Part shown: piece by piece, positions 1-53,187 of the stretch | How positions within the stretch are numbered: position 1 is the stretch's first letter | How the letters are laid out: every line of letters begins with the position of its first letter | DNA from: a virus | DNA: 53,187 bases | Virus record (IMG/VR): IMGVR_UViG_3300021371_000022 | Span: 1 to 53,187 of that record | Direction: 5' to 3' (one strand) | Position numbers and translations under genes: made by a program | Notes under the pieces: model-generated | Told to the model about the DNA's origin: nothing | Databases searched by the model: none | Seen by the model: the letters and a program-made list of their open reading frames with translations, nothing else

Positions 1-21
1 CGTCCAGAGTCCATTTTGTGC

Positions 22-50
22 TTGCAATCTGGTTATTTTTACTGTATAAC
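22..50 (+). promoter_or_regulatory. sigma70-type promoter for the HAD gene
   Basis: TTGCAA (22-27) and TATAAC (45-50) are separated by exactly 17 bases, 33 bases before the first gene. The stretch starting CTTGCAATCT also occurs upstream of the HTH-like gene at 1196, which suggests a shared early promoter type. Confidence 0.6.
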
Positions 51-82
51 TATATATAAGAATAACAAATAAGGAGAAAATC

Positions 83-562
83 TTGAACACAGTTTTTATA
101 TTCGATTTAGATGGAACAATTATCGACTCTGAACATCGCACCCCTCGCGATAAGCAAGGAAAGCTAATCTTGAATGAGTGGTTTCGCCTTGCAACATGGG
201 ATAATATCGAAAAAGATACATTGCTTCCACTTGCTCGTCTGTTTAGGTTTCTAAAACGTAGACATACCCCAATGCTGGTTTGCACTGCTAGAACTCTAAC
301 AGAGGCAGATAAACGGTTTTTTGCAAAACATGCTCTAGGCTGTAAATTCACACTCTCTAGACCTAAAGGCGATACTCGTCCAGACGGTCAACTTAAAAGA
401 GAAATGCTTGAGGAATTTTTCTCAACTCGTTGGCAAAATCATAAAAAGATTATGTTTGACGATAATCAAGAGGTGTTGCGAGAGGTTGCTAAAATTGGCA
501 TCATAGCTCGCGATGCTGTCAAATCTAACAATCACATGGAGGTTGCGTTCGCTAATGGCTAA
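83..562 (+). CDS. HAD-superfamily phosphatase (polynucleotide 3'-phosphatase-like)
   Basis: A 159-residue protein with the haloacid dehalogenase motifs in order: DLDGT at residues 8-12 (nucleophile D8, general acid D10), the motif II threonine in CTAR near residue 68, a lysine-rich stretch around 105, and the acidic FDDN motif at 125-128. The size and motif spacing resemble the phosphatase domain of T4 polynucleotide kinase and other phage HAD phosphatases, so it probably removes phosphate from a nucleotide or nucleic-acid end. No kinase domain is attached. The start is TTG, chosen because AAGGAG lies 7 bases upstream (71-76) and DLDGT must be near the N terminus. The stop overlaps the next gene's start by 8 bases, so the two are probably coupled. 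Substrate is unknown. Confidence 0.85.
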   Translation: MNTVFIFDLDGTIIDSEHRTPRDKQGKLILNEWFRLATWDNIEKDTLLPLARLFRFLKRRHTPMLVCTARTLTEADKRFFAKHALGCKFTLSRPKGDTRPDGQLKREMLEEFFSTRWQNHKKIMFDDNQEVLREVAKIGIIARDAVKSNNHMEVAFANG

Positions 563-764
563 ACAAACTTTTGGAAATAAAACTGGAACCTGCACGATAT
601 GCGGCATCAACTGCTGGGATACTAACAACGGCCAACCTATAATTTGGCCTTGTGGGGTTAAGTCTTGTCCTTATGAAACTACTGAACAACAGTCGCAGAT
701 TGGCTTAAACTATTCACGCTCTGATGTTGGCAACTCGCTACAACTTACGATTTATCAAGGATAA
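555..764 (+). CDS. small putative zinc-binding protein
   Basis: A 69-residue protein starting MAKQTFGN at an ATG that overlaps the end of the HAD gene. It carries CTICG, a further Cys four residues on, then CG and SCP about 20 residues later, a spacing suited to one zinc ribbon or knuckle. A longer in-frame start exists upstream but lies well inside the HAD gene. No family is recognised. Coupling suggests a joint role with the phosphatase, but this is inference. Confidence 0.6.
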   Translation: MAKQTFGNKTGTCTICGINCWDTNNGQPIIWPCGVKSCPYETTEQQSQIGLNYSRSDVGNSLQLTIYQG

Positions 765-810
765 TCAAGAGGTTAGCAGGGGCCCGGGGCCCAAATAGTC
801 AAGGAAAACA

Positions 811-921
811 ATGCTTCAGATGGTGTTGTTAAACCAACAAAATGAAATGAATTCAACTACTTCCCCACCAATGTTAATCCTTGATTTTTACTTAGCGTCC
901 ATTCTTCATCCAACATCTTAA
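811..921 (+). CDS. possible 36-residue peptide
   Basis: A short frame (MLQMVLLNQQ at the start) with AAGGA placed 5-9 bases before the ATG, in an otherwise gene-poor stretch. No family resemblance or coupling to neighbours; it may be chance. Confidence 0.25.
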   Translation: MLQMVLLNQQNEMNSTTSPPMLILDFYLASILHPTS

Positions 922-1236
922 AAGCAGTGCCTACCTGCGCCAGTAGTAGTTCGACGATTGTCAAGTAAAAAGTCAACGCAAATGCTAGTACGTGTCCAAA
1001 TAAAGTGAAGTCCTATATGCACCGCCCTAAGTAGTAAATCTTCGAAGTATTTTCTCGAATGGTTCCTAACGCGCCGCCATCTTACCACAAGTCCCCCCTC
1101 GTTGTCAAGTAAAAAATGAACGACAGCGCAACTAAATGTGTAGTCCCTATAAAATTATTCGATCTAGCGTCGCACGGCAGTGCGGTCATTTAGTTCTTGC
1201 AATCTCGTCTCCAATATGTTACTCTCTATATAACAA
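922..1236. other. non-coding stretch with a short direct repeat
   Basis: No convincing gene. A 14-base direct repeat TTGTCAAGTAAAAA occurs at 958-971 and 1102-1115, each followed 36-47 bases later by a GTG-AGTCC-TATA-like string. The arrangement suggests duplicated regulatory DNA, but no clean promoter is visible. Just upstream (779-792) is a run of G and C only, GGGGCCC repeated twice, unusual in this AT-rich genome. Confidence 0.3.
1197..1225 (+). promoter_or_regulatory. possible promoter upstream of the HTH-like gene
   Basis: TTGCAA (1197-1202), 17-base spacer with TG near its end, and TACTCT (1220-1225). The 5' part shares CTTGCAATCT with the promoter at position 22. The -10 is weak. Confidence 0.4.
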
Positions 1237-1296
1237 ATGAAGAAAGAAGCGAGATATTCTAGAAAAAAGCACACACAGATCAATGCAATTTTTCTC

Positions 1297-1325
1297 TTGC
1301 TCTTTGCTAAAAGTTTTGATATATT
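1297..1325 (+). promoter_or_regulatory. promoter of the HTH-like gene
   Basis: TTGCTC (1297-1302), 17-base spacer ending TTTTGA, TATATT (1320-1325). The same -35, spacing and TTTGATATATT end recur in front of the Hsp20 gene on the other strand. Confidence 0.65.
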
Positions 1326-1398
1326 ATATATAGAGAATGAGGGAAGGGAACGCCTCACGACTGTTCCCACCGAAGAGATAGCTGTAAGGAGATGTAAT

Positions 1399-1707
1399 AT
1401 GGCTGATACACAAAAGGCAGTAAACTATACTGCAGAAATGACTGCTGCGATTGTTGAGCAGTACCAGAACGGCGTAGAGATTGATGAGATCGCTGCGTCT
1501 ATTGAAAAGAGCGTGCGTTCTGTACGTTCGAAACTCGTCCGTGAGGGCGTGTATGTAGCGCAACCTAAAGTCGCTGCGCGTAAGCAAGATGGTCCTACGA
1601 AGAAGGAACTCTTGCGCGATCTCGAAGCTACTGGCTTCGACGTAGTAGGCTTTGAAGGTGCTACTAAAGATGCACTTGTGCGTCTGATGGGCGTAGTAGC
1701 CCAATAA
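1399..1707 (+). CDS. small HTH-like putative DNA-binding protein
   Basis: A 102-residue protein. The ATG at 1399 was chosen because AAGGAG sits 8 bases upstream; a longer in-frame start at 1237 lacks a site and precedes the better promoter. Residues 20-45 read like a sigma/homeodomain-type helix-turn-helix (AAIVEQYQNGVEIDEIAAS, then SVRSVRSKLVREG), the pattern seen in proteins that recognise DNA through a recognition helix rich in S and R. A lysine/arginine-rich linker and a C-terminal helical part (residues 70-102) follow. It is monocistronic, with its own promoter and terminator, and is GC-richer than its neighbours, which suggests high expression. The exact role is inference. Confidence 0.75.
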   Translation: MADTQKAVNYTAEMTAAIVEQYQNGVEIDEIAASIEKSVRSVRSKLVREGVYVAQPKVAARKQDGPTKKELLRDLEATGFDVVGFEGATKDALVRLMGVVAQ

Positions 1708-1716
1708 GGGGGAACT

Positions 1717-1747
1717 GAGGGGAGACTTTGTCTCTCCTCTTTTTTTT
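1717..1747 (+). terminator. rho-independent terminator
   Basis: GAGGGGAGAC and GTCTCTCCTC form a 10-bp stem (one G-U) with a TTT loop, followed by eight T. It closes the HTH-like gene unit. Confidence 0.9.
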
Positions 1748-2638
1748 AACCGCTCGCGCACTACGTGCGCTCTAAAAAAGACGAAGTCTTATTTTAGCAA
1801 GTCATATATTCCCCATAGCAGTCATAGTCTATCCCTCCCACCTCACCCTTTTATCATAGCATATAAAAAACCCATATGCAAGTGCATTGTGGGCGCACTT
1901 CGTGCGCACGCAGCCTTATCTTGTAAAAAAAAGGGTTATTTGGTAAAAAACATCAAAAAGATGAATTAAAACATAAAAAACGGCAGTTTTTACTAGTAGA
2001 GAACAAGTTAAAAAATGATAATTCTTGCACCCTCAACACCAAAATAATAAACGTCGAACTTGCACGCTGCGCCACGATTGCGAACTCCGTTCGCGGTTGT
2101 TTTGATTGATCATTGGGATAATCATCTAAAGCCTCCTTCGTCGGCTTTGAGGTTAAGGTATATATATTTAATATCCCAATAATAATATGTAGACGCTCCG
2201 CGTGAAGATTCATCATCATTGCAACTAGTTCATCGAGTATGCACTTCGTGCATCTCGCGTTGGAACTACATAGATGCAAATTCTTTGCCTTGGGCAGTTC
2301 CAATAACGCGATGAAATATAGTGTGAACATAGGGATCATAGATGAAAGCTCCGCACTCTCGCGTTCAACTAGTGCAATTCCTACTTCATTTTCACAACAC
2401 CCAATAGTAGAGTAACAGATTTCAAATATTTGTGCAATAGTTAAAAGATGATATTGCATATAATGCTACGGCAAATGCAGTTAAAAACACTTCGTGTAGT
2501 AGTGCATTTTCAATTTTTAAGACTGGCACTGTTGATTTGATCGTAGATCAAACGCGACGCCTGCTGTGGAGTAATTTTAAAAAGAAGATTGGACAGACTA
2601 TAAGATGTATGATAAAGTAGTAGATAAATGGAGGCGAT
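1748..2638. other. 890-base non-coding region rich in small hairpins
   Basis: No gene with a ribosome site or family resemblance is seen; a 168-codon minus frame here looks accidental. There are at least six perfect mini-hairpins with 3-base loops: 1756-1770, 1893-1907, 2080-2094, 2193-2203, 2239-2253 and 2487-2497, five of them with TTC or TCC loops closed by C-G. A nested structure has an outer 9-bp stem (2112-2120 with 2172-2180) enclosing a stem AAAGCC/GGCTTT. The stretch may hold structured RNA or the leader of the downstream adhesin genes. Confidence 0.5.
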
Positions 2639-4060
2639 ATGAGTAAAAGATTAGTTGTTGAAAAAAGTGGAAATGCTGCCCTAGTTCTTTCAAATGGAGA
2701 ACTACAGTGGGACTATGTCACTAATAGATTACGAGTACACGACGGATATACTGCCGGTGGCCGTTCGTCAATTCAAATGTACTCAAGCGGATTTAGCTAC
2801 GTCTTTCCTACTCCTGTTTCATCAACACCTACAATTACATGGTCTGGTACGGTTACAGAAACTATTCTATATGCAGACTCTCCAGAATCAAATGGTTATT
2901 TTGGTTCATGGGCATCTATTTCAGGTGATGGAGACTATGTCGCAATCGGCGCATACGGTCAAGGATCTTATGGTAATGCCTATATCTTTAACTATTCAGG
3001 AAGTAGCTGGTCACAACAAGCAAAACTACAACAATCAGATACTGGTGTAGGTGATGCGTTTGGTAAACGTCTTGATATTTCGAAAGATGCTTTATACGTA
3101 ATTGTCGGAAACTCAGAAGACGAAACTGAGACTTCTGGGTTCAACTATAATAACTTAGATTATGGAGCTGCGTACATCTTTTTAAGAACTGGATCGTCAT
3201 GGGCGCAACAAGCAAAACTTACTCCCTCAGATAGAGCCCAACAAGATAAATTTGGTTCATCAGTGAGTCTTTCAGATGATGGAACTTACGCACTTGTTGG
3301 TGCTTATAAGAAATACGTTGGTTCAGATACGTATGTAGGTGCTGCATACATCTTTTTAAGAACTGGGACGTCATGGGCGCAACAAGCTAAGATAACAGCT
3401 TCAGATGCACAAGCAGTTGATCAATTTGGTTGGTCAAGTGCAATTTCAGGAGACGGACTTTATGCTATTGTAGGTGCGATTGGCGAAGACACTGGCGGAT
3501 CGAATTCTGGAGCAGCCTACATCTATTTAAGAACAGGCACTTCATGGGCTCAACAAGCTAAAATTCAATCAGGAGGATCTGGAGCTAACTTTGGTTACAG
3601 CGTGGATATTTCAGGAGATGGACTTTATGCTGTTATAGGTGCCACACAAGCAGAAAGCACAGCAGGTGCTGCTTATGTATATTTAAGAACAGGAACAAGC
3701 TGGGCATTACAAAGTACTTTAACAGCCTCAGATGGTGTGTCTAGTGATCAGCTTGGACTAGGTGTGGCGATAAGTCATGATGGCAAGTTTGTTACTGTTA
3801 CTACACGTTTAGAAGATGGCGGTGACGGTGATCCTTTAGCTAATGCTGGTGCAGCGTATGTGTTTGAAAGAGATGATACAACTTGGACGGAAGTAAAAAA
3901 GATAACAGCATCTGACGCACAAGCCAATGATCAATTTGGTGGTTATGGAGTCTCAATGAACGCAGACGGTTCTAAAATGGTTACAGGTGCTTGGCAAGAA
4001 GATGGTGGTTCAGGTGACCCAAACAGTGGTGCAGGTGCTGCATACATTTATGAAGTATAA
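2639..4060 (+). CDS. FG-GAP-repeat adhesin or tail-fibre protein
   Basis: A 473-residue protein with six or seven repeats of about 55 residues. Each contains an FG-start/GDG core such as DAFGKRLDISKDALYVIVG and ends in a block like GAAYIFLRTGTSWAQQAK. This is the FG-GAP (integrin-type beta-propeller) pattern, with aspartate-rich loops that may bind calcium. It has no signal peptide, as expected for a virion protein assembled in the cytoplasm. GGAGG lies just before the ATG. A paralogue of similar length lies at 5261, separated by a kelch-like gene, so the three probably form part of a distal fibre or decoration that binds the host surface. Location on the virion is inference. Confidence 0.8.
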   Translation: MSKRLVVEKSGNAALVLSNGELQWDYVTNRLRVHDGYTAGGRSSIQMYSSGFSYVFPTPVSSTPTITWSGTVTETILYADSPESNGYFGSWASISGDGDYVAIGAYGQGSYGNAYIFNYSGSSWSQQAKLQQSDTGVGDAFGKRLDISKDALYVIVGNSEDETETSGFNYNNLDYGAAYIFLRTGSSWAQQAKLTPSDRAQQDKFGSSVSLSDDGTYALVGAYKKYVGSDTYVGAAYIFLRTGTSWAQQAKITASDAQAVDQFGWSSAISGDGLYAIVGAIGEDTGGSNSGAAYIYLRTGTSWAQQAKIQSGGSGANFGYSVDISGDGLYAVIGATQAESTAGAAYVYLRTGTSWALQSTLTASDGVSSDQLGLGVAISHDGKFVTVTTRLEDGGDGDPLANAGAAYVFERDDTTWTEVKKITASDAQANDQFGGYGVSMNADGSKMVTGAWQEDGGSGDPNSGAGAAYIYEV

Positions 4061-4071
4061 AAGGATAAAAG

Positions 4072-5229
4072 ATGCCAAAAATTAAAGTATTACGTGGAAA
4101 CACTTCATCACTCGCAAACTATGCTGGACAATCTGGGGAGATTGCCCTTAACTCAGACACAGGCAATATTTATTTCTGGACAAATACTGCAAACGTTTTT
4201 TATACTTTTGCAGGAGTACCTGCTGCTCCTGCTGGTGATAGTCCTTTTCAGGGTAGTACTTCTGGGTATATAATTGGAGGCGTTAGTGCTTATCCACTGT
4301 TAAGTGGTAGTAACCAAATACAGAAGTTTGGATTTAGTTCTGGAAGTCCAGCATCTGGAATTGGCAGTATGGCTGGGCAAGTAGTAGCAGCTGGAGGAGC
4401 TTCTTCTGATACGAATGGATATGTTCAAGGAGGTTTTAGAACTAATCCTTATGGTAGCTATAACGCTAATATAGATAGACATCCTTTTTCTTCAGATTCA
4501 AATGGGTCTTTTGTACAAACTTTAGATCCTAGTCCTACAATGCCTTCACCAACGGTAAATCAACAACATATGACAGGTTTTCAGTCTTTAAGTACAGGAT
4601 ATGCGTATTGGGGTAGAGGTTCGGGTGAGATAAAAATGCCTTTTTCTTCTGATACTGATGCAGCTACCTTTACAGATGATATGGCTAGACAGTATACTCC
4701 TAGCCCACTTCAAATAACTTCAACCATGTTATCCGCAGGTGCTACTTCTACTCAAAATAGGTACAAAGCTGGAGGCTATCAACCAAACACACCTTTTGCA
4801 GGATATTTTGGAATACTGAGAAATCCTTTCTCATCAGACGCCTCTATAATTGTTGGAGGATTAACGTGGCCAGGTTATTATGCGAGTGGTGTATCTGGAG
4901 AAACAGCAGGTTATGCAGTGGGTGGAGCGCCTGCGTATAACAACAGCGCGTCAACTCCAAACCCTGCTTTACAAGAACATGACAACATTCAAAAGTTCTT
5001 ATTTGCTTCAGACACAGATGCTACTGACGTAGGACAATTGGCACAAACAAGACAACAAGCGACAGGATTTTCTAGTACAACTGATGGTTACGTAGCAGGA
5101 GGGGTTGTAAGACCTGCAAACACTGCCAAAGATGAGATATACAAATTCCCATTTTCATCTGAATCTACTGTTTCCGATCAAGCTGAAATGGTAATAGCTA
5201 GATGGTCGATTTCATCAACACAAGTATAA
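4072..5229 (+). CDS. kelch-like repeat virion protein
   Basis: A 385-residue protein 11 bases after the FG-GAP gene, with an AAGGAT site. The first 50 residues (KVLRGNTSSLANYAGQSGEI) resemble the start of phage fibre proteins that describe attachment to a base. The rest has about six repeats of the form G-Y-x-x-G-G ... I-x-K-F-P-F-S-S-D/S, a kelch-like beta-propeller pattern. The same repeat occurs at 27756, 51439 and 52453 in this window, so this phage carries a family of such proteins. Likely a receptor-binding or decoration protein. Confidence 0.75.
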   Translation: MPKIKVLRGNTSSLANYAGQSGEIALNSDTGNIYFWTNTANVFYTFAGVPAAPAGDSPFQGSTSGYIIGGVSAYPLLSGSNQIQKFGFSSGSPASGIGSMAGQVVAAGGASSDTNGYVQGGFRTNPYGSYNANIDRHPFSSDSNGSFVQTLDPSPTMPSPTVNQQHMTGFQSLSTGYAYWGRGSGEIKMPFSSDTDAATFTDDMARQYTPSPLQITSTMLSAGATSTQNRYKAGGYQPNTPFAGYFGILRNPFSSDASIIVGGLTWPGYYASGVSGETAGYAVGGAPAYNNSASTPNPALQEHDNIQKFLFASDTDATDVGQLAQTRQQATGFSSTTDGYVAGGVVRPANTAKDEIYKFPFSSESTVSDQAEMVIARWSISSTQV

Positions 5230-5232
5230 ATA
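5225..5232 (+). promoter_or_regulatory. possible T4-type late promoter box
   Basis: TATAAATA, the exact late promoter box of T4, lies 28 bases before the second FG-GAP gene. It overlaps the stop of the previous gene (Val-stop GTATAA), so it may be a coincidence. Confidence 0.35.
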
Positions 5233-5260
5233 CAACACCACTTATAAGAGGACATAAGAA

Positions 5261-6661
5261 ATGGCAGTAATTAAATGGGCAAGAGCCGCTTCATATAATA
5301 AAGCAAATACATATCCAGGCGCTAATGGTGAAATAGTGATTGATATAGAGCAGAACCGTCTATTTTTATATGATGGTGCAAATGCTTATGTCAGTAACAC
5401 TTTTTTTCAGTCTAATGTTTACATTTCTAGCGGAGCTGCCTCGTTTGACTGGACTAACACTCCTACAGAAAGCGTTATACGTGCATCAGATGGACAGGCA
5501 TCTGATACTTTTGGCTCTGTTTGCCGACTAAGTAAAGATGGTCAATATGCTATTGTTGGTACAACTGAAGAAGATGGAGGTGCAGGTGACCCAATATCTG
5601 GTGCTGGTGCTGCTTATGTCTATGTCAGATCTGGTTCTACTTGGACTCAACAAGCTAAATTAACTGCATCTGATGCGGCATCAAATGATAAATTTGGTAT
5701 AGATGTATCAATAAGTCAAGACGGAACTTATGCTGTTGTTGGTTCTCAGTATGGGGGTACAGGATCTGGAAATGATAATCATGGTGCTGTCTACATTTTT
5801 GTAAGATCAGGCACTTCTTGGTCCCAACAACAAAAATTAACGGCGTCAGATGCTTATGAAGGTGCTCAATTTGGGTATAATGTTGATCTAAATGCTGATG
5901 GTTCATATGTTGCAATTAGTGCGCCATATGATACACTAAACAACTTAGGGGCAGTATATGTTTTCACAAGATCTGGTTCTACGTGGTCACAACAACAAAA
6001 ATTAACAGCTTCTAATGCTGGATCAGGTGACGGACTTGGTTTTAGCTGTAGAATTAGTGATGATGGTGATTATATTGTCGCTTGCGCACCATATGAAGAT
6101 ACAACTGCATCAGATGTGGGTATGGCATATATCTTTACCAGGTCAGGCTCTAGCTGGTCACAACAAGCCAATTTCCAACATTCAGATGCTCAACTTGAAG
6201 ATAGACTAGGTTTTGGGACGGATATAAGCGGTGACGGAAACTACGCTATTTGTGGTTCTACTTGGGAAGATGGTGGGGCAGGCGATCCATTAGACAGAGC
6301 TGGTGCTGCTTATGTCTTTTTAAGATCAGGCACTTCGTGGGCACAACAGGCTAAACTAACAGCGTCAGATGCAAGTTCACCTGCTTCATTTGGGTATCAA
6401 GTTTCTATTAGTACTGATGGAACATATGCTCTTGTTGGTACAACCTACAACTATCCTGCTACGGCTTACCTCTATAAAAGAACTGGAACTTCTTGGTCAG
6501 AAGTTAAAAAGTTTACTGAAGGCACAACCGGTAATTCAGGTGATAAATTTGGTTTTGCAGTAGATCTTAGTGGTGATGGTCAGTTTGCTATTGTAACGGC
6601 AATTAATGATAGCACGAATGGTAGTGGTTCTGGAGCAGCTTATATCTACGAAGCAACTTAA
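5261..6661 (+). CDS. second FG-GAP-repeat adhesin or tail-fibre protein
   Basis: A 466-residue paralogue of the protein at 2639, with about seven repeats. Each runs from a KFG- or QFG-start with SxDG through a block like GAVYIFVRSGTSWSQQQKL. The first 50 residues differ: AVIKWARAASYNKANTYPGA then NGEIVID resembles the attachment start of the kelch-like gene instead, which suggests modular swapping of the N-terminal base. AAGAGG precedes the ATG. Likely a surface-binding propeller of the virion. Nucleotide repeats inside the two FG-GAP genes are similar enough to allow recombination. Confidence 0.8.
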   Translation: MAVIKWARAASYNKANTYPGANGEIVIDIEQNRLFLYDGANAYVSNTFFQSNVYISSGAASFDWTNTPTESVIRASDGQASDTFGSVCRLSKDGQYAIVGTTEEDGGAGDPISGAGAAYVYVRSGSTWTQQAKLTASDAASNDKFGIDVSISQDGTYAVVGSQYGGTGSGNDNHGAVYIFVRSGTSWSQQQKLTASDAYEGAQFGYNVDLNADGSYVAISAPYDTLNNLGAVYVFTRSGSTWSQQQKLTASNAGSGDGLGFSCRISDDGDYIVACAPYEDTTASDVGMAYIFTRSGSSWSQQANFQHSDAQLEDRLGFGTDISGDGNYAICGSTWEDGGAGDPLDRAGAAYVFLRSGTSWAQQAKLTASDASSPASFGYQVSISTDGTYALVGTTYNYPATAYLYKRTGTSWSEVKKFTEGTTGNSGDKFGFAVDLSGDGQFAIVTAINDSTNGSGSGAAYIYEAT

Positions 6662-6675
6662 AATTAAAAAAGTTA

Positions 6676-6704
6676 TTGACATATTCTAATTATTTTGCTA
6701 TAAT
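6676..6704 (+). promoter_or_regulatory. perfect-consensus sigma70 promoter
   Basis: TTGACA (6676-6681), 17 bases, TATAAT (6699-6704). Both boxes match the consensus exactly, 39 bases before the synthetase-like gene. It is the strongest promoter in the window. Confidence 0.9.
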
Positions 6705-6743
6705 TTTCTGAAGTGAAATTTTCAGCAAAAGAAAGGAATTGAA

Positions 6744-7586
6744 ATGACACAACTAATATCACCCACAAAATTTACTGAAACTGTTGGCCTTTTAAGGTCA
6801 TTTTTTTTGGAAAAAGGATTCTTAGAAGTCCACACACAAAACAGGCTTTCTATCCTTGCTGCATGTGAAGATCCATTCAATGTAGCAACATATAACTATG
6901 CAGGCAAAGTATGGCCTCTTCCACAAACTGGCCAAATGTGGCTAGAACATGAATTGCTTTCCCAGCCCTGTTCAAAGGGCTTTTTTTGTGTCTCCACATC
7001 ATATAGGCAAGAACCTAACGCAATTCCAGGCAGGCATGATATCATCTTTCCAATGTTTGAATTTGAAATGCCAGGTAGTGTAGATGATCTAAAAGCAATG
7101 GAGTATGAACTATGCGAATACTTAGGTTTTGGTAACATTACAGAAAAGACTTATGCTGAATGGCAACAACACTTTGAACTAAGTGCTGATACAGAAATGG
7201 GAGCAGAACACGAACTTGCAATGGAAAAAGAGTTTGGTCAAACACTTATTACAAACTTCCCTGAACTAACATCGCCTTTCTGGAACATGGCTAGAAACGA
7301 TGACGGCAACACAGCCAAGAAGATGGATGTAATCCTAGGCGGTATGGAAACCATTGGATCAGCAGAACGTTCTTGTGATGTTGACATGATGCGCGATACA
7401 TTCCATAGTATTGTAGACGGGGAGTACGCAGAGTTACTATTCAAACTATTTGGTAAGGAAAGAGTCGAAGCAGAACTAGAAAAGTTTTTAGAGTTTGACT
7501 TTTTTCAAAGAGTAGGAGGAGGCATAGGTATTACACGTATGATTCCTGCACTAGAAAAGCAACAGGCTTTAGCCCAGGCAGCATAA
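6744..7586 (+). CDS. class II aminoacyl-tRNA synthetase-like catalytic core (Asn/Asp/Lys group)
   Basis: A 280-residue protein with class II motif 2 (YRQEP at 87-91, then a histidine-rich turn and FEFE at 105-108) and motif 3 (GGGIGITRM at 258-266). The segment METIGSAERS at 201-210 resembles the E-I-x-G-x-x-x-R element of AsnRS and AspRS. There is no N-terminal OB-fold anticodon-binding domain, so it is a bare catalytic core, as in AsnA asparagine synthetase, EpmA or archaeal AsnRS-derived enzymes. It could adenylate aspartate, asparagine or a related acid and pass it to ammonia, a tRNA or a protein. AAGGA precedes the ATG. It is driven by a perfect promoter, and a tRNA with an Asn anticodon follows 5 bases after the stop. 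The product is not certain from sequence. Confidence 0.8.
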   Translation: MTQLISPTKFTETVGLLRSFFLEKGFLEVHTQNRLSILAACEDPFNVATYNYAGKVWPLPQTGQMWLEHELLSQPCSKGFFCVSTSYRQEPNAIPGRHDIIFPMFEFEMPGSVDDLKAMEYELCEYLGFGNITEKTYAEWQQHFELSADTEMGAEHELAMEKEFGQTLITNFPELTSPFWNMARNDDGNTAKKMDVILGGMETIGSAERSCDVDMMRDTFHSIVDGEYAELLFKLFGKERVEAELEKFLEFDFFQRVGGGIGITRMIPALEKQQALAQAA

Positions 7587-7591
7587 CTTAA

Positions 7592-7678
7592 TCTGGGGTG
7601 GTGAAATTGGTAGACACGCACGATTGTTTCTCGTGTGCTTGAGATAGTGTGGAGGTTCGAGTCCTTCCCCCAGAGCCA
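7592..7678 (+). tRNA. class II-shaped tRNA with GUU (Asn) anticodon
   Basis: A complete cloverleaf: acceptor TCTGGGG/CCCCAGA, D-arm GTG/CAC with a TTGGTAGA loop as in tRNA-Leu, anticodon stem CACGA/TCGTG, a 15-base variable region, T-arm GGAGG/CCTTC with TTCGAGT, discriminator G and encoded CCA. The 7-base loop TTGTTTC puts GTT at 34-36 and an unusual T at 37. The first pair U1-A72 and G73 also match tRNA-Asn. The body is therefore Leu/Ser-like while the identity bases are Asn-like. A standard tRNA-Asn(GUU) is also present at 17464. It is co-directional with and adjacent to the AsnRS-like gene. Confidence 0.85.
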
Positions 7679-7683
7679 AAAAT

Positions 7684-7706
7684 AAAAAAAGAGGGCGTAA
7701 GCCCTC
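7684..7706 (-). terminator. terminator of the minus-strand small-gene operon
   Basis: On the minus strand GAGGGC, loop TTAC, GCCCTC is followed by seven T. It sits between the end of the leftward operon and the tRNA read rightward. Confidence 0.9.
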
Positions 7707-7733
7707 TTAAGTTTGTCTCTAAGAGACATAGGA

Positions 7734-7916
7734 TTATCTGCGTTTCTTATTCAATGCTTCTTCGCGAGCCTTGCGTTTAGCAACGGTTTGCGGAATTGGC
7801 CCAGCATTGATCTTTAGAATAAAAGATTTGATTGCCTCAAAATCATGTTGTGGTTCAGTTACAATTTGACCATTTTTTACTTTAAGACCACACGGAATTG
7901 TTACACCTTCATACAT
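7734..7916 (-). CDS. small hypothetical protein
   Basis: A 60-residue protein with a strongly basic C terminus (VAKRKAREEALNKKRR). Its start codon shares a base with the previous gene's stop (TAATG), so translation is coupled. It is the last gene of the operon before the terminator. No family recognised. Confidence 0.75.
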   Translation of the reverse strand: MYEGVTIPCGLKVKNGQIVTEPQHDFEAIKSFILKINAGPIPQTVAKRKAREEALNKKRR

Positions 7917-8137
7917 TATTCATCCTCCTCGTCAAACATTTCAGCAAATTCTGGATATTCTTCAAACATATTATCAAGTTGTTCTGGTGTTATGTAATAT
8001 TGTAAAGCACAATATAAATTCATAATAGTATCCCAACGTTCTGGAGTGTCCTCGTCATCTAGTAATTGAATCATCCAGTTTGTTAATGAATGAACTACTA
8101 CAGCGTCTGTTTGTTCGTCATCTAATTCAACCCACAT
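7916..8137 (-). CDS. small acidic hypothetical protein
   Basis: A 73-residue, very acidic protein (LDDEDTPE; C terminus EEYPEFAEMFDEEDE). Stop/start overlaps with both neighbours place it in a coupled run of four small genes. An acidic helical protein could be a DNA mimic or inhibitor of a host factor, but nothing specific shows this. Confidence 0.75.
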   Translation of the reverse strand: MWVELDDEQTDAVVVHSLTNWMIQLLDDEDTPERWDTIMNLYCALQYYITPEQLDNMFEEYPEFAEMFDEEDE

Positions 8138-8319
8138 TAGTCTGTTCTCCTTAAATCATAAATTCGTTGTTCTTCAGGGCTTGTAGCAACATGATGCTGC
8201 TTATCTGACCAAATAGAGTTATTAACAGTTTCTATAACCCAGATAGTGCCTTGACGCTCAATAATCTCTTTTAAACGTCCAGCGTCTAGTATTTTTGAGG
8301 CTTGTTCATCAGTCATCAT
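8137..8319 (-). CDS. small hypothetical protein
   Basis: A 60-residue protein beginning MMTDEQASKILDAGRL. The ATG was chosen because it overlaps the upstream TGA (ATGA) and has GGAG 7 bases before it; a longer frame starts 10 codons earlier without a site. It may be a short helix pair followed by a beta strand (TIWVIETVNNS). No family recognised. Confidence 0.7.
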   Translation of the reverse strand: MMTDEQASKILDAGRLKEIIERQGTIWVIETVNNSIWSDKQHHVATSPEEQRIYDLRRTD

Positions 8320-8534
8320 ACAGCTCCAACCGCAGCCGAGCCATACCACAGCTCATAATACATAGAATTGTCAAAGCCCCAAACATCTTCTACCGCACAT
8401 TCTACAGCTTCAGAAGGAGACATACTGTCTTGCCAGTAATCATACCACAAACAATCAGGAAGATCGTCTGAAGATACTCCAAAAGCACCGATACAAACTA
8501 CATCTACTTCTTTTTTCCACTCGTCAAAAGTCAT
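8316..8534 (-). CDS. small hypothetical phage protein
   Basis: A 72-residue, tryptophan- and tyrosine-rich, acidic protein (MTFDEWKKEVD at the start; CLWYDYWQDSMSPSEAVECA in the middle). This type, with a D-x-L-x-D-C-x-W/Y core and a P-x-E-A helix, is common in early regions of large phages. A good AAGGAG site and a promoter 30 bases upstream make it the first gene of the four-gene operon. Confidence 0.8.
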   Translation of the reverse strand: MTFDEWKKEVDVVCIGAFGVSSDDLPDCLWYDYWQDSMSPSEAVECAVEDVWGFDNSMYYELWYGSAAVGAV

Positions 8535-8563
8535 CCTATTCTCCTTTTTTCTGATTATGTTTA

Positions 8564-8592
8564 ATTATCACATATAATTAAGTAAAAAGCAA
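8564..8592 (-). promoter_or_regulatory. promoter of the 7.7-8.5 kb operon
   Basis: On the minus strand TTGCTT, 17 bases ending in TGT, GATAAT. It drives the four-gene run ending at 7734. Confidence 0.75.
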
Positions 8593-8594
8593 GT

Positions 8595-8780
8595 TTATTT
8601 TGAATTCTTAGATTGAAATTTGTGTTTTATAAGTTCAGCTTCTTTTCTAGAAAAAGCTGTTCTAGCATTTACAATACCGCTAGGGTCGTGTTCTAATATT
8701 TGCCACATATCTCTAGGGTATGCGGAGTTAAATTCATTTTTGAAAGGATAAATCTCAATGTATGGCGCTACTGGATTCAT
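8595..8780 (-). CDS. small hypothetical protein
   Basis: A 61-residue protein starting MNPVAPYIEI, with AGGAGA upstream; the start overlaps the upstream gene by 26 bases. It contains a DPSGIVNARTAFSRKEAELI segment similar in layout to the DDPCGVVNIKRAI segment of the protein at 9702, so the two may be distant relatives. No known family. Confidence 0.65.
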   Translation of the reverse strand: MNPVAPYIEIYPFKNEFNSAYPRDMWQILEHDPSGIVNARTAFSRKEAELIKHKFQSKNSK

Positions 8781-9000
8781 GATAAATCTCCTCTGCATGT
8801 GTCATTACTGAGTTACCATAAGTCCAATGCCCATTATCCATAGTGACAACCCACATACCTTTATAACTCATAGGTATCTCTGATACTGGAAAACCATATT
8901 TAGGATCTTGTGGAGTGGTTTGTTCAATCTCGGTGATATGAGCAATTCCATGACGAGTTAAAATACGATCTCCAATAGAGTAATATCCTTGTTTTTTCAT
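8755..9000 (-). CDS. small hypothetical beta-rich protein
   Basis: An 81-residue protein. The first 25 residues (GYYSIGDRILTRHGIAHITE) read like an SH3-like small barrel, followed by a strand-rich stretch with MWVVTMDNGHW. The start overlaps the stop of the 34-residue membrane peptide upstream (ATGA). Function unknown. Confidence 0.7.
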   Translation of the reverse strand: MKKQGYYSIGDRILTRHGIAHITEIEQTTPQDPKYGFPVSEIPMSYKGMWVVTMDNGHWTYGNSVMTHAEEIYHESSSAIH

Positions 9001-9101
9001 ACTAGTATCCAGCCTATTTCTCTAAGTATATGAACTACAATAATCCCATATAAAGGAAGACCACTTATAAATACTCCGCTCCAAAAATCTTTTAGTTCCA
9101 T
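8997..9101 (-). CDS. 34-residue membrane peptide
   Basis: The frame MELKDFWSGVF followed by a hydrophobic stretch (ISGLPLYGIIVVHIL) gives one membrane helix. GGAG lies 7 bases upstream, and its TGA overlaps the next ATG. Too short for most gene finders but well supported by site and coupling. Confidence 0.65.
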   Translation of the reverse strand: MELKDFWSGVFISGLPLYGIIVVHILREIGWILV

Positions 9102-9122
9102 TTAATTCTCCATCTTTTTAAT

Positions 9123-9151
9123 AGAATATCAAATAAAAAAGAAACTGTCAA
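9123..9151 (-). promoter_or_regulatory. promoter of the 8.6-9.1 kb operon
   Basis: On the minus strand TTGACA, 17 bases ending TTTGA, TATTCT. It overlaps the last codons of the gene at 9148. Confidence 0.75.
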
Positions 9152-9705
9152 GCAACTTCTTTTTCTAAATGGTGCGGATGCTTACAAATTATGATATTAG
9201 CATCTGTATATCTTTTGCTTGCTAACTCCATATCTTCAGTGAAAGGGAGTAGCTTATCATTTTCTGAATTAAGAATGATTGTCACACGAGAATATCGCCA
9301 CATCCAATCACGTAATTGCGAACGTGTCCAGCCGTAGTCTCTCACACCTTTTTTTGGAATGATAATAGGATACTCATGTTCGCAAGTGAACCATCTTTTG
9401 TTTCTATCATCTCGCGCATTGCAAATTTGTCGATGTGTAGGAGGCTTTCCGTTACGCTCTTCTGTTAATTCATCTTTTATATCTTGATACTTAAATAATG
9501 CCTCAGACGACCAAGTTTTACACCACTGAATTAAAGATGCAGTATTAGAATGAACTGCTGTAGTTTCACAAGAGATAATATCAGAAGCTCCCCGTAGACA
9601 ACGATCTAAAACATGATACTGATACTTTGGAAGAAGCGGGGTAAGCATACAAGACCATGCTATATCAATCCAGGTATTTGCTTGTAATTTCCAATCATCA
9701 TTCAT
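9148..9705 (-). CDS. hypothetical phage protein
   Basis: A 185-residue protein, mostly helical, with many Trp and Cys. Notable stretches are WIDIAWSCMLTPLLPKYQYH, RQICNARDDRNKRWFTCEHE and TRSQLRDWMWRYSR near the C terminus, followed by a sandwich-like NIIICKHPHHLEKE with a Cys/His cluster that could bind metal. No family recognised. It overlaps the upstream gene by 4 bases. Confidence 0.7.
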   Translation of the reverse strand: MNDDWKLQANTWIDIAWSCMLTPLLPKYQYHVLDRCLRGASDIISCETTAVHSNTASLIQWCKTWSSEALFKYQDIKDELTEERNGKPPTHRQICNARDDRNKRWFTCEHEYPIIIPKKGVRDYGWTRSQLRDWMWRYSRVTIILNSENDKLLPFTEDMELASKRYTDANIIICKHPHHLEKEVA

Positions 9706-9977
9706 ATGTTCTCTCCTTCTATATTATGTAATTTTTTTATAATTTCAGTTACATTTTCAGGAGTAAGATAAGGTATCACTTCATCCTTAGTATTAGTGTG
9801 TATCCCTGGAACATGAATAAAATTGTTATCTTTAATAATAGCTACTTCATATAGTGTCTTTTTATTTTCAAGTATAACACTAAGTTTATATTCTCCAAAA
9901 GTAGCTATAGCACGTTTAATATTTACTACACCACAAGGATCATCTTCGAATACAAGCTCCTCAAAACTATGTATCAT
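9702..9977 (-). CDS. small hypothetical protein
   Basis: A 91-residue protein starting MIHSFEELVF. This start has GGAG at good distance; the alternative 8 codons earlier has its site too close. Middle segment DDPCGVVNIKRAIATFGEYK resembles part of the protein at 8595. A C-terminal helix follows a TPENVTEI turn. Unknown function. Confidence 0.7.
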   Translation of the reverse strand: MIHSFEELVFEDDPCGVVNIKRAIATFGEYKLSVILENKKTLYEVAIIKDNNFIHVPGIHTNTKDEVIPYLTPENVTEIIKKLHNIEGENI

Positions 9978-10260
9978 CAATCTCACTCCATGATACTTCA
10001 TATCCTCCCTTACGTGCTGACCACCAATCTTCTTCAGACTCAGTAGGATCTAATTCACAACAAAAATCAATAAATAATTCTTCTTCTTCTGGGGTGGCAG
10101 GGTTGTCTCCTACCCCAGAAGCACCTGTATAATCACAATGATAAGCTAACAATTCTTCAAAACGACTTACTGAGCCAAAAACTTCTATTAGTGTTTCATC
10201 ATCGACTTCATATTTATAATGAAGATTTACGCTATGATGCTCAATCTTTTCAAATATCAT
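9967..10260 (-). CDS. small acidic hypothetical protein
   Basis: A 97-residue acidic protein (ATPEEEELFIDFCCELDPTE), with start codon directly after the stop of the upstream gene. It may form a small alpha/beta fold with a DYTGASGVGDN loop. No family recognised. Confidence 0.7.
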   Translation of the reverse strand: MIFEKIEHHSVNLHYKYEVDDETLIEVFGSVSRFEELLAYHCDYTGASGVGDNPATPEEEELFIDFCCELDPTESEEDWWSARKGGYEVSWSEIDDT

Positions 10261-10707
10261 TTAATTATCTCCGGTTTCTTCGATAGTAAGTACAAGAGGG
10301 CCGTGTATCCACACCTCATAATCTCCACTAGGTTCAAAATCGTGATTTTCTAACCACTCATAAAAGTCATAGCAGTACTCTTTTTCAATCTCATTCTCTA
10401 GTTTTTCTTGTAGTTCTTTTGCCTTTTCTTTTTCTTTATGGCTATAAATAGTTGTATCGCAACTAATTCCGTCCCAACAATCTTGCAAATCAAAGTCTTC
10501 GTAAGCAGTTATCTCAGTCGCCATCTGAAAAGTATCTTCTTTTGAAGCCTCTACTAAACGAGTATATTCTTCTTCGTCAAGAGTAATATAAAAGGTTCCC
10601 CAACGCCAAAGAGTCTCATATTGAGCCCAAATAGTAGTATCAGATAAACGATACCATTCAATCTCTTCTACAGACTTTTTATATTTGGGCTCTACTTTTA
10701 CTCTCAT
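10261..10707 (-). CDS. hypothetical acidic coiled protein
   Basis: A 148-residue protein from the ATG that overlaps the upstream TGA, with a run of five G 8 bases before. Residues 85-115 form a charged helix (SHKEKEKAKELQEKLENEIE), probably a coiled coil; strands flank it. Unknown function. Confidence 0.7.
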   Translation of the reverse strand: MRVKVEPKYKKSVEEIEWYRLSDTTIWAQYETLWRWGTFYITLDEEEYTRLVEASKEDTFQMATEITAYEDFDLQDCWDGISCDTTIYSHKEKEKAKELQEKLENEIEKEYCYDFYEWLENHDFEPSGDYEVWIHGPLVLTIEETGDN

Positions 10708-10895
10708 ACACAAGAACCCCCTTCAAGAATAGCGATTTCAGTAGAATCATTATAATCACCATTTGATGAATAAGTACGAACAACTGTTTCTCGTACTAAA
10801 GTTCCATTACGGTTTTTATAAGTAGTTAATTCTCGTCTAAGTATCCCTACACTACCCTGATCAAAAGCGGTTTTAAAAGGTCCGTCGATTTCCAT
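10704..10895 (-). CDS. small hypothetical protein
   Basis: A 63-residue protein starting MEIDGPFKTAFDQG at an ATG overlapping the upstream stop (TAATG) with AAAGG nearby. A run of strands (VGILRRELTTYKNRNGTLVR) suggests a small barrel. Unknown. Confidence 0.65.
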   Translation of the reverse strand: MEIDGPFKTAFDQGSVGILRRELTTYKNRNGTLVRETVVRTYSSNGDYNDSTEIAILEGGSCV

Positions 10896-11068
10896 TATGC
10901 TGCCTTTCTCATTTCTTCTTTTATAGGTTCTTTTTTCCAAACATTACTTTCACAATCATGCCAAACAGGAAAATCTGAGTTTTCCTTAGTGGTCTCAGGT
11001 TTACCAGCTTCTTGTTTACAATGTTTACATTTATACTTAAAAACTAGAGGAACTGTTAATGTGTGCAT
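10895..11068 (-). CDS. 57-residue putative zinc-binding protein
   Basis: The protein carries CKHC at 14-17 and a downstream W-H-D-C at 36-39, a plausible CCHC zinc site. AAAGGA precedes the ATG, and its stop overlaps the next start. Below the usual length cutoff but well supported. Confidence 0.65.
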   Translation of the reverse strand: MHTLTVPLVFKYKCKHCKQEAGKPETTKENSDFPVWHDCESNVWKKEPIKEEMRKAA

Positions 11069-11080
11069 TTAGTTTTCCTT

Positions 11081-11797
11081 TTACCAGTGTCTGACTTTTT
11101 GATAAGGTGGTTCGATACTTAATCTTTCTAAAACTACAAGACCATTATAAAGATGGATACCTTTAGTGTTTTTAGCAAATTGAGTTAACTGACGATATTC
11201 TGCAATATCTCTTCGTTGATCAGGTAACTGGTATTGCTTATCTTGCATTGCGTTATTATGCCAATCATCTAATTCTCTATACAAAGTTTGAATATACTCA
11301 AGAAAAGAAGGTTTAGAAGTAACATATTCTTTTCTCAAACCTAAATAAGTATCTTCTACAAAAAGAACTCCGTTATCGGCCATTCTAGGGTATAAAAACT
11401 TTACAATAGTTCTTTGTTTATTAGTATAATGAGTATCATCAACCAATACGTCAAAACTGCCAGCAGCAGAAGCTACTTTTCTCAAAAAGCTTTCATCTTC
11501 TGCCGAACCCTGCATTGTTTTAATACCAAGTTTTTTAAGTTCAGAAACGTCTTTAGGATTCTCATGAACATGGATAATCTGAAATTCTTCAAGATTCCAT
11601 TGAGAAACATAATTATGAAATAATATAGAAGAGTCTACACTTTCACTAATATTTACTAGATTGAACTTAGTAAGAGAATTTTTTGGTTTTAGTTTTGTTA
11701 GATAGTCTTCAAATATTACTAAATGGTGTACCCATTTATCTAATCCTGTATAATTATCATCTAACATTTTGTCGTAGATTTGTGTAATTGTTTTCAT
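11081..11797 (-). CDS. class I SAM-dependent methyltransferase-like protein
   Basis: A 238-residue protein of the CmcI/MycE-like group: a segment ending FDVLVDDTHYTN (motif with two aspartates) is followed by a Q-x-T helix, LYPRMADNGVLFVEDTY and a C-terminal aromatic region. The usual glycine-rich SAM loop near residue 50 is not clear, so activity on SAM is uncertain. Related proteins modify sugars or antibiotics, often with a divalent metal held by the DD pair. The gene stands alone with its own promoter and a dyad-symmetry site, unlike the coupled small genes around it. Confidence 0.7.
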   Translation of the reverse strand: MKTITQIYDKMLDDNYTGLDKWVHHLVIFEDYLTKLKPKNSLTKFNLVNISESVDSSILFHNYVSQWNLEEFQIIHVHENPKDVSELKKLGIKTMQGSAEDESFLRKVASAAGSFDVLVDDTHYTNKQRTIVKFLYPRMADNGVLFVEDTYLGLRKEYVTSKPSFLEYIQTLYRELDDWHNNAMQDKQYQLPDQRRDIAEYRQLTQFAKNTKGIHLYNGLVVLERLSIEPPYQKVRHW

Positions 11798-11819
11798 TAT
11801 TCACCTCTTAAAATTGGAA

Positions 11820-11852
11820 TTACAGTGTATTATAACACCAAACACACTGTAA
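11820..11852 (-). promoter_or_regulatory. promoter with overlapping inverted repeat (operator-like)
   Basis: On the minus strand TATAAT with a TGGACT box 17 bases earlier. The core is flanked by a perfect 9-base inverted repeat, TTACAGTGT (11820-11828) and ACACTGTAA (11844-11852). The repeat brackets the -10, a position suited to repressor binding. Confidence 0.6.
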
Positions 11853-11865
11853 GTCCAGAACTTTA

Positions 11866-12552
11866 TTACTTGCTGTTTTCTTGCTTTTGATTGATATCGT
11901 CCCACTCATTTGCAAATTCTTCTGTCCACTTCTCAACGAAATCTTCACGAGACAGTTCTTCTGCATCATGCTCACGAGTCATTTCTTCTATCCATTCATA
12001 ATCATTCTCATACATTTCTACTAACCAATCAGGAGCATCTGTATTATCTCTAGTACCTATAGAGTAAGAATTATCACCTTCAGCTGAGGAGTAATAACCA
12101 ATAAAATCCATTCCCGCTTCAAAATAATTAGCCTCTACATTCCAGTCCTGATCCGTAGCAGCCTCATAAATACCAGTAGGAGGAGACCAAGCACTATCAA
12201 ACCAAATATGAAAAGAAAGATCTTCACGATCAAAAGTTATTTGATCAGCTTCAGTACCGATTTCCCACTTGGTTCCCCAATTAGCAACACGAAAATCCCA
12301 CCAACTAGGCATAGTAAACTCGCCATCTTTATGAAGATCAGGATGGGCAGGATTAACACTAGCGGTATTATAATCTGGTTCTGGCACAAAGTAATCACAA
12401 AAACCTCCTGGCTCTTCAGAGGCTTTATATTCGTCAGTATCTTCATGTTGAGGGTCCCACGCCCAATGACGCTCCATATGATCAACAAAGTTGTCAAACG
12501 CTTGAGTGCTAGGGGCAGTAAATGTAGCTGAATTGTTACACCAGTTTGGCAT
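11866..12552 (-). CDS. YubB/Api92-like ferredoxin-fold protein
   Basis: A 228-residue protein opening MPNWCNNSATF, the hallmark of a family found on phages and plasmids whose N-terminal domain has a ferredoxin-like fold. The conserved P-x-W-W-D-F-R-V-x-N-W-G-T-K-W block follows near residue 90, with an aromatic FDSAWSPP segment. The C-terminal 60 residues are highly acidic. Despite the fold name there are no iron-sulfur cysteines; the role is unknown. It has its own promoter and AAGGAG site. Confidence 0.8.
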   Translation of the reverse strand: MPNWCNNSATFTAPSTQAFDNFVDHMERHWAWDPQHEDTDEYKASEEPGGFCDYFVPEPDYNTASVNPAHPDLHKDGEFTMPSWWDFRVANWGTKWEIGTEADQITFDREDLSFHIWFDSAWSPPTGIYEAATDQDWNVEANYFEAGMDFIGYYSSAEGDNSYSIGTRDNTDAPDWLVEMYENDYEWIEEMTREHDAEELSREDFVEKWTEEFANEWDDINQKQENSK

Positions 12553-12592
12553 TAGTATCTCCTTATCATCCTTAAGTTCTCAATATAGTAAT

Positions 12593-12621
12593 ATACTATC
12601 AAAAATTAAAGTAAGATGCAA
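12593..12621 (-). promoter_or_regulatory. promoter of the YubB-like gene
   Basis: On the minus strand TTGCAT, 17 bases ending TTTGA, TAGTAT. Confidence 0.7.
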
Positions 12622-12623
12622 GA

Positions 12624-12986
12624 CTAAAAGAAAAGTAAATAGGTGTATAACAAGTAACAAAAAGAATGAAGTATCTGATCCACAGTAGTTAAAGTCCAAA
12701 ATCTACGACTGTTCCACTCAATAGATAAGCGCTTGCCAATCATAGTTTTACAGTAGTCAATTAGAAAGTGAAGAACGAAATCAAGTACTAAAAAACCAAA
12801 AGCTATTCCCATATGTGCTGTAAAAAATAAAACAACTATAAAAGTCAGAAGAGCGTGCTCTCCTGCATGAATATACCCTTTTGGGTTGTATAAATCATCT
12901 TTTCCACCTTTAGGTAAGGCAGCTTGTAAATATAAATCTGCAACAGAATGTTTTATAGTAAGAAAAAAGAAAAATAGCAGTTCCAT
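12624..12986 (-). CDS. DUF3307-like membrane protein
   Basis: A 120-residue protein with an N-terminal hydrophobic helix, the LTIKHSVADLYLQ motif, a GYIHAGEHALLTF segment and two more membrane helices ending in an aromatic tail. The K-H-x-x-A-D-x-x-L-Q start followed by an H-A-x-x-T/F helix is the signature of DUF3307 inner-membrane proteins. Start chosen at ATG 12986. Function unknown. Confidence 0.75.
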   Translation of the reverse strand: MELLFFFFLTIKHSVADLYLQAALPKGGKDDLYNPKGYIHAGEHALLTFIVVLFFTAHMGIAFGFLVLDFVLHFLIDYCKTMIGKRLSIEWNSRRFWTLTTVDQILHSFCYLLYTYLLFF

Positions 12987-12987
12987 G

Positions 12988-13068
12988 TTAACCACCAAAT
13001 ACTAGTCTGCTAAACATAGCAATAATAATTACAGCCATAAAAGTCATTATAAAAGTGTCCATACCCAT
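12988..13068 (-). CDS. 26-residue membrane peptide
   Basis: The frame encodes MGMDTFIMTFMAVIIIAMF and a short basic tail: one membrane helix. The ATG overlaps the upstream TAA (TAATG), and the gene ends just before the DUF3307 start. Support is by coupling only. Confidence 0.5.
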   Translation of the reverse strand: MGMDTFIMTFMAVIIIAMFSRLVFGG

Positions 13069-13355
13069 TACGCTGCTCTCCAAAACTTCCACCAAGATTT
13101 TTTGAAAATAGTTTTATGCTGATGAATAAATTCTGGAGTAAAGTTTTTTGTTTTATAGTGCTGTAATGCTGACTTAGCATAGGCTCGCTCAACACCATTA
13201 TGAGAAGTGTCAGTCATAGCATTAAGTTTAAGTAAATCTCCTTCAGTTAAAGATTTACCATACTCATTTACAAGTTTATGTGCAGCAAGTTCTATATCAA
13301 TTTGTAATTCGGTGATATCCATATCCATATCATCCCAAAAGTCTTTTCCAATCAT
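13068..13355 (-). CDS. small hypothetical protein
   Basis: A 95-residue protein starting MIGKDFWDDMDMD, with AGGAG 8 bases before. Largely helical, with a basic tryptophan-rich C terminus (FKKSWWKFWRAA) that could touch membrane or nucleic acid. Upstream in-frame codons run into the preceding gene. Unknown. Confidence 0.7.
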   Translation of the reverse strand: MIGKDFWDDMDMDITELQIDIELAAHKLVNEYGKSLTEGDLLKLNAMTDTSHNGVERAYAKSALQHYKTKNFTPEFIHQHKTIFKKSWWKFWRAA

Positions 13356-13368
13356 TATATTTCTCCTT

Positions 13369-13545
13369 TTAAATCGCATCCTGAATCAATTCGTTAATTT
13401 TACGTTCAAGATCTTCATTTTCGTTTTCAATAAATGAAATTTGATCGCGAAGTTCTTCTACACGTTCTTTTCGTTTTTCCATTATATCACGAATCTCAGT
13501 AAGTACAACTGATAAACGTTGACTAAGTTCAGTAGCTTCGTCCAT
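13369..13545 (-). CDS. 58-residue coiled-coil protein
   Basis: An entirely helical, heptad-patterned protein (RLSVVLTEIRDIMEKRKERV; FIENENEDLERKINELI). GGAAGG lies just before the ATG, and it follows the kinase-like gene after 1 base. Probably a small dimer or an accessory of its neighbour. Confidence 0.7.
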   Translation of the reverse strand: MDEATELSQRLSVVLTEIRDIMEKRKERVEELRDQISFIENENEDLERKINELIQDAI

Positions 13546-13546
13546 T

Positions 13547-14212
13547 TTACCTTCCTAACCACTCATATTTGCCAGTATCACTAGTCATATTTTCATCCAT
13601 CCACATAGAAACATCAGGAACACTACTCATATCTACATTACACCAAGGATCTGTAATAACAAGAGCAGCCCCCTCCCTAAACATTACATTACCGTGATGC
13701 ATATCTAGTTTATTTGCGTCCATTGGTTCATCCCAATTACATTCAATATCTTCCGCATCTTCTTCTGTAAACGCATCTGTTAATCTAATAATGTTATCCA
13801 GTACCTCAAGCATTGCAGTAGGGTTTGGAAGTTGCTCAGGATACTTGTTTTTGGCAATTTTTAAGAATTTTTTCTTTCTCAAATCTCCATAGAGATATTC
13901 TTTTATCGCATCATAAGAACCATTACGGTGACAATAATTAGGACATGATTCTTCTAAACGTTCCATTACACAAACATAATACTCATTACTATGATCAATG
14001 TGAAAAGATTTCACTTTAGGAACACAAGGATTATCTTGCATTTTAGAGATTATCATATCATAGTAGTAGATCCAAGGATCTGCCATATTAGTACCAATTT
14101 TGATAACAGTATCGTCTCTTGCGTGTGATTCAAGAGCCGCAGCATAACACCCAGCTCCTATTATAGCATTACCAGCTTTTGCAGTATTTTTAATCAGCCT
14201 ATAAGCAGTCAT
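13547..14212 (-). CDS. protein kinase-like/aminoglycoside-kinase-fold protein
   Basis: A 221-residue protein with the marks of a small kinase fold: a glycine loop GAGCYAAAL (19-27), a VIKIG lysine strand (K38), a hinge YYVCVMERL (78-86), a catalytic loop KLDMHHGNVM (D170, N175) and a metal aspartate in ITDPW (D188). The N lobe is short. Phages such as T7 use protein kinases to reprogramme the host; this one could phosphorylate a protein or small molecule. It has its own promoter. Activity is inference. Confidence 0.65.
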   Translation of the reverse strand: MTAYRLIKNTAKAGNAIIGAGCYAAALESHARDDTVIKIGTNMADPWIYYYDMIISKMQDNPCVPKVKSFHIDHSNEYYVCVMERLEESCPNYCHRNGSYDAIKEYLYGDLRKKKFLKIAKNKYPEQLPNPTAMLEVLDNIIRLTDAFTEEDAEDIECNWDEPMDANKLDMHHGNVMFREGAALVITDPWCNVDMSSVPDVSMWMDENMTSDTGKYEWLGR

Positions 14213-14237
14213 TAGTCATCCCTCATTGTTATAAAGT

Positions 14238-14266
14238 ATCATAACAAAGAAATAACTATTATGCAA
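14238..14266 (-). promoter_or_regulatory. promoter of the kinase-like gene
   Basis: On the minus strand TTGCAT, 17 bases ending TTTGT, TATGAT. It also overlaps the end of the gene at 14267. Confidence 0.75.
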
Positions 14267-14512
14267 CTATGTTTTTTCTATTTCAAGACCTTTTTGTATA
14301 GCTTTACTTATAAAATCACCTGTATATTGATGAAAAGCCTTTACATCTTCTATAGGATTAGTACTATCATTTATTTCTAAATCAAAGTTTAATAGACCAC
14401 TACCATCCTCTTGGTCTTCTATAATTACCTCACCTACTAATCGCCAAACTACTCCATTAAACCTCTCATCATCTTTAACACATAACCAAGGAAAGTCTGT
14501 ATTCAATTTCAT
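14267..14512 (-). CDS. small hypothetical protein
   Basis: An 81-residue protein starting MKLNTDFPWL at an ATG overlapping the cupin stop (ATGA) with GGAG inside the cupin's last codons. Strand-rich (VVWRLVGEVIIED) then helical. No family recognised; coupled to the cupin gene. Confidence 0.65.
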   Translation of the reverse strand: MKLNTDFPWLCVKDDERFNGVVWRLVGEVIIEDQEDGSGLLNFDLEINDSTNPIEDVKAFHQYTGDFISKAIQKGLEIEKT

Positions 14513-14835
14513 TTTGTTCTCCTTCCATCGAATACACAAACAAAATAAACTTCTTCATTACCTGCATGTACACGGTGAAACGCTCCGTCTTCGATTAATA
14601 CAGTATCTCCAGCATTTACATTGAAAGTAGTGTCATCTAAATCCATAGTACCACTACCTTCTATAAATATATAAACCTCTTCTTGTCCTTTATGTTTATG
14701 TCCACTAGTGCTTTTACGAGGATTTAATCTTGTACTGCTAAGAACAAGGTTATTCAATAAAGTATTATCTTTAACAATATAGCGTTCATCGTGTTTAACA
14801 ACTACGCCCTCTATGCTTTCAGTTCTAAATTTCAT
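14509..14835 (-). CDS. small cupin-domain protein
   Basis: A 108-residue single-domain cupin: motif 1 GHKHKGQEEVYIFIEGSG (residues 45-62) gives the two histidines and a glutamate for metal binding, and motif 2 GDTVLIEDGAFHRVHA gives the last histidine. Such small cupins are often sugar isomerases or epimerase-like enzymes, or binders of small metabolites. Immediately follows the gene at 14836 with no gap. Confidence 0.8.
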   Translation of the reverse strand: MKFRTESIEGVVVKHDERYIVKDNTLLNNLVLSSTRLNPRKSTSGHKHKGQEEVYIFIEGSGTMDLDDTTFNVNAGDTVLIEDGAFHRVHAGNEEVYFVCVFDGRRTK

Positions 14836-15096
14836 TTATTTACTCCGTTTATTATAATGGAACCATTGCTCGTAAGGCGTGGGTTTAGCCCCATAGTAAC
14901 GCTTGTCTAATTTTTCTTTAACGTAAGGAGGACAAATATTTCCATACGGAATAGTAATATAAGTTGGATACCAACTCTTATAGTAGTTAATGTTTTTGTC
15001 CATTCTGTACTCACACACGGTCTGTAAACCTTTTGAGTAAGATTGTATAGCTGATACATTACTGAGATATACAGTAACTAAGACATATTCTATCAT
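14836..15096 (-). CDS. hypothetical protein with hydrophobic N terminus
   Basis: An 86-residue protein. The first 14 residues are hydrophobic (MIEYVLVTVYLSNV), the remainder is Tyr- and Lys-rich. May be membrane-anchored or exported. Its ATG overlaps the TGA of the small gene upstream. Confidence 0.6.
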   Translation of the reverse strand: MIEYVLVTVYLSNVSAIQSYSKGLQTVCEYRMDKNINYYKSWYPTYITIPYGNICPPYVKEKLDKRYYGAKPTPYEQWFHYNKRSK

Positions 15097-15215
15097 TTAT
15101 AATTTCCATCTATGTCGTAATGTTTAGCATTATACATGAAGCACTGTAACGCTGTCAGGATTCCATATTGCTTGCGCAGTTTTTGGAACCAAGCATTATA
15201 GTGTTTGATATTCAT
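15093..15215 (-). CDS. 40-residue hypothetical peptide
   Basis: The frame starts MNIKHYNAWFQKLRKQYGIL and ends with a TGA overlapping the next ATG. The ribosome site is weak, but its position inside a coupled chain supports it. Confidence 0.5.
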   Translation of the reverse strand: MNIKHYNAWFQKLRKQYGILTALQCFMYNAKHYDIDGNYK

Positions 15216-15360
15216 AACACGTTACCGTAACGTTTTTAGTGTAAAAGTAAAGCTGTTCTAATTTTTCTTTATGGTACTCACATTTTTCTAGGTCTGAGTA
15301 CACCATCATATCGTAAGAGTAGATACTAGCTCCAACTTGAATAATAATTGCGAATAACAA
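15196..15360 (-). CDS. small exported or membrane peptide with TTG start
   Basis: A 54-codon frame that can only begin at TTG (preceded by AAAGAAAGA) or at internal ATG codons. The first 12 residues (MLFAIIIQVGAS) look like a signal or membrane segment, followed by a Tyr-rich charged part. It overlaps the following gene by 20 bases. Confidence 0.45.
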   Translation of the reverse strand: MLFAIIIQVGASIYSYDMMVYSDLEKCEYHKEKLEQLYFYTKNVTVTCYEYQTL

Positions 15361-15384
15361 TACATATATCTTTCTTTAATCTAA

Positions 15385-15621
15385 CTAAGTTTCGTTATGC
15401 TTTCTCCAAGCATTATGTAGTATATAAAACCAAACTCCGTTTATACAAGGCTCTATAATAGCATCTGCTCCTGCAAGAGCCCAATCTGCTCCTGTAATAA
15501 TACGATTGCAAGTCATTGCAATTGCTATATGTCCTACAGTATACACAACAGCTAGCATTACACTATTACCACCTAGTATCTTTGCTAACAATTTGAATAT
15601 ACCGTATCTAAACTCGCTCAT
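15385..15621 (-). CDS. DUF2061-like membrane protein
   Basis: A 78-residue protein with two membrane helices and the pattern RIITGADWALAGADAIIEPC followed by WFYILHNAWRK. This resembles DUF2061 proteins (T-G-x-x-x-x-A and H-E-x-x-W elements). Function unknown; membrane location is likely. Confidence 0.65.
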   Translation of the reverse strand: MSEFRYGIFKLLAKILGGNSVMLAVVYTVGHIAIAMTCNRIITGADWALAGADAIIEPCINGVWFYILHNAWRKHNET

Positions 15622-15812
15622 TAGTCATTAATTTTCATACTAGAGAACTCATTTACTAAAGAAGTTACTTCTTCAATAGTAGATACACAAATACGAGCAT
15701 TTTTATAGTCATCGCTTGAATCACGACCACTAACGTCTACCATATAACCATTATCGTAACGATAAATAGTAATACTATCATTTACTTCCTTAAGTTTATC
15801 ACTGATCTTCAT
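15621..15812 (-). CDS. small hypothetical protein
   Basis: A 63-residue protein (MKISDKLKEVNDSITIYRYD), strand-rich in the middle and ending with a helix. It shares one base with the next start. Unknown. Confidence 0.65.
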   Translation of the reverse strand: MKISDKLKEVNDSITIYRYDNGYMVDVSGRDSSDDYKNARICVSTIEEVTSLVNEFSSMKIND

Positions 15813-16128
15813 TTTTATCTCCCTTATCTGATTTTTTGTACATAGAAACTACATTACTAGTCTTAGATATAGTCTTGTCTATATCTTTGAATAATTTATC
15901 TAATCCTTTTTCTGTAAGAAGATCATCCGGTTCAGGAGTAAAATCTATCTCGATACCTTCTTCAATAGTTATATAATCATCCATGTTGATGTAAAACCCA
16001 GAAGATCTTAAAAAATTTTCAAAAGCATGTAATACTTCTTCTAAAGAAGAATCTTCTTCTAAATGTATTTTAATATCATAGCATAAATGGTCTCCAGAGG
16101 CTTTAAAAGTAAATCCTTTTTTAGACAT
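15799..16128 (-). CDS. hypothetical protein
   Basis: A 109-residue protein: an N-terminal strand-helix-strand unit (DIKIHLEEDSSLEEVLHAFE), an acidic linker, and a charged C-terminal helix ending KKSDKGDKNED. Site AGGAGA before the ATG. Unknown. Confidence 0.7.
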   Translation of the reverse strand: MSKKGFTFKASGDHLCYDIKIHLEEDSSLEEVLHAFENFLRSSGFYINMDDYITIEEGIEIDFTPEPDDLLTEKGLDKLFKDIDKTISKTSNVVSMYKKSDKGDKNEDQ

Positions 16129-16151
16129 TTTTATCTCCTATTTATTGTAAA

Positions 16152-16655
16152 TTATTCGTGTTCTCCGCCAGGATCGTTTGGATCAAGCATAACTTTTTTA
16201 CCATTGATCCACATATGCCCGCGTGTGCGACTTACAGAATGATAACCATCCGAGCGCAAGTTAAAAAGTGATGGATTGTTTTTTGCTACAGCAAACGTTC
16301 CTACTGTAATTGCAACGGCTGCCAATACGATAACATGGGCAATGGCAGTAATTCCAAACATCCACATACTACCAAAGTAGCTACTAAATACAATACACCA
16401 CATCCAAGCTAATACTTGCATAACCATGTGTCTAGTATTCAAATCTGGAATATACCTCAAAGGATTTTTATTGTGATCCATCACAACGTTCCAACTATTT
16501 ACTACAAATGTCCTCACTGGATAAACTCCTTTTTCAAATGTTACTTTTAGTGGATAGTGAGCATCTGCTATATCTTTAAACTCTATAGCATCATACTGGT
16601 CGATAAAATACTTTATCACTATTTGATTTTTAAAATAAGCGGCTACTTTATACAT
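16152..16655 (-). CDS. hypothetical membrane protein
   Basis: A 167-residue protein (start MYKVAAYFKN; GAGAG just before the ATG). Two long membrane helices lie at about residues 75-125 and separate a cytoplasmic alpha/beta N-terminal part from a C-terminal tail with RTRGHMWINGKK. No family recognised. The start four codons earlier (TTG) is less likely. Confidence 0.65.
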   Translation of the reverse strand: MYKVAAYFKNQIVIKYFIDQYDAIEFKDIADAHYPLKVTFEKGVYPVRTFVVNSWNVVMDHNKNPLRYIPDLNTRHMVMQVLAWMWCIVFSSYFGSMWMFGITAIAHVIVLAAVAITVGTFAVAKNNPSLFNLRSDGYHSVSRTRGHMWINGKKVMLDPNDPGGEHE

Positions 16656-16671
16656 ATTTTCTCTCAATAAT

Positions 16672-16746
16672 TGGTATCCCGTAGGGGAATCGAACCCCTG
16701 TTGCCGCCGTGAAAGGGCGATGTCCTAACCGCTAGACGAACGGGAC
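16672..16746 (-). tRNA. tRNA-Glu(UUC)
   Basis: A full cloverleaf with acceptor GTCCCGT/ACGGGAT, anticodon loop containing TTC in the usual tRNA-Glu context, T loop TTCGATT and encoded CCA. It abuts the stop of the gene at 16747, so it is probably processed from the operon transcript. Confidence 0.95.
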
Positions 16747-16998
16747 TTAGTGATAAGTAGTATCATCATGTACACTTTCATCTTCAAACTCAAAAGGCTC
16801 AACTTGCATAGCATTATCAACTAAGTAGTTCATCATTTTTAGATATTCTTCATCATCATCATGTATTGTTCTAAGTAATCTATGACTTATAGCTAACATA
16901 ACACTCGAAATCAACTCAGCATCGTGTCTTAATAATAATAAGTGCATTGTATCAAATAACTTATCAAATATTACTCTATGTTCTTTTCTTTTTTTCAT
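16747..16998 (-). CDS. small hypothetical helical protein
   Basis: An 83-residue helical protein (KLFDTMHLLLLRHDAELISS) with an acidic end. Its stop directly touches the tRNA-Glu 5' end. Confidence 0.6.
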   Translation of the reverse strand: MKKRKEHRVIFDKLFDTMHLLLLRHDAELISSVMLAISHRLLRTIHDDDEEYLKMMNYLVDNAMQVEPFEFEDESVHDDTTYH

Positions 16999-17015
16999 AG
17001 CCTACTTAATTAAAA

Positions 17016-17237
17016 TTAGTTAGTAACGAAGACCCATACTACATTATGTTCATGAGAAGTTTGAGTAAAATTGCCTGCTTTAGTCCAATCAATCTGTGCA
17101 AGACTAGTATCATTAGTTCCAAAGTTTGCAATTTCTTGTGTAATTTGTGAACTATGAACAATATTATCTGGTACATCATCTTTATTGAGATAATGAGCTC
17201 CTGCTGCTAATGCTGCTATAATTGCTAGTACTTCCAT
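17016..17237 (-). CDS. hypothetical exported or anchored protein
   Basis: A 73-residue protein with an N-terminal hydrophobic helix (MEVLAIIAALAAGAHYL) followed by a polar domain, suggesting a membrane anchor or signal peptide. AGGAAT before the ATG; two bases follow the previous gene. Confidence 0.6.
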   Translation of the reverse strand: MEVLAIIAALAAGAHYLNKDDVPDNIVHSSQITQEIANFGTNDTSLAQIDWTKAGNFTQTSHEHNVVWVFVTN

Positions 17238-17240
17238 AGC

Positions 17241-17366
17241 CTATATTCCTTTCAAAAATTTATACATCTGTATGTAAAACATAAATGTTTTAGGATAATT
17301 ATCGGGGTCAGGTAATCTATCACCATAATAATCTATCATATCAATTATTTGAGCATCTGTCAACAC
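17241..17366 (-). CDS. 41-residue hypothetical peptide with GTG start
   Basis: The frame (V/M-LTDAQIIDMIDYYGDRLPD) begins with GTG 6 bases after AAAGGGA and ends 3 bases before the next gene. Composition looks coding; no family. Confidence 0.55.
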   Translation of the reverse strand: MLTDAQIIDMIDYYGDRLPDPDNYPKTFMFYIQMYKFLKGI

Positions 17367-17382
17367 GTAATTCCCTTTAAGT

Positions 17383-17458
17383 TGGTACTCGGTGAGGGAT
17401 TCGAACCCCCGACAAACGCGTTATGAGCACGTGGTTCTAACCGCTGAACTAACCGAGT
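17383..17458 (-). tRNA. tRNA-Met(CAU), elongator type or Ile2
   Basis: Acceptor ACTCGGT/ACCGAGT, D loop with AGCGGTTAGA, anticodon loop CTCATAA, T loop TTCGAAT, CCA encoded. The 1-72 pair is A-T, so it is not a normal initiator with an unpaired first base. A CAT tRNA could also be the lysidine-modified Ile2 type. Confidence 0.9.
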
Positions 17459-17463
17459 ATATT

Positions 17464-17539
17464 TGGCTGGGATAGCAGGACTCGAACCTGCGACAGGGTG
17501 ATTAACAGTCACCTGCTCTACCAACTGAGCTATATCCCA
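17464..17539 (-). tRNA. tRNA-Asn(GUU), standard form
   Basis: Acceptor TGGGATA/TATCCCA, standard short variable loop, anticodon loop CTGTTAA, discriminator G, CCA encoded. Useful comparison for the unusual GUU tRNA at 7592, which has the same anticodon and G73 in a long-arm body. Confidence 0.95.
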
Positions 17540-17544
17540 ATACT

Positions 17545-17630
17545 TGGTGCCCCCAGCGAGAGTCGAACTCGCACGCCGCAGTTGGCCACGGATTTTAAGT
17601 CCGTTATGTCTACCATTCCATCACAGGGGC
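17545..17630 (-). tRNA. tRNA-Leu(UAA)
   Basis: Class II tRNA with a long variable arm, acceptor GCCCCTG, anticodon loop CTTAAAA, T loop TTCGACT, CCA encoded. A normal Leu tRNA, with A73 before the CCA. Confidence 0.95.
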
Positions 17631-17638
17631 TTTTATTT

Positions 17639-17715
17639 TGGAGGGCTACAAGAGAGTCGAACTCCTGACCTTCTGATTCGTAATCAGATGCTCTATCCAG
17701 CTGAGCTAGCAGCCC
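17639..17715 (-). tRNA. tRNA-Arg(ACG)
   Basis: Acceptor GGGCTGC/GTAGCCC, D arm TAGCTCAGCTGGATAGAGC, anticodon loop TTACGAA, CCA encoded after a T discriminator. ACG would be read as ICG after deamination. Confidence 0.9.
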
Positions 17716-17721
17716 TTAATT

Positions 17722-17795
17722 TGGCAGAGGATGTAGGAGTCGAACCCACGCCCGCAGAGTTGGAACCTGCTGTGCTACCGTAACACTTATCCCCT
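17722..17795 (-). tRNA. tRNA-Trp(CCA)
   Basis: Acceptor AGGGGAT/ATCCTCT, discriminator G, anticodon loop TTCCAAC with CCA at 34-36, encoded CCA tail. The 5' AGGGG end with G73 is typical of tRNA-Trp. Confidence 0.9.
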
Positions 17796-17949
17796 AATTA
17801 TTAAATCTTTCTGATAATTCATTTGTGTCTAGCATATCTTCTACATCGTCTGTAGACATATATTTCAGAGCCATGATCAACATAACTTCTGCAGAAACTA
17901 TGCCTTCTTCTACCATCTCTAAGGCTTTATCTTTAGCATTTGATGTCAT
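17794..17949 (-). CDS. 51-residue hypothetical helical protein
   Basis: A helical protein (MTSNAKDKALEMVEEGIVSA ... STDDVEDMLDTNELSERF). GAGG lies 9 bases before the ATG. Its stop overlaps the first two bases of tRNA-Trp, so tRNA processing would cut the message at the gene's end. This type of helix-turn-helix-like acidic peptide recurs in marine phages. Confidence 0.65.
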   Translation of the reverse strand: MTSNAKDKALEMVEEGIVSAEVMLIMALKYMSTDDVEDMLDTNELSERFNN

Positions 17950-17966
17950 TTTAGTGCCTCTTATAA

Positions 17967-18158
17967 CTAATTCTTTAAGTAGGTATGAAGTTCGTGCTGT
18001 ATCTCATCCCAATGAGCTAAAGATACCCTAGACAAAGTACCAACAGTGCCTCCATATTTTTTTGTGAGTTCAAATATAAATTCGTATCTAGGTATATTGT
18101 AATGTTCGATAGCAAATTGCTCTGCTTCAATCACTGCATCTTTTAATTTACCCATCAT
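17967..18158 (-). CDS. small hypothetical protein
   Basis: A 63-residue helical protein (KLKDAVIEAEQFAIEHYNIP). The start may be either of two adjacent Met codons; it overlaps the end of the upstream gene by 4 bases, with AGGAG inside it. Unknown. Confidence 0.6.
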   Translation of the reverse strand: MMGKLKDAVIEAEQFAIEHYNIPRYEFIFELTKKYGGTVGTLSRVSLAHWDEIQHELHTYLKN

Positions 18159-18346
18159 AAAGCTCCTTCTTTTATCAATCCTTTAATTCTTCTAAATTCT
18201 AACAAATCAAAAAGCAAAAAGCAAACTAAAAACCCTGGTACGGACACAGACACTCCCATGAAATAAGGTAAAAAATATACTATAACAAGTAATCTAGTCA
18301 AGTATGCGGGGATATATTTTTTAGGCAATACGTGAAGCGGCCACAT
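18155..18346 (-). CDS. small membrane protein
   Basis: A 63-residue protein with two hydrophobic helices separated by a short loop (about residues 16-31 and 33-48) and a basic end. Coupled to both neighbours by stop/start overlap. Confidence 0.6.
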   Translation of the reverse strand: MWPLHVLPKKYIPAYLTRLLVIVYFLPYFMGVSVSVPGFLVCFLLFDLLEFRRIKGLIKEGAL

Positions 18347-18600
18347 TAATTTTTACTACTTTTTTTAGTGTATTTAAGGGCTTGATATAGTTCTCCTATA
18401 TATACAAAAGGAAAAATTACCATAAATATAGGAAAAAGCAGTAAAGGAAAGATTATTTTTTGCATTAAGCTAAAAGATTGCTCTGTAGTTTCTTTACTAC
18501 CTTTGCTGCCGTTGCCAGATAATTCTCCAGCCGCATTACTCGCTCTCATCCAATAAATACCACTATTATGGTTTTTTGGTTTTAATCCTGCTTGTCTCAT
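18346..18600 (-). CDS. small single-span membrane protein
   Basis: An 84-residue protein with a polar Gly/Ser-rich first half and one strong membrane helix (IIFPLLLFPIFMVIFPFVYI) followed by a basic tail. Its start overlaps the TGA of the gene upstream. Confidence 0.6.
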   Translation of the reverse strand: MRQAGLKPKNHNSGIYWMRASNAAGELSGNGSKGSKETTEQSFSLMQKIIFPLLLFPIFMVIFPFVYIGELYQALKYTKKSSKN

Positions 18601-18767
18601 TCAAAAACTCCTTCATCAACTAAGTAATTATCTAAATTATATTGAAGTTTATTATAAACTCTAACCCAATATTTTTCTGCCCAAGAATCAGGAGCACAGT
18701 TATCAATCACATTTTGAACGTTTCTAAGTCTATTTATATATAACTGAACTACAAACTCATTTTTCAT
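18597..18767 (-). CDS. 56-residue hypothetical protein
   Basis: The frame starts MKNEFVVQLYINRLRNVQNV and ends EGVFE; GGAAG lies just before the ATG, a good promoter lies 30 bases upstream, and the stop overlaps the next ATG. First gene of the operon that includes the tRNA cluster. Confidence 0.65.
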   Translation of the reverse strand: MKNEFVVQLYINRLRNVQNVIDNCAPDSWAEKYWVRVYNKLQYNLDNYLVDEGVFE

Positions 18768-18796
18768 AATTCTTCCTTTTTCACAAGTTATAACCT

Positions 18797-18825
18797 ATAC
18801 TATCAAATATTTAAGCTTTTGGCAA
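18797..18825 (-). promoter_or_regulatory. promoter of the operon containing the tRNA cluster
   Basis: On the minus strand TTGCCA, 17 bases ending TTTGA, TAGTAT. Confidence 0.75.
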
Positions 18826-18833
18826 GTAAGATA

Positions 18834-18860
18834 TAAAAAAAGAGAGCCCATAAGCTCTCT
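18834..18860 (-). terminator. terminator after Hsp20
   Basis: On the minus strand AGAGAGC, loop TTATGG, GCTCTCT, then seven T. Confidence 0.9.
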
Positions 18861-18885
18861 TTATCTTTAATATGTTAAGACTAAA

Positions 18886-19320
18886 TCATTTGATCTCAAT
18901 TAGTTTTGGTTTCTTTTCTTCTGGAATAATGCGTTCAAGTTCTACGTAAAGCATACCGTTTGCCATTTCTGCAGAATTTACAACAATATCGTCAGCAAGA
19001 GTAAACTTACGACGAAATTTACGCTGAGATATTCCTTTATGTAACCATTCCCATTTATCACTATTAACATTAGCCTCCGCAGGGTTATGTTCAATAGTTA
19101 AAACTCCATCAGCAATTTCTAGTTTCAAATCTTCTTTACTAACACCAGCTAGTGCCATTTCAATTTGAAATTTATTACCGTCTTTAATAATATTATAGGG
19201 AGGAAATGCTGTAGAGGTGGTTTGGTGCTCCATGTAACGATTCATATCATGGAAGATTCTATCAAAACCAACAGCAAAGGGTGTGAGTTTATTTAAGTCA
19301 AGTGTAGTTAAGCGTGTCAT
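18886..19320 (-). CDS. small heat-shock protein (Hsp20/IbpA family)
   Basis: A 144-residue alpha-crystallin-type chaperone. It has an N-terminal arm with PFAVGFDRIFHDMNRY (the IbpA-like start), a beta-sandwich core FQIEMALAGVSKEDLKLEIA, the conserved A-x-x-x-N-G-M-L-Y-V-E block, and a C-terminal I-E-I motif. It binds unfolding proteins, and related genes are very common in cyanophages and pelagiphages, probably supporting virion assembly or host survival. The start was chosen at the ATG with AAGGAG upstream, 18 codons inside a longer frame. Monocistronic with promoter and terminator. Confidence 0.95.
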   Translation of the reverse strand: MTRLTTLDLNKLTPFAVGFDRIFHDMNRYMEHQTTSTAFPPYNIIKDGNKFQIEMALAGVSKEDLKLEIADGVLTIEHNPAEANVNSDKWEWLHKGISQRKFRRKFTLADDIVVNSAEMANGMLYVELERIIPEEKKPKLIEIK

Positions 19321-19387
19321 CTTACATATCTCCTTATTAAGCAAGAATTTAACGTAAAGTTCCCTCTTAGGCAAACCTTACATTTAT

Positions 19388-19416
19388 AATATATCAAAAA
19401 AACAACTAGAGAGCAA
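19388..19416 (-). promoter_or_regulatory. promoter of the Hsp20 gene
   Basis: On the minus strand TTGCTC, 17 bases ending TTTGA, TATATT, with a leader of about 60 bases. Same layout as the promoter at 1297. Confidence 0.75.
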
Positions 19417-19419
19417 TTA

Positions 19420-20010
19420 TTATTTCTTTTTAAGTAAGACTGAGGTAGTACTTCTTTTATTGTCTATAGTAACTCCTGGAAACTGCATGATACTTTCAAA
19501 ATGTTTTTCAACTAAAGGAATTAAATAATCGAAATAATGATCACGATTAGTATCATCATAAATTATCATACCTCCTCTTTTAAGTTTTGGTATTGCTAAA
19601 TCTAAACAACGATTCCTAACTCTACCATCTATCACTATAATATCGAAATAATTATCTTTAAACTTATCTATAGAGTGTACAAAATCTTTAAAAGATTTAC
19701 CACTCGCTGATGAGTGTTTAGCAATATATCCAGGATGCTTAGTTTCGTCTGGTTCTTTTAAAATTAAATTTATATTTATCTTGTCTTGTGCTCTTATTTG
19801 TAATTCTTCAAAAAAAGACTTAAAGTATTCTACACTCCATATAGTGTTACATCTCTCTGCAAACCAAAAAGTAGAAGCCCCAGAACCCCACTCAAAAATT
19901 ACATGAGACTTGTTAATATAACTGTCTAAATAAGTAATGCTAGTATCAGTCATAGCAGGAACATTAGTATCTAATAATTTGTAATCAATTCTCTTTTGTA
20001 TACTAACCAT
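19420..20010 (-). CDS. class I SAM methyltransferase-like protein
   Basis: A 196-residue protein with a SAM-binding motif I of the E-W-G-S-G-A-S type (residues 37-43), a motif II W-S-V-E-Y, and FDIIVIDGR then KRGGMIIYDDTN. It belongs to the same broad group as sugar- and lipid-modifying methyltransferases. It overlaps the radical SAM gene by 8 bases and forms a block with a sialyltransferase-like protein and a glycosyltransferase, so it may methylate a glycan or a peptide. Substrate unknown. Confidence 0.7.
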   Translation of the reverse strand: MVSIQKRIDYKLLDTNVPAMTDTSITYLDSYINKSHVIFEWGSGASTFWFAERCNTIWSVEYFKSFFEELQIRAQDKININLILKEPDETKHPGYIAKHSSASGKSFKDFVHSIDKFKDNYFDIIVIDGRVRNRCLDLAIPKLKRGGMIIYDDTNRDHYFDYLIPLVEKHFESIMQFPGVTIDNKRSTTSVLLKKK

Positions 20011-20971
20011 TTTTTATATAATCCCTAAAATCAAATGATTTATCTATTTTATGTTGTCCATAAGCTTTACCTTTAATATTAGACCATACTAAAGAATCTG
20101 GAGCTTCATAAAGTTGATCACAATCTTTACAATAATCAATATCATCAAAACGTTTTTCTTTATGTGCTTGCCTTAAACTATTATACTCCTCAGAGTTCCA
20201 AATTTCAACAATACTTTGATCTTCTAAGTGACCCAATACAGCTTTTGAATCTTGTCCTAAAACATAACAACAAGGAACTACTGCTGCATGTTTACCATCT
20301 ACACCTCCTGCTCTTACATTCAAATAAGGTGCAAAAGGACGACCACAAGATCTTTTTTCTTTTTTATCTCTTTCATAAGGAGTATCGTACTGACCGCCCC
20401 AATTATGCATCTGCCAAATTTCAGCGTCAATTCCTAAAGGTTCGATCCAATTTTGACGGTATTCACTAATTTCGTAGTCAATTCTATCATTATCTAAAAT
20501 TAAATGATAAGAAGAAATCGTAGTATAAGAAGCTTTTGCAATTTGCATAAATCTATGAACTTGTCTGTAAATAGTAGAAAAAGCATCTTTACTCATCCAA
20601 TGAGTATACTGAGTAGGATTATAACCAATTACACTAACTCTAATATTTTTTAGACCAGCCTGAACTAGTTTTTCAGACATAGTTTCATCTAAATTAAACC
20701 CATTACTAACAATATTACAGTCTATACCTTTACTAAAAGCATAACTAATATACTCGTCTATATTACGATTTAAAAGAGGCTCCCCACTTCCTTGAAGGTT
20801 TATTTCTTTACAACCTAATTCTGCTAATTGAGAAACAATATTGCGATAAGTATCTAAAGGTAATTTTTTAAGAAAGGACTTTTCTCTGCCGTCTGTTTGA
20901 GGACACATCGGACATGCGTAGTTACATCCACCATTAATTTCTACAGATGCGTGTTTTAAGGTGTTATCCAT
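20003..20971 (-). CDS. radical SAM/SPASM-type enzyme
   Basis: A 322-residue protein with the C-x3-C-x2-C iron-sulfur motif (C16, C20, C23), the GEP-like motif QGSGEPLL, and a C-terminal cysteine cluster (SCGRPFAPY, VPCCYV, DYCKDCDQLY) that can hold a second iron-sulfur cluster as in SPASM proteins. Such enzymes modify peptides, proteins or sugars by radical chemistry. It is distinct from the four radical SAM proteins of the 36-44 kb operon. Its neighbours point to sugar or surface modification. Confidence 0.85.
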   Translation of the reverse strand: MDNTLKHASVEINGGCNYACPMCPQTDGREKSFLKKLPLDTYRNIVSQLAELGCKEINLQGSGEPLLNRNIDEYISYAFSKGIDCNIVSNGFNLDETMSEKLVQAGLKNIRVSVIGYNPTQYTHWMSKDAFSTIYRQVHRFMQIAKASYTTISSYHLILDNDRIDYEISEYRQNWIEPLGIDAEIWQMHNWGGQYDTPYERDKKEKRSCGRPFAPYLNVRAGGVDGKHAAVVPCCYVLGQDSKAVLGHLEDQSIVEIWNSEEYNSLRQAHKEKRFDDIDYCKDCDQLYEAPDSLVWSNIKGKAYGQHKIDKSFDFRDYIKNG

Positions 20972-21513
20972 AAATATTCAGTCCTATCTAAGGTTTCTAA
21001 GTATGCTTTATCTAGCCACGGTTTATGTACAGGAGCAGGTTGTGGTATATTTCTTACAGTATGTCTTTTATTAGTTTCATAGAAATCATAATTTATTAAA
21101 AATAGTTTTGATGCAGTGTATTTATGAAACCAATAAGCAGCAATAGTACCTGTTAAAGGTCTAGATATTTGCATTTCTTCTGTCATTGTTTCCCACTCTT
21201 CGACTGCCCAAAAATAGGTATGAATCCACTCAGTTGGAAAATTACGTCTCATATTTGCACCATTTCTATCCCCATTAGCACGTATAATAAAACGCTCTCC
21301 TCCTGATCCCTGCGAATCGTGTTGAAATTTAGGATCTTGTGACTGGTTGTTAAACCAAATATCACAGTCTCCCCAACGACGACTAGAGTTTAATCTAACT
21401 AAAACAGGAGCACCCTCAATGACAACTCCGTCTAAAGGAACTCCTGATGATACAATATAAATATCTCTATTATCAATAAAATCAATTATTTCTGAGAGCA
21501 ATAATCTCTCCAT
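20956..21513 (-). CDS. GT29 sialyltransferase-like protein
   Basis: A 185-residue protein with the elements of the sialyltransferase (GT29) fold: a start strand-turn IYIVSSGVPLDG, an arginine strand VLVRLNSS, then RPLTGTIAAYWFHKYTASKL and LINYDFYE, matching the P-x-T/S-G-x-x-x-x motif followed by a strand that ends in Y-x-F. This suggests transfer of a sugar acid from a CMP donor. Only weak similarity can be judged by eye. It overlaps both neighbours. Confidence 0.5.
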   Translation of the reverse strand: MERLLLSEIIDFIDNRDIYIVSSGVPLDGVVIEGAPVLVRLNSSRRWGDCDIWFNNQSQDPKFQHDSQGSGGERFIIRANGDRNGANMRRNFPTEWIHTYFWAVEEWETMTEEMQISRPLTGTIAAYWFHKYTASKLFLINYDFYETNKRHTVRNIPQPAPVHKPWLDKAYLETLDRTEYLWITP

Positions 21514-22154
21514 TCATCGGCATAAGATTGGTTTTCATACCCTTCTAACCAAGGTCCTCCATCAGTAAAATGAACAGCACTTGGTTTAATATCTTTATCG
21601 TAGTATCCTAATAAGTAGTTCCACTCTATAGGCAAAGAACCAACTTCTCCGTCATAACACCAAGCAAATTGATGAAGATCGGCAGGGTCATAATTATTAA
21701 CTAAATCAGGAGTAAGAAGACGACACGCCTCGTGTTCACAATTAAATAACATCAAGGATGACCAGTTCTTCTTTGGATAGAAATGATTTATTTGATTGTC
21801 CATTTTAGAAGAAGATTTAGGAGTATAAACATGTTGAACTACTTGAACTGCTTTAGTATCATCTTTAAGAGCAAATAAGTTAGAAATATCGTCTAACCAT
21901 AAAAAGTCACAATCACAATAAACAGCCCAACCTTTGTACCCGCTTAGTGCAGGAACTAAAAAACGAGTAAGAGAGAAAGGAGTAGAAGCTCTATCGTCTT
22001 CTTCTCTCCAATAAATTTTTGAGTTTCTTAAATCGTTTTGATCGAGTTTATAGGCTTTAAAAAAACTAGGATGAGCCGTATTTCTAAAAATAGAGTTAAC
22101 ACAGGTTTCATAAGCAACTGATTGTTTAGGGTCATAACCGATATAAATATTCAT
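21486..22154 (-). CDS. GT8-like glycosyltransferase
   Basis: A 222-residue GT-A fold protein: N-terminal nucleotide-sugar strand MNIYIGYDPKQSVAYETC, the FSLTRFLVPAL helix, the DxD-type metal motif YCDCDFLW (residues 79-85) and a C-terminal H-F-T-D-G-G-P-W motif closing the donor site. Such proteins move a sugar from a UDP or related donor. Probably acts on a host or virion glycan with the neighbouring sialyltransferase-like, radical SAM and methyltransferase genes. Confidence 0.8.
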   Translation of the reverse strand: MNIYIGYDPKQSVAYETCVNSIFRNTAHPSFFKAYKLDQNDLRNSKIYWREEDDRASTPFSLTRFLVPALSGYKGWAVYCDCDFLWLDDISNLFALKDDTKAVQVVQHVYTPKSSSKMDNQINHFYPKKNWSSLMLFNCEHEACRLLTPDLVNNYDPADLHQFAWCYDGEVGSLPIEWNYLLGYYDKDIKPSAVHFTDGGPWLEGYENQSYADEWRDYCSQK

Positions 22155-22243
22155 TTTATAACACTACTTTTTTTAGGTTTAGACTTTTTTAGACGGGCTT
22201 TTAGCTTTCGTAAACCATAATCTTTATACCTAATAATTATCAT
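22151..22243 (-). CDS. 30-residue basic peptide
   Basis: The frame MIIIRYKDYGLRKLKARLKK with a Lys-rich tail is coupled to both neighbours by stop/start overlap (TAATG upstream, ATGA downstream). Highly basic, possibly nucleic-acid binding. Confidence 0.5.
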   Translation of the reverse strand: MIIIRYKDYGLRKLKARLKKSKPKKSSVIK

Positions 22244-22593
22244 TAAAGTTGTTCCTTATTTTCAAAATATTTTTGAACATCAAAGCTTATTCTATCTCCA
22301 AAAGCTATTATACAAGCTTCATCACTGTCTAAATGCATTTCTACAACAGTAAAAGTTCCTGTGTCTGTGTTTACAAATACGTATATAGGCCAAAGTTCTT
22401 TCTTTTGTTGGGAGGTACGTATTTCACCTATACCACCTAAAATAGCTTTTTCACCAGCTTCATCTAAAAACTTATAAAGAGAGGTTGGATCCCCGCACTG
22501 TACAGGTTTTTCTCTCCACTGTGTCTCTGCAAAAGCAGAAAAAGAAAAGAGAAAAGTAGTAAAAACTATAATAGTTCTAAGTAAATTTTTCAT
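22243..22593 (-). CDS. hypothetical exported protein
   Basis: A 116-residue protein with a clear signal peptide (KNLLRTIIVFTTFLFSFSAFA, then cleavage after A-x-A). The mature part contains two cysteines (CGDPTSLYKFLDEAGEKAI; EACIIAFGD) that could form a disulphide in the periplasm. Similar small exported proteins with CGDP motifs occur in marine phages, role unknown. Overlaps the ParB-like gene by 17 bases. Confidence 0.75.
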   Translation of the reverse strand: MKNLLRTIIVFTTFLFSFSAFAETQWREKPVQCGDPTSLYKFLDEAGEKAILGGIGEIRTSQQKKELWPIYVFVNTDTGTFTVVEMHLDSDEACIIAFGDRISFDVQKYFENKEQL

Positions 22594-23053
22594 AATCGTT
22601 CGGATCCCAATGTTTACGATCGTGTACTAGAATTTCAAAGCCTACCCCAGATAAATGAACTCTATCAACATCGGAATGATTAAAGCCCACCAATTCTCGC
22701 ATATCCTGAATGATATGATAGTTAACAGGGATTTTATCGACATCCCAATCTCTCCAAGCAACAATACAAGGTACTTTGGAAATATTTGATTTAAGTGCAG
22801 CTGCAAGTCTTTGTCCTCCGTGTGTACAAACATATTGACCGTTTTTATATATTACACATATTGGGTATTTTAACCCATCTTTGTTTATGCTATCTATTAA
22901 TTTATTTAATATAAGTGTCCAACCTTGATGTCTTGCACGATACCATCTTTCATCTCTAGAAAGTTGATTGATAATTATATTTTTATCTAATTCAACATAT
23001 GTTAACACAAATTTTTGTGTTTTATCTGCTGTACCGTTAAATTGAAAAGTCAT
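22577..23053 (-). CDS. ParB/sulfiredoxin-like domain protein
   Basis: A 158-residue protein with the ParB N-terminal core: GLKYPICVIYKNGQYVCTHG (strand, turn, strand), then the G-G-Q-R-L-A-A-A-L box (79-87) and VPCIVAWRDWD. In ParB proteins this pocket binds CTP; in phage versions it may act as a nuclease or nucleotide-binding regulator. No helix-turn-helix DNA-binding domain follows, so partitioning is unlikely. Confidence 0.7.
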   Translation of the reverse strand: MTFQFNGTADKTQKFVLTYVELDKNIIINQLSRDERWYRARHQGWTLILNKLIDSINKDGLKYPICVIYKNGQYVCTHGGQRLAAALKSNISKVPCIVAWRDWDVDKIPVNYHIIQDMRELVGFNHSDVDRVHLSGVGFEILVHDRKHWDPNDYEKFT

Positions 23054-23399
23054 AGTTCAAAAAATAATATTGACCGACTTTCTTAAAAGTAGTCTCACCC
23101 TTTATTTCAAATTTTGTTTTTATATCTTCTTCTGTTACTAAAGTTGAACATTGCTTTGAAGAAATAACAATAGTTTTACCATAGATACCGTCCCAAGACC
23201 ACTCCTCAATTCTAAAAGGTATAGAATCTTTTTTTCCATAAGCTTTTGCTAAAATGCGAGTATCAGGCTCTATAGGAACTTCATCAAATATTTTGTACAA
23301 CTCTTCTTTACCCACTCTTTGTATTCTTCTTCCATATTTTCTAGCACAGAATCTATACCACTTGCTGTGACTTGCAAGTAATCTTTTTTGTATTTCCAT
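23037..23399 (-). CDS. hypothetical protein
   Basis: A 120-residue basic protein (MEIQKRLLASHSKWYRFCAR start, FRIEEWSWDGIYGKTIVISS middle). Probably alpha/beta; no family seen. Stop/start overlap with the neighbours. Confidence 0.65.
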   Translation of the reverse strand: MEIQKRLLASHSKWYRFCARKYGRRIQRVGKEELYKIFDEVPIEPDTRILAKAYGKKDSIPFRIEEWSWDGIYGKTIVISSKQCSTLVTEEDIKTKFEIKGETTFKKVGQYYFLNYDFSI

Positions 23400-23614
23400 T
23401 AAGAAGAGCCTCTTTGTTTGTATCTAAGGAAAACATAAACACCTAATCCAATAATTATGATACCGTCTTCGCTAAAAAACATAGAAGCTATAAAAGCTGA
23501 CATCATTGAAAGTATAAAAGTACCTGCTTCTCTAGCCGCTTCTTTCTCCGGTATCTCTAGCGGGCCGTCTTTCGAAAAGAACTTCCTCCCTATCATCTGT
23601 ATCAAGTTTGCCAA
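23399..23614 (-). CDS. small membrane protein, start uncertain
   Basis: A 71-residue frame with one membrane helix (IIIIGLGVYVFL) and a second hydrophobic stretch (FILSMMSAFIASMFF). It overlaps the upstream gene by 83 bases from this start. A start at the Met at about 23506 would remove the overlap and leave 35 residues. Either way it is a small membrane protein. Confidence 0.5.
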   Translation of the reverse strand: MANLIQMIGRKFFSKDGPLEIPEKEAAREAGTFILSMMSAFIASMFFSEDGIIIIGLGVYVFLRYKQRGSS

Positions 23615-23855
23615 AATGTTCTACTCCACCACCATAAGCATCAAAATCAAAGTCCAATTGCTGAGATAATTCACTATGATAAACTACGGTAGAACTAGCC
23701 ATAATTCCAGAAACCCAGTTCTCACAAGCATCTCTAATGTAATATTCAGATTTGTCTGAATAATCAATACTTCCGATAAATTTATCGTTTTCGTAAAAAG
23801 TAACAAAATTACCTTTTAAATCAGCTATACGATTATTATTTTCATATTTTGACAT
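23532..23855 (-). CDS. hypothetical protein
   Basis: A 107-residue protein from the ATG with AGGAG upstream (MSKYENNNRI). It has a barrel-like start (NFVTFYENDKFIGSIDY), a helix and an acidic/basic tail. Leader between promoter and start is about 70 bases. Confidence 0.65.
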   Translation of the reverse strand: MSKYENNNRIADLKGNFVTFYENDKFIGSIDYSDKSEYYIRDACENWVSGIMASSTVVYHSELSQQLDFDFDAYGGGVEHFGKLDTDDREEVLFERRPARDTGERSG

Positions 23856-23932
23856 TTTAGCAGCTCCTGTTCCACTCCGTGGAAGACTAGGGGAAATTTC
23901 ATTTCCCAAAGCGTTGCCCACAGTGTATTATT

Positions 23933-23961
23933 ATAATAACAAAAAAACCACCTTCATGCAA
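23933..23961 (-). promoter_or_regulatory. promoter of the 19.4-23.9 kb operon
   Basis: On the minus strand TTGCAT, 17 bases ending TTTGT, TATTAT. No promoter of this quality is seen between here and 19.4 kb, so it may drive the whole run of coupled genes to 19420. Confidence 0.7.
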
Positions 23962-24128
23962 GCCAAAATTTGGACGCAATGGTGGCGTGACACTAGTTGT
24001 GATTTCATCACTGTAGTTGTTAGCTTAGTGAAATATAAATTAAATGAGAAGCAACTGCACACACTTGTAAGTAAAATAAAACATTTTGTTGATGCTGTGT
24101 TATCTCATTGCGTTTTCGCCTGCGTTGT

Positions 24129-24149
24129 GAAACTCCGTTTCTTTTTTTT
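24129..24149 (+). terminator. possible plus-strand terminator
   Basis: GAAAC, TCC, GTTTC is followed by eight T. It is short but well placed for a plus-strand transcript of about 200 bases starting near 23940. A second mini-hairpin (TGACC, TTC, GGTCA) lies at 24173-24185. The interval 23962-24202 otherwise holds only an unconvincing plus frame without a ribosome site. Confidence 0.4.
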
Positions 24150-24202
24150 CTTCCCTAAGAGTAACACAATTCTGACCTTCGGTCAATGATAAAATTCTAA
24201 AA

Positions 24203-24448
24203 CTAAGAATTTGCGGATTCTAGAAGGGAATGTAGTGCGACTACGCGATTCGCAGGCGAGATATCATAAATCTGACCTAATGGCTCGTTTAATGATACAT
24301 GCTTCTTGACGATTCTTTGATGCTTGCAGGGCTTGCGATAGGAAGGACAGTTACAGTAACTGCTGATATGATAGACAGCGAGAGGTTTGCTATCCTCTCC
24401 CCAAGAAGATACTTCGTACCCAGAATTTGCGCGTCTAACTAAATACAT
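24203..24448 (-). CDS. SWIM zinc-finger protein
   Basis: An 81-residue protein with the C-x-C-x6-C-x-H pattern (C32, C34, C41, H43 in YCNCPSYRKPCKHQRIV), the SWIM zinc site found in MuDR transposases, SNF2 helicases and SWS1-type recombination factors, where it binds DNA or protein. The context before the motif (PLAVYHISSY) matches the usual strand pair. It stands alone behind a structured leader and its own promoter. Confidence 0.85.
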   Translation of the reverse strand: MYLVRRANSGYEVSSWGEDSKPLAVYHISSYCNCPSYRKPCKHQRIVKKHVSLNEPLGQIYDISPANRVVALHSLLESANS

Positions 24449-24465
24449 TTATTACTCCGTTAAGG

Positions 24466-24549
24466 TGAGGAGACGGAATTCTGCCAGGACTCCAGTTTTT
24501 CAAGTGATTTTGAGTTGGCGTTGAGATCCGCAGATTGTGCGTCTCCTCA
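24466..24549 (-). promoter_or_regulatory. structured 5' leader of the SWIM gene
   Basis: The 110-base leader contains a perfect 10-bp closing stem (TGAGGAGACG with CGTCTCCTCA at 24466-24475/24540-24549) around a 64-base interior able to fold further, immediately upstream of the ribosome site. It could be a regulatory RNA switch or autoregulatory site. Confidence 0.55.
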
Positions 24550-24562
24550 ATTTGTTAATTAT

Positions 24563-24591
24563 ATATTACCAAAAATTCGAGAGACTAGCAA
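24563..24591 (-). promoter_or_regulatory. promoter of the SWIM gene
   Basis: On the minus strand TTGCTA, 17 bases, TAATAT. Confidence 0.75.
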
Positions 24592-24621
24592 GTGTAATTT
24601 TGCCTAAATTTATATTTTACT

Positions 24622-24978
24622 AAAAAGCAAAAGGGCGCAACACTAGGTTACGCCCAATTACTTCTAGAAACCTGGTTGCCCAATCTTCTAGAGTTCTCCT
24701 TTGTTGTTCGCTATCTTTCGCCCGAATCTAATTCAGCGGCTTGGCCTCACACAAGGGATAGCTTACCTAATTTTAAATATTAAACCAGCACCCGCCCGCC
24801 GTTTAACCGTTTACACCAACACAAGTACTAGTGATATACAGGTGGATGAAGTCCGTACATCTCATGTATTGCCCCCCCATGTAAACTAACCTGAATGGGG
24901 TGTAGTCGCGAGGCCGAAACCTCCACTACGTCTCCCCCTCGCAGAAGAGCTATGAGAAGAGCGACTTCTCAATCTTTA
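24622..24978 (-). ncRNA. candidate structured RNA 1 (about 355 nt)
   Basis: A strong promoter upstream and a terminator downstream (GGGCG...CGCCC stem at 24633-24655, then T-rich) define a transcript with no credible reading frame. Internal pairings include GTAGT..ACTAC around GAGG/CCTC and CCCCAT/ATGGGG. GC content is higher than in nearby genes. The first 20 transcribed bases (AAGTTATAAAGATTGAGAAG) are the same as those of RNA 2. Confidence 0.65.
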
Positions 24979-24984
24979 TAACTT

Positions 24985-25013
24985 ATATTAGCATAAAAAG
25001 ATACACTAAGCAA
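24985..25013 (-). promoter_or_regulatory. promoter of RNA 1
   Basis: On the minus strand TTGCTT, 17 bases, TAATAT. Confidence 0.8.
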
Positions 25014-25019
25014 GTATAA

Positions 25020-25763
25020 AGTTAACTTATCTACTCCGACCCTTTCGTTTGTTACATAAACTACTCAATCGCAGTTAGCCTACATAGATAAGTAGTGACC
25101 ACCACCAACCTCGTCAGTCACCTTTGAGGCAGCATACACGCTGTTGTTCCTCCCCGACTTACAGATTGCTTCCTGTAACCAGAACCCCCTGATCATGCTT
25201 TACAGCCAACGGCGGGGACTAAGTAAAGTCGAAGTTCGAAAACAAGACAACTTAGTGCGTCAAAGAAGAGTTATCTAGAATAGGCTACTTCTTTGCGGAA
25301 GGTTTTTTTAAGTAGGTTATCCTTACCGAAACTACTCAGAAAGAGGAGAGCGATTAAACTAAGGTCCGTCTATGACTGGACTACCTGCTCTTTCTTATAT
25401 AACTGCCTGGCGGCTCTAATTGCTCTTACCTAAGTAATCAGACCAGGACTTTTCCAGCTGCCAGAAACTTAATTCATGTTCAGCGCTTCGAAGCGAGGTA
25501 TTAACGCCCCTCTTAGAATTTCAACCCTACCCCTATAGGTAAAATCTATCTTGGCGCCTAGCTTTTTGGTTTTGACGTGAACCCAACCTAGAGGGAACGG
25601 TACAAGGAGTATTTATAGACCGCCTCCAAGTCAGGGCGGAGAGAGAAAGGATGAAGGGCGGTTCCGTCCCTTCCGTTGCATCATTAACCGAATTTATCTT
25701 GCGCAGTTCAACCTGTAAAACAACCTGATTTTGCTCGGAGGATGATCCCCTTCTCAATCTTTA
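25020..25763 (-). ncRNA. candidate large structured RNA 2 (about 740 nt)
   Basis: Downstream of a TATAAT promoter there are some 740 bases with no gene (one 74-codon frame lacks a ribosome site). Clear hairpins on the minus strand include GAAGGG/CCCTTC, CCGCC/GGCGG, CGCT(TCGA)AGCG, TTACAG/CTGTAA, CAGC/GCTG and a 9-bp pair ACTTATCTA/TAGATAAGT (25085-25093 with 25025-25033) closing the 3' domain. The size, phage setting and nearby tRNAs recall the large ornate RNAs GOLLD and ROOL, but identity is unproven. No terminator before RNA 1 is seen; the two may be one long transcript. Confidence 0.6.
25291..25325 (-). repeat. RNA element copy 1
   Basis: A 35-base element (plus-strand core AAGGTTTTTTT then AGGTTATCCTTA) inside RNA 2, nearly repeated at 25920-25955 in RNA 3. 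In RNA sense AAGG and CCUU ends can pair around an A-rich run. Confidence 0.65.
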
Positions 25764-25769
25764 TAACTT

Positions 25770-25798
25770 ATTATAGAATATTTTTAATCATTTAGCAA
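25770..25798 (-). promoter_or_regulatory. promoter of RNA 2
   Basis: On the minus strand TTGCTA, 17 bases, TATAAT. Confidence 0.85.
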
Positions 25799-25804
25799 AT
25801 ATAA

Positions 25805-25963
25805 AATCACGGGCGAGAGTAGTTTCTGTACTAGCGAAGAGTGTTTTTGAATAGTGCCTAGTGTCATTACACATCATGGGCTTGTCTTGCGTTCCCTACT
25901 CGTAGCACTCGCCCCTTGACTTTACAAAAGGTTTTTTTGAAGAAGGTTATCCTTAAAACTTCT
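25805..25963 (-). ncRNA. candidate structured RNA 3 (about 160 nt)
   Basis: Starts after its own promoter, with the repeated 36-base element at its 5' end. A 7-bp pair GGGCGAG/CTCGCCC (25908-25914 with 25811-25817) closes a branched domain, with TAGT/ACTA inside. It ends against the RNA 2 promoter; no T-rich terminator is obvious. No gene fits. Confidence 0.55.
25920..25955 (-). repeat. RNA element copy 2
   Basis: Partner of 25291-25325. About 80 percent identical by eye, with the same run of seven T on the plus strand and the same AGGTTATCCTTA end. Confidence 0.65.
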
Positions 25964-25969
25964 ATAAAC

Positions 25970-25998
25970 ATAATATAATAAATTTTAGCATTAAGCAA
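25970..25998 (-). promoter_or_regulatory. promoter of RNA 3
   Basis: On the minus strand TTGCTT, 17 bases, TATTAT. It follows directly on the terminator of RNA 4. Confidence 0.75.
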
Positions 25999-25999
25999 T

Positions 26000-26238
26000 A
26001 AAAAAGTGGTGGGGAGAATCACGCGTCTCCCCAAGTTTTCAAATTCGAGCGCAAGCGTATACTGGACTAGTCCACCTCTACTCAATGAAAAACTTATACG
26101 CGGTGAAAGTGTCGTTTTCACAATACGCTGTGCCTATCGTATGGCACAAGCACGATTGATTTTAGCTTAGAGCTAGGTACTAACAAACCTAACGTCGCGA
26201 GCTCAGTGAGTTGCAGCTAGATTTATCGCTCAATCAAT
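26000..26238 (-). ncRNA. candidate structured RNA 4 (about 240 nt)
   Basis: A promoter, then a chain of hairpins on the minus strand: TAGGT/ACCTA, GTGCC/GGCAC, GTGAAA/TTTCAC, GCGTATA/TATACGC, and a terminator GGGGAGA/TCTCCCC (26011-26032) followed by ACCAC and six T. No reading frame with a ribosome site. This is the best-defined of the four RNAs. Confidence 0.75.
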
Positions 26239-26244
26239 AAATAT

Positions 26245-26273
26245 ATAATATAAGAAATTTAACGATTAAGCAA
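26245..26273 (-). promoter_or_regulatory. promoter of RNA 4
   Basis: On the minus strand TTGCTT, 17 bases, TATTAT. Confidence 0.8.
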
Positions 26274-26305
26274 ACTAAAAATTGTTTTAAGTTTAGTATT
26301 TGGTT

Positions 26306-27010
26306 TTATTTTTCATATATAGTTAGTACCTCTTTGACAACAGGATGTCTTTCAATATCTTCATGTTTAAATTCTAAATACTTAATATAGTCTGTAGCAC
26401 CATGATGAACTAAACAATCCATAAAATGAGCTAATCCGTTTTCTTCATATCCATTATCATGCTGATCTAAATCTCCTGTAAGTATAAATTTAGAGCCTTC
26501 TCCTAACCTAGTTAGTAACATTTTTACTTGTTCACGTGTTGCGTTCTGCATTTCGTCTGCAATAACCCAAGAGTGTTTAAAGGTACGCCCTCGCATATAA
26601 GCAAGAGGAGCAACTTCTATTTTTTCTTCTTTCATAAAGTATTCAAGTTGTTGAGGAGAAAAATATGTTTTAAGTATATCAGTAATAGGTTTCATCCAAG
26701 GATCCATTTTTTCAAGTATATCGCCTGGTAAGTAACCATGTTCTTCATCTACTGATACTGCTGGACGAGTTATTACTATTCGATCAAAATGTCTATCTTG
26801 AAACTCTTCTGCACCTTTAGATACTGCAAGTAGTGTTTTTCCTGTACCGCTTGGGCCTGTTGCTATAATTATATGAGTGTGTATATCATTCATTAACCTT
26901 AAATAGTAGTTCTGTCTTTCATTTTTTGGCTCAATAGTAACTTTCTTACTTGGTCTAATTGTTGCTAAATCATTATCAACTAACTTAAATTGTGTAGTTT
27001 TTCTCGGCAT
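26306..27010 (-). CDS. phoH: PhoH-like ATPase
   Basis: A 234-residue PhoH protein: Walker A GPSGTGKT (52-59), the TRPAVSVDEEHGYLPGD block, Walker B VIADEMQ (149-155), and the LTGDLDQ sensor. PhoH is among the commonest marine-phage accessory genes; related proteins have helicase/RNase-linked ATPase roles in RNA handling. Start chosen at the ATG with AAAGGAG; an in-frame extension of 36 codons reaches back to the peroxiredoxin stop but contains a terminator hairpin. It ends just before the RNA island. Confidence 0.95.
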   Translation of the reverse strand: MPRKTTQFKLVDNDLATIRPSKKVTIEPKNERQNYYLRLMNDIHTHIIIATGPSGTGKTLLAVSKGAEEFQDRHFDRIVITRPAVSVDEEHGYLPGDILEKMDPWMKPITDILKTYFSPQQLEYFMKEEKIEVAPLAYMRGRTFKHSWVIADEMQNATREQVKMLLTRLGEGSKFILTGDLDQHDNGYEENGLAHFMDCLVHHGATDYIKYLEFKHEDIERHPVVKEVLTIYEK

Positions 27011-27026
27011 AAATTTCTCCTTTGAG

Positions 27027-27057
27027 TTAAAAAAATAGAGGTCATCGAGACCTCTAT
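27027..27057 (-). terminator. terminator between peroxiredoxin and PhoH
   Basis: On the minus strand ATAGAGGTC, loop TCGAT, GACCTCTAT, then T-rich. It lies inside an open in-frame extension of PhoH. Confidence 0.85.
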
Positions 27058-27114
27058 CAATTACTAATTTTAGTAATTTCTTCATATTTTTTCTATCTTT
27101 TTTTGAGGCTATAC

Positions 27115-27612
27115 TCATTCACCAGCTCTTAAATAGTTTAAAACACTAGTAGCGGTTGAAACTTCAAAAGGTTCTTCTGATGGGTTGTCTTCTTTTCCTT
27201 TCTCAATAAAAGTTTTTTCAATATTCATTCCTTTGGTAATAATAGCATATCTCCAAGAACGGTATCCATATCCTTTACTAGACTTATCTACTAACATGCC
27301 CATTTGACGAGTAAAATCTGCATTACCATCTGGTAACATTTTAATATTCTTAATGCCTAACTCTTTTGCCCATGCGTTCATTACATGAGAATCATTAACA
27401 GATAAACAAAACACATTGTCAATACCGTGTGCTTTAATATCTTCGTATAATAAATCAAATTGTGGTAAATGAGTAGAAGAACAAGTAGGTGTATACGCAC
27501 CAGGAACTGCAAACAAAATATTCCTACCTATAAAGTAGTTTTCTGTAGCAGCCTCTATCCATTCTCCATTTTCTCTAATTTTGAAGATTGTGTTCGGAAG
27601 TTTAGTTATCAT
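27115..27612 (-). CDS. peroxiredoxin (Prx5-like, AhpC/TSA fold)
   Basis: A 165-residue protein with the peroxidatic motif PGAYTPTCSS (C44, with T41 and P38), the Prx5 features LPQFDLLYEDIKAHGIDNVF and CLSVNDSHVMNAWAKELG, and the resolving-type TSA C-terminal part. It reduces hydrogen peroxide or organic peroxides using a thiol donor. In a phage this could protect the infected cell from oxidative stress. The start overlaps the end of the 50-residue coiled-coil gene. Confidence 0.9.
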   Translation of the reverse strand: MITKLPNTIFKIRENGEWIEAATENYFIGRNILFAVPGAYTPTCSSTHLPQFDLLYEDIKAHGIDNVFCLSVNDSHVMNAWAKELGIKNIKMLPDGNADFTRQMGMLVDKSSKGYGYRSWRYAIITKGMNIEKTFIEKGKEDNPSEEPFEVSTATSVLNYLRAGE

Positions 27613-27754
27613 TTTCTAATTCCCCCTCCTTTCTTATTATAGTTTCTAATTGTTCAGATATATGATCAATTGTTTCTTTTAATAGTTGTTTTTCTATTTC
27701 TAACTTTAATACTCTGTCTTTTATTGTATTAAGCTCTTCTTTCAGCGTACTCAT
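27602..27754 (-). CDS. 50-residue coiled-coil protein
   Basis: A heptad-patterned helix (EELNTIKDRVLKLEIEKQLL) starting MSTLKEEL, right after the fibre gene stop with AGGAGT upstream, and overlapping the peroxiredoxin start by 11 bases. Probably an oligomer, maybe linked to the fibre. Confidence 0.65.
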   Translation of the reverse strand: MSTLKEELNTIKDRVLKLEIEKQLLKETIDHISEQLETIIRKEGELENDN

Positions 27755-27755
27755 G

Positions 27756-30632
27756 TTATCCTACTCCTGGCGATCCATAACCTAATGCTTGAGGACCTGT
27801 TGGTGATAATTCAAAAACAGAATCTACTGCATAATACCCAGAAGCAAAAGGAAATCTTTCAATCTTATTAGTCCCGCTTGAATCAGTCATTAAATAAGCG
27901 TCATAAGCGCCTGATATAGCAGTGCCTTTAGATTGTTGAGTGTGTACATAAGGAGCCTGTGGCGCTTGAGGCCCTCTTAGTTCTCCAAACCATTGATCTC
28001 TATTTTCACCGTAGCCAACTGTTCTACTATAACTAGCCAAGGGTATAACCGAAAAACCTGTTAAACCAGGAGTACTTGTAACAATATAACCAAGGTTACT
28101 CCAAGCGTACATTCTACCGCTTTCTGGAAAAGATCCTAAATCAGTTTTAGTGATAGAGGAAGAACCAGAAGCTCCTGCAAACCTATCAATATCATTATAA
28201 TTAGTATTTCCGGCATCACTAGGATATTTAGAAGCACCTGCTATTTGATAACCATAATCCATACTAGCGCCTGAAGCTTGTTCCATTCTAGAAGTAGTTA
28301 GAGTACTAGATTCAGCAGCATTAGTTTCAGAAGGAAAGACAAACTGTTCCATAGTACTAACTGCTGCTTTTGGACCTGTGATATTACCTGTCCAACCACC
28401 TGCTACATAACCTCTATTACTAATACCTAAAGAAAATCCTCCGTGCATTGCTCTACCAGTAGTTAGTGTGTCTACTGAAGATGCTATTGTAGTACTAGGA
28501 AAAGTAAAAGAAGCAATATCGGTAGTCATCCCTTCGTTAGTAGGAGAGTTATAGTGCCCATATCCTCCTGCTGAATAAGCTTTATTAGTACTATCTGGAG
28601 ATATTAACACAGCATGATTAGTAAAAGTATGAGAACTAGTAAGAGTTCCCGGATCTACAGCGACCCCACTCCCAGAGGTAAGTGGAAAGTAAGTTACCTT
28701 TCTTAAAGAAGTGTTCGAAGGCTCGTTAATACCGCCGCCGCCTATAGAACCTCCATATGCTTTATTTGATCCAGCAGAGTGATTAGGATAATAGTAACCA
28801 GGTTCTCCACTATAAGGACCTACAGGTGGGTAGCTAATCATTCTATTAAAGTAAACATCTCCAGCACTTGGAACAGAAGCAGCATTAGCAGTGTGCTGAG
28901 TAGGTGTTGAGGTTGGTACGTATTGTGAATAAGAATAAGCTGACACAGAGGGAACATTAGTATTAAATCTGAGATAAGCAAAACCTGGTTGAGCTTGATC
29001 TGCATAAGAACTATTTCCCATTATAGCAGCAGGGGTGTCACTAAACCCCTCATGACCTGGAAAACTTACAGGTCCTTGTCTACTACCGCTTGTATAAATT
29101 TTACCATAAGTAGCTGGAAAAACAGGAGCTTTCCAATTTCCTCCCGAACCTTTATTAACGGTTAAAGAGCCTGATCCAGGATATGCCGGTCCTGTGATAG
29201 GTACATTTCCTGGAAATCCGGATACTGTCATAGTATTAGGAAAAGTAAGAGTATATCCTACACCTCCAGCTCCTTGCATCTGTCCGAAAGTTCCGGGCCA
29301 TGCTGATATAGGTCTATTATGTTCTAAATTGACACCTGCATATCCAGTACCGTCATTAGTGTGTGTAGGGGTTTTTGCATTTGTACCTGCAGGAAGTGTT
29401 CCTACATCACCACCATCTCCGGCTTGTCCTAGTTTAAGTGCTAACATAGACCTATCAGTAACTGACATAGCATAAGGACTTTCTGTAGGCGCAGGAGAAG
29501 CTAACTCTGGCTGAGTATCCCATCCATGACGTCTATAACCTTTTTGTAAAAAAGAAAGTTGAGACCTAGGACCGTTTGTTGCATTTGTATAAGGAGTAGA
29601 AGGTATAAATCCTACAGCATAGGGCATACCTGCATCAGCAGCATCAGCGTTTCCCTCTAGCATACCACCTCGTTTACCTTGAAGACCTCCACCGGCTACT
29701 ACGTAGTTAGTACCATTAATATTAACAGAAGTAGTACCTCCACTACCGTCTGCAGGAGCTGATCCTATGCTAACCGAAATTGGAGTAGCAGGTGTAACAG
29801 GTATAGAGACAGGATAATAACCATGAGCGCCTGCTCCTCCCCCTCCAGCCCCTGCCATGTCTGTTTGATAAGTATAATGAGGTACCCACCACAACCCTCC
29901 ATCATAACTAGTCGGGGCTTCAGTAGCTCCAGGACCATCTCCACCAGTATAAAGATAAGGGCCTGTGCTACCCCCAGCACCGATTGCAGTCCAAATTTGT
30001 ACTGTAGATACTCCTTCTCCTACTAAATCACCTACTGTAGACCCTAAAGGAGCAGAAGGAGCGTCAAAAGCCATATCAACAACACCTGCTTTTTTATAAG
30101 CAGTAGAAGTATTTTCACTAGGAGACCCTGTTCCAGCATTATTAATGCCACGAATAACAAACTCATGAAGAAGTCCTTGGGGTGTTGTAGCATTAGGAAT
30201 TTTTAGAGTAATAGGAGAGGATGTAATAGGAGTTCCGTTTTCATCAGTACTAACATACGTATATGCTCCTCCTGCGGGAGCAGGTCTATATCCTATTTCC
30301 CAACTATTAGCAGTTTCTCCATTAGTGCTTTCTGTCCACGAAACATCAAACCCAAAAAAAGTATCTTCAGAAGTAGTAGCCGTAATAGTGGGAGCAGGAT
30401 GAACAGTAGCTTGAATATTATGAAGTTCATCTAAAGAAATAGCAGTTCCTGGAGTAGAAGGTATCGAAGATGTTACAAAGGGATCGCTAGAAGTGCCATA
30501 CCCATACTTCTCCCCCGGTGCAAGAACATTTCCAACACGATAGTCGTCTAACGATCCAGGGGCTGTTCTAAGGGGAGAGTATAAATCCTTAAGGTTTTGA
30601 AGGGAGATTGGTCCTGAAGTTGGAGTTCCCAT
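27756..30632 (-). CDS. large tail-fibre/adhesin with Fn3, glycine-rich and kelch-like regions
   Basis: A 958-residue virion protein. Residues 1-80 look like a phage attachment start (PTSGPISLQNLKDLY). About 80-190 is a fibronectin type III domain (FGFDVSWTE, SWEIGYRP, HEFVIRGINNAG). About 200-600 is glycine- and serine-rich with GGGGAG runs, as in glycine-sandwich receptor-binding tips of T-even phages. About 640-930 has kelch-like repeats (GYVAGGW, DRFAG, IERFPFASG). Its stop meets the small coiled-coil gene. It follows the S74 fibre gene with TAATG overlap, so both are probably parts of one fibre. Confidence 0.85.
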   Translation of the reverse strand: MGTPTSGPISLQNLKDLYSPLRTAPGSLDDYRVGNVLAPGEKYGYGTSSDPFVTSSIPSTPGTAISLDELHNIQATVHPAPTITATTSEDTFFGFDVSWTESTNGETANSWEIGYRPAPAGGAYTYVSTDENGTPITSSPITLKIPNATTPQGLLHEFVIRGINNAGTGSPSENTSTAYKKAGVVDMAFDAPSAPLGSTVGDLVGEGVSTVQIWTAIGAGGSTGPYLYTGGDGPGATEAPTSYDGGLWWVPHYTYQTDMAGAGGGGAGAHGYYPVSIPVTPATPISVSIGSAPADGSGGTTSVNINGTNYVVAGGGLQGKRGGMLEGNADAADAGMPYAVGFIPSTPYTNATNGPRSQLSFLQKGYRRHGWDTQPELASPAPTESPYAMSVTDRSMLALKLGQAGDGGDVGTLPAGTNAKTPTHTNDGTGYAGVNLEHNRPISAWPGTFGQMQGAGGVGYTLTFPNTMTVSGFPGNVPITGPAYPGSGSLTVNKGSGGNWKAPVFPATYGKIYTSGSRQGPVSFPGHEGFSDTPAAIMGNSSYADQAQPGFAYLRFNTNVPSVSAYSYSQYVPTSTPTQHTANAASVPSAGDVYFNRMISYPPVGPYSGEPGYYYPNHSAGSNKAYGGSIGGGGINEPSNTSLRKVTYFPLTSGSGVAVDPGTLTSSHTFTNHAVLISPDSTNKAYSAGGYGHYNSPTNEGMTTDIASFTFPSTTIASSVDTLTTGRAMHGGFSLGISNRGYVAGGWTGNITGPKAAVSTMEQFVFPSETNAAESSTLTTSRMEQASGASMDYGYQIAGASKYPSDAGNTNYNDIDRFAGASGSSSITKTDLGSFPESGRMYAWSNLGYIVTSTPGLTGFSVIPLASYSRTVGYGENRDQWFGELRGPQAPQAPYVHTQQSKGTAISGAYDAYLMTDSSGTNKIERFPFASGYYAVDSVFELSPTGPQALGYGSPGVG

Positions 30633-33070
30633 TATTTTTCCTCAATTTTTGCTTTTAATTCTTTAATAGCTTGAATGAGAAGAGGTACAACTCTACTATA
30701 ATCAACAGCTAAATAACCATCTTCTCTAGTTTTTACTGCTTCTGGTAGTATTTCTTGAAGACTTTGTGCAATTACTCCCACATCGTGACCCTCTAAATGC
30801 TTGTAATTAAGGCCGGCCTCCCTTGCGTTCCAATCAAACTCAACTCCGGTAATAGAATCTACTTTATCTAATGCGGAAACAATTGGGGTTATATTTTTCT
30901 TTAAACGAGAATCAGAAGTATTAAATGCTTCGACATCTCCACCTGCGTGAATAGCTCCTTCGACTCCTAAACCACCTGCTGTAATGATAAGAGCACCTGT
31001 ATCTTTTGAAGTTGATGCGGTAGCATTTGTTACAGAAAGTGAGTCGGACTCGAGAGTAGTAAAGTTACCTGTACCGGGTGTTGTAGCTCCTACATTAGTT
31101 CCATCAATAGCGCCTCCATCAATATTTACTGTATTTATAGTAACTGTTGTACCATTAAAGGTAAAGGTAGAGGCGTCTTGCAATTCTCCACTAGCACCAG
31201 CATAAATAACTCTGCCAGAAGTTAAATCAGCCACATTAGCAGAAGCTACTTTTAGCTGTGTTCCTTGTTTAAGATGAACATTACCAGAACCGTTAGGAGA
31301 TAAAATTATATCACCATTAGTGTCAGTAGAACTTATAGTTCTTCCATTAAGTTGTAACTGATCAACTAAAATATTAGTAGCAACTGAGTTCGTACCAATA
31401 GTGACGTCATCTATAGATCCACCATTAATATCAACAGACTGAGCGGTAAGAGTAGTACCATTAAATGTCAAGTCTGCATCAGTAACTATTTGACCACTTG
31501 TTCCTGTGTATAAAACTCGATTTATAGTTTGTCCTGTTACATAAACATTTGGAGATATTAAATCTCTTTGAGGACGAACATCTCTTGCGTATACGTCTTG
31601 ATAACCAGTAACTGTAAGAGAACCTGCTGTTGTACCGTCATCAGTAGTACTAAAAGCAGACCAACCATCGTTTGCTTCATCCCAAACCCAAGCCATATTG
31701 TCCACAGAAGGACGGTACACTAATAGTCCAGCATCATAAGAAGCAGGAGCAGCCTGATTATTAGCAACAACAATTAAAGGATCTTGTACTAAAAGGTTAG
31801 TAGCATCAGAAGTAAATGTTGAGCCTTGAACTACAAAATTACCTTCTACAAGCACATCTTGTTCAAAAGTTTTATCAACAGTAAACTTTTGAGAACCAGA
31901 ATGGATAGCAGTTACATTATCTTGTACTGTATTAATATTAGAAGTTAAATCGGCGTGTAATCCCTGTACCGCTGTGTTAGTTGTTGTAGCAAAATAATGA
32001 AGGTTGCCTTGTACCAAATTAACATTACTAGAAATACTAGTATGAACAGAGCTAAATCTAGTATTAGAGTAAGCACCTAATGCATGAACATTTCCTTGAA
32101 CAGTATCAATACGAGAATTAGAATAAGAACCTGTTATATGTAAATTACTTTGAACAGTATTTATGTCAGTATTAGCGCTATCAACCCCAAATATTAAAGA
32201 ATTTATTGAAGTATTTGTAGTAGAGGCATAGTGATGTAAATTCGTTTGTACACGACCGGCGGCAATATCTTGTGTAAGAGTGGCACCGATAATAACTAGA
32301 TTACCGTTAATTCTTAAATTACCGTTAATCTGCATCTGTGTATCAGGTACAATACCGCCTTCACCGACAATTATTTGATCACCTATCTCATCGTTAGCGA
32401 CATATCTAAATCCATTATCTCCAAAGGTTACTGATTCATATATTGATAAAGTATTGGCTCCTCTAATAGCTCCATACATTGTAATATTTCTAATTTGATG
32501 ATGAGTACCACCTACATCCATAAAACTTCTTAATACTAGATCACCACCAGCTACATCATTATCAACTTCATAAATACCAAAATTACGACTAGGAAGAATG
32601 GAAGAATTAGCAGTCAATAACTCATTATATTTATAACCATCACTAAAAAATGCCTTACTATGAGCGTGATCTACTGCAAAGTATCCATTGTAAGTTATAG
32701 GAGAAGGAAATTTAACATTACTTTCATAAGCAGTTTTAAAAATAACTCTTGCAGTAGTAACAAAAGCATTACCATTTTCTGTTGTGAATGTTAGTCCTCC
32801 TGATTCAATAGAAGCATTGTTTAAGACAGCATTATCTATTACAGGAAATCCATTAATACGAGTACCTTGTGACATATGTAAATTAGAATTTACTACAGAA
32901 GGCGTGCCTGGGCTATCATTCAAGGTTAACCCTTGCATGGTTACAGTAGTAATATTAACATTATCTAAGGAAGTTTGTACTGTAGAATCACTAATACCTA
33001 AATTATCAATTGCTCCACTTATATTATTGGAGCCAGTACCGCCAAGGGAGACTGGGACTATAGTTGCCAT
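30632..33070 (-). CDS. tail-fibre protein with S74 intramolecular chaperone
   Basis: An 812-residue trimeric-fibre protein. It starts ATIVPVSLGGTGSNNI, a common phage fibre start; the centre has beta-solenoid and coiled strands of the repeated type (STTNTSINSLI; NVHALGAYSNTRF). The last 94 residues are a peptidase S74/ICD chaperone (SDSRLKKNITPI, EGHDVGVIAQSLQEILPEAV, VDYSRVVPLLIQAI), which helps trimer folding and cuts itself off at the conserved Ser. The S-D-x-R-L-K-K-N-I start with its catalytic Ser is intact. A terminator and GAGAGG site lie upstream. Confidence 0.9.
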   Translation of the reverse strand: MATIVPVSLGGTGSNNISGAIDNLGISDSTVQTSLDNVNITTVTMQGLTLNDSPGTPSVVNSNLHMSQGTRINGFPVIDNAVLNNASIESGGLTFTTENGNAFVTTARVIFKTAYESNVKFPSPITYNGYFAVDHAHSKAFFSDGYKYNELLTANSSILPSRNFGIYEVDNDVAGGDLVLRSFMDVGGTHHQIRNITMYGAIRGANTLSIYESVTFGDNGFRYVANDEIGDQIIVGEGGIVPDTQMQINGNLRINGNLVIIGATLTQDIAAGRVQTNLHHYASTTNTSINSLIFGVDSANTDINTVQSNLHITGSYSNSRIDTVQGNVHALGAYSNTRFSSVHTSISSNVNLVQGNLHYFATTTNTAVQGLHADLTSNINTVQDNVTAIHSGSQKFTVDKTFEQDVLVEGNFVVQGSTFTSDATNLLVQDPLIVVANNQAAPASYDAGLLVYRPSVDNMAWVWDEANDGWSAFSTTDDGTTAGSLTVTGYQDVYARDVRPQRDLISPNVYVTGQTINRVLYTGTSGQIVTDADLTFNGTTLTAQSVDINGGSIDDVTIGTNSVATNILVDQLQLNGRTISSTDTNGDIILSPNGSGNVHLKQGTQLKVASANVADLTSGRVIYAGASGELQDASTFTFNGTTVTINTVNIDGGAIDGTNVGATTPGTGNFTTLESDSLSVTNATASTSKDTGALIITAGGLGVEGAIHAGGDVEAFNTSDSRLKKNITPIVSALDKVDSITGVEFDWNAREAGLNYKHLEGHDVGVIAQSLQEILPEAVKTREDGYLAVDYSRVVPLLIQAIKELKAKIEEK

Positions 33071-33081
33071 TTATACCTCTC

Positions 33082-33117
33082 AAAAAAAATTCTTGTATGT
33101 TGATATGATACAAGAAT
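33082..33117 (-). terminator. terminator upstream of the S74 fibre gene
   Basis: On the minus strand a 10-bp perfect stem ATTCTTGTAT/ATACAAGAAT followed by eight T. It ends the SleB/cytidylyltransferase transcript; the fibre gene starts only 12 bases after it, so fibre transcription must initiate close by or read through. Confidence 0.85.
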
Positions 33118-33160
33118 TAATTTAGTTTGGCAATTGGTATTTTTGTTACTTTAGCTTTTA

Positions 33161-33676
33161 CTACCGATAAAACAAATGGTCTCCAATAATCGTAGTTAAT
33201 TTTTTTTCGTCTGCCCATTCAGGAGATACATAGTAAGCATGATAATGAATAGACCCTTCTGTAAAGTCGTATCTTTCGGTATCTAAAAATTCTTCTATAT
33301 GTATCTTTATATCTAGCCAAATTTCTCGATTGTTAATAACGTCTTTTACTCCATCACAATACCAAGAAAACTGACAACGATTTTTCACGGGATAAAAAAT
33401 ACGTTCATCATCTGTTAGTGTTTTGTCCTTGCGTGTTTTCCAGCTTTCCCTTACAGGTCCTTCTAATACTACTTCGCAAATTGTGTTAGGGTATTTTTCG
33501 CTTTTTACTCTATTTAATACAACTAAAACTATAGCAATTTGTCCTGCCAAAGATTGAGTATTAGCCTCAAAATAAGCATTAGTTGTTAAACAGTCTAAGT
33601 CATTACTTAGTAATTCCATCCCTTTTGCTTCTCCAATCGTAAGTAGGAGAAGAAGCGCGCTCAATATCTTCTTCAA
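33161..33676 (-). CDS. SleB-like cell-wall hydrolase, exported
   Basis: A 171-residue protein with a signal peptide (KKILSALLLLLTIGEA) and the SleB/CwlJ hydrolase core: a Glu in the NAYFEANTQSL segment, the VLNRVKSEKYPNTICEVV block and NRCQFSWYCDG. These cut peptidoglycan glycan strands as lytic transglycosylases. The start is TTG, preceded by AAGGAG, and the gene overlaps the previous one by 74 bases. Role in lysis or DNA entry is likely. It is separate from the T4-type lysozyme at 50611. Confidence 0.8.
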   Translation of the reverse strand: MKKILSALLLLLTIGEAKGMELLSNDLDCLTTNAYFEANTQSLAGQIAIVLVVLNRVKSEKYPNTICEVVLEGPVRESWKTRKDKTLTDDERIFYPVKNRCQFSWYCDGVKDVINNREIWLDIKIHIEEFLDTERYDFTEGSIHYHAYYVSPEWADEKKLTTIIGDHLFYR

Positions 33677-34409
33677 TACATTTGTCTCCTTGCTGAACTT
33701 CTAGTATAAATAATGGCTCAGTAGTAGAGTAATTACATAATTGATGCCAACTTCCTTGATCAATATCAATTGTTTCATGTTGTTTTACTATTTGACCAGG
33801 TACTACTCGTGTATTATACACATACGCAGTTCCTTTAACTACATACCAATGTTCAGACCTATGCTCATGTTTCTGAAAAGATAATTCTTTATCTGGTAAA
33901 ACATGAAGTTCTTTTACTTTAACAGACCCGTAATCTTTTAACACAGTCCATGTTCCCCACTCACGAACACAATGCTCGCCTGCCCAATTAGACAATAAAT
34001 GAGATGAAGAAGAGGTTTTTTGTCCTCCTACGTTCCATAGTAGCTCGATATCATTAACTAAACAATAATCAACTTCTGGAACATTAGTATTAGACCTATC
34101 CCCACCGTTAGCAAAATATAAAAGATTATCCTCTATACCATATATTTCTTTAAACTCTTTTAGCCCACTTAGAGCAGTACCATCACTGTCACTCATCACA
34201 ATAACTTCACAAACTCCTTTGATAGAGTTCATAATATATTGTCTTTGATCCTCATCCATAAAAGGTTTGCCCTTTTTGTTAGCAAGCCAACTATCAGAAT
34301 TAAGTAAAATAACTACATTACCTAATTCTGCTGCTTCCTCAATCATCTCTAAATGACCTTTGTGAACAGGGTCAAAACCCCCGCTTACTGCTACATACTT
34401 ATTTGTCAT
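33603..34409 (-). CDS. cytidylyltransferase-cupin fusion
   Basis: A 268-residue two-domain protein. Residues 1-130 have the nucleotidyltransferase HxGH motif GGFDPVHKGHL (H16, H19) and a DEDQRQYIM helix, as in glycerol-phosphate or sugar-phosphate cytidylyltransferases. Residues 140-250 are a cupin with FQKHEHRSEHWYVVKGTAYV and DIDQGSWHQLCN, the mannose-6-phosphate isomerase type. It may make and isomerise an activated sugar. The same fusion type is known to occur in marine phages. Substrate unclear. Confidence 0.8.
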   Translation of the reverse strand: MTNKYVAVSGGFDPVHKGHLEMIEEAAELGNVVILLNSDSWLANKKGKPFMDEDQRQYIMNSIKGVCEVIVMSDSDGTALSGLKEFKEIYGIEDNLLYFANGGDRSNTNVPEVDYCLVNDIELLWNVGGQKTSSSSHLLSNWAGEHCVREWGTWTVLKDYGSVKVKELHVLPDKELSFQKHEHRSEHWYVVKGTAYVYNTRVVPGQIVKQHETIDIDQGSWHQLCNYSTTEPLFILEVQQGDKCIEEDIERASSPTYDWRSKRDGITK

Positions 34410-34427
34410 ATTTAATTTCTCACAAAT

Positions 34428-34501
34428 TGGAGCGGCATAGGAGAATCGAACTCCTCTACATAGCTTGGAAGGCTAGTGCATTACCACTATGCTAATGCCG
34501 C
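34428..34501 (-). tRNA. tRNA-Gly(UCC)
   Basis: Acceptor GCGGCAT/ATGCCGC, D loop AGTGGTAAT, anticodon loop CTTCCAA, T loop TTCGATT, encoded CCA. Confidence 0.95.
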
Positions 34502-34503
34502 AT

Positions 34504-34580
34504 TGGTGACTTCGGAAGGATTCGAACCCTCGACCCACAGCTTAGAAGGCTGTTGCTCTATCCAGCTGAGCTACGAAGCC
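34504..34580 (-). tRNA. tRNA-Arg(UCU)
   Basis: Acceptor GGCTTCG/CGAAGTC, D arm GTAGCTCAGCTGGATAGAGC, anticodon loop CTTCTAA, CCA encoded. Reads AGA, a frequent codon in AT-rich phage genes. Confidence 0.95.
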
Positions 34581-34736
34581 CTAATCTAAATCGATTATCT
34601 CCTCGATTTCTTGGAATATTTCTTTAATATTAGCCATTTGATCCGGTAAATGAACTATTTCTGCAGTATCTTCTAATATTTCTTTTATTGCTAATAATTT
34701 TTCACAGATCTCATCTGACTGATGTGGCATAATCAT
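34581..34736 (-). CDS. 51-residue helical protein
   Basis: An acidic helical peptide (KLLAIKEILEDTAEIVHLPD; EIFQEIEEIIDLD). The first ATG has little ribosome site; the second Met two codons later is possible. Its stop touches tRNA-Arg. Confidence 0.5.
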   Translation of the reverse strand: MIMPHQSDEICEKLLAIKEILEDTAEIVHLPDQMANIKEIFQEIEEIIDLD

Positions 34737-34752
34737 TTAGGTGTACCCATAA

Positions 34753-34965
34753 CTATTCTTCGATATAGTTTTCTAAAGTATGAATCATATCTTCATATTT
34801 AGAAGCCTGCTCTAGTTCAAGTTCAATTGCTTCCATAATATCAGAGTGTTCACCGATTCCTGCAGGATTAGCTAGATATACTTCTATATTAGCAAGATGT
34901 TTATCAAGATGCCCTTCTAAATGTTTTCTAGTAGCTCGTACTAAAGTTTCTCTAAGATTATACAT
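34753..34965 (-). CDS. 70-residue hypothetical helical protein
   Basis: Starts MYNLRETLVRA at the ATG preceded by AAAGGAG. Helical and acidic at the end (IELELEQASKYEDMIHTLEN). A promoter-like TTGCTT-17-TATACT (35041-35069) lies inside the gene upstream. Unknown. Confidence 0.65.
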   Translation of the reverse strand: MYNLRETLVRATRKHLEGHLDKHLANIEVYLANPAGIGEHSDIMEAIELELEQASKYEDMIHTLENYIEE

Positions 34966-34967
34966 TT

Positions 34968-35081
34968 TTACTCCTTTGACCAATCATAAAGTTTTTTTGT
35001 GACGCTATATGTGTAGTCATAAATAGCGATTATGTGTATAAGTATAACAAAAATAAGTAGAATAAGCAAGAACGTTTTCAT
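34968..35081 (-). CDS. 37-residue membrane peptide
   Basis: Frame MKTFLLILLIFVILIHIIAI with a polar tail; AAGGA precedes the ATG. One membrane helix. The same DNA contains a promoter-like pair (35041-35069), so it could also be a leader. Confidence 0.55.
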   Translation of the reverse strand: MKTFLLILLIFVILIHIIAIYDYTYSVTKKLYDWSKE

Positions 35082-35100
35082 TATTTTTCCTTTTTTGATA

Positions 35101-35649
35101 CTAAACTCTACTAGCAGCCACCATATTTGTTAATTCACTAGTGATAGCCATATTCTTATGCTTTTTATACTTTGTTTCCATTAACTCTTGGTTTGGTAAA
35201 AAGGGATTAAGAAATACCTGTCTCAGTTCAGAATAAAACATCTTAAACTCTTTTCCATGAGGCTTAAGTCTGCTCATTTTATGAAAATATTTATGATTAT
35301 ATTGAGCCGCGTGAGCCATCTCATGAGTTATATGATGTAATAGTTTGTGTTCTAGATTGTTAGTAAAAAAACCACCAATAACTTTATCAGAGTCAAAAGA
35401 CGCATACTCATAAACACGTCGAGGAGCATCGTAGTTTTCATCAGGAATAGCAACACTCATGGCTATGGAAACAATTGGTCCTCCATTACGCCAACCACCC
35501 CTAGAACAACGACGACGTTTAGACCAATCAAGTTTTGCCTCTATTAAAGCAAATTTCTTTGCACTAGATATTTTACAATGAGTATGTAACCATTTTTCGA
35601 TATCATTAATATAATCATCTGCTAATTCATTCCAATATCTACGATTCAT
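35101..35649 (-). CDS. SprT-like zinc metalloprotease
   Basis: A 182-residue protein with HHITHEMAHAA (zinc motif HExxH: H109, E110, H113) and a third ligand in KPHGKEF (H131), the SprT layout. Human SPRTN of this family cleaves DNA-protein crosslinks; phage versions may do the same or remove bound proteins. Lacks the zinc ribbon found at the C terminus of larger SprT proteins, but a separate small zinc-ribbon protein is encoded right upstream with a 4-base overlap. Confidence 0.8.
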   Translation of the reverse strand: MNRRYWNELADDYINDIEKWLHTHCKISSAKKFALIEAKLDWSKRRRCSRGGWRNGGPIVSIAMSVAIPDENYDAPRRVYEYASFDSDKVIGGFFTNNLEHKLLHHITHEMAHAAQYNHKYFHKMSRLKPHGKEFKMFYSELRQVFLNPFLPNQELMETKYKKHKNMAITSELTNMVAASRV

Positions 35650-35864
35650 TTACCTATATCCTTTATGTTGCTCATGGTTACAATAGTATAAGCTCCTTTA
35701 TTAAACGCAGGAGCAGTAGGAAAAATACGCTTTTCTTCACCACAATCTAGACACGTATTGTAGCCTAATTGTTTTCTCTTTATAGAGAAGTCGTCTCCGC
35801 AGTCTTCACAAATTGCAGCAAAATTTTTCTTGCTAAAATTCTTATTTAGTGTTATCATAGTCAT
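35646..35864 (-). CDS. small zinc-ribbon protein
   Basis: A 72-residue protein with CEDC at 19-22 and CLDC at 38-41, a four-cysteine ribbon as in many phage small proteins. Probably partner of the SprT-like gene. Start could be the first or third Met. It is divergent from the plus-strand operon, with start codons touching. Confidence 0.75.
   Translation of the reverse strand: MTMITLNKNFSKKNFAAICEDCGDDFSIKRKQLGYNTCLDCGEEKRIFPTAPAFNKGAYTIVTMSNIKDIGK
35830..35858 (+). promoter_or_regulatory. promoter of the RiPP-like operon, leaderless
   Basis: TTGCTA (35830-35835), 17 bases ending TGT, TATCAT (35853-35858). The ATG begins 6 bases later, so transcription should start at or next to the start codon: a leaderless mRNA. 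No Shine-Dalgarno is present. Confidence 0.7.
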
Positions 35865-36458
35865 ATGAAATTATCCGAACATATACAAAAGTTTTCACAA
35901 CAGTTATACGAAAAATATAAAAAAGTAAACCCAATAGAAATTATTACTAATTATCATTTTATAAGAGATGGTAAAGTATTTTACATTGAAAATGCTGAAG
36001 AAAATATGGTGTTTCCAAACTCTTATAAAAATACTATATCAAAAATAAAAGCAAAGAGCAAGAACACATTTAAAGTAGAAGCCTTTGAAAAGTATGATGA
36101 GTTTATATCAGATATATGTAATTATCAAAATAAAAAAGAATATATAGACTGTCATCTGTATTGGGGAAAAGTAGGAAAATCTAGTTTTATAAGTCATGTA
36201 GATCCTTATGATGTAGTAATTTTATTACTATCGGGAAATAAAAAAATGATATTTCCTGATACTAACGAAGAAATCATACTAAATCCAGGAGAGATTGTGT
36301 ATATACCAGGTAATAAAGCACATTATGCAGACAATTTAACAGAAAATATTTCTTTAAGCTTTGGTATTAGAAGATATTATAAAGAAATAGATTTAAAGTT
36401 ACAAACATTACAGATGGAAAAAGATGAAGAATATAACAGTATATCTGAAAACAACTGA
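35865..36458 (+). CDS. JmjC/cupin-like Fe(II) oxygenase
   Basis: A 197-residue protein with a JmjC/cupin-type iron site: H111-x-D113 in SFISHVDPYDVVILLLSGNK and H153 in GNKAHYADN. The block H-x-D-x-x-D-V-x-x-x-x-x-x-G-x-K is the hallmark of the 2-oxoglutarate-dependent cupin_4/ribosomal-oxygenase family, which hydroxylates amino acid side chains in proteins. Probably the first modifying enzyme of the operon, acting on peptide or protein. It overlaps the next gene by 35 bases. Confidence 0.75.
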   Translation: MKLSEHIQKFSQQLYEKYKKVNPIEIITNYHFIRDGKVFYIENAEENMVFPNSYKNTISKIKAKSKNTFKVEAFEKYDEFISDICNYQNKKEYIDCHLYWGKVGKSSFISHVDPYDVVILLLSGNKKMIFPDTNEEIILNPGEIVYIPGNKAHYADNLTENISLSFGIRRYYKEIDLKLQTLQMEKDEEYNSISENN

Positions 36459-37461
36459 AACTTGTCAATTAAATTGTAAACATTGTTTTACCAATGGTAT
36501 AAATGGTAAAAAAATATTTTTTAATTCAGAAAAAACTCTTAGTTGGATGAAAAAATTAAGAGAGTTCTATAAAGATAGTCATATTCATTTTGAGTTTCAC
36601 GGTGGAGAACCTTTTTTAGCTCCTCTATCTGATATGAGGTATATAGTTAATCAAACAAGAGACTGGGAGAATATTTCTTTTGGTATTACTAGTAATCTTA
36701 CTTTTAAACTAACTGAAGACAAAATAAATTTTATTATGGAAGATTTAAAAGGTGTCATAGGAACATCTTGGGACATGAGTATTAGATTTTCTAACGAAAA
36801 ACAAAAAGCATTATGGGAAGAAAATGTACTAAGATTAAAAAATTTGGGAGCTTACATAACACTATTTGTCAGCGTTACAAAAGAGCTTTGTAACACAGAT
36901 ACTCAAGAAATTATAGAGTATATAAACACTCTCAATGTTGATATTGTAGATTTTGAAAGATTAACGGGACACGGTAACGCACAACTGCACCCAGAAATAT
37001 TCCCAACTAATAAAGAACAAAGTGATTGGTTTCTAAAATTATATAAAAACAATAGTAAAAAAAATTGGGAAGATTCTTTTATTAAATCAATGGTTAATAC
37101 TAGAGTTAATGGTAATCAAACCGCAACTTTTTGCAGAGATTGTGAACAAAAACTATTTACCATTAATGCAGATGGTAGTATTAGTGGTTGTCCTAACTCA
37201 GCACCTGAAGAAGTATATGGAACAATAGAAGAAGAAATTTGGGAACTTATAGTTAACCCAAAACGAATGAAAATAATTGCTTGTGAAGCAGCACGAGATC
37301 CTAGATGTTATGAATGTGATGTTTTTGATATTTGCGGAAGTGGTTGTCATCAGCTTGAGTGGGACGAAACACATTGTCCATCGCCAAAAGAGCTATTTAG
37401 ATTATTAAAAAACACCCCTATAAAGGAGTTAAAACAAGGAGAGTATTATGTCAGCAATTAA
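36424..37461 (+). CDS. radical SAM/SPASM protein 1
   Basis: A 345-residue protein with C14-x3-C18-x2-C21, the GGEPF motif (EFHGGEPFLAP), and a SPASM-like C terminus (FCRDCEQKLF ... CYECDVFDICGSGC). SPASM radical SAM enzymes install thioether or C-C links, or epimerise residues, in peptide precursors. It lies directly before the likely substrate gene, whose start overlaps its end by 14 bases, the usual order in RiPP clusters. Confidence 0.9.
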   Translation: MKNITVYLKTTETCQLNCKHCFTNGINGKKIFFNSEKTLSWMKKLREFYKDSHIHFEFHGGEPFLAPLSDMRYIVNQTRDWENISFGITSNLTFKLTEDKINFIMEDLKGVIGTSWDMSIRFSNEKQKALWEENVLRLKNLGAYITLFVSVTKELCNTDTQEIIEYINTLNVDIVDFERLTGHGNAQLHPEIFPTNKEQSDWFLKLYKNNSKKNWEDSFIKSMVNTRVNGNQTATFCRDCEQKLFTINADGSISGCPNSAPEEVYGTIEEEIWELIVNPKRMKIIACEAARDPRCYECDVFDICGSGCHQLEWDETHCPSPKELFRLLKNTPIKELKQGEYYVSN

Positions 37462-38047
37462 TACAGGAGATGAGGTAAGTAAAACCGCTGTAGTAAATAG
37501 ATTTAATGAAGTTATGAGAAGTCAGATTAATCCAATAATTAATGTAGGAACTTCAACATCTTTTAGTAGTGGTAATTATAATCAATTTACTAACGTGCCT
37601 AGTGGAGGAGTTCCTTTTTCAAGAATCGGAACCCCTACAGTAGCACCCGCTGTTACTAGTGGATTAGGCAGTATTGTAGATGCAGCAGATTTAGCTACAT
37701 ATTTAAGAAATTTAACTCGTGATTATAGTGGAGTTAGAATAACAACATACAGATATAGGTTTAATAGAACAGGCTATCCTAGCGGTAACGGAAACAAAGT
37801 TATATCTTATAGAACTACTGATTATGTACATTATGATGGAGATGTTTATAAACAAACAGTTACAGACAATAGTGCTACGTATGACATTGAAGAAGGTGAC
37901 TTAATAGATGCATCAGATTTTGAAAGTTATATAGCAGATTTATATAATCAGTGGAATTCATTAAAAAATAATAGAGTAACAGTATTTGTAGATGCTTGTC
38001 ACTCAAGTTGCCATAGTAATTGTCACGGTTCAAGGGGAAGACGATGA
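37448..38047 (+). CDS. virion-like protein with Cys-His-Ser repeat tail, likely modified substrate
   Basis: A 199-residue protein. The start (SAINTGDEVSKTAVVNRFNEV) and middle (DAADLATYLRNLTRDYSGVR) read like a phage structural protein of the fibre-base type, and a DLIDASDFESYIADLYNQW helix follows. The last 18 residues, DACHSSCHSNCHGSRGRR, have three C-H-S/G-x units (C184, C188, C192) and a basic end. It sits between radical SAM genes with AAGGAG, typical for a RiPP precursor, but it is larger than most precursors. If so, the tail is the core that is modified. No other protein in the operon has such repeats. Confidence 0.75.
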   Translation: MSAINTGDEVSKTAVVNRFNEVMRSQINPIINVGTSTSFSSGNYNQFTNVPSGGVPFSRIGTPTVAPAVTSGLGSIVDAADLATYLRNLTRDYSGVRITTYRYRFNRTGYPSGNGNKVISYRTTDYVHYDGDVYKQTVTDNSATYDIEEGDLIDASDFESYIADLYNQWNSLKNNRVTVFVDACHSSCHSNCHGSRGRR

Positions 38048-38742
38048 GAATAATTAGAACTAAAGCGCCTATTGATGTAGAGTACTTACAAGAATATTTT
38101 TCTTCTGAAGAAGAGATTATTTTTGATATAATGTATTACGACTCTGATATAAAAGGAAAAACACTACTTAATTATGTATCTAATTTAGATATTAATTTTG
38201 AAATAAATCTATATAAAACCTCACAAGAAGAGAGGTATGATTTATTGAGTAACTATTTTACTACTAATTTATTAGTAAATTGTAAACAACTTGAACTAGC
38301 TTTGACATATATCGTATTAAAATACAATAATCGTTCAGTCGATGACCTATACTCTTTTACGCTGTTAAAAGAAGAATATGTAGATAAATTTATTGAAGAA
38401 CATAGAATACAGTTACTAAATACCACAGATTTTTTAGAATCATTACCAATTACAACACTGTCTTTTGTAGACTCTTTAAAAGATTTTGTTAATCAAGAAT
38501 TAAAAAATTATGAAATAATAGATGATCCTGAAATTTTAGGTAAAAACGTAATTAATCTAATTAACAATCCTTTTATCTTTAAAATATACGAAACTTCTGG
38601 TAGTAGAAAAAGATACTTTAAACACTACGCTGAAGAATATATCTATGACGAATCTAACTTATATGGTTGGATGGAAAAATATAATGTACCATTACTAGTT
38701 TTTGTTTCGGGGATTGCTTCTGGTGTTTTGCCTAGTAAATAA
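38044..38742 (+). CDS. unknown protein of the operon
   Basis: A 232-residue helical protein starting MRIIRTKAP at an ATG overlapping the substrate-gene stop (ATGA), with AGGGGAAG upstream. Mostly leucine- and tyrosine-rich helices, acidic. No family seen. Its place next to the substrate suggests a recognition or binding protein. Confidence 0.7.
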   Translation: MRIIRTKAPIDVEYLQEYFSSEEEIIFDIMYYDSDIKGKTLLNYVSNLDINFEINLYKTSQEERYDLLSNYFTTNLLVNCKQLELALTYIVLKYNNRSVDDLYSFTLLKEEYVDKFIEEHRIQLLNTTDFLESLPITTLSFVDSLKDFVNQELKNYEIIDDPEILGKNVINLINNPFIFKIYETSGSRKRYFKHYAEEYIYDESNLYGWMEKYNVPLLVFVSGIASGVLPSK

Positions 38743-39859
38743 AATATATTTAGATTATAATTTTTGTTATGATGCGGAAACACCTAAAATATTAGTAGGG
38801 TATAATGATCCTATACCTAATACTTGGAATTATTTTTCGGATGCTGATAAATTATTTGCTAGTAATACTTTAAAGAATATAAATAAAGATACTGAAATAG
38901 TAATTCTTGCTAAACAAAATGAGTATGTAAAAGTACTCACTACCTATTTAAAATCTATACTACCTAACCACTCAGTCGAGTCTTTGTATCATTTCTATAA
39001 ATTATTATTACAAAAACATATTTATCTTCATGGTAAATCATGTTTAGCACACGACAACGGCTCTGTAAATCTAAACTCGCCTTGGAACTCATTATCTTTA
39101 TTAAATGTTGAAGAATTTAAAAATATATATAATCAATGTAATAAACATCATTTAGATGATTTTTATATAAAAGGTGCAGGAATAGAGTTACAATTAGTTA
39201 GTTATTTAGCTAATACTAAATATACACATAAAGACATTTTATATAGTAAATTATATACAATAATCGCTGATACTGTTTTAAACGAAATTACCTATTGGAA
39301 AATGAATGTCATGTGTCAGCTCTTTGAATTAGGAGATTTGATAGAAGGAATTGATTATGGGTCAAAATTGTATGAATCTGCAACATATAAAGATTTAAAC
39401 TTACCAGAAGAATATAGCTGGCTTATGGATGAAAAAATAAAAGCTTATCCAGAACTAGAGTATATGTTAAAAAACTATGATTTAAAAAATATCTTTAAAC
39501 TTTATCGTAAATCAGTAATGAAATACGGGCATAATGGGTTTTTTGATAGTGAACAGCTAATGGAGCTTTTTGTAAGTGGAGATATTAGTTTAAGAAAAAT
39601 AGTTGATATAGATATTAATACTATATATGCTGGGGGTAATATAGGAGAATATCAACACCAAGATAAAACTACACATTATTTATTGAGATACTTTTACTTA
39701 TTATGTAAAGAAAAACGCTATGATAAGTTGTCTGAGTATTCTTTAGAAGAAAAAACTACAAAATTTAAACCTTTTATAAACTTAAAAAAGAGAAACACTA
39801 AAAAAGTAAAAGAATGGGCTCTAAAAGATCACCACAGTTTTAGAGAAGATTATGTATAA
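38723..39859 (+). CDS. unknown protein of the operon, start uncertain
   Basis: A protein of about 378 residues. No ATG near the front; the best start is GTG at 38723 (TTG at 38714 also possible), with overlap of the previous gene. Helical, with an aromatic-rich start (KIYLDYNFCYDAETPK) and a Lys-rich C terminus. No catalytic motif recognised. It overlaps the next radical SAM gene by 8 bases. Confidence 0.65.
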   Translation: MFCLVNKIYLDYNFCYDAETPKILVGYNDPIPNTWNYFSDADKLFASNTLKNINKDTEIVILAKQNEYVKVLTTYLKSILPNHSVESLYHFYKLLLQKHIYLHGKSCLAHDNGSVNLNSPWNSLSLLNVEEFKNIYNQCNKHHLDDFYIKGAGIELQLVSYLANTKYTHKDILYSKLYTIIADTVLNEITYWKMNVMCQLFELGDLIEGIDYGSKLYESATYKDLNLPEEYSWLMDEKIKAYPELEYMLKNYDLKNIFKLYRKSVMKYGHNGFFDSEQLMELFVSGDISLRKIVDIDINTIYAGGNIGEYQHQDKTTHYLLRYFYLLCKEKRYDKLSEYSLEEKTTKFKPFINLKKRNTKKVKEWALKDHHSFREDYV

Positions 39860-40841
39860 CACAGTTATAGATAAAAAAGCATCTACTCTAGGAGAGGTTA
39901 TTGTAACACTCTTTGAACACTGTAATCTTGCGTGTAGTTTTTGTTCTCAAAATCATAGTTCATTTAAGGGTGTGGAATCTATCCCAGAAAAATACTTTGC
40001 GATAAAAAGCGTCTACGAAGACTTACGCTCACAAAATAAAGAACAATTTTCATTTCATTTTATGGGCGGAGAGATTTTGAGTGATCAGATTTCAAATCAA
40101 ATTTTGAATAAAATTGAAGATTTAATTCTTAGATGTCAGCAATCATTTGAAAACAGTGAATTTCTAATAACCTCCAATATGGTATGGAGTAACAGAGATA
40201 GAGTAAAACAAATACTAGATAGATTGAATATCAAACTAGCAGTTAGTTACGACCCTGCAGGCCGCTTTAATACTAAGCAATTTGAACAGTTTATGGGTAA
40301 TGTTAAATACTTCAAAGAGTATATCACTACGGTAAATATAATATTAACTGCTCCTAACATTTATAAATTCTTATCTGATGAAATAATAGGTTTTGATTAT
40401 CTGTACGAACATTTTAATGTATACTTTGACTATTATACTCCTGAAAAAAACGCTAGTATAAACTGTCCTACAGACGTAGAACTATTAAACATATTTAAGT
40501 ATCTGTCTATTAATTATCCTAAAGTAGCACCAATAAACAAGTATTTATCTGGAGAAACTAAGAAAAATTTAACTTGTCAAAGAACAAAAGTAATAGCTGC
40601 TGATGGAGAAATAGGTCACTGTAATTTACTAGTTGGAGGCAATTATAGAGCATTAGCCCATGATAGTAGAGATAAAATGGAAGCTAAATGGATAGAGGGC
40701 TTTAACTGCTTAATGTGTGACCATTTTAGTAGGTGTGGATTAGGTTGCTTTCAAGAAAACCATATTTTACCGGAAAAAAGTACTATGGAACATTGCTGGA
40801 TTAAAGATTATTGGGAGTGGTTAGATGGAACTTATAATTAA
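39852..40841 (+). CDS. radical SAM/SPASM protein 2
   Basis: A 329-residue protein with C24-x3-C28-x2-C31 (HCNLACSFC), an MGGEI version of the GGE motif, and a C-terminal cysteine group (TCQRTKV, CNLL, CLMCDHFSRCGLGC, HCW). The spacing C-x2-C-x5-C-x3-C is the SPASM signature. Probably a peptide-modifying radical enzyme. Confidence 0.9.
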   Translation: MYNTVIDKKASTLGEVIVTLFEHCNLACSFCSQNHSSFKGVESIPEKYFAIKSVYEDLRSQNKEQFSFHFMGGEILSDQISNQILNKIEDLILRCQQSFENSEFLITSNMVWSNRDRVKQILDRLNIKLAVSYDPAGRFNTKQFEQFMGNVKYFKEYITTVNIILTAPNIYKFLSDEIIGFDYLYEHFNVYFDYYTPEKNASINCPTDVELLNIFKYLSINYPKVAPINKYLSGETKKNLTCQRTKVIAADGEIGHCNLLVGGNYRALAHDSRDKMEAKWIEGFNCLMCDHFSRCGLGCFQENHILPEKSTMEHCWIKDYWEWLDGTYN

Positions 40842-41898
40842 ACCAACAGAGCGTTGTAATTTTAAGTGTACTTTCTGTTCTAGTACAAAAATTGCAGATT
40901 CTAAATCTGTTGAATTGGAACACGAAAAAATATTTACTTTTTTAAAAAGGTTTCCACACACTAATACTATTATTGTGAATGGTGGGGATCCTTTGATGAT
41001 GAAACCTAGTTATTATTGGAAAATAATTAAATATTTAGAAGATAATAATTTGGATACTACAATATCTTTGACTACTAACTTGTGGCCTTTTTACACTAAA
41101 CCATCTAAATGGTTATCTCTTTTTCAGCATCCTAGAGTAGGAGTTTGTACTTCTTTTCAATATGGAGGAGGTAGATTAAAAGGAGATTTTACAGAATTTA
41201 GTGAAAAAGATTTTTGGAAAGTATCTGATAAAATGTTAGATCTTGTAGGTTATAGACCTGATTTTATTTCTGTAATCACAAAAGAAAATGAAGACAGAGC
41301 AATAGATAACGTACTCTTAGCTAAAGAAATGGGAGTAGTGTGTAAACTAAATTATGCTGTCGCAAGCGGTCCAGAAATTAAATTTCTTAATGGAATTAAA
41401 ATGGGATTAGAAAACTATACTTATCTTTTAGCAGATATATATGAAATCTATCTTAAAATATATAAACAAGGATTAGCCGATTGGGAGTATAATACTACTC
41501 AGTTATTAAAAAGATTTTCTTCTAATACTACTTGTCCACAAAACCGAAATTGTGATTCAAATATCAGAAACTTAAATCCAGGAGGTGACTATTATTCTTG
41601 TGGAGCTTTTGGAGATGATAAAGAATATGAAATAGATTTTGATAAAGAAATGAATCAGAGGAAAATAGAAACTCCTCTACAAAACTCTATTGAATTATTA
41701 TCACTAAAGCAAGCGTGTTTTACTTGTCCTATGTTTAAAATTTGCAATGGTTGTAAAAAAACTATCAGCGATATAAAAAGACTAAACTTAGTAGAGACGC
41801 ACTGTAAAAAAATGAAGAAACTAGCACCTGAAATAATAGAAATATGTAACCTAGAAGATAAACTAACGGAGTATATAGATGAATCAGTATACGCATAG
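40825..41898 (+). CDS. radical SAM/SPASM protein 3
   Basis: A 357-residue protein with C11-x3-C15-x2-C18 (RCNFKCTFC), the NGGDPL motif, and a SPASM-type end (TCPQNRNCDSN, YYSCGAF, CFTCPMFKICNGCKK). Start overlaps the previous gene by 17 bases. It shares the operon with three others, so each may act on a different residue. Confidence 0.9.
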   Translation: MELIIKPTERCNFKCTFCSSTKIADSKSVELEHEKIFTFLKRFPHTNTIIVNGGDPLMMKPSYYWKIIKYLEDNNLDTTISLTTNLWPFYTKPSKWLSLFQHPRVGVCTSFQYGGGRLKGDFTEFSEKDFWKVSDKMLDLVGYRPDFISVITKENEDRAIDNVLLAKEMGVVCKLNYAVASGPEIKFLNGIKMGLENYTYLLADIYEIYLKIYKQGLADWEYNTTQLLKRFSSNTTCPQNRNCDSNIRNLNPGGDYYSCGAFGDDKEYEIDFDKEMNQRKIETPLQNSIELLSLKQACFTCPMFKICNGCKKTISDIKRLNLVETHCKKMKKLAPEIIEICNLEDKLTEYIDESVYA

Positions 41899-42676
41899 AA
41901 AACTATGGCCTACACCTGTTCTACTAGGAACAGTAGATAAACAATTAGCCAAGGATTTATTTAATTATATACTGAGCAAGTACCATAATCCTGATGAAAA
42001 AACAGAAGTATTTAACCTGTTTTCTATCGGTGAACCTCTTTTGGATAATTTATACAAAAATTATATTGTTCCTGCTACAAAAGAATATATTAAAAATAAT
42101 TTATTTCAGTCTAACCATTATGAAATAAAATCCTATGCTTGGGCCCATGTATTACCACAAGGACAAAATGTGGGTATTCATAATCATCCTAACAATCATA
42201 TAAGTGGCACTATATGGTTAAGCGATCATGATAGTCATCTTTTAATGGTTGATCCAAAAGGTAATTCTAACATGATGGATTTTGGATATCTAGATTTAGA
42301 AATGCTAACTAAAAAAGGTATGACTGTTGGAAATGATGAAATAAGACATAATCATACTTCTAGATATAATGAGTATGGTAGACAGATGAATAATAGTACT
42401 CTAGATTTTTCTGGATTATTTGGTGACTATGTTGATACATTTGATAAACCAACTCATTCTGTAAACCCAACCAACATCACTATTAAACCAGAACTTGGTA
42501 AATTTATACTATTTCCCTCATGGGTTTGGCACGAAGTAGAACCTAATCAATCTAAACTGCCTAGGATAAGTATATCTTGGGATACTAGAATTACTCCAAA
42601 GATAAAAAAAGAGCACAATATTCATTATGAACAAGACATTAGAGTATTAGGAGATGTTCTTGATGTACAAAGTTGA
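41879..42676 (+). CDS. 2OG-Fe(II) oxygenase
   Basis: A 265-residue protein of the phage 2OG-oxygenase type: NVGIHNHPNNHISGTIWL (H101/H103), VDPKG, and FPSWVWHEVEP (H218) then RISISWDTR for 2-oxoglutarate. These hydroxylate proline, lysine, aspartate or similar residues. It has a longer middle loop than usual. Probably hydroxylates the peptide or fibre protein. Confidence 0.85.
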   Translation: MNQYTHRKLWPTPVLLGTVDKQLAKDLFNYILSKYHNPDEKTEVFNLFSIGEPLLDNLYKNYIVPATKEYIKNNLFQSNHYEIKSYAWAHVLPQGQNVGIHNHPNNHISGTIWLSDHDSHLLMVDPKGNSNMMDFGYLDLEMLTKKGMTVGNDEIRHNHTSRYNEYGRQMNNSTLDFSGLFGDYVDTFDKPTHSVNPTNITIKPELGKFILFPSWVWHEVEPNQSKLPRISISWDTRITPKIKKEHNIHYEQDIRVLGDVLDVQS

Positions 42677-43079
42677 AAAAGGTGAACTACACCACTTACC
42701 AATACTAATAGCTTTATCCTATAATATGACAGAAGAAGAACGTGATGAAAAAGATGATTTTATCGAGTTAATAAAAGAACAAAGAGTACATCTACTATAT
42801 TTAAAAGATAAACCTATTGGATATTATACAGTAGTATCTATTGAGAGAGGAGAGTATCTTGAAACTATCTTAATAGATAAAAAGTATCAAGGTAAGGGTG
42901 CTATTAATAAATTAGGCGAATATGCAGTAAAGTCAAAAAATGGAAAGCCTCTTTGGGGGTTGAGCCGTCACAGAAGAGTAGATATGTTATTAAAAAAATT
43001 TGGATTTGAACCAAAAGAGTATGAAATTATTAAAGGAGTTAGTTATAGATGGTGGATAAACCGTTTTCAGTCTCAATAA
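42663..43079 (+). CDS. GNAT-family acetyltransferase
   Basis: A 138-residue protein (start MYKVEKGEL with GGAG upstream) with the acetyl-CoA loop of the Q-x-x-G-x-G/A type in DKKYQGKGAINKLGEYAV. It may acetylate a lysine or N terminus of the product or inactivate it against self-toxicity. Confidence 0.8.
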   Translation: MYKVEKGELHHLPILIALSYNMTEEERDEKDDFIELIKEQRVHLLYLKDKPIGYYTVVSIERGEYLETILIDKKYQGKGAINKLGEYAVKSKNGKPLWGLSRHRRVDMLLKKFGFEPKEYEIIKGVSYRWWINRFQSQ

Positions 43080-43963
43080 ATCCTAGTTACTTTTGTAATT
43101 TTAGGTGTAATTTTTGTTATTTAACTCCTGAACAACTTGGAGATCAGAAAAAAATTGACCCTAAAAAATTAGATAAGTTGTTATCAAACATACCTAAAAT
43201 AGATCATATAGACTTATATGGAGGAGAAATTGGAGCGCTCAAGAAAGACTATTACTATGAAATCAAGTCTGTTATACGTAAACACTATAATGATTACATC
43301 AATATTAATACTAATTTTTCTATGCTTGACGACAGATTCTTCGAGGATGATATCACTCTTTCCGTCTCATATGATTTTTCCGCAAGAGAAAAATCAAAGT
43401 TAGTATTTCAAAATATGCTGATGAGTCCAAAACCTATTTCCGTATTAATTCTTGCTTCTGAAGAAGTATTAAAATTAGATATTAATTCTATGATAAAACA
43501 ATTAAATATGTGTAAATCAATTATATCTGTAGAAATAAAACCTTATAGTACTAATCAAGCTAATAAACACGTTGTTACCCATAAAGATTTTGAAAACTTT
43601 GTTATCAAATGGATTGAGAGTCCAGTAAAAAAACGCTTTGAATTTCAAAACCTAAACAGAATAAAGAGAAGTGTAAGAAAAGAATATAATGCTTTTTCTG
43701 ACGACCACATCTACATTACTCCAAATGGTAAATATGCTGTATTAGCTTTTGACAAAGAAGATAGTGAGTATTTTTTAGAATTTACTAACTACTCTAGTTT
43801 TGAACAATGGGCTTGGACAGAAAAGAAAACTCTTTCTACTATCTGTAGCGGTTGTTATTGGAAAGGACATTGTTTAACTGAACATTATAGACATGTAAAA
43901 GATTTAAGAAATAGTTGTAATGGTTATATAAATTTATTAAGTAGATATAGTAATGCGTTTTAG
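43049..43963 (+). CDS. radical SAM protein 4
   Basis: A 304-residue protein with C16-x3-C20-x2-C23 (YFCNFRCNFCYL), the YGGEI motif, and a reduced C-terminal cysteine group (CSGCYWKGHC, CNGY). It is shorter than its three operon relatives and has fewer C-terminal cysteines, so it may lack one auxiliary cluster. Confidence 0.85.
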   Translation: MVDKPFSVSINPSYFCNFRCNFCYLTPEQLGDQKKIDPKKLDKLLSNIPKIDHIDLYGGEIGALKKDYYYEIKSVIRKHYNDYININTNFSMLDDRFFEDDITLSVSYDFSAREKSKLVFQNMLMSPKPISVLILASEEVLKLDINSMIKQLNMCKSIISVEIKPYSTNQANKHVVTHKDFENFVIKWIESPVKKRFEFQNLNRIKRSVRKEYNAFSDDHIYITPNGKYAVLAFDKEDSEYFLEFTNYSSFEQWAWTEKKTLSTICSGCYWKGHCLTEHYRHVKDLRNSCNGYINLLSRYSNAF

Positions 43964-44609
43964 TTTTTCAGATCATAGCGATAACTTTGATGAGCATATT
44001 AATAAAAGTATTATTTCGTATAATAACTTAGTAGATATGATTATTACTGTATCTGGATTTTTTATACAAGATAATACAACAGTATATGATTTAGGATGTT
44101 CTACTGGTAAAATTTTAAGGAAAATAAAAAAAGCGTCACACGCTAATAATGTTTCGTATATCGGAATAGATAATGAAACAGCTTTTTCCCCATACTGGAA
44201 AGAAAAAGACATAGAGTTTAAAATTGAAGATGTGAGAAAACTAAAGTTTGATAGTGATGTTTCTTTAGCTATCTCTACCTTCACTCTTCAATTTTTACCT
44301 ACTATTGATAGAGTAAAATTATTAAAAAACATATATGATTCTTTAATACCAAACGGAGCATTAATACTTTGTGAAAAAACATATTCTAATGATTCTATGT
44401 TACAAGAAGTATTTACTTTTGCTAACTATGATTATAAAGCTAAATTTTTTAGATACGATGATATAATGTTTAAAGAAAAGGAGTTAAGAGCCTCTATGAA
44501 TATTAGATCTTGGGACGCTATTTTACAAGAAGTAGAAAAAATAGGATTTAAAAAGTATGAAGTATTCTGGAAGGCGTATAATTTTGTAGGAGTCATATTG
44601 GTAAAATGA
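43953..44609 (+). CDS. CmoA-like SAM enzyme
   Basis: A 218-residue class I SAM protein that looks most like CmoA, the carboxy-SAM synthase of tRNA cmo5U formation: DEHINKSIISYNNLVDMI, YDLGCSTG (45-52), the TFTLQFL block (109-115), ALILCEKTYS and a C-terminal helix with EKIGF then FWKAYNFVG. CmoA uses SAM and prephenate. The region where the E. coli enzyme has the prephenate-binding arginine appears to be Glu here by eye, so it may be a plain methyltransferase instead. Unusual in a phage RiPP-like operon. Confidence 0.7.
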   Translation: MRFSFSDHSDNFDEHINKSIISYNNLVDMIITVSGFFIQDNTTVYDLGCSTGKILRKIKKASHANNVSYIGIDNETAFSPYWKEKDIEFKIEDVRKLKFDSDVSLAISTFTLQFLPTIDRVKLLKNIYDSLIPNGALILCEKTYSNDSMLQEVFTFANYDYKAKFFRYDDIMFKEKELRASMNIRSWDAILQEVEKIGFKKYEVFWKAYNFVGVILVK

Positions 44610-45118
44610 TTACTTATAAACAAGTAATAAAAAAAGGTTTTGCTTTTGAGAGTATTATAATACCTAAAAATATAAAAACAGAACTAAAAGCATTAACTTT
44701 TTATCCAAATGAGGACAAAGATTTAGGGAAAGAAGTAGGATGGTCTACACTAGGTATGCCTACTAATCTTAATGAGTTCTTTATCGAACAATTATATGCA
44801 AAAGTAGACCCATACTTACAGAAACTTTTAGATAAGCTAGAAACTTTTGAAGCGTATAAAACAGATAAAAATGAGTATGTAGAATTACATACAGATAATG
44901 CTTTTGGTGGGTTAGTTCAAATTATGATTTACTATATTGAAAAAGATATGAAAGGTAGGGACTTTTTATATGGAACAAAAAATGATATTAAAAAAATAAC
45001 TCCCTACACAGGATTAGTAATTATATGTGATCAAATAAATAAAGAATGGTTGCACGGAACAACTCCTTTATTGAGTGACACTTTTAATTTATGTATTACA
45101 GGAATCACACCTAGATGA
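44606..45118 (+). CDS. small 2OG-Fe(II) oxygenase-like protein
   Basis: A 170-residue protein with the prolyl-hydroxylase-type iron motif H95-x-D97 (VELHTDNAFGG) and a distal histidine H150 (WLHGTTPL). The spacing of about 55 residues and the strand-rich middle support the jelly-roll fold. The third oxygenase of the operon. It overlaps the next gene by 4 bases. Confidence 0.7.
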   Translation: MITYKQVIKKGFAFESIIIPKNIKTELKALTFYPNEDKDLGKEVGWSTLGMPTNLNEFFIEQLYAKVDPYLQKLLDKLETFEAYKTDKNEYVELHTDNAFGGLVQIMIYYIEKDMKGRDFLYGTKNDIKKITPYTGLVIICDQINKEWLHGTTPLLSDTFNLCITGITPR

Positions 45119-45798
45119 ATAAAAAAGAATTTTACAGAAAAGAACATTATGAAAAAAAGAACTGGCTTCATAAAAACGGAAGAGTTAATGCCACGGTTGC
45201 AGGTAATAACTGGGTTGGTGTATCTGTCTCTCCTTATATGAAAGATTTTAAATATCAAGTAGATCCTGGTATTTGGCCTCTAGTAGAAATACTTAATAAA
45301 AAAGGGTATTTAACTTGTTCTTCTTGCGAAGGGCATGATTGGATGGAAGAATCATTTGTTGTTGTTTGCTTTGGTTCTAAAGAATCGAGAGATGCTTTTG
45401 CTGAACAAGTTGTTAAAGCAAAGCTGCCGCAGTATAGAATTTTTTATCAAGAATCACAGACTAACATTAACCTATACGATCCTTTTAATGATTATCATGA
45501 AATAATGGATGACCCAACTATGGATGAAACTCAAAACTGGTTTAAGATTGAAGATAAATTATACTTCACAAAAATAGAAGAAGAGATACCAGAAGAAATT
45601 ATTGAAAAAGAAACAGAAAATTGGAATTACTGTTTTGGTAGAAAGTATAAAAGATGGTACTATTGCAGACTACTAATAGGAGGAGCTGTGTTGAACGGTA
45701 AAAACCCAGTAAGCATAGTAGTTCATTGGACTCGATATTTCTGGATTAATAGGCTAGCAAAGTTTATAAAAGAAAACGTGGAGCAAGGATATGACTGA
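45115..45798 (+). CDS. unknown protein with C-x2-C-x-G-H motif
   Basis: A 227-residue protein. The segment DPGIWPLVEILNKKGYLTCS is followed by SCEGHDW; the C-S-S-C-E-G-H turn with a preceding helix recalls the metal- or SAM-linked start of TYW3-like proteins and of several phage small proteins, but no family can be named. The end is basic and aromatic. Coupled with both neighbours. Confidence 0.6.
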   Translation: MNKKEFYRKEHYEKKNWLHKNGRVNATVAGNNWVGVSVSPYMKDFKYQVDPGIWPLVEILNKKGYLTCSSCEGHDWMEESFVVVCFGSKESRDAFAEQVVKAKLPQYRIFYQESQTNINLYDPFNDYHEIMDDPTMDETQNWFKIEDKLYFTKIEEEIPEEIIEKETENWNYCFGRKYKRWYYCRLLIGGAVLNGKNPVSIVVHWTRYFWINRLAKFIKENVEQGYD

Positions 45799-46435
45799 TA
45801 AGTTTGTAGAAATTCAATATGACTCTGACAATATCGTTGAATATGTGTATAAAAGCAATTCAAATGAAAAAGATATACTAGAACTAAAAAATAAATTGTT
45901 TATAAATTTTAGTGAAGAAATAACTAAAGATTTAACTTTTTCTCACGATATGATTAGTTATCATCCAAAAAATAATACTACATATAAAGAAGATTCAATA
46001 ATTATAGTATTCAGTGAAAAATGTCCTTATTACTTAAGAGAAGAGTTTAACATTCCTTTTTTTAATTCATTAGATTTTTATGCAATAAAATATTATTTAA
46101 CTAGTAAAAAAAGAATACTAAAAACTTACGATGCCGATATGTATAAATATGAAATACCTCAACTTCCCCATATGTCTGCTATAGGTAATCAATTTGGGGT
46201 TGGAAGAACACACGCATTAGACAAAGAATATAGAGATGTATACTTTTTTAACTCAAATGATATGATGGTTAATTATTTTTATGGAGACTTAGTTCCTAAA
46301 ATTGGTGAACCATATAAAAATCCCGCAACTAAATGTTACGGGATTACTTATGAAGAAGGAGAAAAAGATATTCTTAAAGTAAAAAGATATTTATTTCCCT
46401 TTCATTTAGAAATGACAGATTTATCTTGTTTATAA
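45791..46435 (+). CDS. unknown last protein of the operon
   Basis: A 214-residue protein, strand-rich and aromatic (SHDMISYHPKNNTTY, KRYLFPFHLEM). Last gene; converges with thyX with a 6-base overlap. A hairpin AATCCCG/CGGGATT near 46320 lies within the gene, maybe slowing read-through. No known family. Confidence 0.6.
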   Translation: MTDKFVEIQYDSDNIVEYVYKSNSNEKDILELKNKLFINFSEEITKDLTFSHDMISYHPKNNTTYKEDSIIIVFSEKCPYYLREEFNIPFFNSLDFYAIKYYLTSKKRILKTYDADMYKYEIPQLPHMSAIGNQFGVGRTHALDKEYRDVYFFNSNDMMVNYFYGDLVPKIGEPYKNPATKCYGITYEEGEKDILKVKRYLFPFHLEMTDLSCL

Positions 46436-47086
46436 AAATTCAGCTAGAGGAAACACTTCTACAATAACTTTAGAACAAGCATGTGCAATTTCCATATGTT
46501 CTTTTTGTGTACCATTTGCACCACGTAAATCAATATAATGAATCCAACTACGAAGCGTACCATTCATATACAAACGTGTTTTAGTAAGACCTTCAGGTAA
46601 TACAACACGGGCTTGTTCTTTAGCTATACCGTTTTCAATAGCCCACTGATAAGCTTTATTAGCTGCTACGATAACATGATCTTGTTGGATTAACCACTGA
46701 TTCTTTAAAGTTTCATCATCTGTTTCTATTGAATTTTGTCTGTTTTTACTATCTTGAAGTCTGGCTTCACGTCTTACAAACTGCTCTCCCATTTCTTTAG
46801 GCTCTGCATAACGCTGTGAAAATTCTTGAAAAGAAAAAGAGCGGTGACGCACAATTTGATGAGCAATATCACGAGTAGTATTAATTTCTAAACACACATT
46901 TACCATTTCAAGGGGCGACCAGTGTTGATTATTAATTAAATATTTAATTAATTTAGAACTAGTCTCACTATTCATTTGATTATTAGGATTACTTACTCTA
47001 GCACAATATGCTACTAATTCTTGCATATCTTCGCCCACATATAAGTCTTTTGGAGGTTGACTATAACTAATTAGTCTTACATTCAT
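46430..47086 (-). CDS. thyX: flavin-dependent thymidylate synthase
   Basis: A 218-residue ThyX with the signature R-H-R-x7-S (R80, H81, R82, S90 in RHRSFSFQEFS) and the C-terminal HYIDLR active-site part. It makes dTMP from dUMP with FAD and methylene-THF, and supports phage DNA replication. Its start overlaps the stop of the DUF3310-like gene. Confidence 0.97.
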   Translation of the reverse strand: MNVRLISYSQPPKDLYVGEDMQELVAYCARVSNPNNQMNSETSSKLIKYLINNQHWSPLEMVNVCLEINTTRDIAHQIVRHRSFSFQEFSQRYAEPKEMGEQFVRREARLQDSKNRQNSIETDDETLKNQWLIQQDHVIVAANKAYQWAIENGIAKEQARVVLPEGLTKTRLYMNGTLRSWIHYIDLRGANGTQKEHMEIAHACSKVIVEVFPLAEFL

Positions 47087-47367
47087 TACCTATTCTCCTT
47101 ATCTAATACATCGTGATTATGCAACGCTAATATACCATAATGAATAATTTTTAATAAATCCGCTCTATTTTTACCTGCCTTTTTACCATAACGTTGAGAG
47201 TATTTCATAACATTACCTAGAGTAAAGCCTTCTCCCATACCAGAATCAATAATAAATTCTGTAGCTTGAAAATTATTCATCGAATAGTGTTGATTATACG
47301 TATTGTCAATATAATCACTAATCTCTTCTAATAAAGCGGGTTCATTATATTTATAATTTATTTTCAC
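47086..47367 (-). CDS. DUF3310-like protein
   Basis: About 93 residues from GTG at 47367 (no ATG is available). It has the block FTLGNVMKYSQRYGKKAGKN followed by RADLLKIIHYG, the G-N-x-x-K-Y-x-x-R-x-x-x-K core of DUF3310 phage proteins, sometimes called nucleotide kinase-like. The site GAGAT lies before the GTG, and the start overlaps the upstream stop. Confidence 0.75.
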   Translation of the reverse strand: MKINYKYNEPALLEEISDYIDNTYNQHYSMNNFQATEFIIDSGMGEGFTLGNVMKYSQRYGKKAGKNRADLLKIIHYGILALHNHDVLDKENR

Positions 47368-47630
47368 GATAATCTCATTTTTAATTGGGCTGGTTTTGGA
47401 TAACCCCAATAATCATTAGTACGAATACGGATCGTACGTTTATTAGTCTCTTCTTTATTAGGATTATTAACTGTAATCCAAGGATTTAATCCTTTAGACC
47501 AGCTTTTTATTAGGTTTTCCATCTTCCATTCCAAAGAACGAGCATTTTTTATAGCTAAAGTTGTTTTTCTAGCTGTTGACTTACGCTCACCTTTTGACAC
47601 TTGATGCGCTCTTGATTTTTTCTTAGCCAT
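47364..47630 (-). CDS. basic conserved phage protein
   Basis: An 88-residue, lysine- and arginine-rich protein (MAKKKSRAHQVSKGERKSTA), with a NPWITVNNPNKEETNKR core. Similar basic proteins occur widely in T4-like marine phages, probably binding nucleic acid. AAGGAG and a promoter upstream. Confidence 0.7.
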   Translation of the reverse strand: MAKKKSRAHQVSKGERKSTARKTTLAIKNARSLEWKMENLIKSWSKGLNPWITVNNPNKEETNKRTIRIRTNDYWGYPKPAQLKMRLS

Positions 47631-47656
47631 TTGGTTCTCCTTTTAGTTTATAAGAA

Positions 47657-47685
47657 ATTATAACAAATCAAAGACTAAGAAGCAA
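47657..47685 (-). promoter_or_regulatory. promoter of the thyX operon
   Basis: On the minus strand TTGCTT, 17 bases ending TTTGT, TATAAT. Confidence 0.85.
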
Positions 47686-47869
47686 GATGATTATTACTTT
47701 TATTAAATACAGAACGATAAGGAATATTATAAAGCTGTGATCGTTGTTCAAATAAGTTAGAACACATTTCACAATTTAAAATATTTGTAGGGAAGAATGA
47801 CCCCTTCCCTACAATAGTATTTTGATTGGTGCCGCAATGCGGGCATTTAACTAGAGCTACGTAATACAT
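47675..47869 (-). CDS. small zinc-ribbon protein
   Basis: A 64-residue protein with CPHCG at 9-13 and CEMC at 33-36, a four-cysteine ribbon. Overlaps the end of the lipase-like gene by 23 bases. Role unknown. Confidence 0.75.
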   Translation of the reverse strand: MYYVALVKCPHCGTNQNTIVGKGSFFPTNILNCEMCSNLFEQRSQLYNIPYRSVFNKSNNHLAS

Positions 47870-48593
47870 TTTCTATCTTGCTGTGGTAAAGACTAATATT
47901 ATGGTCAAAAATACCGTCAAACCATTGCATTTTTTGTAAAGCACGATATCTTCCTCTCCACTGGTCTTTAACTCTTTGCCAGTAAGTTAATTTTCTTATA
48001 TTTCCATAATAATTTATATAATGTAGATTACCATAATGTTTATATCCTAGCAAGAAAAAAGGTACTTTAGTAACAACATCGTTATTGTTTACAAACCTAT
48101 GGTGTTCAAATGTTTGTGCTTTACACCAAGACCAACTACCTACACGAGGTGATCCAAACGTATAAACAATACTATGTTTTATTCTAGAACCTGCGAGAGT
48201 AGCTAAACCTCCTCCCAAAGAATGTCCACACACATAAATATGTCCTTGTGTTGGAAGTTTTTTTAACCATCCTTCAATGTTTTTCCATACTAGGTCTAAA
48301 GCATCTTTAAAACCTGCGTGAACTCTACCTGTTGTTTCAGAACGTCTTTTATATGCTTTTAAATCTGCCTTAATATCCTTAAACTGGGTAGGTTCCGTAC
48401 CTCTGAAAACAATATATTTATTACCTCTTTGAGTAAAGCAAACAGCTTGGGTTCCTTCTTTGGAAATAAAAACAAAGTTATTGATATCTTCAACAGATCC
48501 CAAAAACCTGCTTCTAATTTTAGATTCATTTGTATATACTATGTCAGAAAGTTTTGAGCAAAACTCTGCTTGTTCTATAATTTGATTCCTCAT
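47847..48593 (-). CDS. class 3 lipase-like protein
   Basis: A 248-residue alpha/beta hydrolase with the lipase_3 motif VCGHSLGGGLATLAG (S125), IVFRGTEPTQ, FGSPRVGS, an acid in NNNDVVTKVP (D172) and a His near the end (H231 or H237 in DHNISLYHS). It could cut host lipids during lysis or lipoprotein release. No signal peptide is visible. Stands between the lysis genes and thyX. Confidence 0.9.
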   Translation of the reverse strand: MRNQIIEQAEFCSKLSDIVYTNESKIRSRFLGSVEDINNFVFISKEGTQAVCFTQRGNKYIVFRGTEPTQFKDIKADLKAYKRRSETTGRVHAGFKDALDLVWKNIEGWLKKLPTQGHIYVCGHSLGGGLATLAGSRIKHSIVYTFGSPRVGSWSWCKAQTFEHHRFVNNNDVVTKVPFFLLGYKHYGNLHYINYYGNIRKLTYWQRVKDQWRGRYRALQKMQWFDGIFDHNISLYHSKIENVLRSSS

Positions 48594-48600
48594 ATGTCAC

Positions 48601-48924
48601 CTATTTCTTCTTTAGTGCGTCAGCACCAAAAAATGCTGCGACTAATGCAGAAATTGCCACAAAATAAGTAGGTGCAATATCTCCGATAATATTAGCAGCC
48701 TTATCATAGCCTAAAAAAGAAGTTCCTAAAATAACAGCTGGGTATAATAACATACCTGCTAAAGCAAACCAAGTCATTTTTCTCATAGCATCTCTTTGAG
48801 CATCGGCATCTTCCATTTCTTTTCTTTTAAATTCTAAGTACATTGCGTGTTCTTCGTTACTTACAGTGCCATCACCATTAGAATCTGCAGGGTGAAATCC
48901 TGCTTCTTTAATATCTTCTGCCAT
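48601..48924 (-). CDS. EF-hand membrane protein, possible holin
   Basis: A 107-residue protein with a calcium-binding EF-hand loop DSNGDGTVSNEE (residues 14-25), a charged helix and two membrane helices (TWFALAGMLLYPAVILGT; YFVAISALVAAFF). Small two-helix proteins in lysis regions are often holins; an EF-hand is unusual. Role is inference. Confidence 0.65.
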   Translation of the reverse strand: MAEDIKEAGFHPADSNGDGTVSNEEHAMYLEFKRKEMEDADAQRDAMRKMTWFALAGMLLYPAVILGTSFLGYDKAANIIGDIAPTYFVAISALVAAFFGADALKKK

Positions 48925-48938
48925 TTTTTAATCCTTTC

Positions 48939-49253
48939 TTATATTGAATCTTGATAACTATTTTCTGAGGGTTTGTTATCTAATTTTTGATTCTCTAGTA
49001 TTCTAATTCTAGTTTCTAACTCATCAATTTTTTTAGTTACATGAGGATACTTTTTTCTCCAAGCATCTTTAGGTTGTTTTAACCAATTCCAACTATAGCG
49101 CTCTACTAAATAATCAAGAAATATATCAAGTTTAGCGTAACACCACAAACCAGCTTTTGTATCTTTAAAATAAGCTAAAAAAGCCGCACCTAAAAGAGAG
49201 CCTGCTATAGCAGTATAAATCCATAAAGTATCTTCAAACATTTTTGCAATCAT
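48939..49253 (-). CDS. small membrane protein of the lysis region
   Basis: A 104-residue protein with one or two N-terminal hydrophobic helices (IYTAIAGSLLGAAFLAYF) and a C-terminal coiled coil (ITKKIDELETRIRILEN-like). Probably holin or antiholin type. Coupled with the nuclease gene by stop/start overlap. Confidence 0.6.
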   Translation of the reverse strand: MIAKMFEDTLWIYTAIAGSLLGAAFLAYFKDTKAGLWCYAKLDIFLDYLVERYSWNWLKQPKDAWRKKYPHVTKKIDELETRIRILENQKLDNKPSENSYQDSI

Positions 49254-49678
49254 TATTTACACCATTCTTCTTTAGTCCCACCGTCATAAGGCCTAGCTAA
49301 TCCAGCATTAATAATTTCGTCTTTGTATAACTTACCATCAAGATAAACATCGACTAGTACTCGACCACCATATTTATCCCATTTTAAGTTAGCAAATTCA
49401 ATATCTTTTGCTTCTCTAAATAGTTTATTAGCTAAAGCTCTGGCTTCAAGTGCTAACTTCTTTTCTTCATCACATTTGGCTCTAATTTCTGGAGTATCAA
49501 TTCCTAAAATTCTGACACTCATTTTTTGAAGCGGTTCTGGAAGTGTAGGGGCAATTACATAACAAGTATCGCCGTCATAACAAAGGTTATTTCTAAATTC
49601 TCTCATTTGTAAAAAATCATCTGCAACCGCTTGTGACATTACAAAAAGCGTTGCAAACATAGCTAAACTATATTTCAT
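49253..49678 (-). CDS. exported staphylococcal nuclease-like protein
   Basis: A 141-residue protein with signal peptide (YSLAMFATLFVMSQAVA) and SNase elements: the D-G-D-T start (CYDGDTCYV), R-I-L-G-I-D-T-P-E (the R/E catalytic part), and KYGGRVLVDVYLDG. It cuts DNA or RNA outside the cytoplasm; in a phage it may degrade host DNA or competing phage DNA in the periplasm. Confidence 0.9.
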   Translation of the reverse strand: MKYSLAMFATLFVMSQAVADDFLQMREFRNNLCYDGDTCYVIAPTLPEPLQKMSVRILGIDTPEIRAKCDEEKKLALEARALANKLFREAKDIEFANLKWDKYGGRVLVDVYLDGKLYKDEIINAGLARPYDGGTKEEWCK

Positions 49679-49680
49679 TT

Positions 49681-50064
49681 TTAATCCTTTTCAGTTACAG
49701 CTTTCTCATAGTATAAGATTATCTGTTTTTGTTGTTCCAAGTATCTTTTAATATCTGATATATTTAGTGCCAGGTTTTCATAATCTTTCATACTGAGAGC
49801 CACAAAAGCAAGATCACCATATGTTTCAGTGAACTCTTTTACGAATTCATCATAATTATCTTTTGTAACTACAAAAACTCTAGTATCACTGAGAGCTAGT
49901 GGCTTCGGTGCTGCTACTGTTGGTATCTGAGTTCTCTCCACTTTGGTTACTACTTTGACTTCCGGCTCCGGCTGGAACCGGCTGCAACCAGTTAGGAAGA
50001 GGACGCTTAGCATTACCGCCAGTATCGCCCATGAAGTCACGCCACAAATTTGCTGTCGCACCAT
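49681..50064 (-). CDS. Rz1: outer-membrane spanin (Rz1-like lipoprotein)
   Basis: A 127-residue protein with an N-terminal signal and a lipobox LFLTGC (C27), so it is lipidated. Proline-rich stretch (RFQPEPEV, APKPLA) follows, as in Rz1. The gene overlaps the inner spanin by 178 bases in another frame. Long for an Rz1, with a C-terminal helical domain (DYENLALNISDIKRYLEQQ). Confidence 0.8.
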   Translation of the reverse strand: MVRQQICGVTSWAILAVMLSVLFLTGCSRFQPEPEVKVVTKVERTQIPTVAAPKPLALSDTRVFVVTKDNYDEFVKEFTETYGDLAFVALSMKDYENLALNISDIKRYLEQQKQIILYYEKAVTEKD

Positions 50065-50389
50065 TCATCTTTCCTTCTAAACTTTTTGAACCTTTAAGAG
50101 CTTCTACCACCAGATCTAACTTCGATAGTTTTGCTCTGAGTTCGTCTCCATATTGTTCAGCTTTTTGTAAATCTTGTTGTAAAGATTTATTTAGCTTACC
50201 TAATTTAACTATATCGCCTTGTAATGTTTCTACACTGGTTTGTGCAGTATCAACAGCAACTTCTAGTTTTGCATTATTATCTCTTAATGTGGCTATAGTG
50301 TTTTGGGTGGTATCGTAATAGTACTTTGCACTATAACCAACACCACCCAGTATCGCTACAATAAAAATTAGCACATATAGTCTAAACAT
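49886..50389 (-). CDS. Rz: inner-membrane spanin (Rz-like)
   Basis: A 167-residue protein: N-terminal membrane anchor (FRLYVLIFIVAILGGVGYSA), then a long coiled coil (residues 30-100) and a polar Ser/Gly tail. This is the i-spanin layout. The second half overlaps the Rz1-like gene, the well-known embedded arrangement. Together they fuse the inner and outer membranes at lysis. Confidence 0.8.
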   Translation of the reverse strand: MFRLYVLIFIVAILGGVGYSAKYYYDTTQNTIATLRDNNAKLEVAVDTAQTSVETLQGDIVKLGKLNKSLQQDLQKAEQYGDELRAKLSKLDLVVEALKGSKSLEGKMNGATANLWRDFMGDTGGNAKRPLPNWLQPVPAGAGSQSSNQSGENSDTNSSSTEATSSQ

Positions 50390-50541
50390 TACTCACTCTT
50401 CCAGATAGTCCATGCGCCATAAGCAATCATTCCATAAGCGATAAGAGTTACAGGAGTTATAACCATTGCTATTCCTGTAACAATAAGAACTATTCCGTCC
50501 CAAGAAGTTCTTTCTAATAATCTGTTTTTAATCCACTTCAT
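50389..50541 (-). CDS. 50-residue membrane protein, possible holin
   Basis: A peptide starting MKWIKNRLLERTSWDGIVLI with two close hydrophobic stretches and a basic start. AGGAGG precedes the ATG; TAATG overlap couples it to Rz. Size and place fit a small holin. Confidence 0.6.
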   Translation of the reverse strand: MKWIKNRLLERTSWDGIVLIVTGIAMVITPVTLIAYGMIAYGAWTIWKSE

Positions 50542-50614
50542 TTTTACCTCCTAAGTATTTAGGTTGTTCTTTCATTTTAAATAATCTTATAAAAAAATTT
50601 TCTAACCAGATCAT
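50528..50614 (-). CDS. 28-residue peptide between lysozyme and holin candidate
   Basis: The frame starts MIWLENFFIRLFKM and ends NEVD. Its ATG overlaps the lysozyme TGA (ATGA), and it overlaps the next gene by 14 bases. Amphipathic start; could be membrane-active or simply a coupling element. Confidence 0.4.
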   Translation of the reverse strand: MIWLENFFIRLFKMKEQPKYLGGKNEVD

Positions 50615-51051
50615 ACCAACCTCATACGTTTAACTAAGCGTTCAGCACGATTTGTTACTTGACGATACCATCGCGAGTCAACCATTTCATCTGCTGCTGC
50701 GTTCCAATCACGAGCGTCTACACCACGTTTCATTCCCTTAAATTTAGATAAACGAGGGCGACCCATGTTGAACATCATGTTAGCGATTATTCTTTTAGCT
50801 TCTTCTGGCAAATCGTCAAAGTCTGGGTATAGTTTGTAGCAGTCAGACACGACTGTTTTGATATCTTCATTGAAGGCTTCAACACATCTATCATTACTGA
50901 CGGCTGTGCCGACTTCCCATCCATGTTCTGGATCGTCGTCCCTAACCAGATGACCAATGCCAAAAGTAGGAAGGCCGAGATGATCGAGATATATTTCATG
51001 TACTTCACCTTCATCTGCTGCAATTTCCTCTCTTAATTTATCAATATTCAT
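50611..51051 (-). CDS. T4-type lysozyme endolysin (GH24)
   Basis: A 146-residue muramidase with the catalytic triad in the same spacing as T4 lysozyme: E14, D23, T29 (T4: 11, 20, 26) in DEGEVHEIYLDHLGLPTFGI and GHL. The rest of the fold follows: FNMGRPRLSKFKGM, AADEMVDSRWYRQVTNRAER. It lacks a signal peptide, so it needs a holin. Main endolysin of the phage. Confidence 0.95.
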   Translation of the reverse strand: MNIDKLREEIAADEGEVHEIYLDHLGLPTFGIGHLVRDDDPEHGWEVGTAVSNDRCVEAFNEDIKTVVSDCYKLYPDFDDLPEEAKRIIANMMFNMGRPRLSKFKGMKRGVDARDWNAAADEMVDSRWYRQVTNRAERLVKRMRLV

Positions 51052-51064
51052 TTTTACTCCTTTA

Positions 51065-51280
51065 CTAAAAGTTATTCATACTTGATCTAATAGCGTCTGA
51101 AGAAATATTTTCTTCTATATAACAATTATGATGTTGATTTTTAACCCAATTTAATTCTTGTATAAGTCTATTATACCAGTTTTTATCATGATCATCATGT
51201 GCTTTATTCATATCATCTTTTAGTTGAGATACTCTAATTTCGATATATTCTTCAATTTTTTTTGGTTGATTTCTACGCAT
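51065..51280 (-). CDS. small hypothetical helical protein
   Basis: A 71-residue helical protein (KKIEEYIEIRVSQLKDDMNK, then AHDDHDKNWYNRLIQELNW) with a His/Asn-rich end. AGGAGG before the ATG; follows the Cys-rich peptide by 8 bases. Confidence 0.7.
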   Translation of the reverse strand: MRRNQPKKIEEYIEIRVSQLKDDMNKAHDDHDKNWYNRLIQELNWVKNQHHNCYIEENISSDAIRSSMNNF

Positions 51281-51288
51281 GATTCCTC

Positions 51289-51417
51289 CTAATCTTCTTG
51301 TAATTCGCTTGGATAATTATCTTCAGTAATTGTACGACCACAATGACACACATCACACCCACAATCACACGCATCCCAATTACAGTGACAATCGTGCTCA
51401 CATTTTTTACATTTCAT
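51289..51417 (-). CDS. 42-residue cysteine-rich peptide (metallothionein-like)
   Basis: The first 27 residues have nine cysteines: CKKC, C-H-C, C-D-C-G-C, C-H-C. Pairs of C-x-C and C-x2-C with His and Asp suit metal clusters as in metallothioneins. The last 15 residues are acidic and cysteine-free. Site AGGAG lies 11 bases upstream, and the stop overlaps the next gene's ribosome site. The Cys/His content recalls the repeat tail of the protein at 37448, but spacing differs. Confidence 0.6.
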   Translation of the reverse strand: MKCKKCEHDCHCNWDACDCGCDVCHCGRTITEDNYPSELQED

Positions 51418-51438
51418 TTTTGCTTATACTCCTGCCGT

Positions 51439-52443
51439 TTATACTTGTTGAGAAGCTGCGTATTGGGTTCCAGTTCCCAAATTTCCTACTGTACTAGCAG
51501 GAGAATCTGAAGCAAAGGGGAATTTATCTATTCTATTTGAAGCACCAGGCGTAAAACCGCCAGCCGTATACCCATTGGTTGTAGAAGAAGTACCTGTTGC
51601 TCGAGAACGTGCTTGCGTTAATGCTGCGACATTTGAAACAGCATTTGTATCTGAGGCAAAAGGAAATTTACTAATATAATTATTATATGTAGCAGGAGGA
51701 GTTAAAAATCCTGAAGCATATCCATTTGTATCAGAATTTTGTCCGGCCGTACCATGTGTTCTTGTTGTAGGAGCAGCCATACTTCCAATATTAGTTGAAT
51801 TAGTATCAGAAGAAAAAGGAAATTTATCCATTACTAAAGCATGAACTGAGTAACCATCTGTTGCGCTTGAGACACCTGCTCTATTAGGGTAAAAAGGAGA
51901 AGATGGTGTTAAAAATCCTATGCCTGTAGAAGGAGTATCTGAAGAAAATGGAAATTTATCAATACCGATAGAAGGGTGGCCACCAGGCCCAGTTATATAG
52001 CCATTGCTAGTAGAAGCATGCCCTGTTCCATAAATTCTAGCTGATGTTAATTCAAACACATCTACAGCGTTTGAGTCTGAAGTAAAAGAAAACTTATCTA
52101 CCGTATCTAGCGTACCAGGTGCTGGAGCAGTACCTCCTGCTGTATAGCCATGTGTTGCACCAGATGTTCCAATTGATCCATATACAGCAACTGTTCTATT
52201 TCCTATATTAGTACTACCTGTATCAGAAGTAAAAGAGTATTTTTGAATGAGTGCTGTGGCTGGATTATTACCATTAGTATTATAACCGGCTATCTCTCCT
52301 TGAAAGGGCTCAGAAGAGGGAGCGATCGTATACGTACCCGAAACCCATTCAAAAGCAGCATTAGATGCTACATAGGTTAAATTAGCTCCGTACTGAGCTC
52401 CTGAAGTATCTAAACTAGCAATATCTAAATTTCTAACTGACAT
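51439..52443 (-). CDS. kelch-like repeat virion protein
   Basis: A 334-residue protein with about six repeats of the form NGYxxGG...IDKFPFSSD...NVAALTQARSxATG, related to those at 4072, 27756 and 52453. The N terminus (SVRNLDIASLDTSGAQYGAN) is a short attachment start. AGGAG before the ATG. Probably a fibre tip or decoration protein. Confidence 0.75.
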   Translation of the reverse strand: MSVRNLDIASLDTSGAQYGANLTYVASNAAFEWVSGTYTIAPSSEPFQGEIAGYNTNGNNPATALIQKYSFTSDTGSTNIGNRTVAVYGSIGTSGATHGYTAGGTAPAPGTLDTVDKFSFTSDSNAVDVFELTSARIYGTGHASTSNGYITGPGGHPSIGIDKFPFSSDTPSTGIGFLTPSSPFYPNRAGVSSATDGYSVHALVMDKFPFSSDTNSTNIGSMAAPTTRTHGTAGQNSDTNGYASGFLTPPATYNNYISKFPFASDTNAVSNVAALTQARSRATGTSSTTNGYTAGGFTPGASNRIDKFPFASDSPASTVGNLGTGTQYAASQQV

Positions 52444-52452
52444 AATATTCTC

Positions 52453-53187
52453 CTATACAGAAGTTCCTGATCCTACTCGCTTAACTGCTATTAGCTGTCC
52501 TATATCAACCCCGTTTGAGTCTGATGAGAAAGAAAACTTTATAATATCTCCATATATTGTAGTAGCGGCACGGTTAGATCCTCCACAAGAATAACCATGA
52601 GTAGCACTGCCCACAGCACCGACAGATAAGTACGCATGTTGATCAGAGGGAGATAGTTCTGCTATATCTATACCATTTGTATCTGAACTAAAAGGAAATT
52701 TATCTATTGCAGATTGTGTGTTTGTAGGAGTATATCCTCCATAACTATACCCGTGTGTGTCCGATTGTGTTCCACTACCTGTATAATGGGTGACAGTTAA
52801 ATCCCCTACACTAGCAAGACTGCCTCCAGTTGAAAAAGGAAATTTATCTATTCCTGTTCCACCACTTCCTCCAGGACTACCAGAATGAAGATATCCGTGG
52901 GTAGGACTAGAGGAAGTATTAACCCAAAATTGATACTCACCGTTTTGTGTTACCCAACCTGGATTAGACATAGAATCAGAAGAATAATTAAACTTAGATG
53001 AATTGCCTCCTGCAGGACTTCTACCAAACCAAATACCATGAGATGGATCGGCGTTAATTCCGTACGAGTATCCGTGTAAAGGATTTGAGTATCCAGTAGT
53101 ACTAGCACTAACAGAACCAGAAGTAGATGCAAAAGATTTTTTAAAATAAGTCCAACTACTTGTAGATGGGTTATAGGCTGGGCCGCC
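52453..53187 (-). CDS. kelch-like repeat virion protein, 5' part outside the window
   Basis: The frame is open to the window edge (244 codons plus stop inside), so the start is not visible; an internal ATG near 52971 is not the true start. Repeats NGYSYGG...IDKFPFSSD...IAELSPSDQHA of the same family as the gene downstream. Nearly adjacent paralogues suggest duplication. Confidence 0.7.
   Translation of the reverse strand, partial: GGPAYNPSTSSWTYFKKSFASTSGSVSASTTGYSNPLHGYSYGINADPSHGIWFGRSPAGGNSSKFNYSSDSMSNPGWVTQNGEYQFWVNTSSSPTHGYLHSGSPGGSGGTGIDKFPFSTGGSLASVGDLTVTHYTGSGTQSDTHGYSYGGYTPTNTQSAIDKFPFSSDTNGIDIAELSPSDQHAYLSVGAVGSATHGYSCGGSNRAATTIYGDIIKFSFSSDSNGVDIGQLIAVKRVGSGTSV

Follow-up and report, generated by a model that had tools for sequence, protein, structure and literature searches.

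Sequence comparison suggests an undescribed chemical finishing of an attachment or entry part in numerous large bacteriophages and in some predator-related bacteria

Related systems and layout of the operon

PapB (ranthipeptide) and DynA (dynobactin) are radical SAM (rSAM) maturases that link Cys or His/aromatic residues, the His-Xaa-Ser system (HxsA/B/C/D) has a substrate with an HxS repeat, and in the CXXX-repeat target rSAM system (TIGR04115) a Cys recurs at every fourth residue. The operon analyzed here lies in an IMG/VR virus record of 53,187 bases (the window). PapB and DynA were the nearest described families of its enzymes rSAM-A (52.9 bits against a cutoff of 340) and rSAM-C (53.6 bits against 450), respectively, whereas their precursors are unrelated to the candidate substrate, the CHxS protein. 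The latter shares the HxS repeat of the His-Xaa-Ser system, and HxsB and HxsC were among the weak matches; however, Cys opens each repeat here, three repeats are followed by RGRR, and at least four rSAMs are encoded together with oxygenases in a viral, fibre-linked setting. The CHxS protein matched neither HxsA nor any NCBIfam RiPP precursor family tested, and the scores for HxsC (34.4 against 267.9 bits) and HxsB (27.1 against 370) were low. The Cys spacing is that of the TIGR04115 targets, but the repeat is fixed as CHxS and rSAM-B scored 20.1 bits against a cutoff of 350. None of the rSAMs reached an NCBIfam equivalog cutoff, the scores being far below, and identity with viperin (NF038283) was ruled out at 33.7 bits against a cutoff of 180.

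Several clustered rSAM genes are also found in the Campylobacter phages CP220 and CPt10, for whose modules a metabolic role was proposed (PMC2853527); in contrast to the present locus, CP220 contains no CH..CH motif in any frame and no homologue of the 38020 family, the cupin or rSAM-C (names as in Table 1). A further likeness is to the mosaic adhesive trimer (MAT) fibres of the predatory bacterium Bdellovibrio, which, in the accessible part of the paper describing them, are tail-fibre-like with an S74 chaperone and are presented with no mention of rSAM modification (PMC10769870). In the bacterial copies described below, S74 instead shares one protein with an N-terminal pilin-type methylation motif, and this protein is encoded beside the CHxS module. 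Searches of an open-access library yielded no description of the CHxS tail or of the module, whose genes appear in the FLC6 and S13 papers only as annotations.

The initial annotation had described a counter-directed operon of 14 overlapping genes, and all 14 ORFs were found at 35865-46435 on the plus strand, tightly overlapping and opposite in direction to the minus-strand genes of both flanks (Table 1). Its four rSAM proteins (36424, 39852, 40825, and 43049) were confirmed by Pfam (PF04055/PF13353) and phrog_1802, and its JmjC/cupin-type oxygenase (35865) by membership of the JmjC_2 family (43.4 bits against a cutoff of 22) with an intact triad, from which activity is predicted. Of the two proteins called 2OG-oxygenase-like, 41879 stood by its family match, whereas 44606 has the HxD..H motif only; this motif was kept in all six members, some of them overlapping copies, and no Pfam match was obtained. 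The GNAT call gained weak support, and 43953 proved to be a methyltransferase, for which a generic SAM methyltransferase is preferred to the earlier CmoA-like label; its nearest PHROG is named 'tRNA methyltransferase'. The 45115 product gave a weak TYW3-like match that was not significant (E 0.015).

The core shared between loci is smaller than the 14 genes and comprises the cupin, rSAM-A, the CHxS protein, the 38020 and 38702 families, rSAM-B, rSAM-C, rSAM-D, and the 2OG oxygenase; the GNAT, the methyltransferase, and the last three genes were present in few loci only. The four rSAM enzymes are orthologous between loci, and the 2OG oxygenase often accompanies them. This core is a conserved module that is apparently undescribed.

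Table 1. Genes of the operon and the nearby tail fibre gene in the window
Feature	Position	Strand	Basis
JmjC_2/cupin protein, probable Fe(II)/2OG oxygenase	35865..36458	+	PF08007 E 2.9e-11; in 64/123 representative loci
rSAM-A, SPASM-type cysteines, immediately 5' of CHxS gene	36424..37461	+	conserved Cys; best NCBIfam PapB
CHxS protein, probable substrate; variable body, C-terminal CHSSCHSNCHGSRGRR	37448..38047	+	recurrence of tail
Conserved partner (38020 family), no assigned function	38020..38742	+	79/80 family loci with CHxS ORF
38702 protein, no assigned function	38702..39859	+	phrog_36207; superfamily of 38702-like genes elsewhere
rSAM-B, SPASM-type cysteines	39852..40841	+	CxxxCxxC and auxiliary Cys 97-100% in 67 relatives
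rSAM-C, SPASM-type cysteines	40825..41898	+	conserved Cys
2OG-Fe(II) oxygenase	41879..42676	+	PF13759 E 8e-19
GNAT-type acetyltransferase, accessory	42654..43079	+	PF13508 E 7e-5, below cutoff; 4/123 representative loci
rSAM-D, four auxiliary Cys (one extra cluster, twitch-like)	43049..43963	+	Cys 100% in 45 relatives
SAM-dependent methyltransferase, accessory	43953..44609	+	PF13649 E 2.5e-9; phrog_4752 E 1.5e-52
Probable 2OG oxygenase, accessory	44606..45118	+	HxD..H motif only
Accessory protein, no assigned function	45115..45798	+	8/123 representative loci
Accessory protein, no assigned function	45791..46435	+	6/123 representative loci
Tail fibre with Peptidase_S74 chaperone (context)	30632..33070	-	PF13884 E 1.3e-15; tail-fibre PHROGs

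For each of the named families (45-79 sequences), residue conservation was computed. In the JmjC_2/cupin protein, the HxD..H triad (H111, D113, H153) was 100% conserved in 67 relatives, and H103, D125, H218, and R229 of the 41879 oxygenase were conserved at 94-100%. The rSAM cysteines (SPASM-type in A, B, and C; four extra in D) showed 96-100% conservation overall, with 96-100% for CxxxCxxC and the further Cys of rSAM-A in 79 relatives, and 100% for C16, C20, C23, C266, C269, C275, and C290 of rSAM-D. These near-invariant metal-binding and active-site residues support the prediction that the enzymes are active.

Recurrence of the CHxS tail beside the enzymes

As first noticed in the initial annotation, the 37448 product (199 aa) ends in a Cys-His-Ser repeat, CHSSCHSNCHGSRGRR. 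The consensus of such tails is CHxSCHxSCHxSRGRR, an almost invariant three-fold CHxS repeat, carried across loci by proteins of 125-310 aa with a partly structured body.

Recurrence of the substrate-like gene with the enzymes was checked from both sides and was found in each case, although the locus counts include overlapping contigs and do not represent independent events. With rSAM-A as the query, 48 loci were obtained from IMG/VR. In all 42 untruncated ones the next downstream ORF ended in a three-fold CH..CH..CH repeat, and in the six without a tail the rSAM match itself ran off the contig; 37 of the 42 tails ended in R.RR and five (L035-L037, L040, L041) in CHGSI. When the tail alone was scanned for, with no rSAM required, at least 119 viral contigs were obtained in IMG/VR, and 19 in GTDB genomes. 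Collapsing at 90% identity left 138 CHxS proteins among the matches listed, and for 124 of the 128 non-redundant proteins with enough flank, again among the matches listed, an rSAM HMM found a match no more than 8 kb away; each of the other four had less than 1.7 kb of downstream sequence. In the reciprocal search from the 38020 family, a CHxS ORF was detected in 79 of 80 loci, and the sequence of the remaining one breaks off 54 bases from the gene. In a set of 50,697 phage records, rSAM-A, rSAM-C, and the 38020 family all occurred in the same seven (Phosso, two Atu_ph07 records, FLC6, FLC8, SURPRISE13, and pPa_SNUABM_DT01), and rSAM-C was found at E<=1e-20 in these records only. An eighth rSAM-A match, in the gut phage Phass-1, was weak and covered 45% of the query.

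Altogether, the tail stood at the C-terminus of more than 180 distinct ORFs adjoining rSAM genes, a recurrence that excludes chance. Motif matches in Frankia, Pseudoalteromonas, and Bordetella, which had neither a long motif-ending ORF nor an rSAM, were discarded as chance.

The scan pattern fixed the CH and Arg positions and left the Ser and Gly positions free, and these free positions were conserved as well (Ser at -13 in 122/135, Ser or Asn at -9 in 131/135, Ser at -5 in 121/135, and Gly at -3 in 121/135). Mean identity was about 31% in the body versus about 83% in the tail core; when related modules were compared, the body evolved faster than rSAM-A and the tail core stayed about 86% identical. 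Synonymous codons for the fixed Cys and His were used nearly evenly, and the conservation of the tail therefore acts at the protein level. One locus (L105) had four CHxS repeats. The identical tail type was also present on another body family, tandem proteins of 125-140 aa that showed no clear homology to the main-family bodies outside the tail; the tandem-family loci also encode a 38020-family homologue (hhalign 2.4e-20).

The likely true start of the 38020 gene, as read from the sequence, is the ATG at 38044, overlapping the CHxS stop codon. The AF2 model of the 38020 family had a pLDDT of 92, and neither this model nor that of the CHxS protein gave a fold match in the PDB; the structure-prediction alignments were built without named-phage proteins. 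The 38702 protein belongs to a superfamily with the 38702-like genes of other loci (hhalign f23 versus f6, E 7.5e-31 over 355 columns).

Tail fibres, virions and bacterial chromosomes

A gene for a shared tail-fibre C-terminal domain was located within 5 kb upstream and on the same strand in 56 of the 77 loci with at least 3.5 kb of upstream sequence. The fibre domain was missing in the other 21, about six of which have another tail protein beside the module. In the window, both flanks are oppositely oriented and the operon is not immediately preceded by a fibre gene; the S74 tail fibre is encoded on the other strand.

The accessible part of the study of Agrobacterium phage Atu_ph07 (Attai et al. 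2018; PMC6102473) gives virion proteins detected by ESI-MS/MS in the clusters CDS 31-76, 170-215, and 284-329. For the portal (gp198) and the prohead core (gp204), its numbering matches that of RefSeq; gp170 is the CHxS protein, and from the cluster boundary we infer that gp170 was detected in the virions. Since gp171 and gp172 (rSAM and cupin) fall inside the same range, this boundary draws no clear line between substrate and enzymes. In AP-J-162 the structural cluster ends at ORF 63 (PMC11242549); at a guess, this ORF is the CHxS gene if the gene order matches that of Phosso. It had been proposed at the outset that the phage modifies one of its own proteins, perhaps a virion part. On the fibre linkage and the gp170 boundary, the CHxS protein is probably a virion part, and its modification we infer.

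Four GTDB genomes with the module were read at length (L194-L200) and showed cellular-type neighbour genes. The neighbours tested with Pfam (S20, methionyl-tRNA synthetase, pyruvate kinase, and acyl-CoA dehydrogenase) belong to three of the four, and these three also encode a nearby Peptidase_S74 protein (E 8e-13, 3e-16, and 1e-12), which in two cases carries a pilin methylation motif (pilin-S74 hybrids). The chromosomal modules lie on Bacteriovoracales-type chromosomes. The exact tail pattern was present in 5 of 129 genomes of this order, indicating that the module is sporadic there. In one case (L196), ABC transporter genes were observed a few genes from the module. Matches in Rhodobacteraceae and Bacteroidetes bins were rejected as bacterial: of the three Rhodobacteraceae contigs, two carry a phage tail sheath gene, and so does the Bacteroidetes contig. 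The similarity of a VWND protein near the chromosomal modules to the phage fibre domain was weak (hhalign E 0.003, probability 10%) and is not claimed.

Proposed maturation of the CHxS protein

The module has RiPP-type features: the precursor gene adjoins maturase genes, the CxxxCxxC and auxiliary-cluster cysteines are intact, and a conserved core is distinct from the variable remainder of the precursor. No Pfam PqqD match, as would mark a RiPP recognition element, was obtained among the window proteins; RiPP recognition elements often escape Pfam. On balance, it seems probable that a tail-linked virion protein of the phage has its C-terminal (CHxS)3 tail modified by rSAM enzymes together with probable iron oxygenases.

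Alternatively, the modified protein could act inside the infected cell in a metal, heme (CX3CH-like), redox, or host-takeover role, its proximity to tail genes being incidental. A CH..CH..CH repeat could bind metal, and the position of the gene varies in some loci, the source window included; however, the same-strand fibre linkage in most loci, the virion-cluster boundary, and the surface-type pilin-S74 genes adjoining the chromosomal copies make this role unlikely. We regard as quite unlikely a secreted or released peptide, that is, a bacteriocin-like RiPP cut from the 37448 C-terminus and directed against competing phages or bacteria. The combination of rSAM/SPASM enzymes, oxygenase, and Cys-rich tail is indeed a RiPP layout, the best weak rSAM matches are the peptide maturases PapB and DynA, and transporter genes lie near the L196 module. 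However, among the genes of the window module, some of which have no assigned function, Pfam recognised neither a transporter nor a protease or immunity gene, the precursor has 125-310 aa, with a partly structured body and a place among tail genes, and the CHxS protein of Atu_ph07 is at the edge of a virion-protein cluster; the earlier suggestion of a peptide against rivals is not supported so far. That the tail stays unmodified, serving in metal binding or disulfides, while the rSAMs act on tRNA, glycans, or small molecules is likewise quite unlikely, for although the methyltransferase resembles a tRNA methyltransferase family, the CHxS gene, rSAM-A, and the 38020 family are adjacent in a near-obligate, one-to-one manner in both search directions, and peptides or proteins are common targets of SPASM-type rSAMs.

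Under the preferred reading, maturation of a virion protein, the operon would be a phage-encoded protein-maturation module. In the tail, Cys, His, or Ser may be cross-linked or otherwise modified at C-H bonds by the rSAM enzymes, while hydroxylation of His, Arg, or other residues may fall to the oxygenases, and a rigid cap would result. As a component of the tail or fibre apparatus, the finished CHxS protein would help to contact or enter the cell envelope. Since hosts and bodies differ and the tail is constant, the tail probably serves a general step and the body gives the specific fit; candidates for this step are envelope binding, penetration, metal binding, or particle stability. More tentatively, and with rather less than even confidence, a widespread viral system may cross-link the (CHxS)3 tail into a rigid polycyclic tip that engages or pierces the envelope, with bacteria of the predatory order using the same on pilus-fibre hybrids.

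To our knowledge, no virus is known to mature an attachment part of its virion by radical SAM chemistry. The module offers enzymology a defined substrate motif together with undescribed rSAMs and an uncharacterised family of partner proteins, and the cultured phages Atu_ph07, Phosso, FLC6, and S13 allow direct testing. If the proposal is correct, phages would subject their own attachment machinery to complex radical chemistry by way of a conserved tail that unrelated large phages share with a few members of a predatory bacterial order.

Tail variants and fold matches of the CHxS protein

The protein encoded at 37448, the putative substrate with a three-fold C-terminal CHxS repeat, was matched in fold by three BFVD entries, A0A8S5USJ7, A0A8S5USJ8, and A0A8S5USV2 (E-values from 2e-5 to 3e-3), which are proteins of 504-660 aa from Myoviridae sp. 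ctijX18. At five loci (L035, L036, L037, L040, and L041), the usual R.RR ending of the tail was replaced by CHGSI, and rSAM-A, the first radical SAM (rSAM) gene, was located immediately upstream of each variant. The substrate of L105 carried four CHxx repeats and was adjoined by several rSAM genes.

Module variants in other loci

In the Burkholderia phage modules L004 and L006, rSAM genes flank two genes annotated as dihydrofolate reductase. The chromosomal module L200 of genome G003 comprises one CHxS protein surrounded by several rSAM genes; no pilin-type/Peptidase_S74 hybrid protein was seen within the 18 kb read at this locus.

Other genes of the window

A fifth rSAM-like gene lies beyond the operon limits. 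The genes for the SleB-type hydrolase and the cytidylyltransferase/cupin fusion overlap on the same strand.

Features of the window outside the operon
Feature	Position	Strand	Match
tRNA cluster (Glu, Met, Asn, Leu, Arg, Trp)	16672-17795	-	
rSAM-like gene	20003-20971	-	phrog_21308 (E 4.5e-7)
SleB-type cell wall hydrolase	33161-33676	-	PF07486
Cytidylyltransferase + mannose-6-phosphate-isomerase-type cupin fusion	33603-34409	-	
tRNA cluster (Gly, Arg)	34428-34580	-
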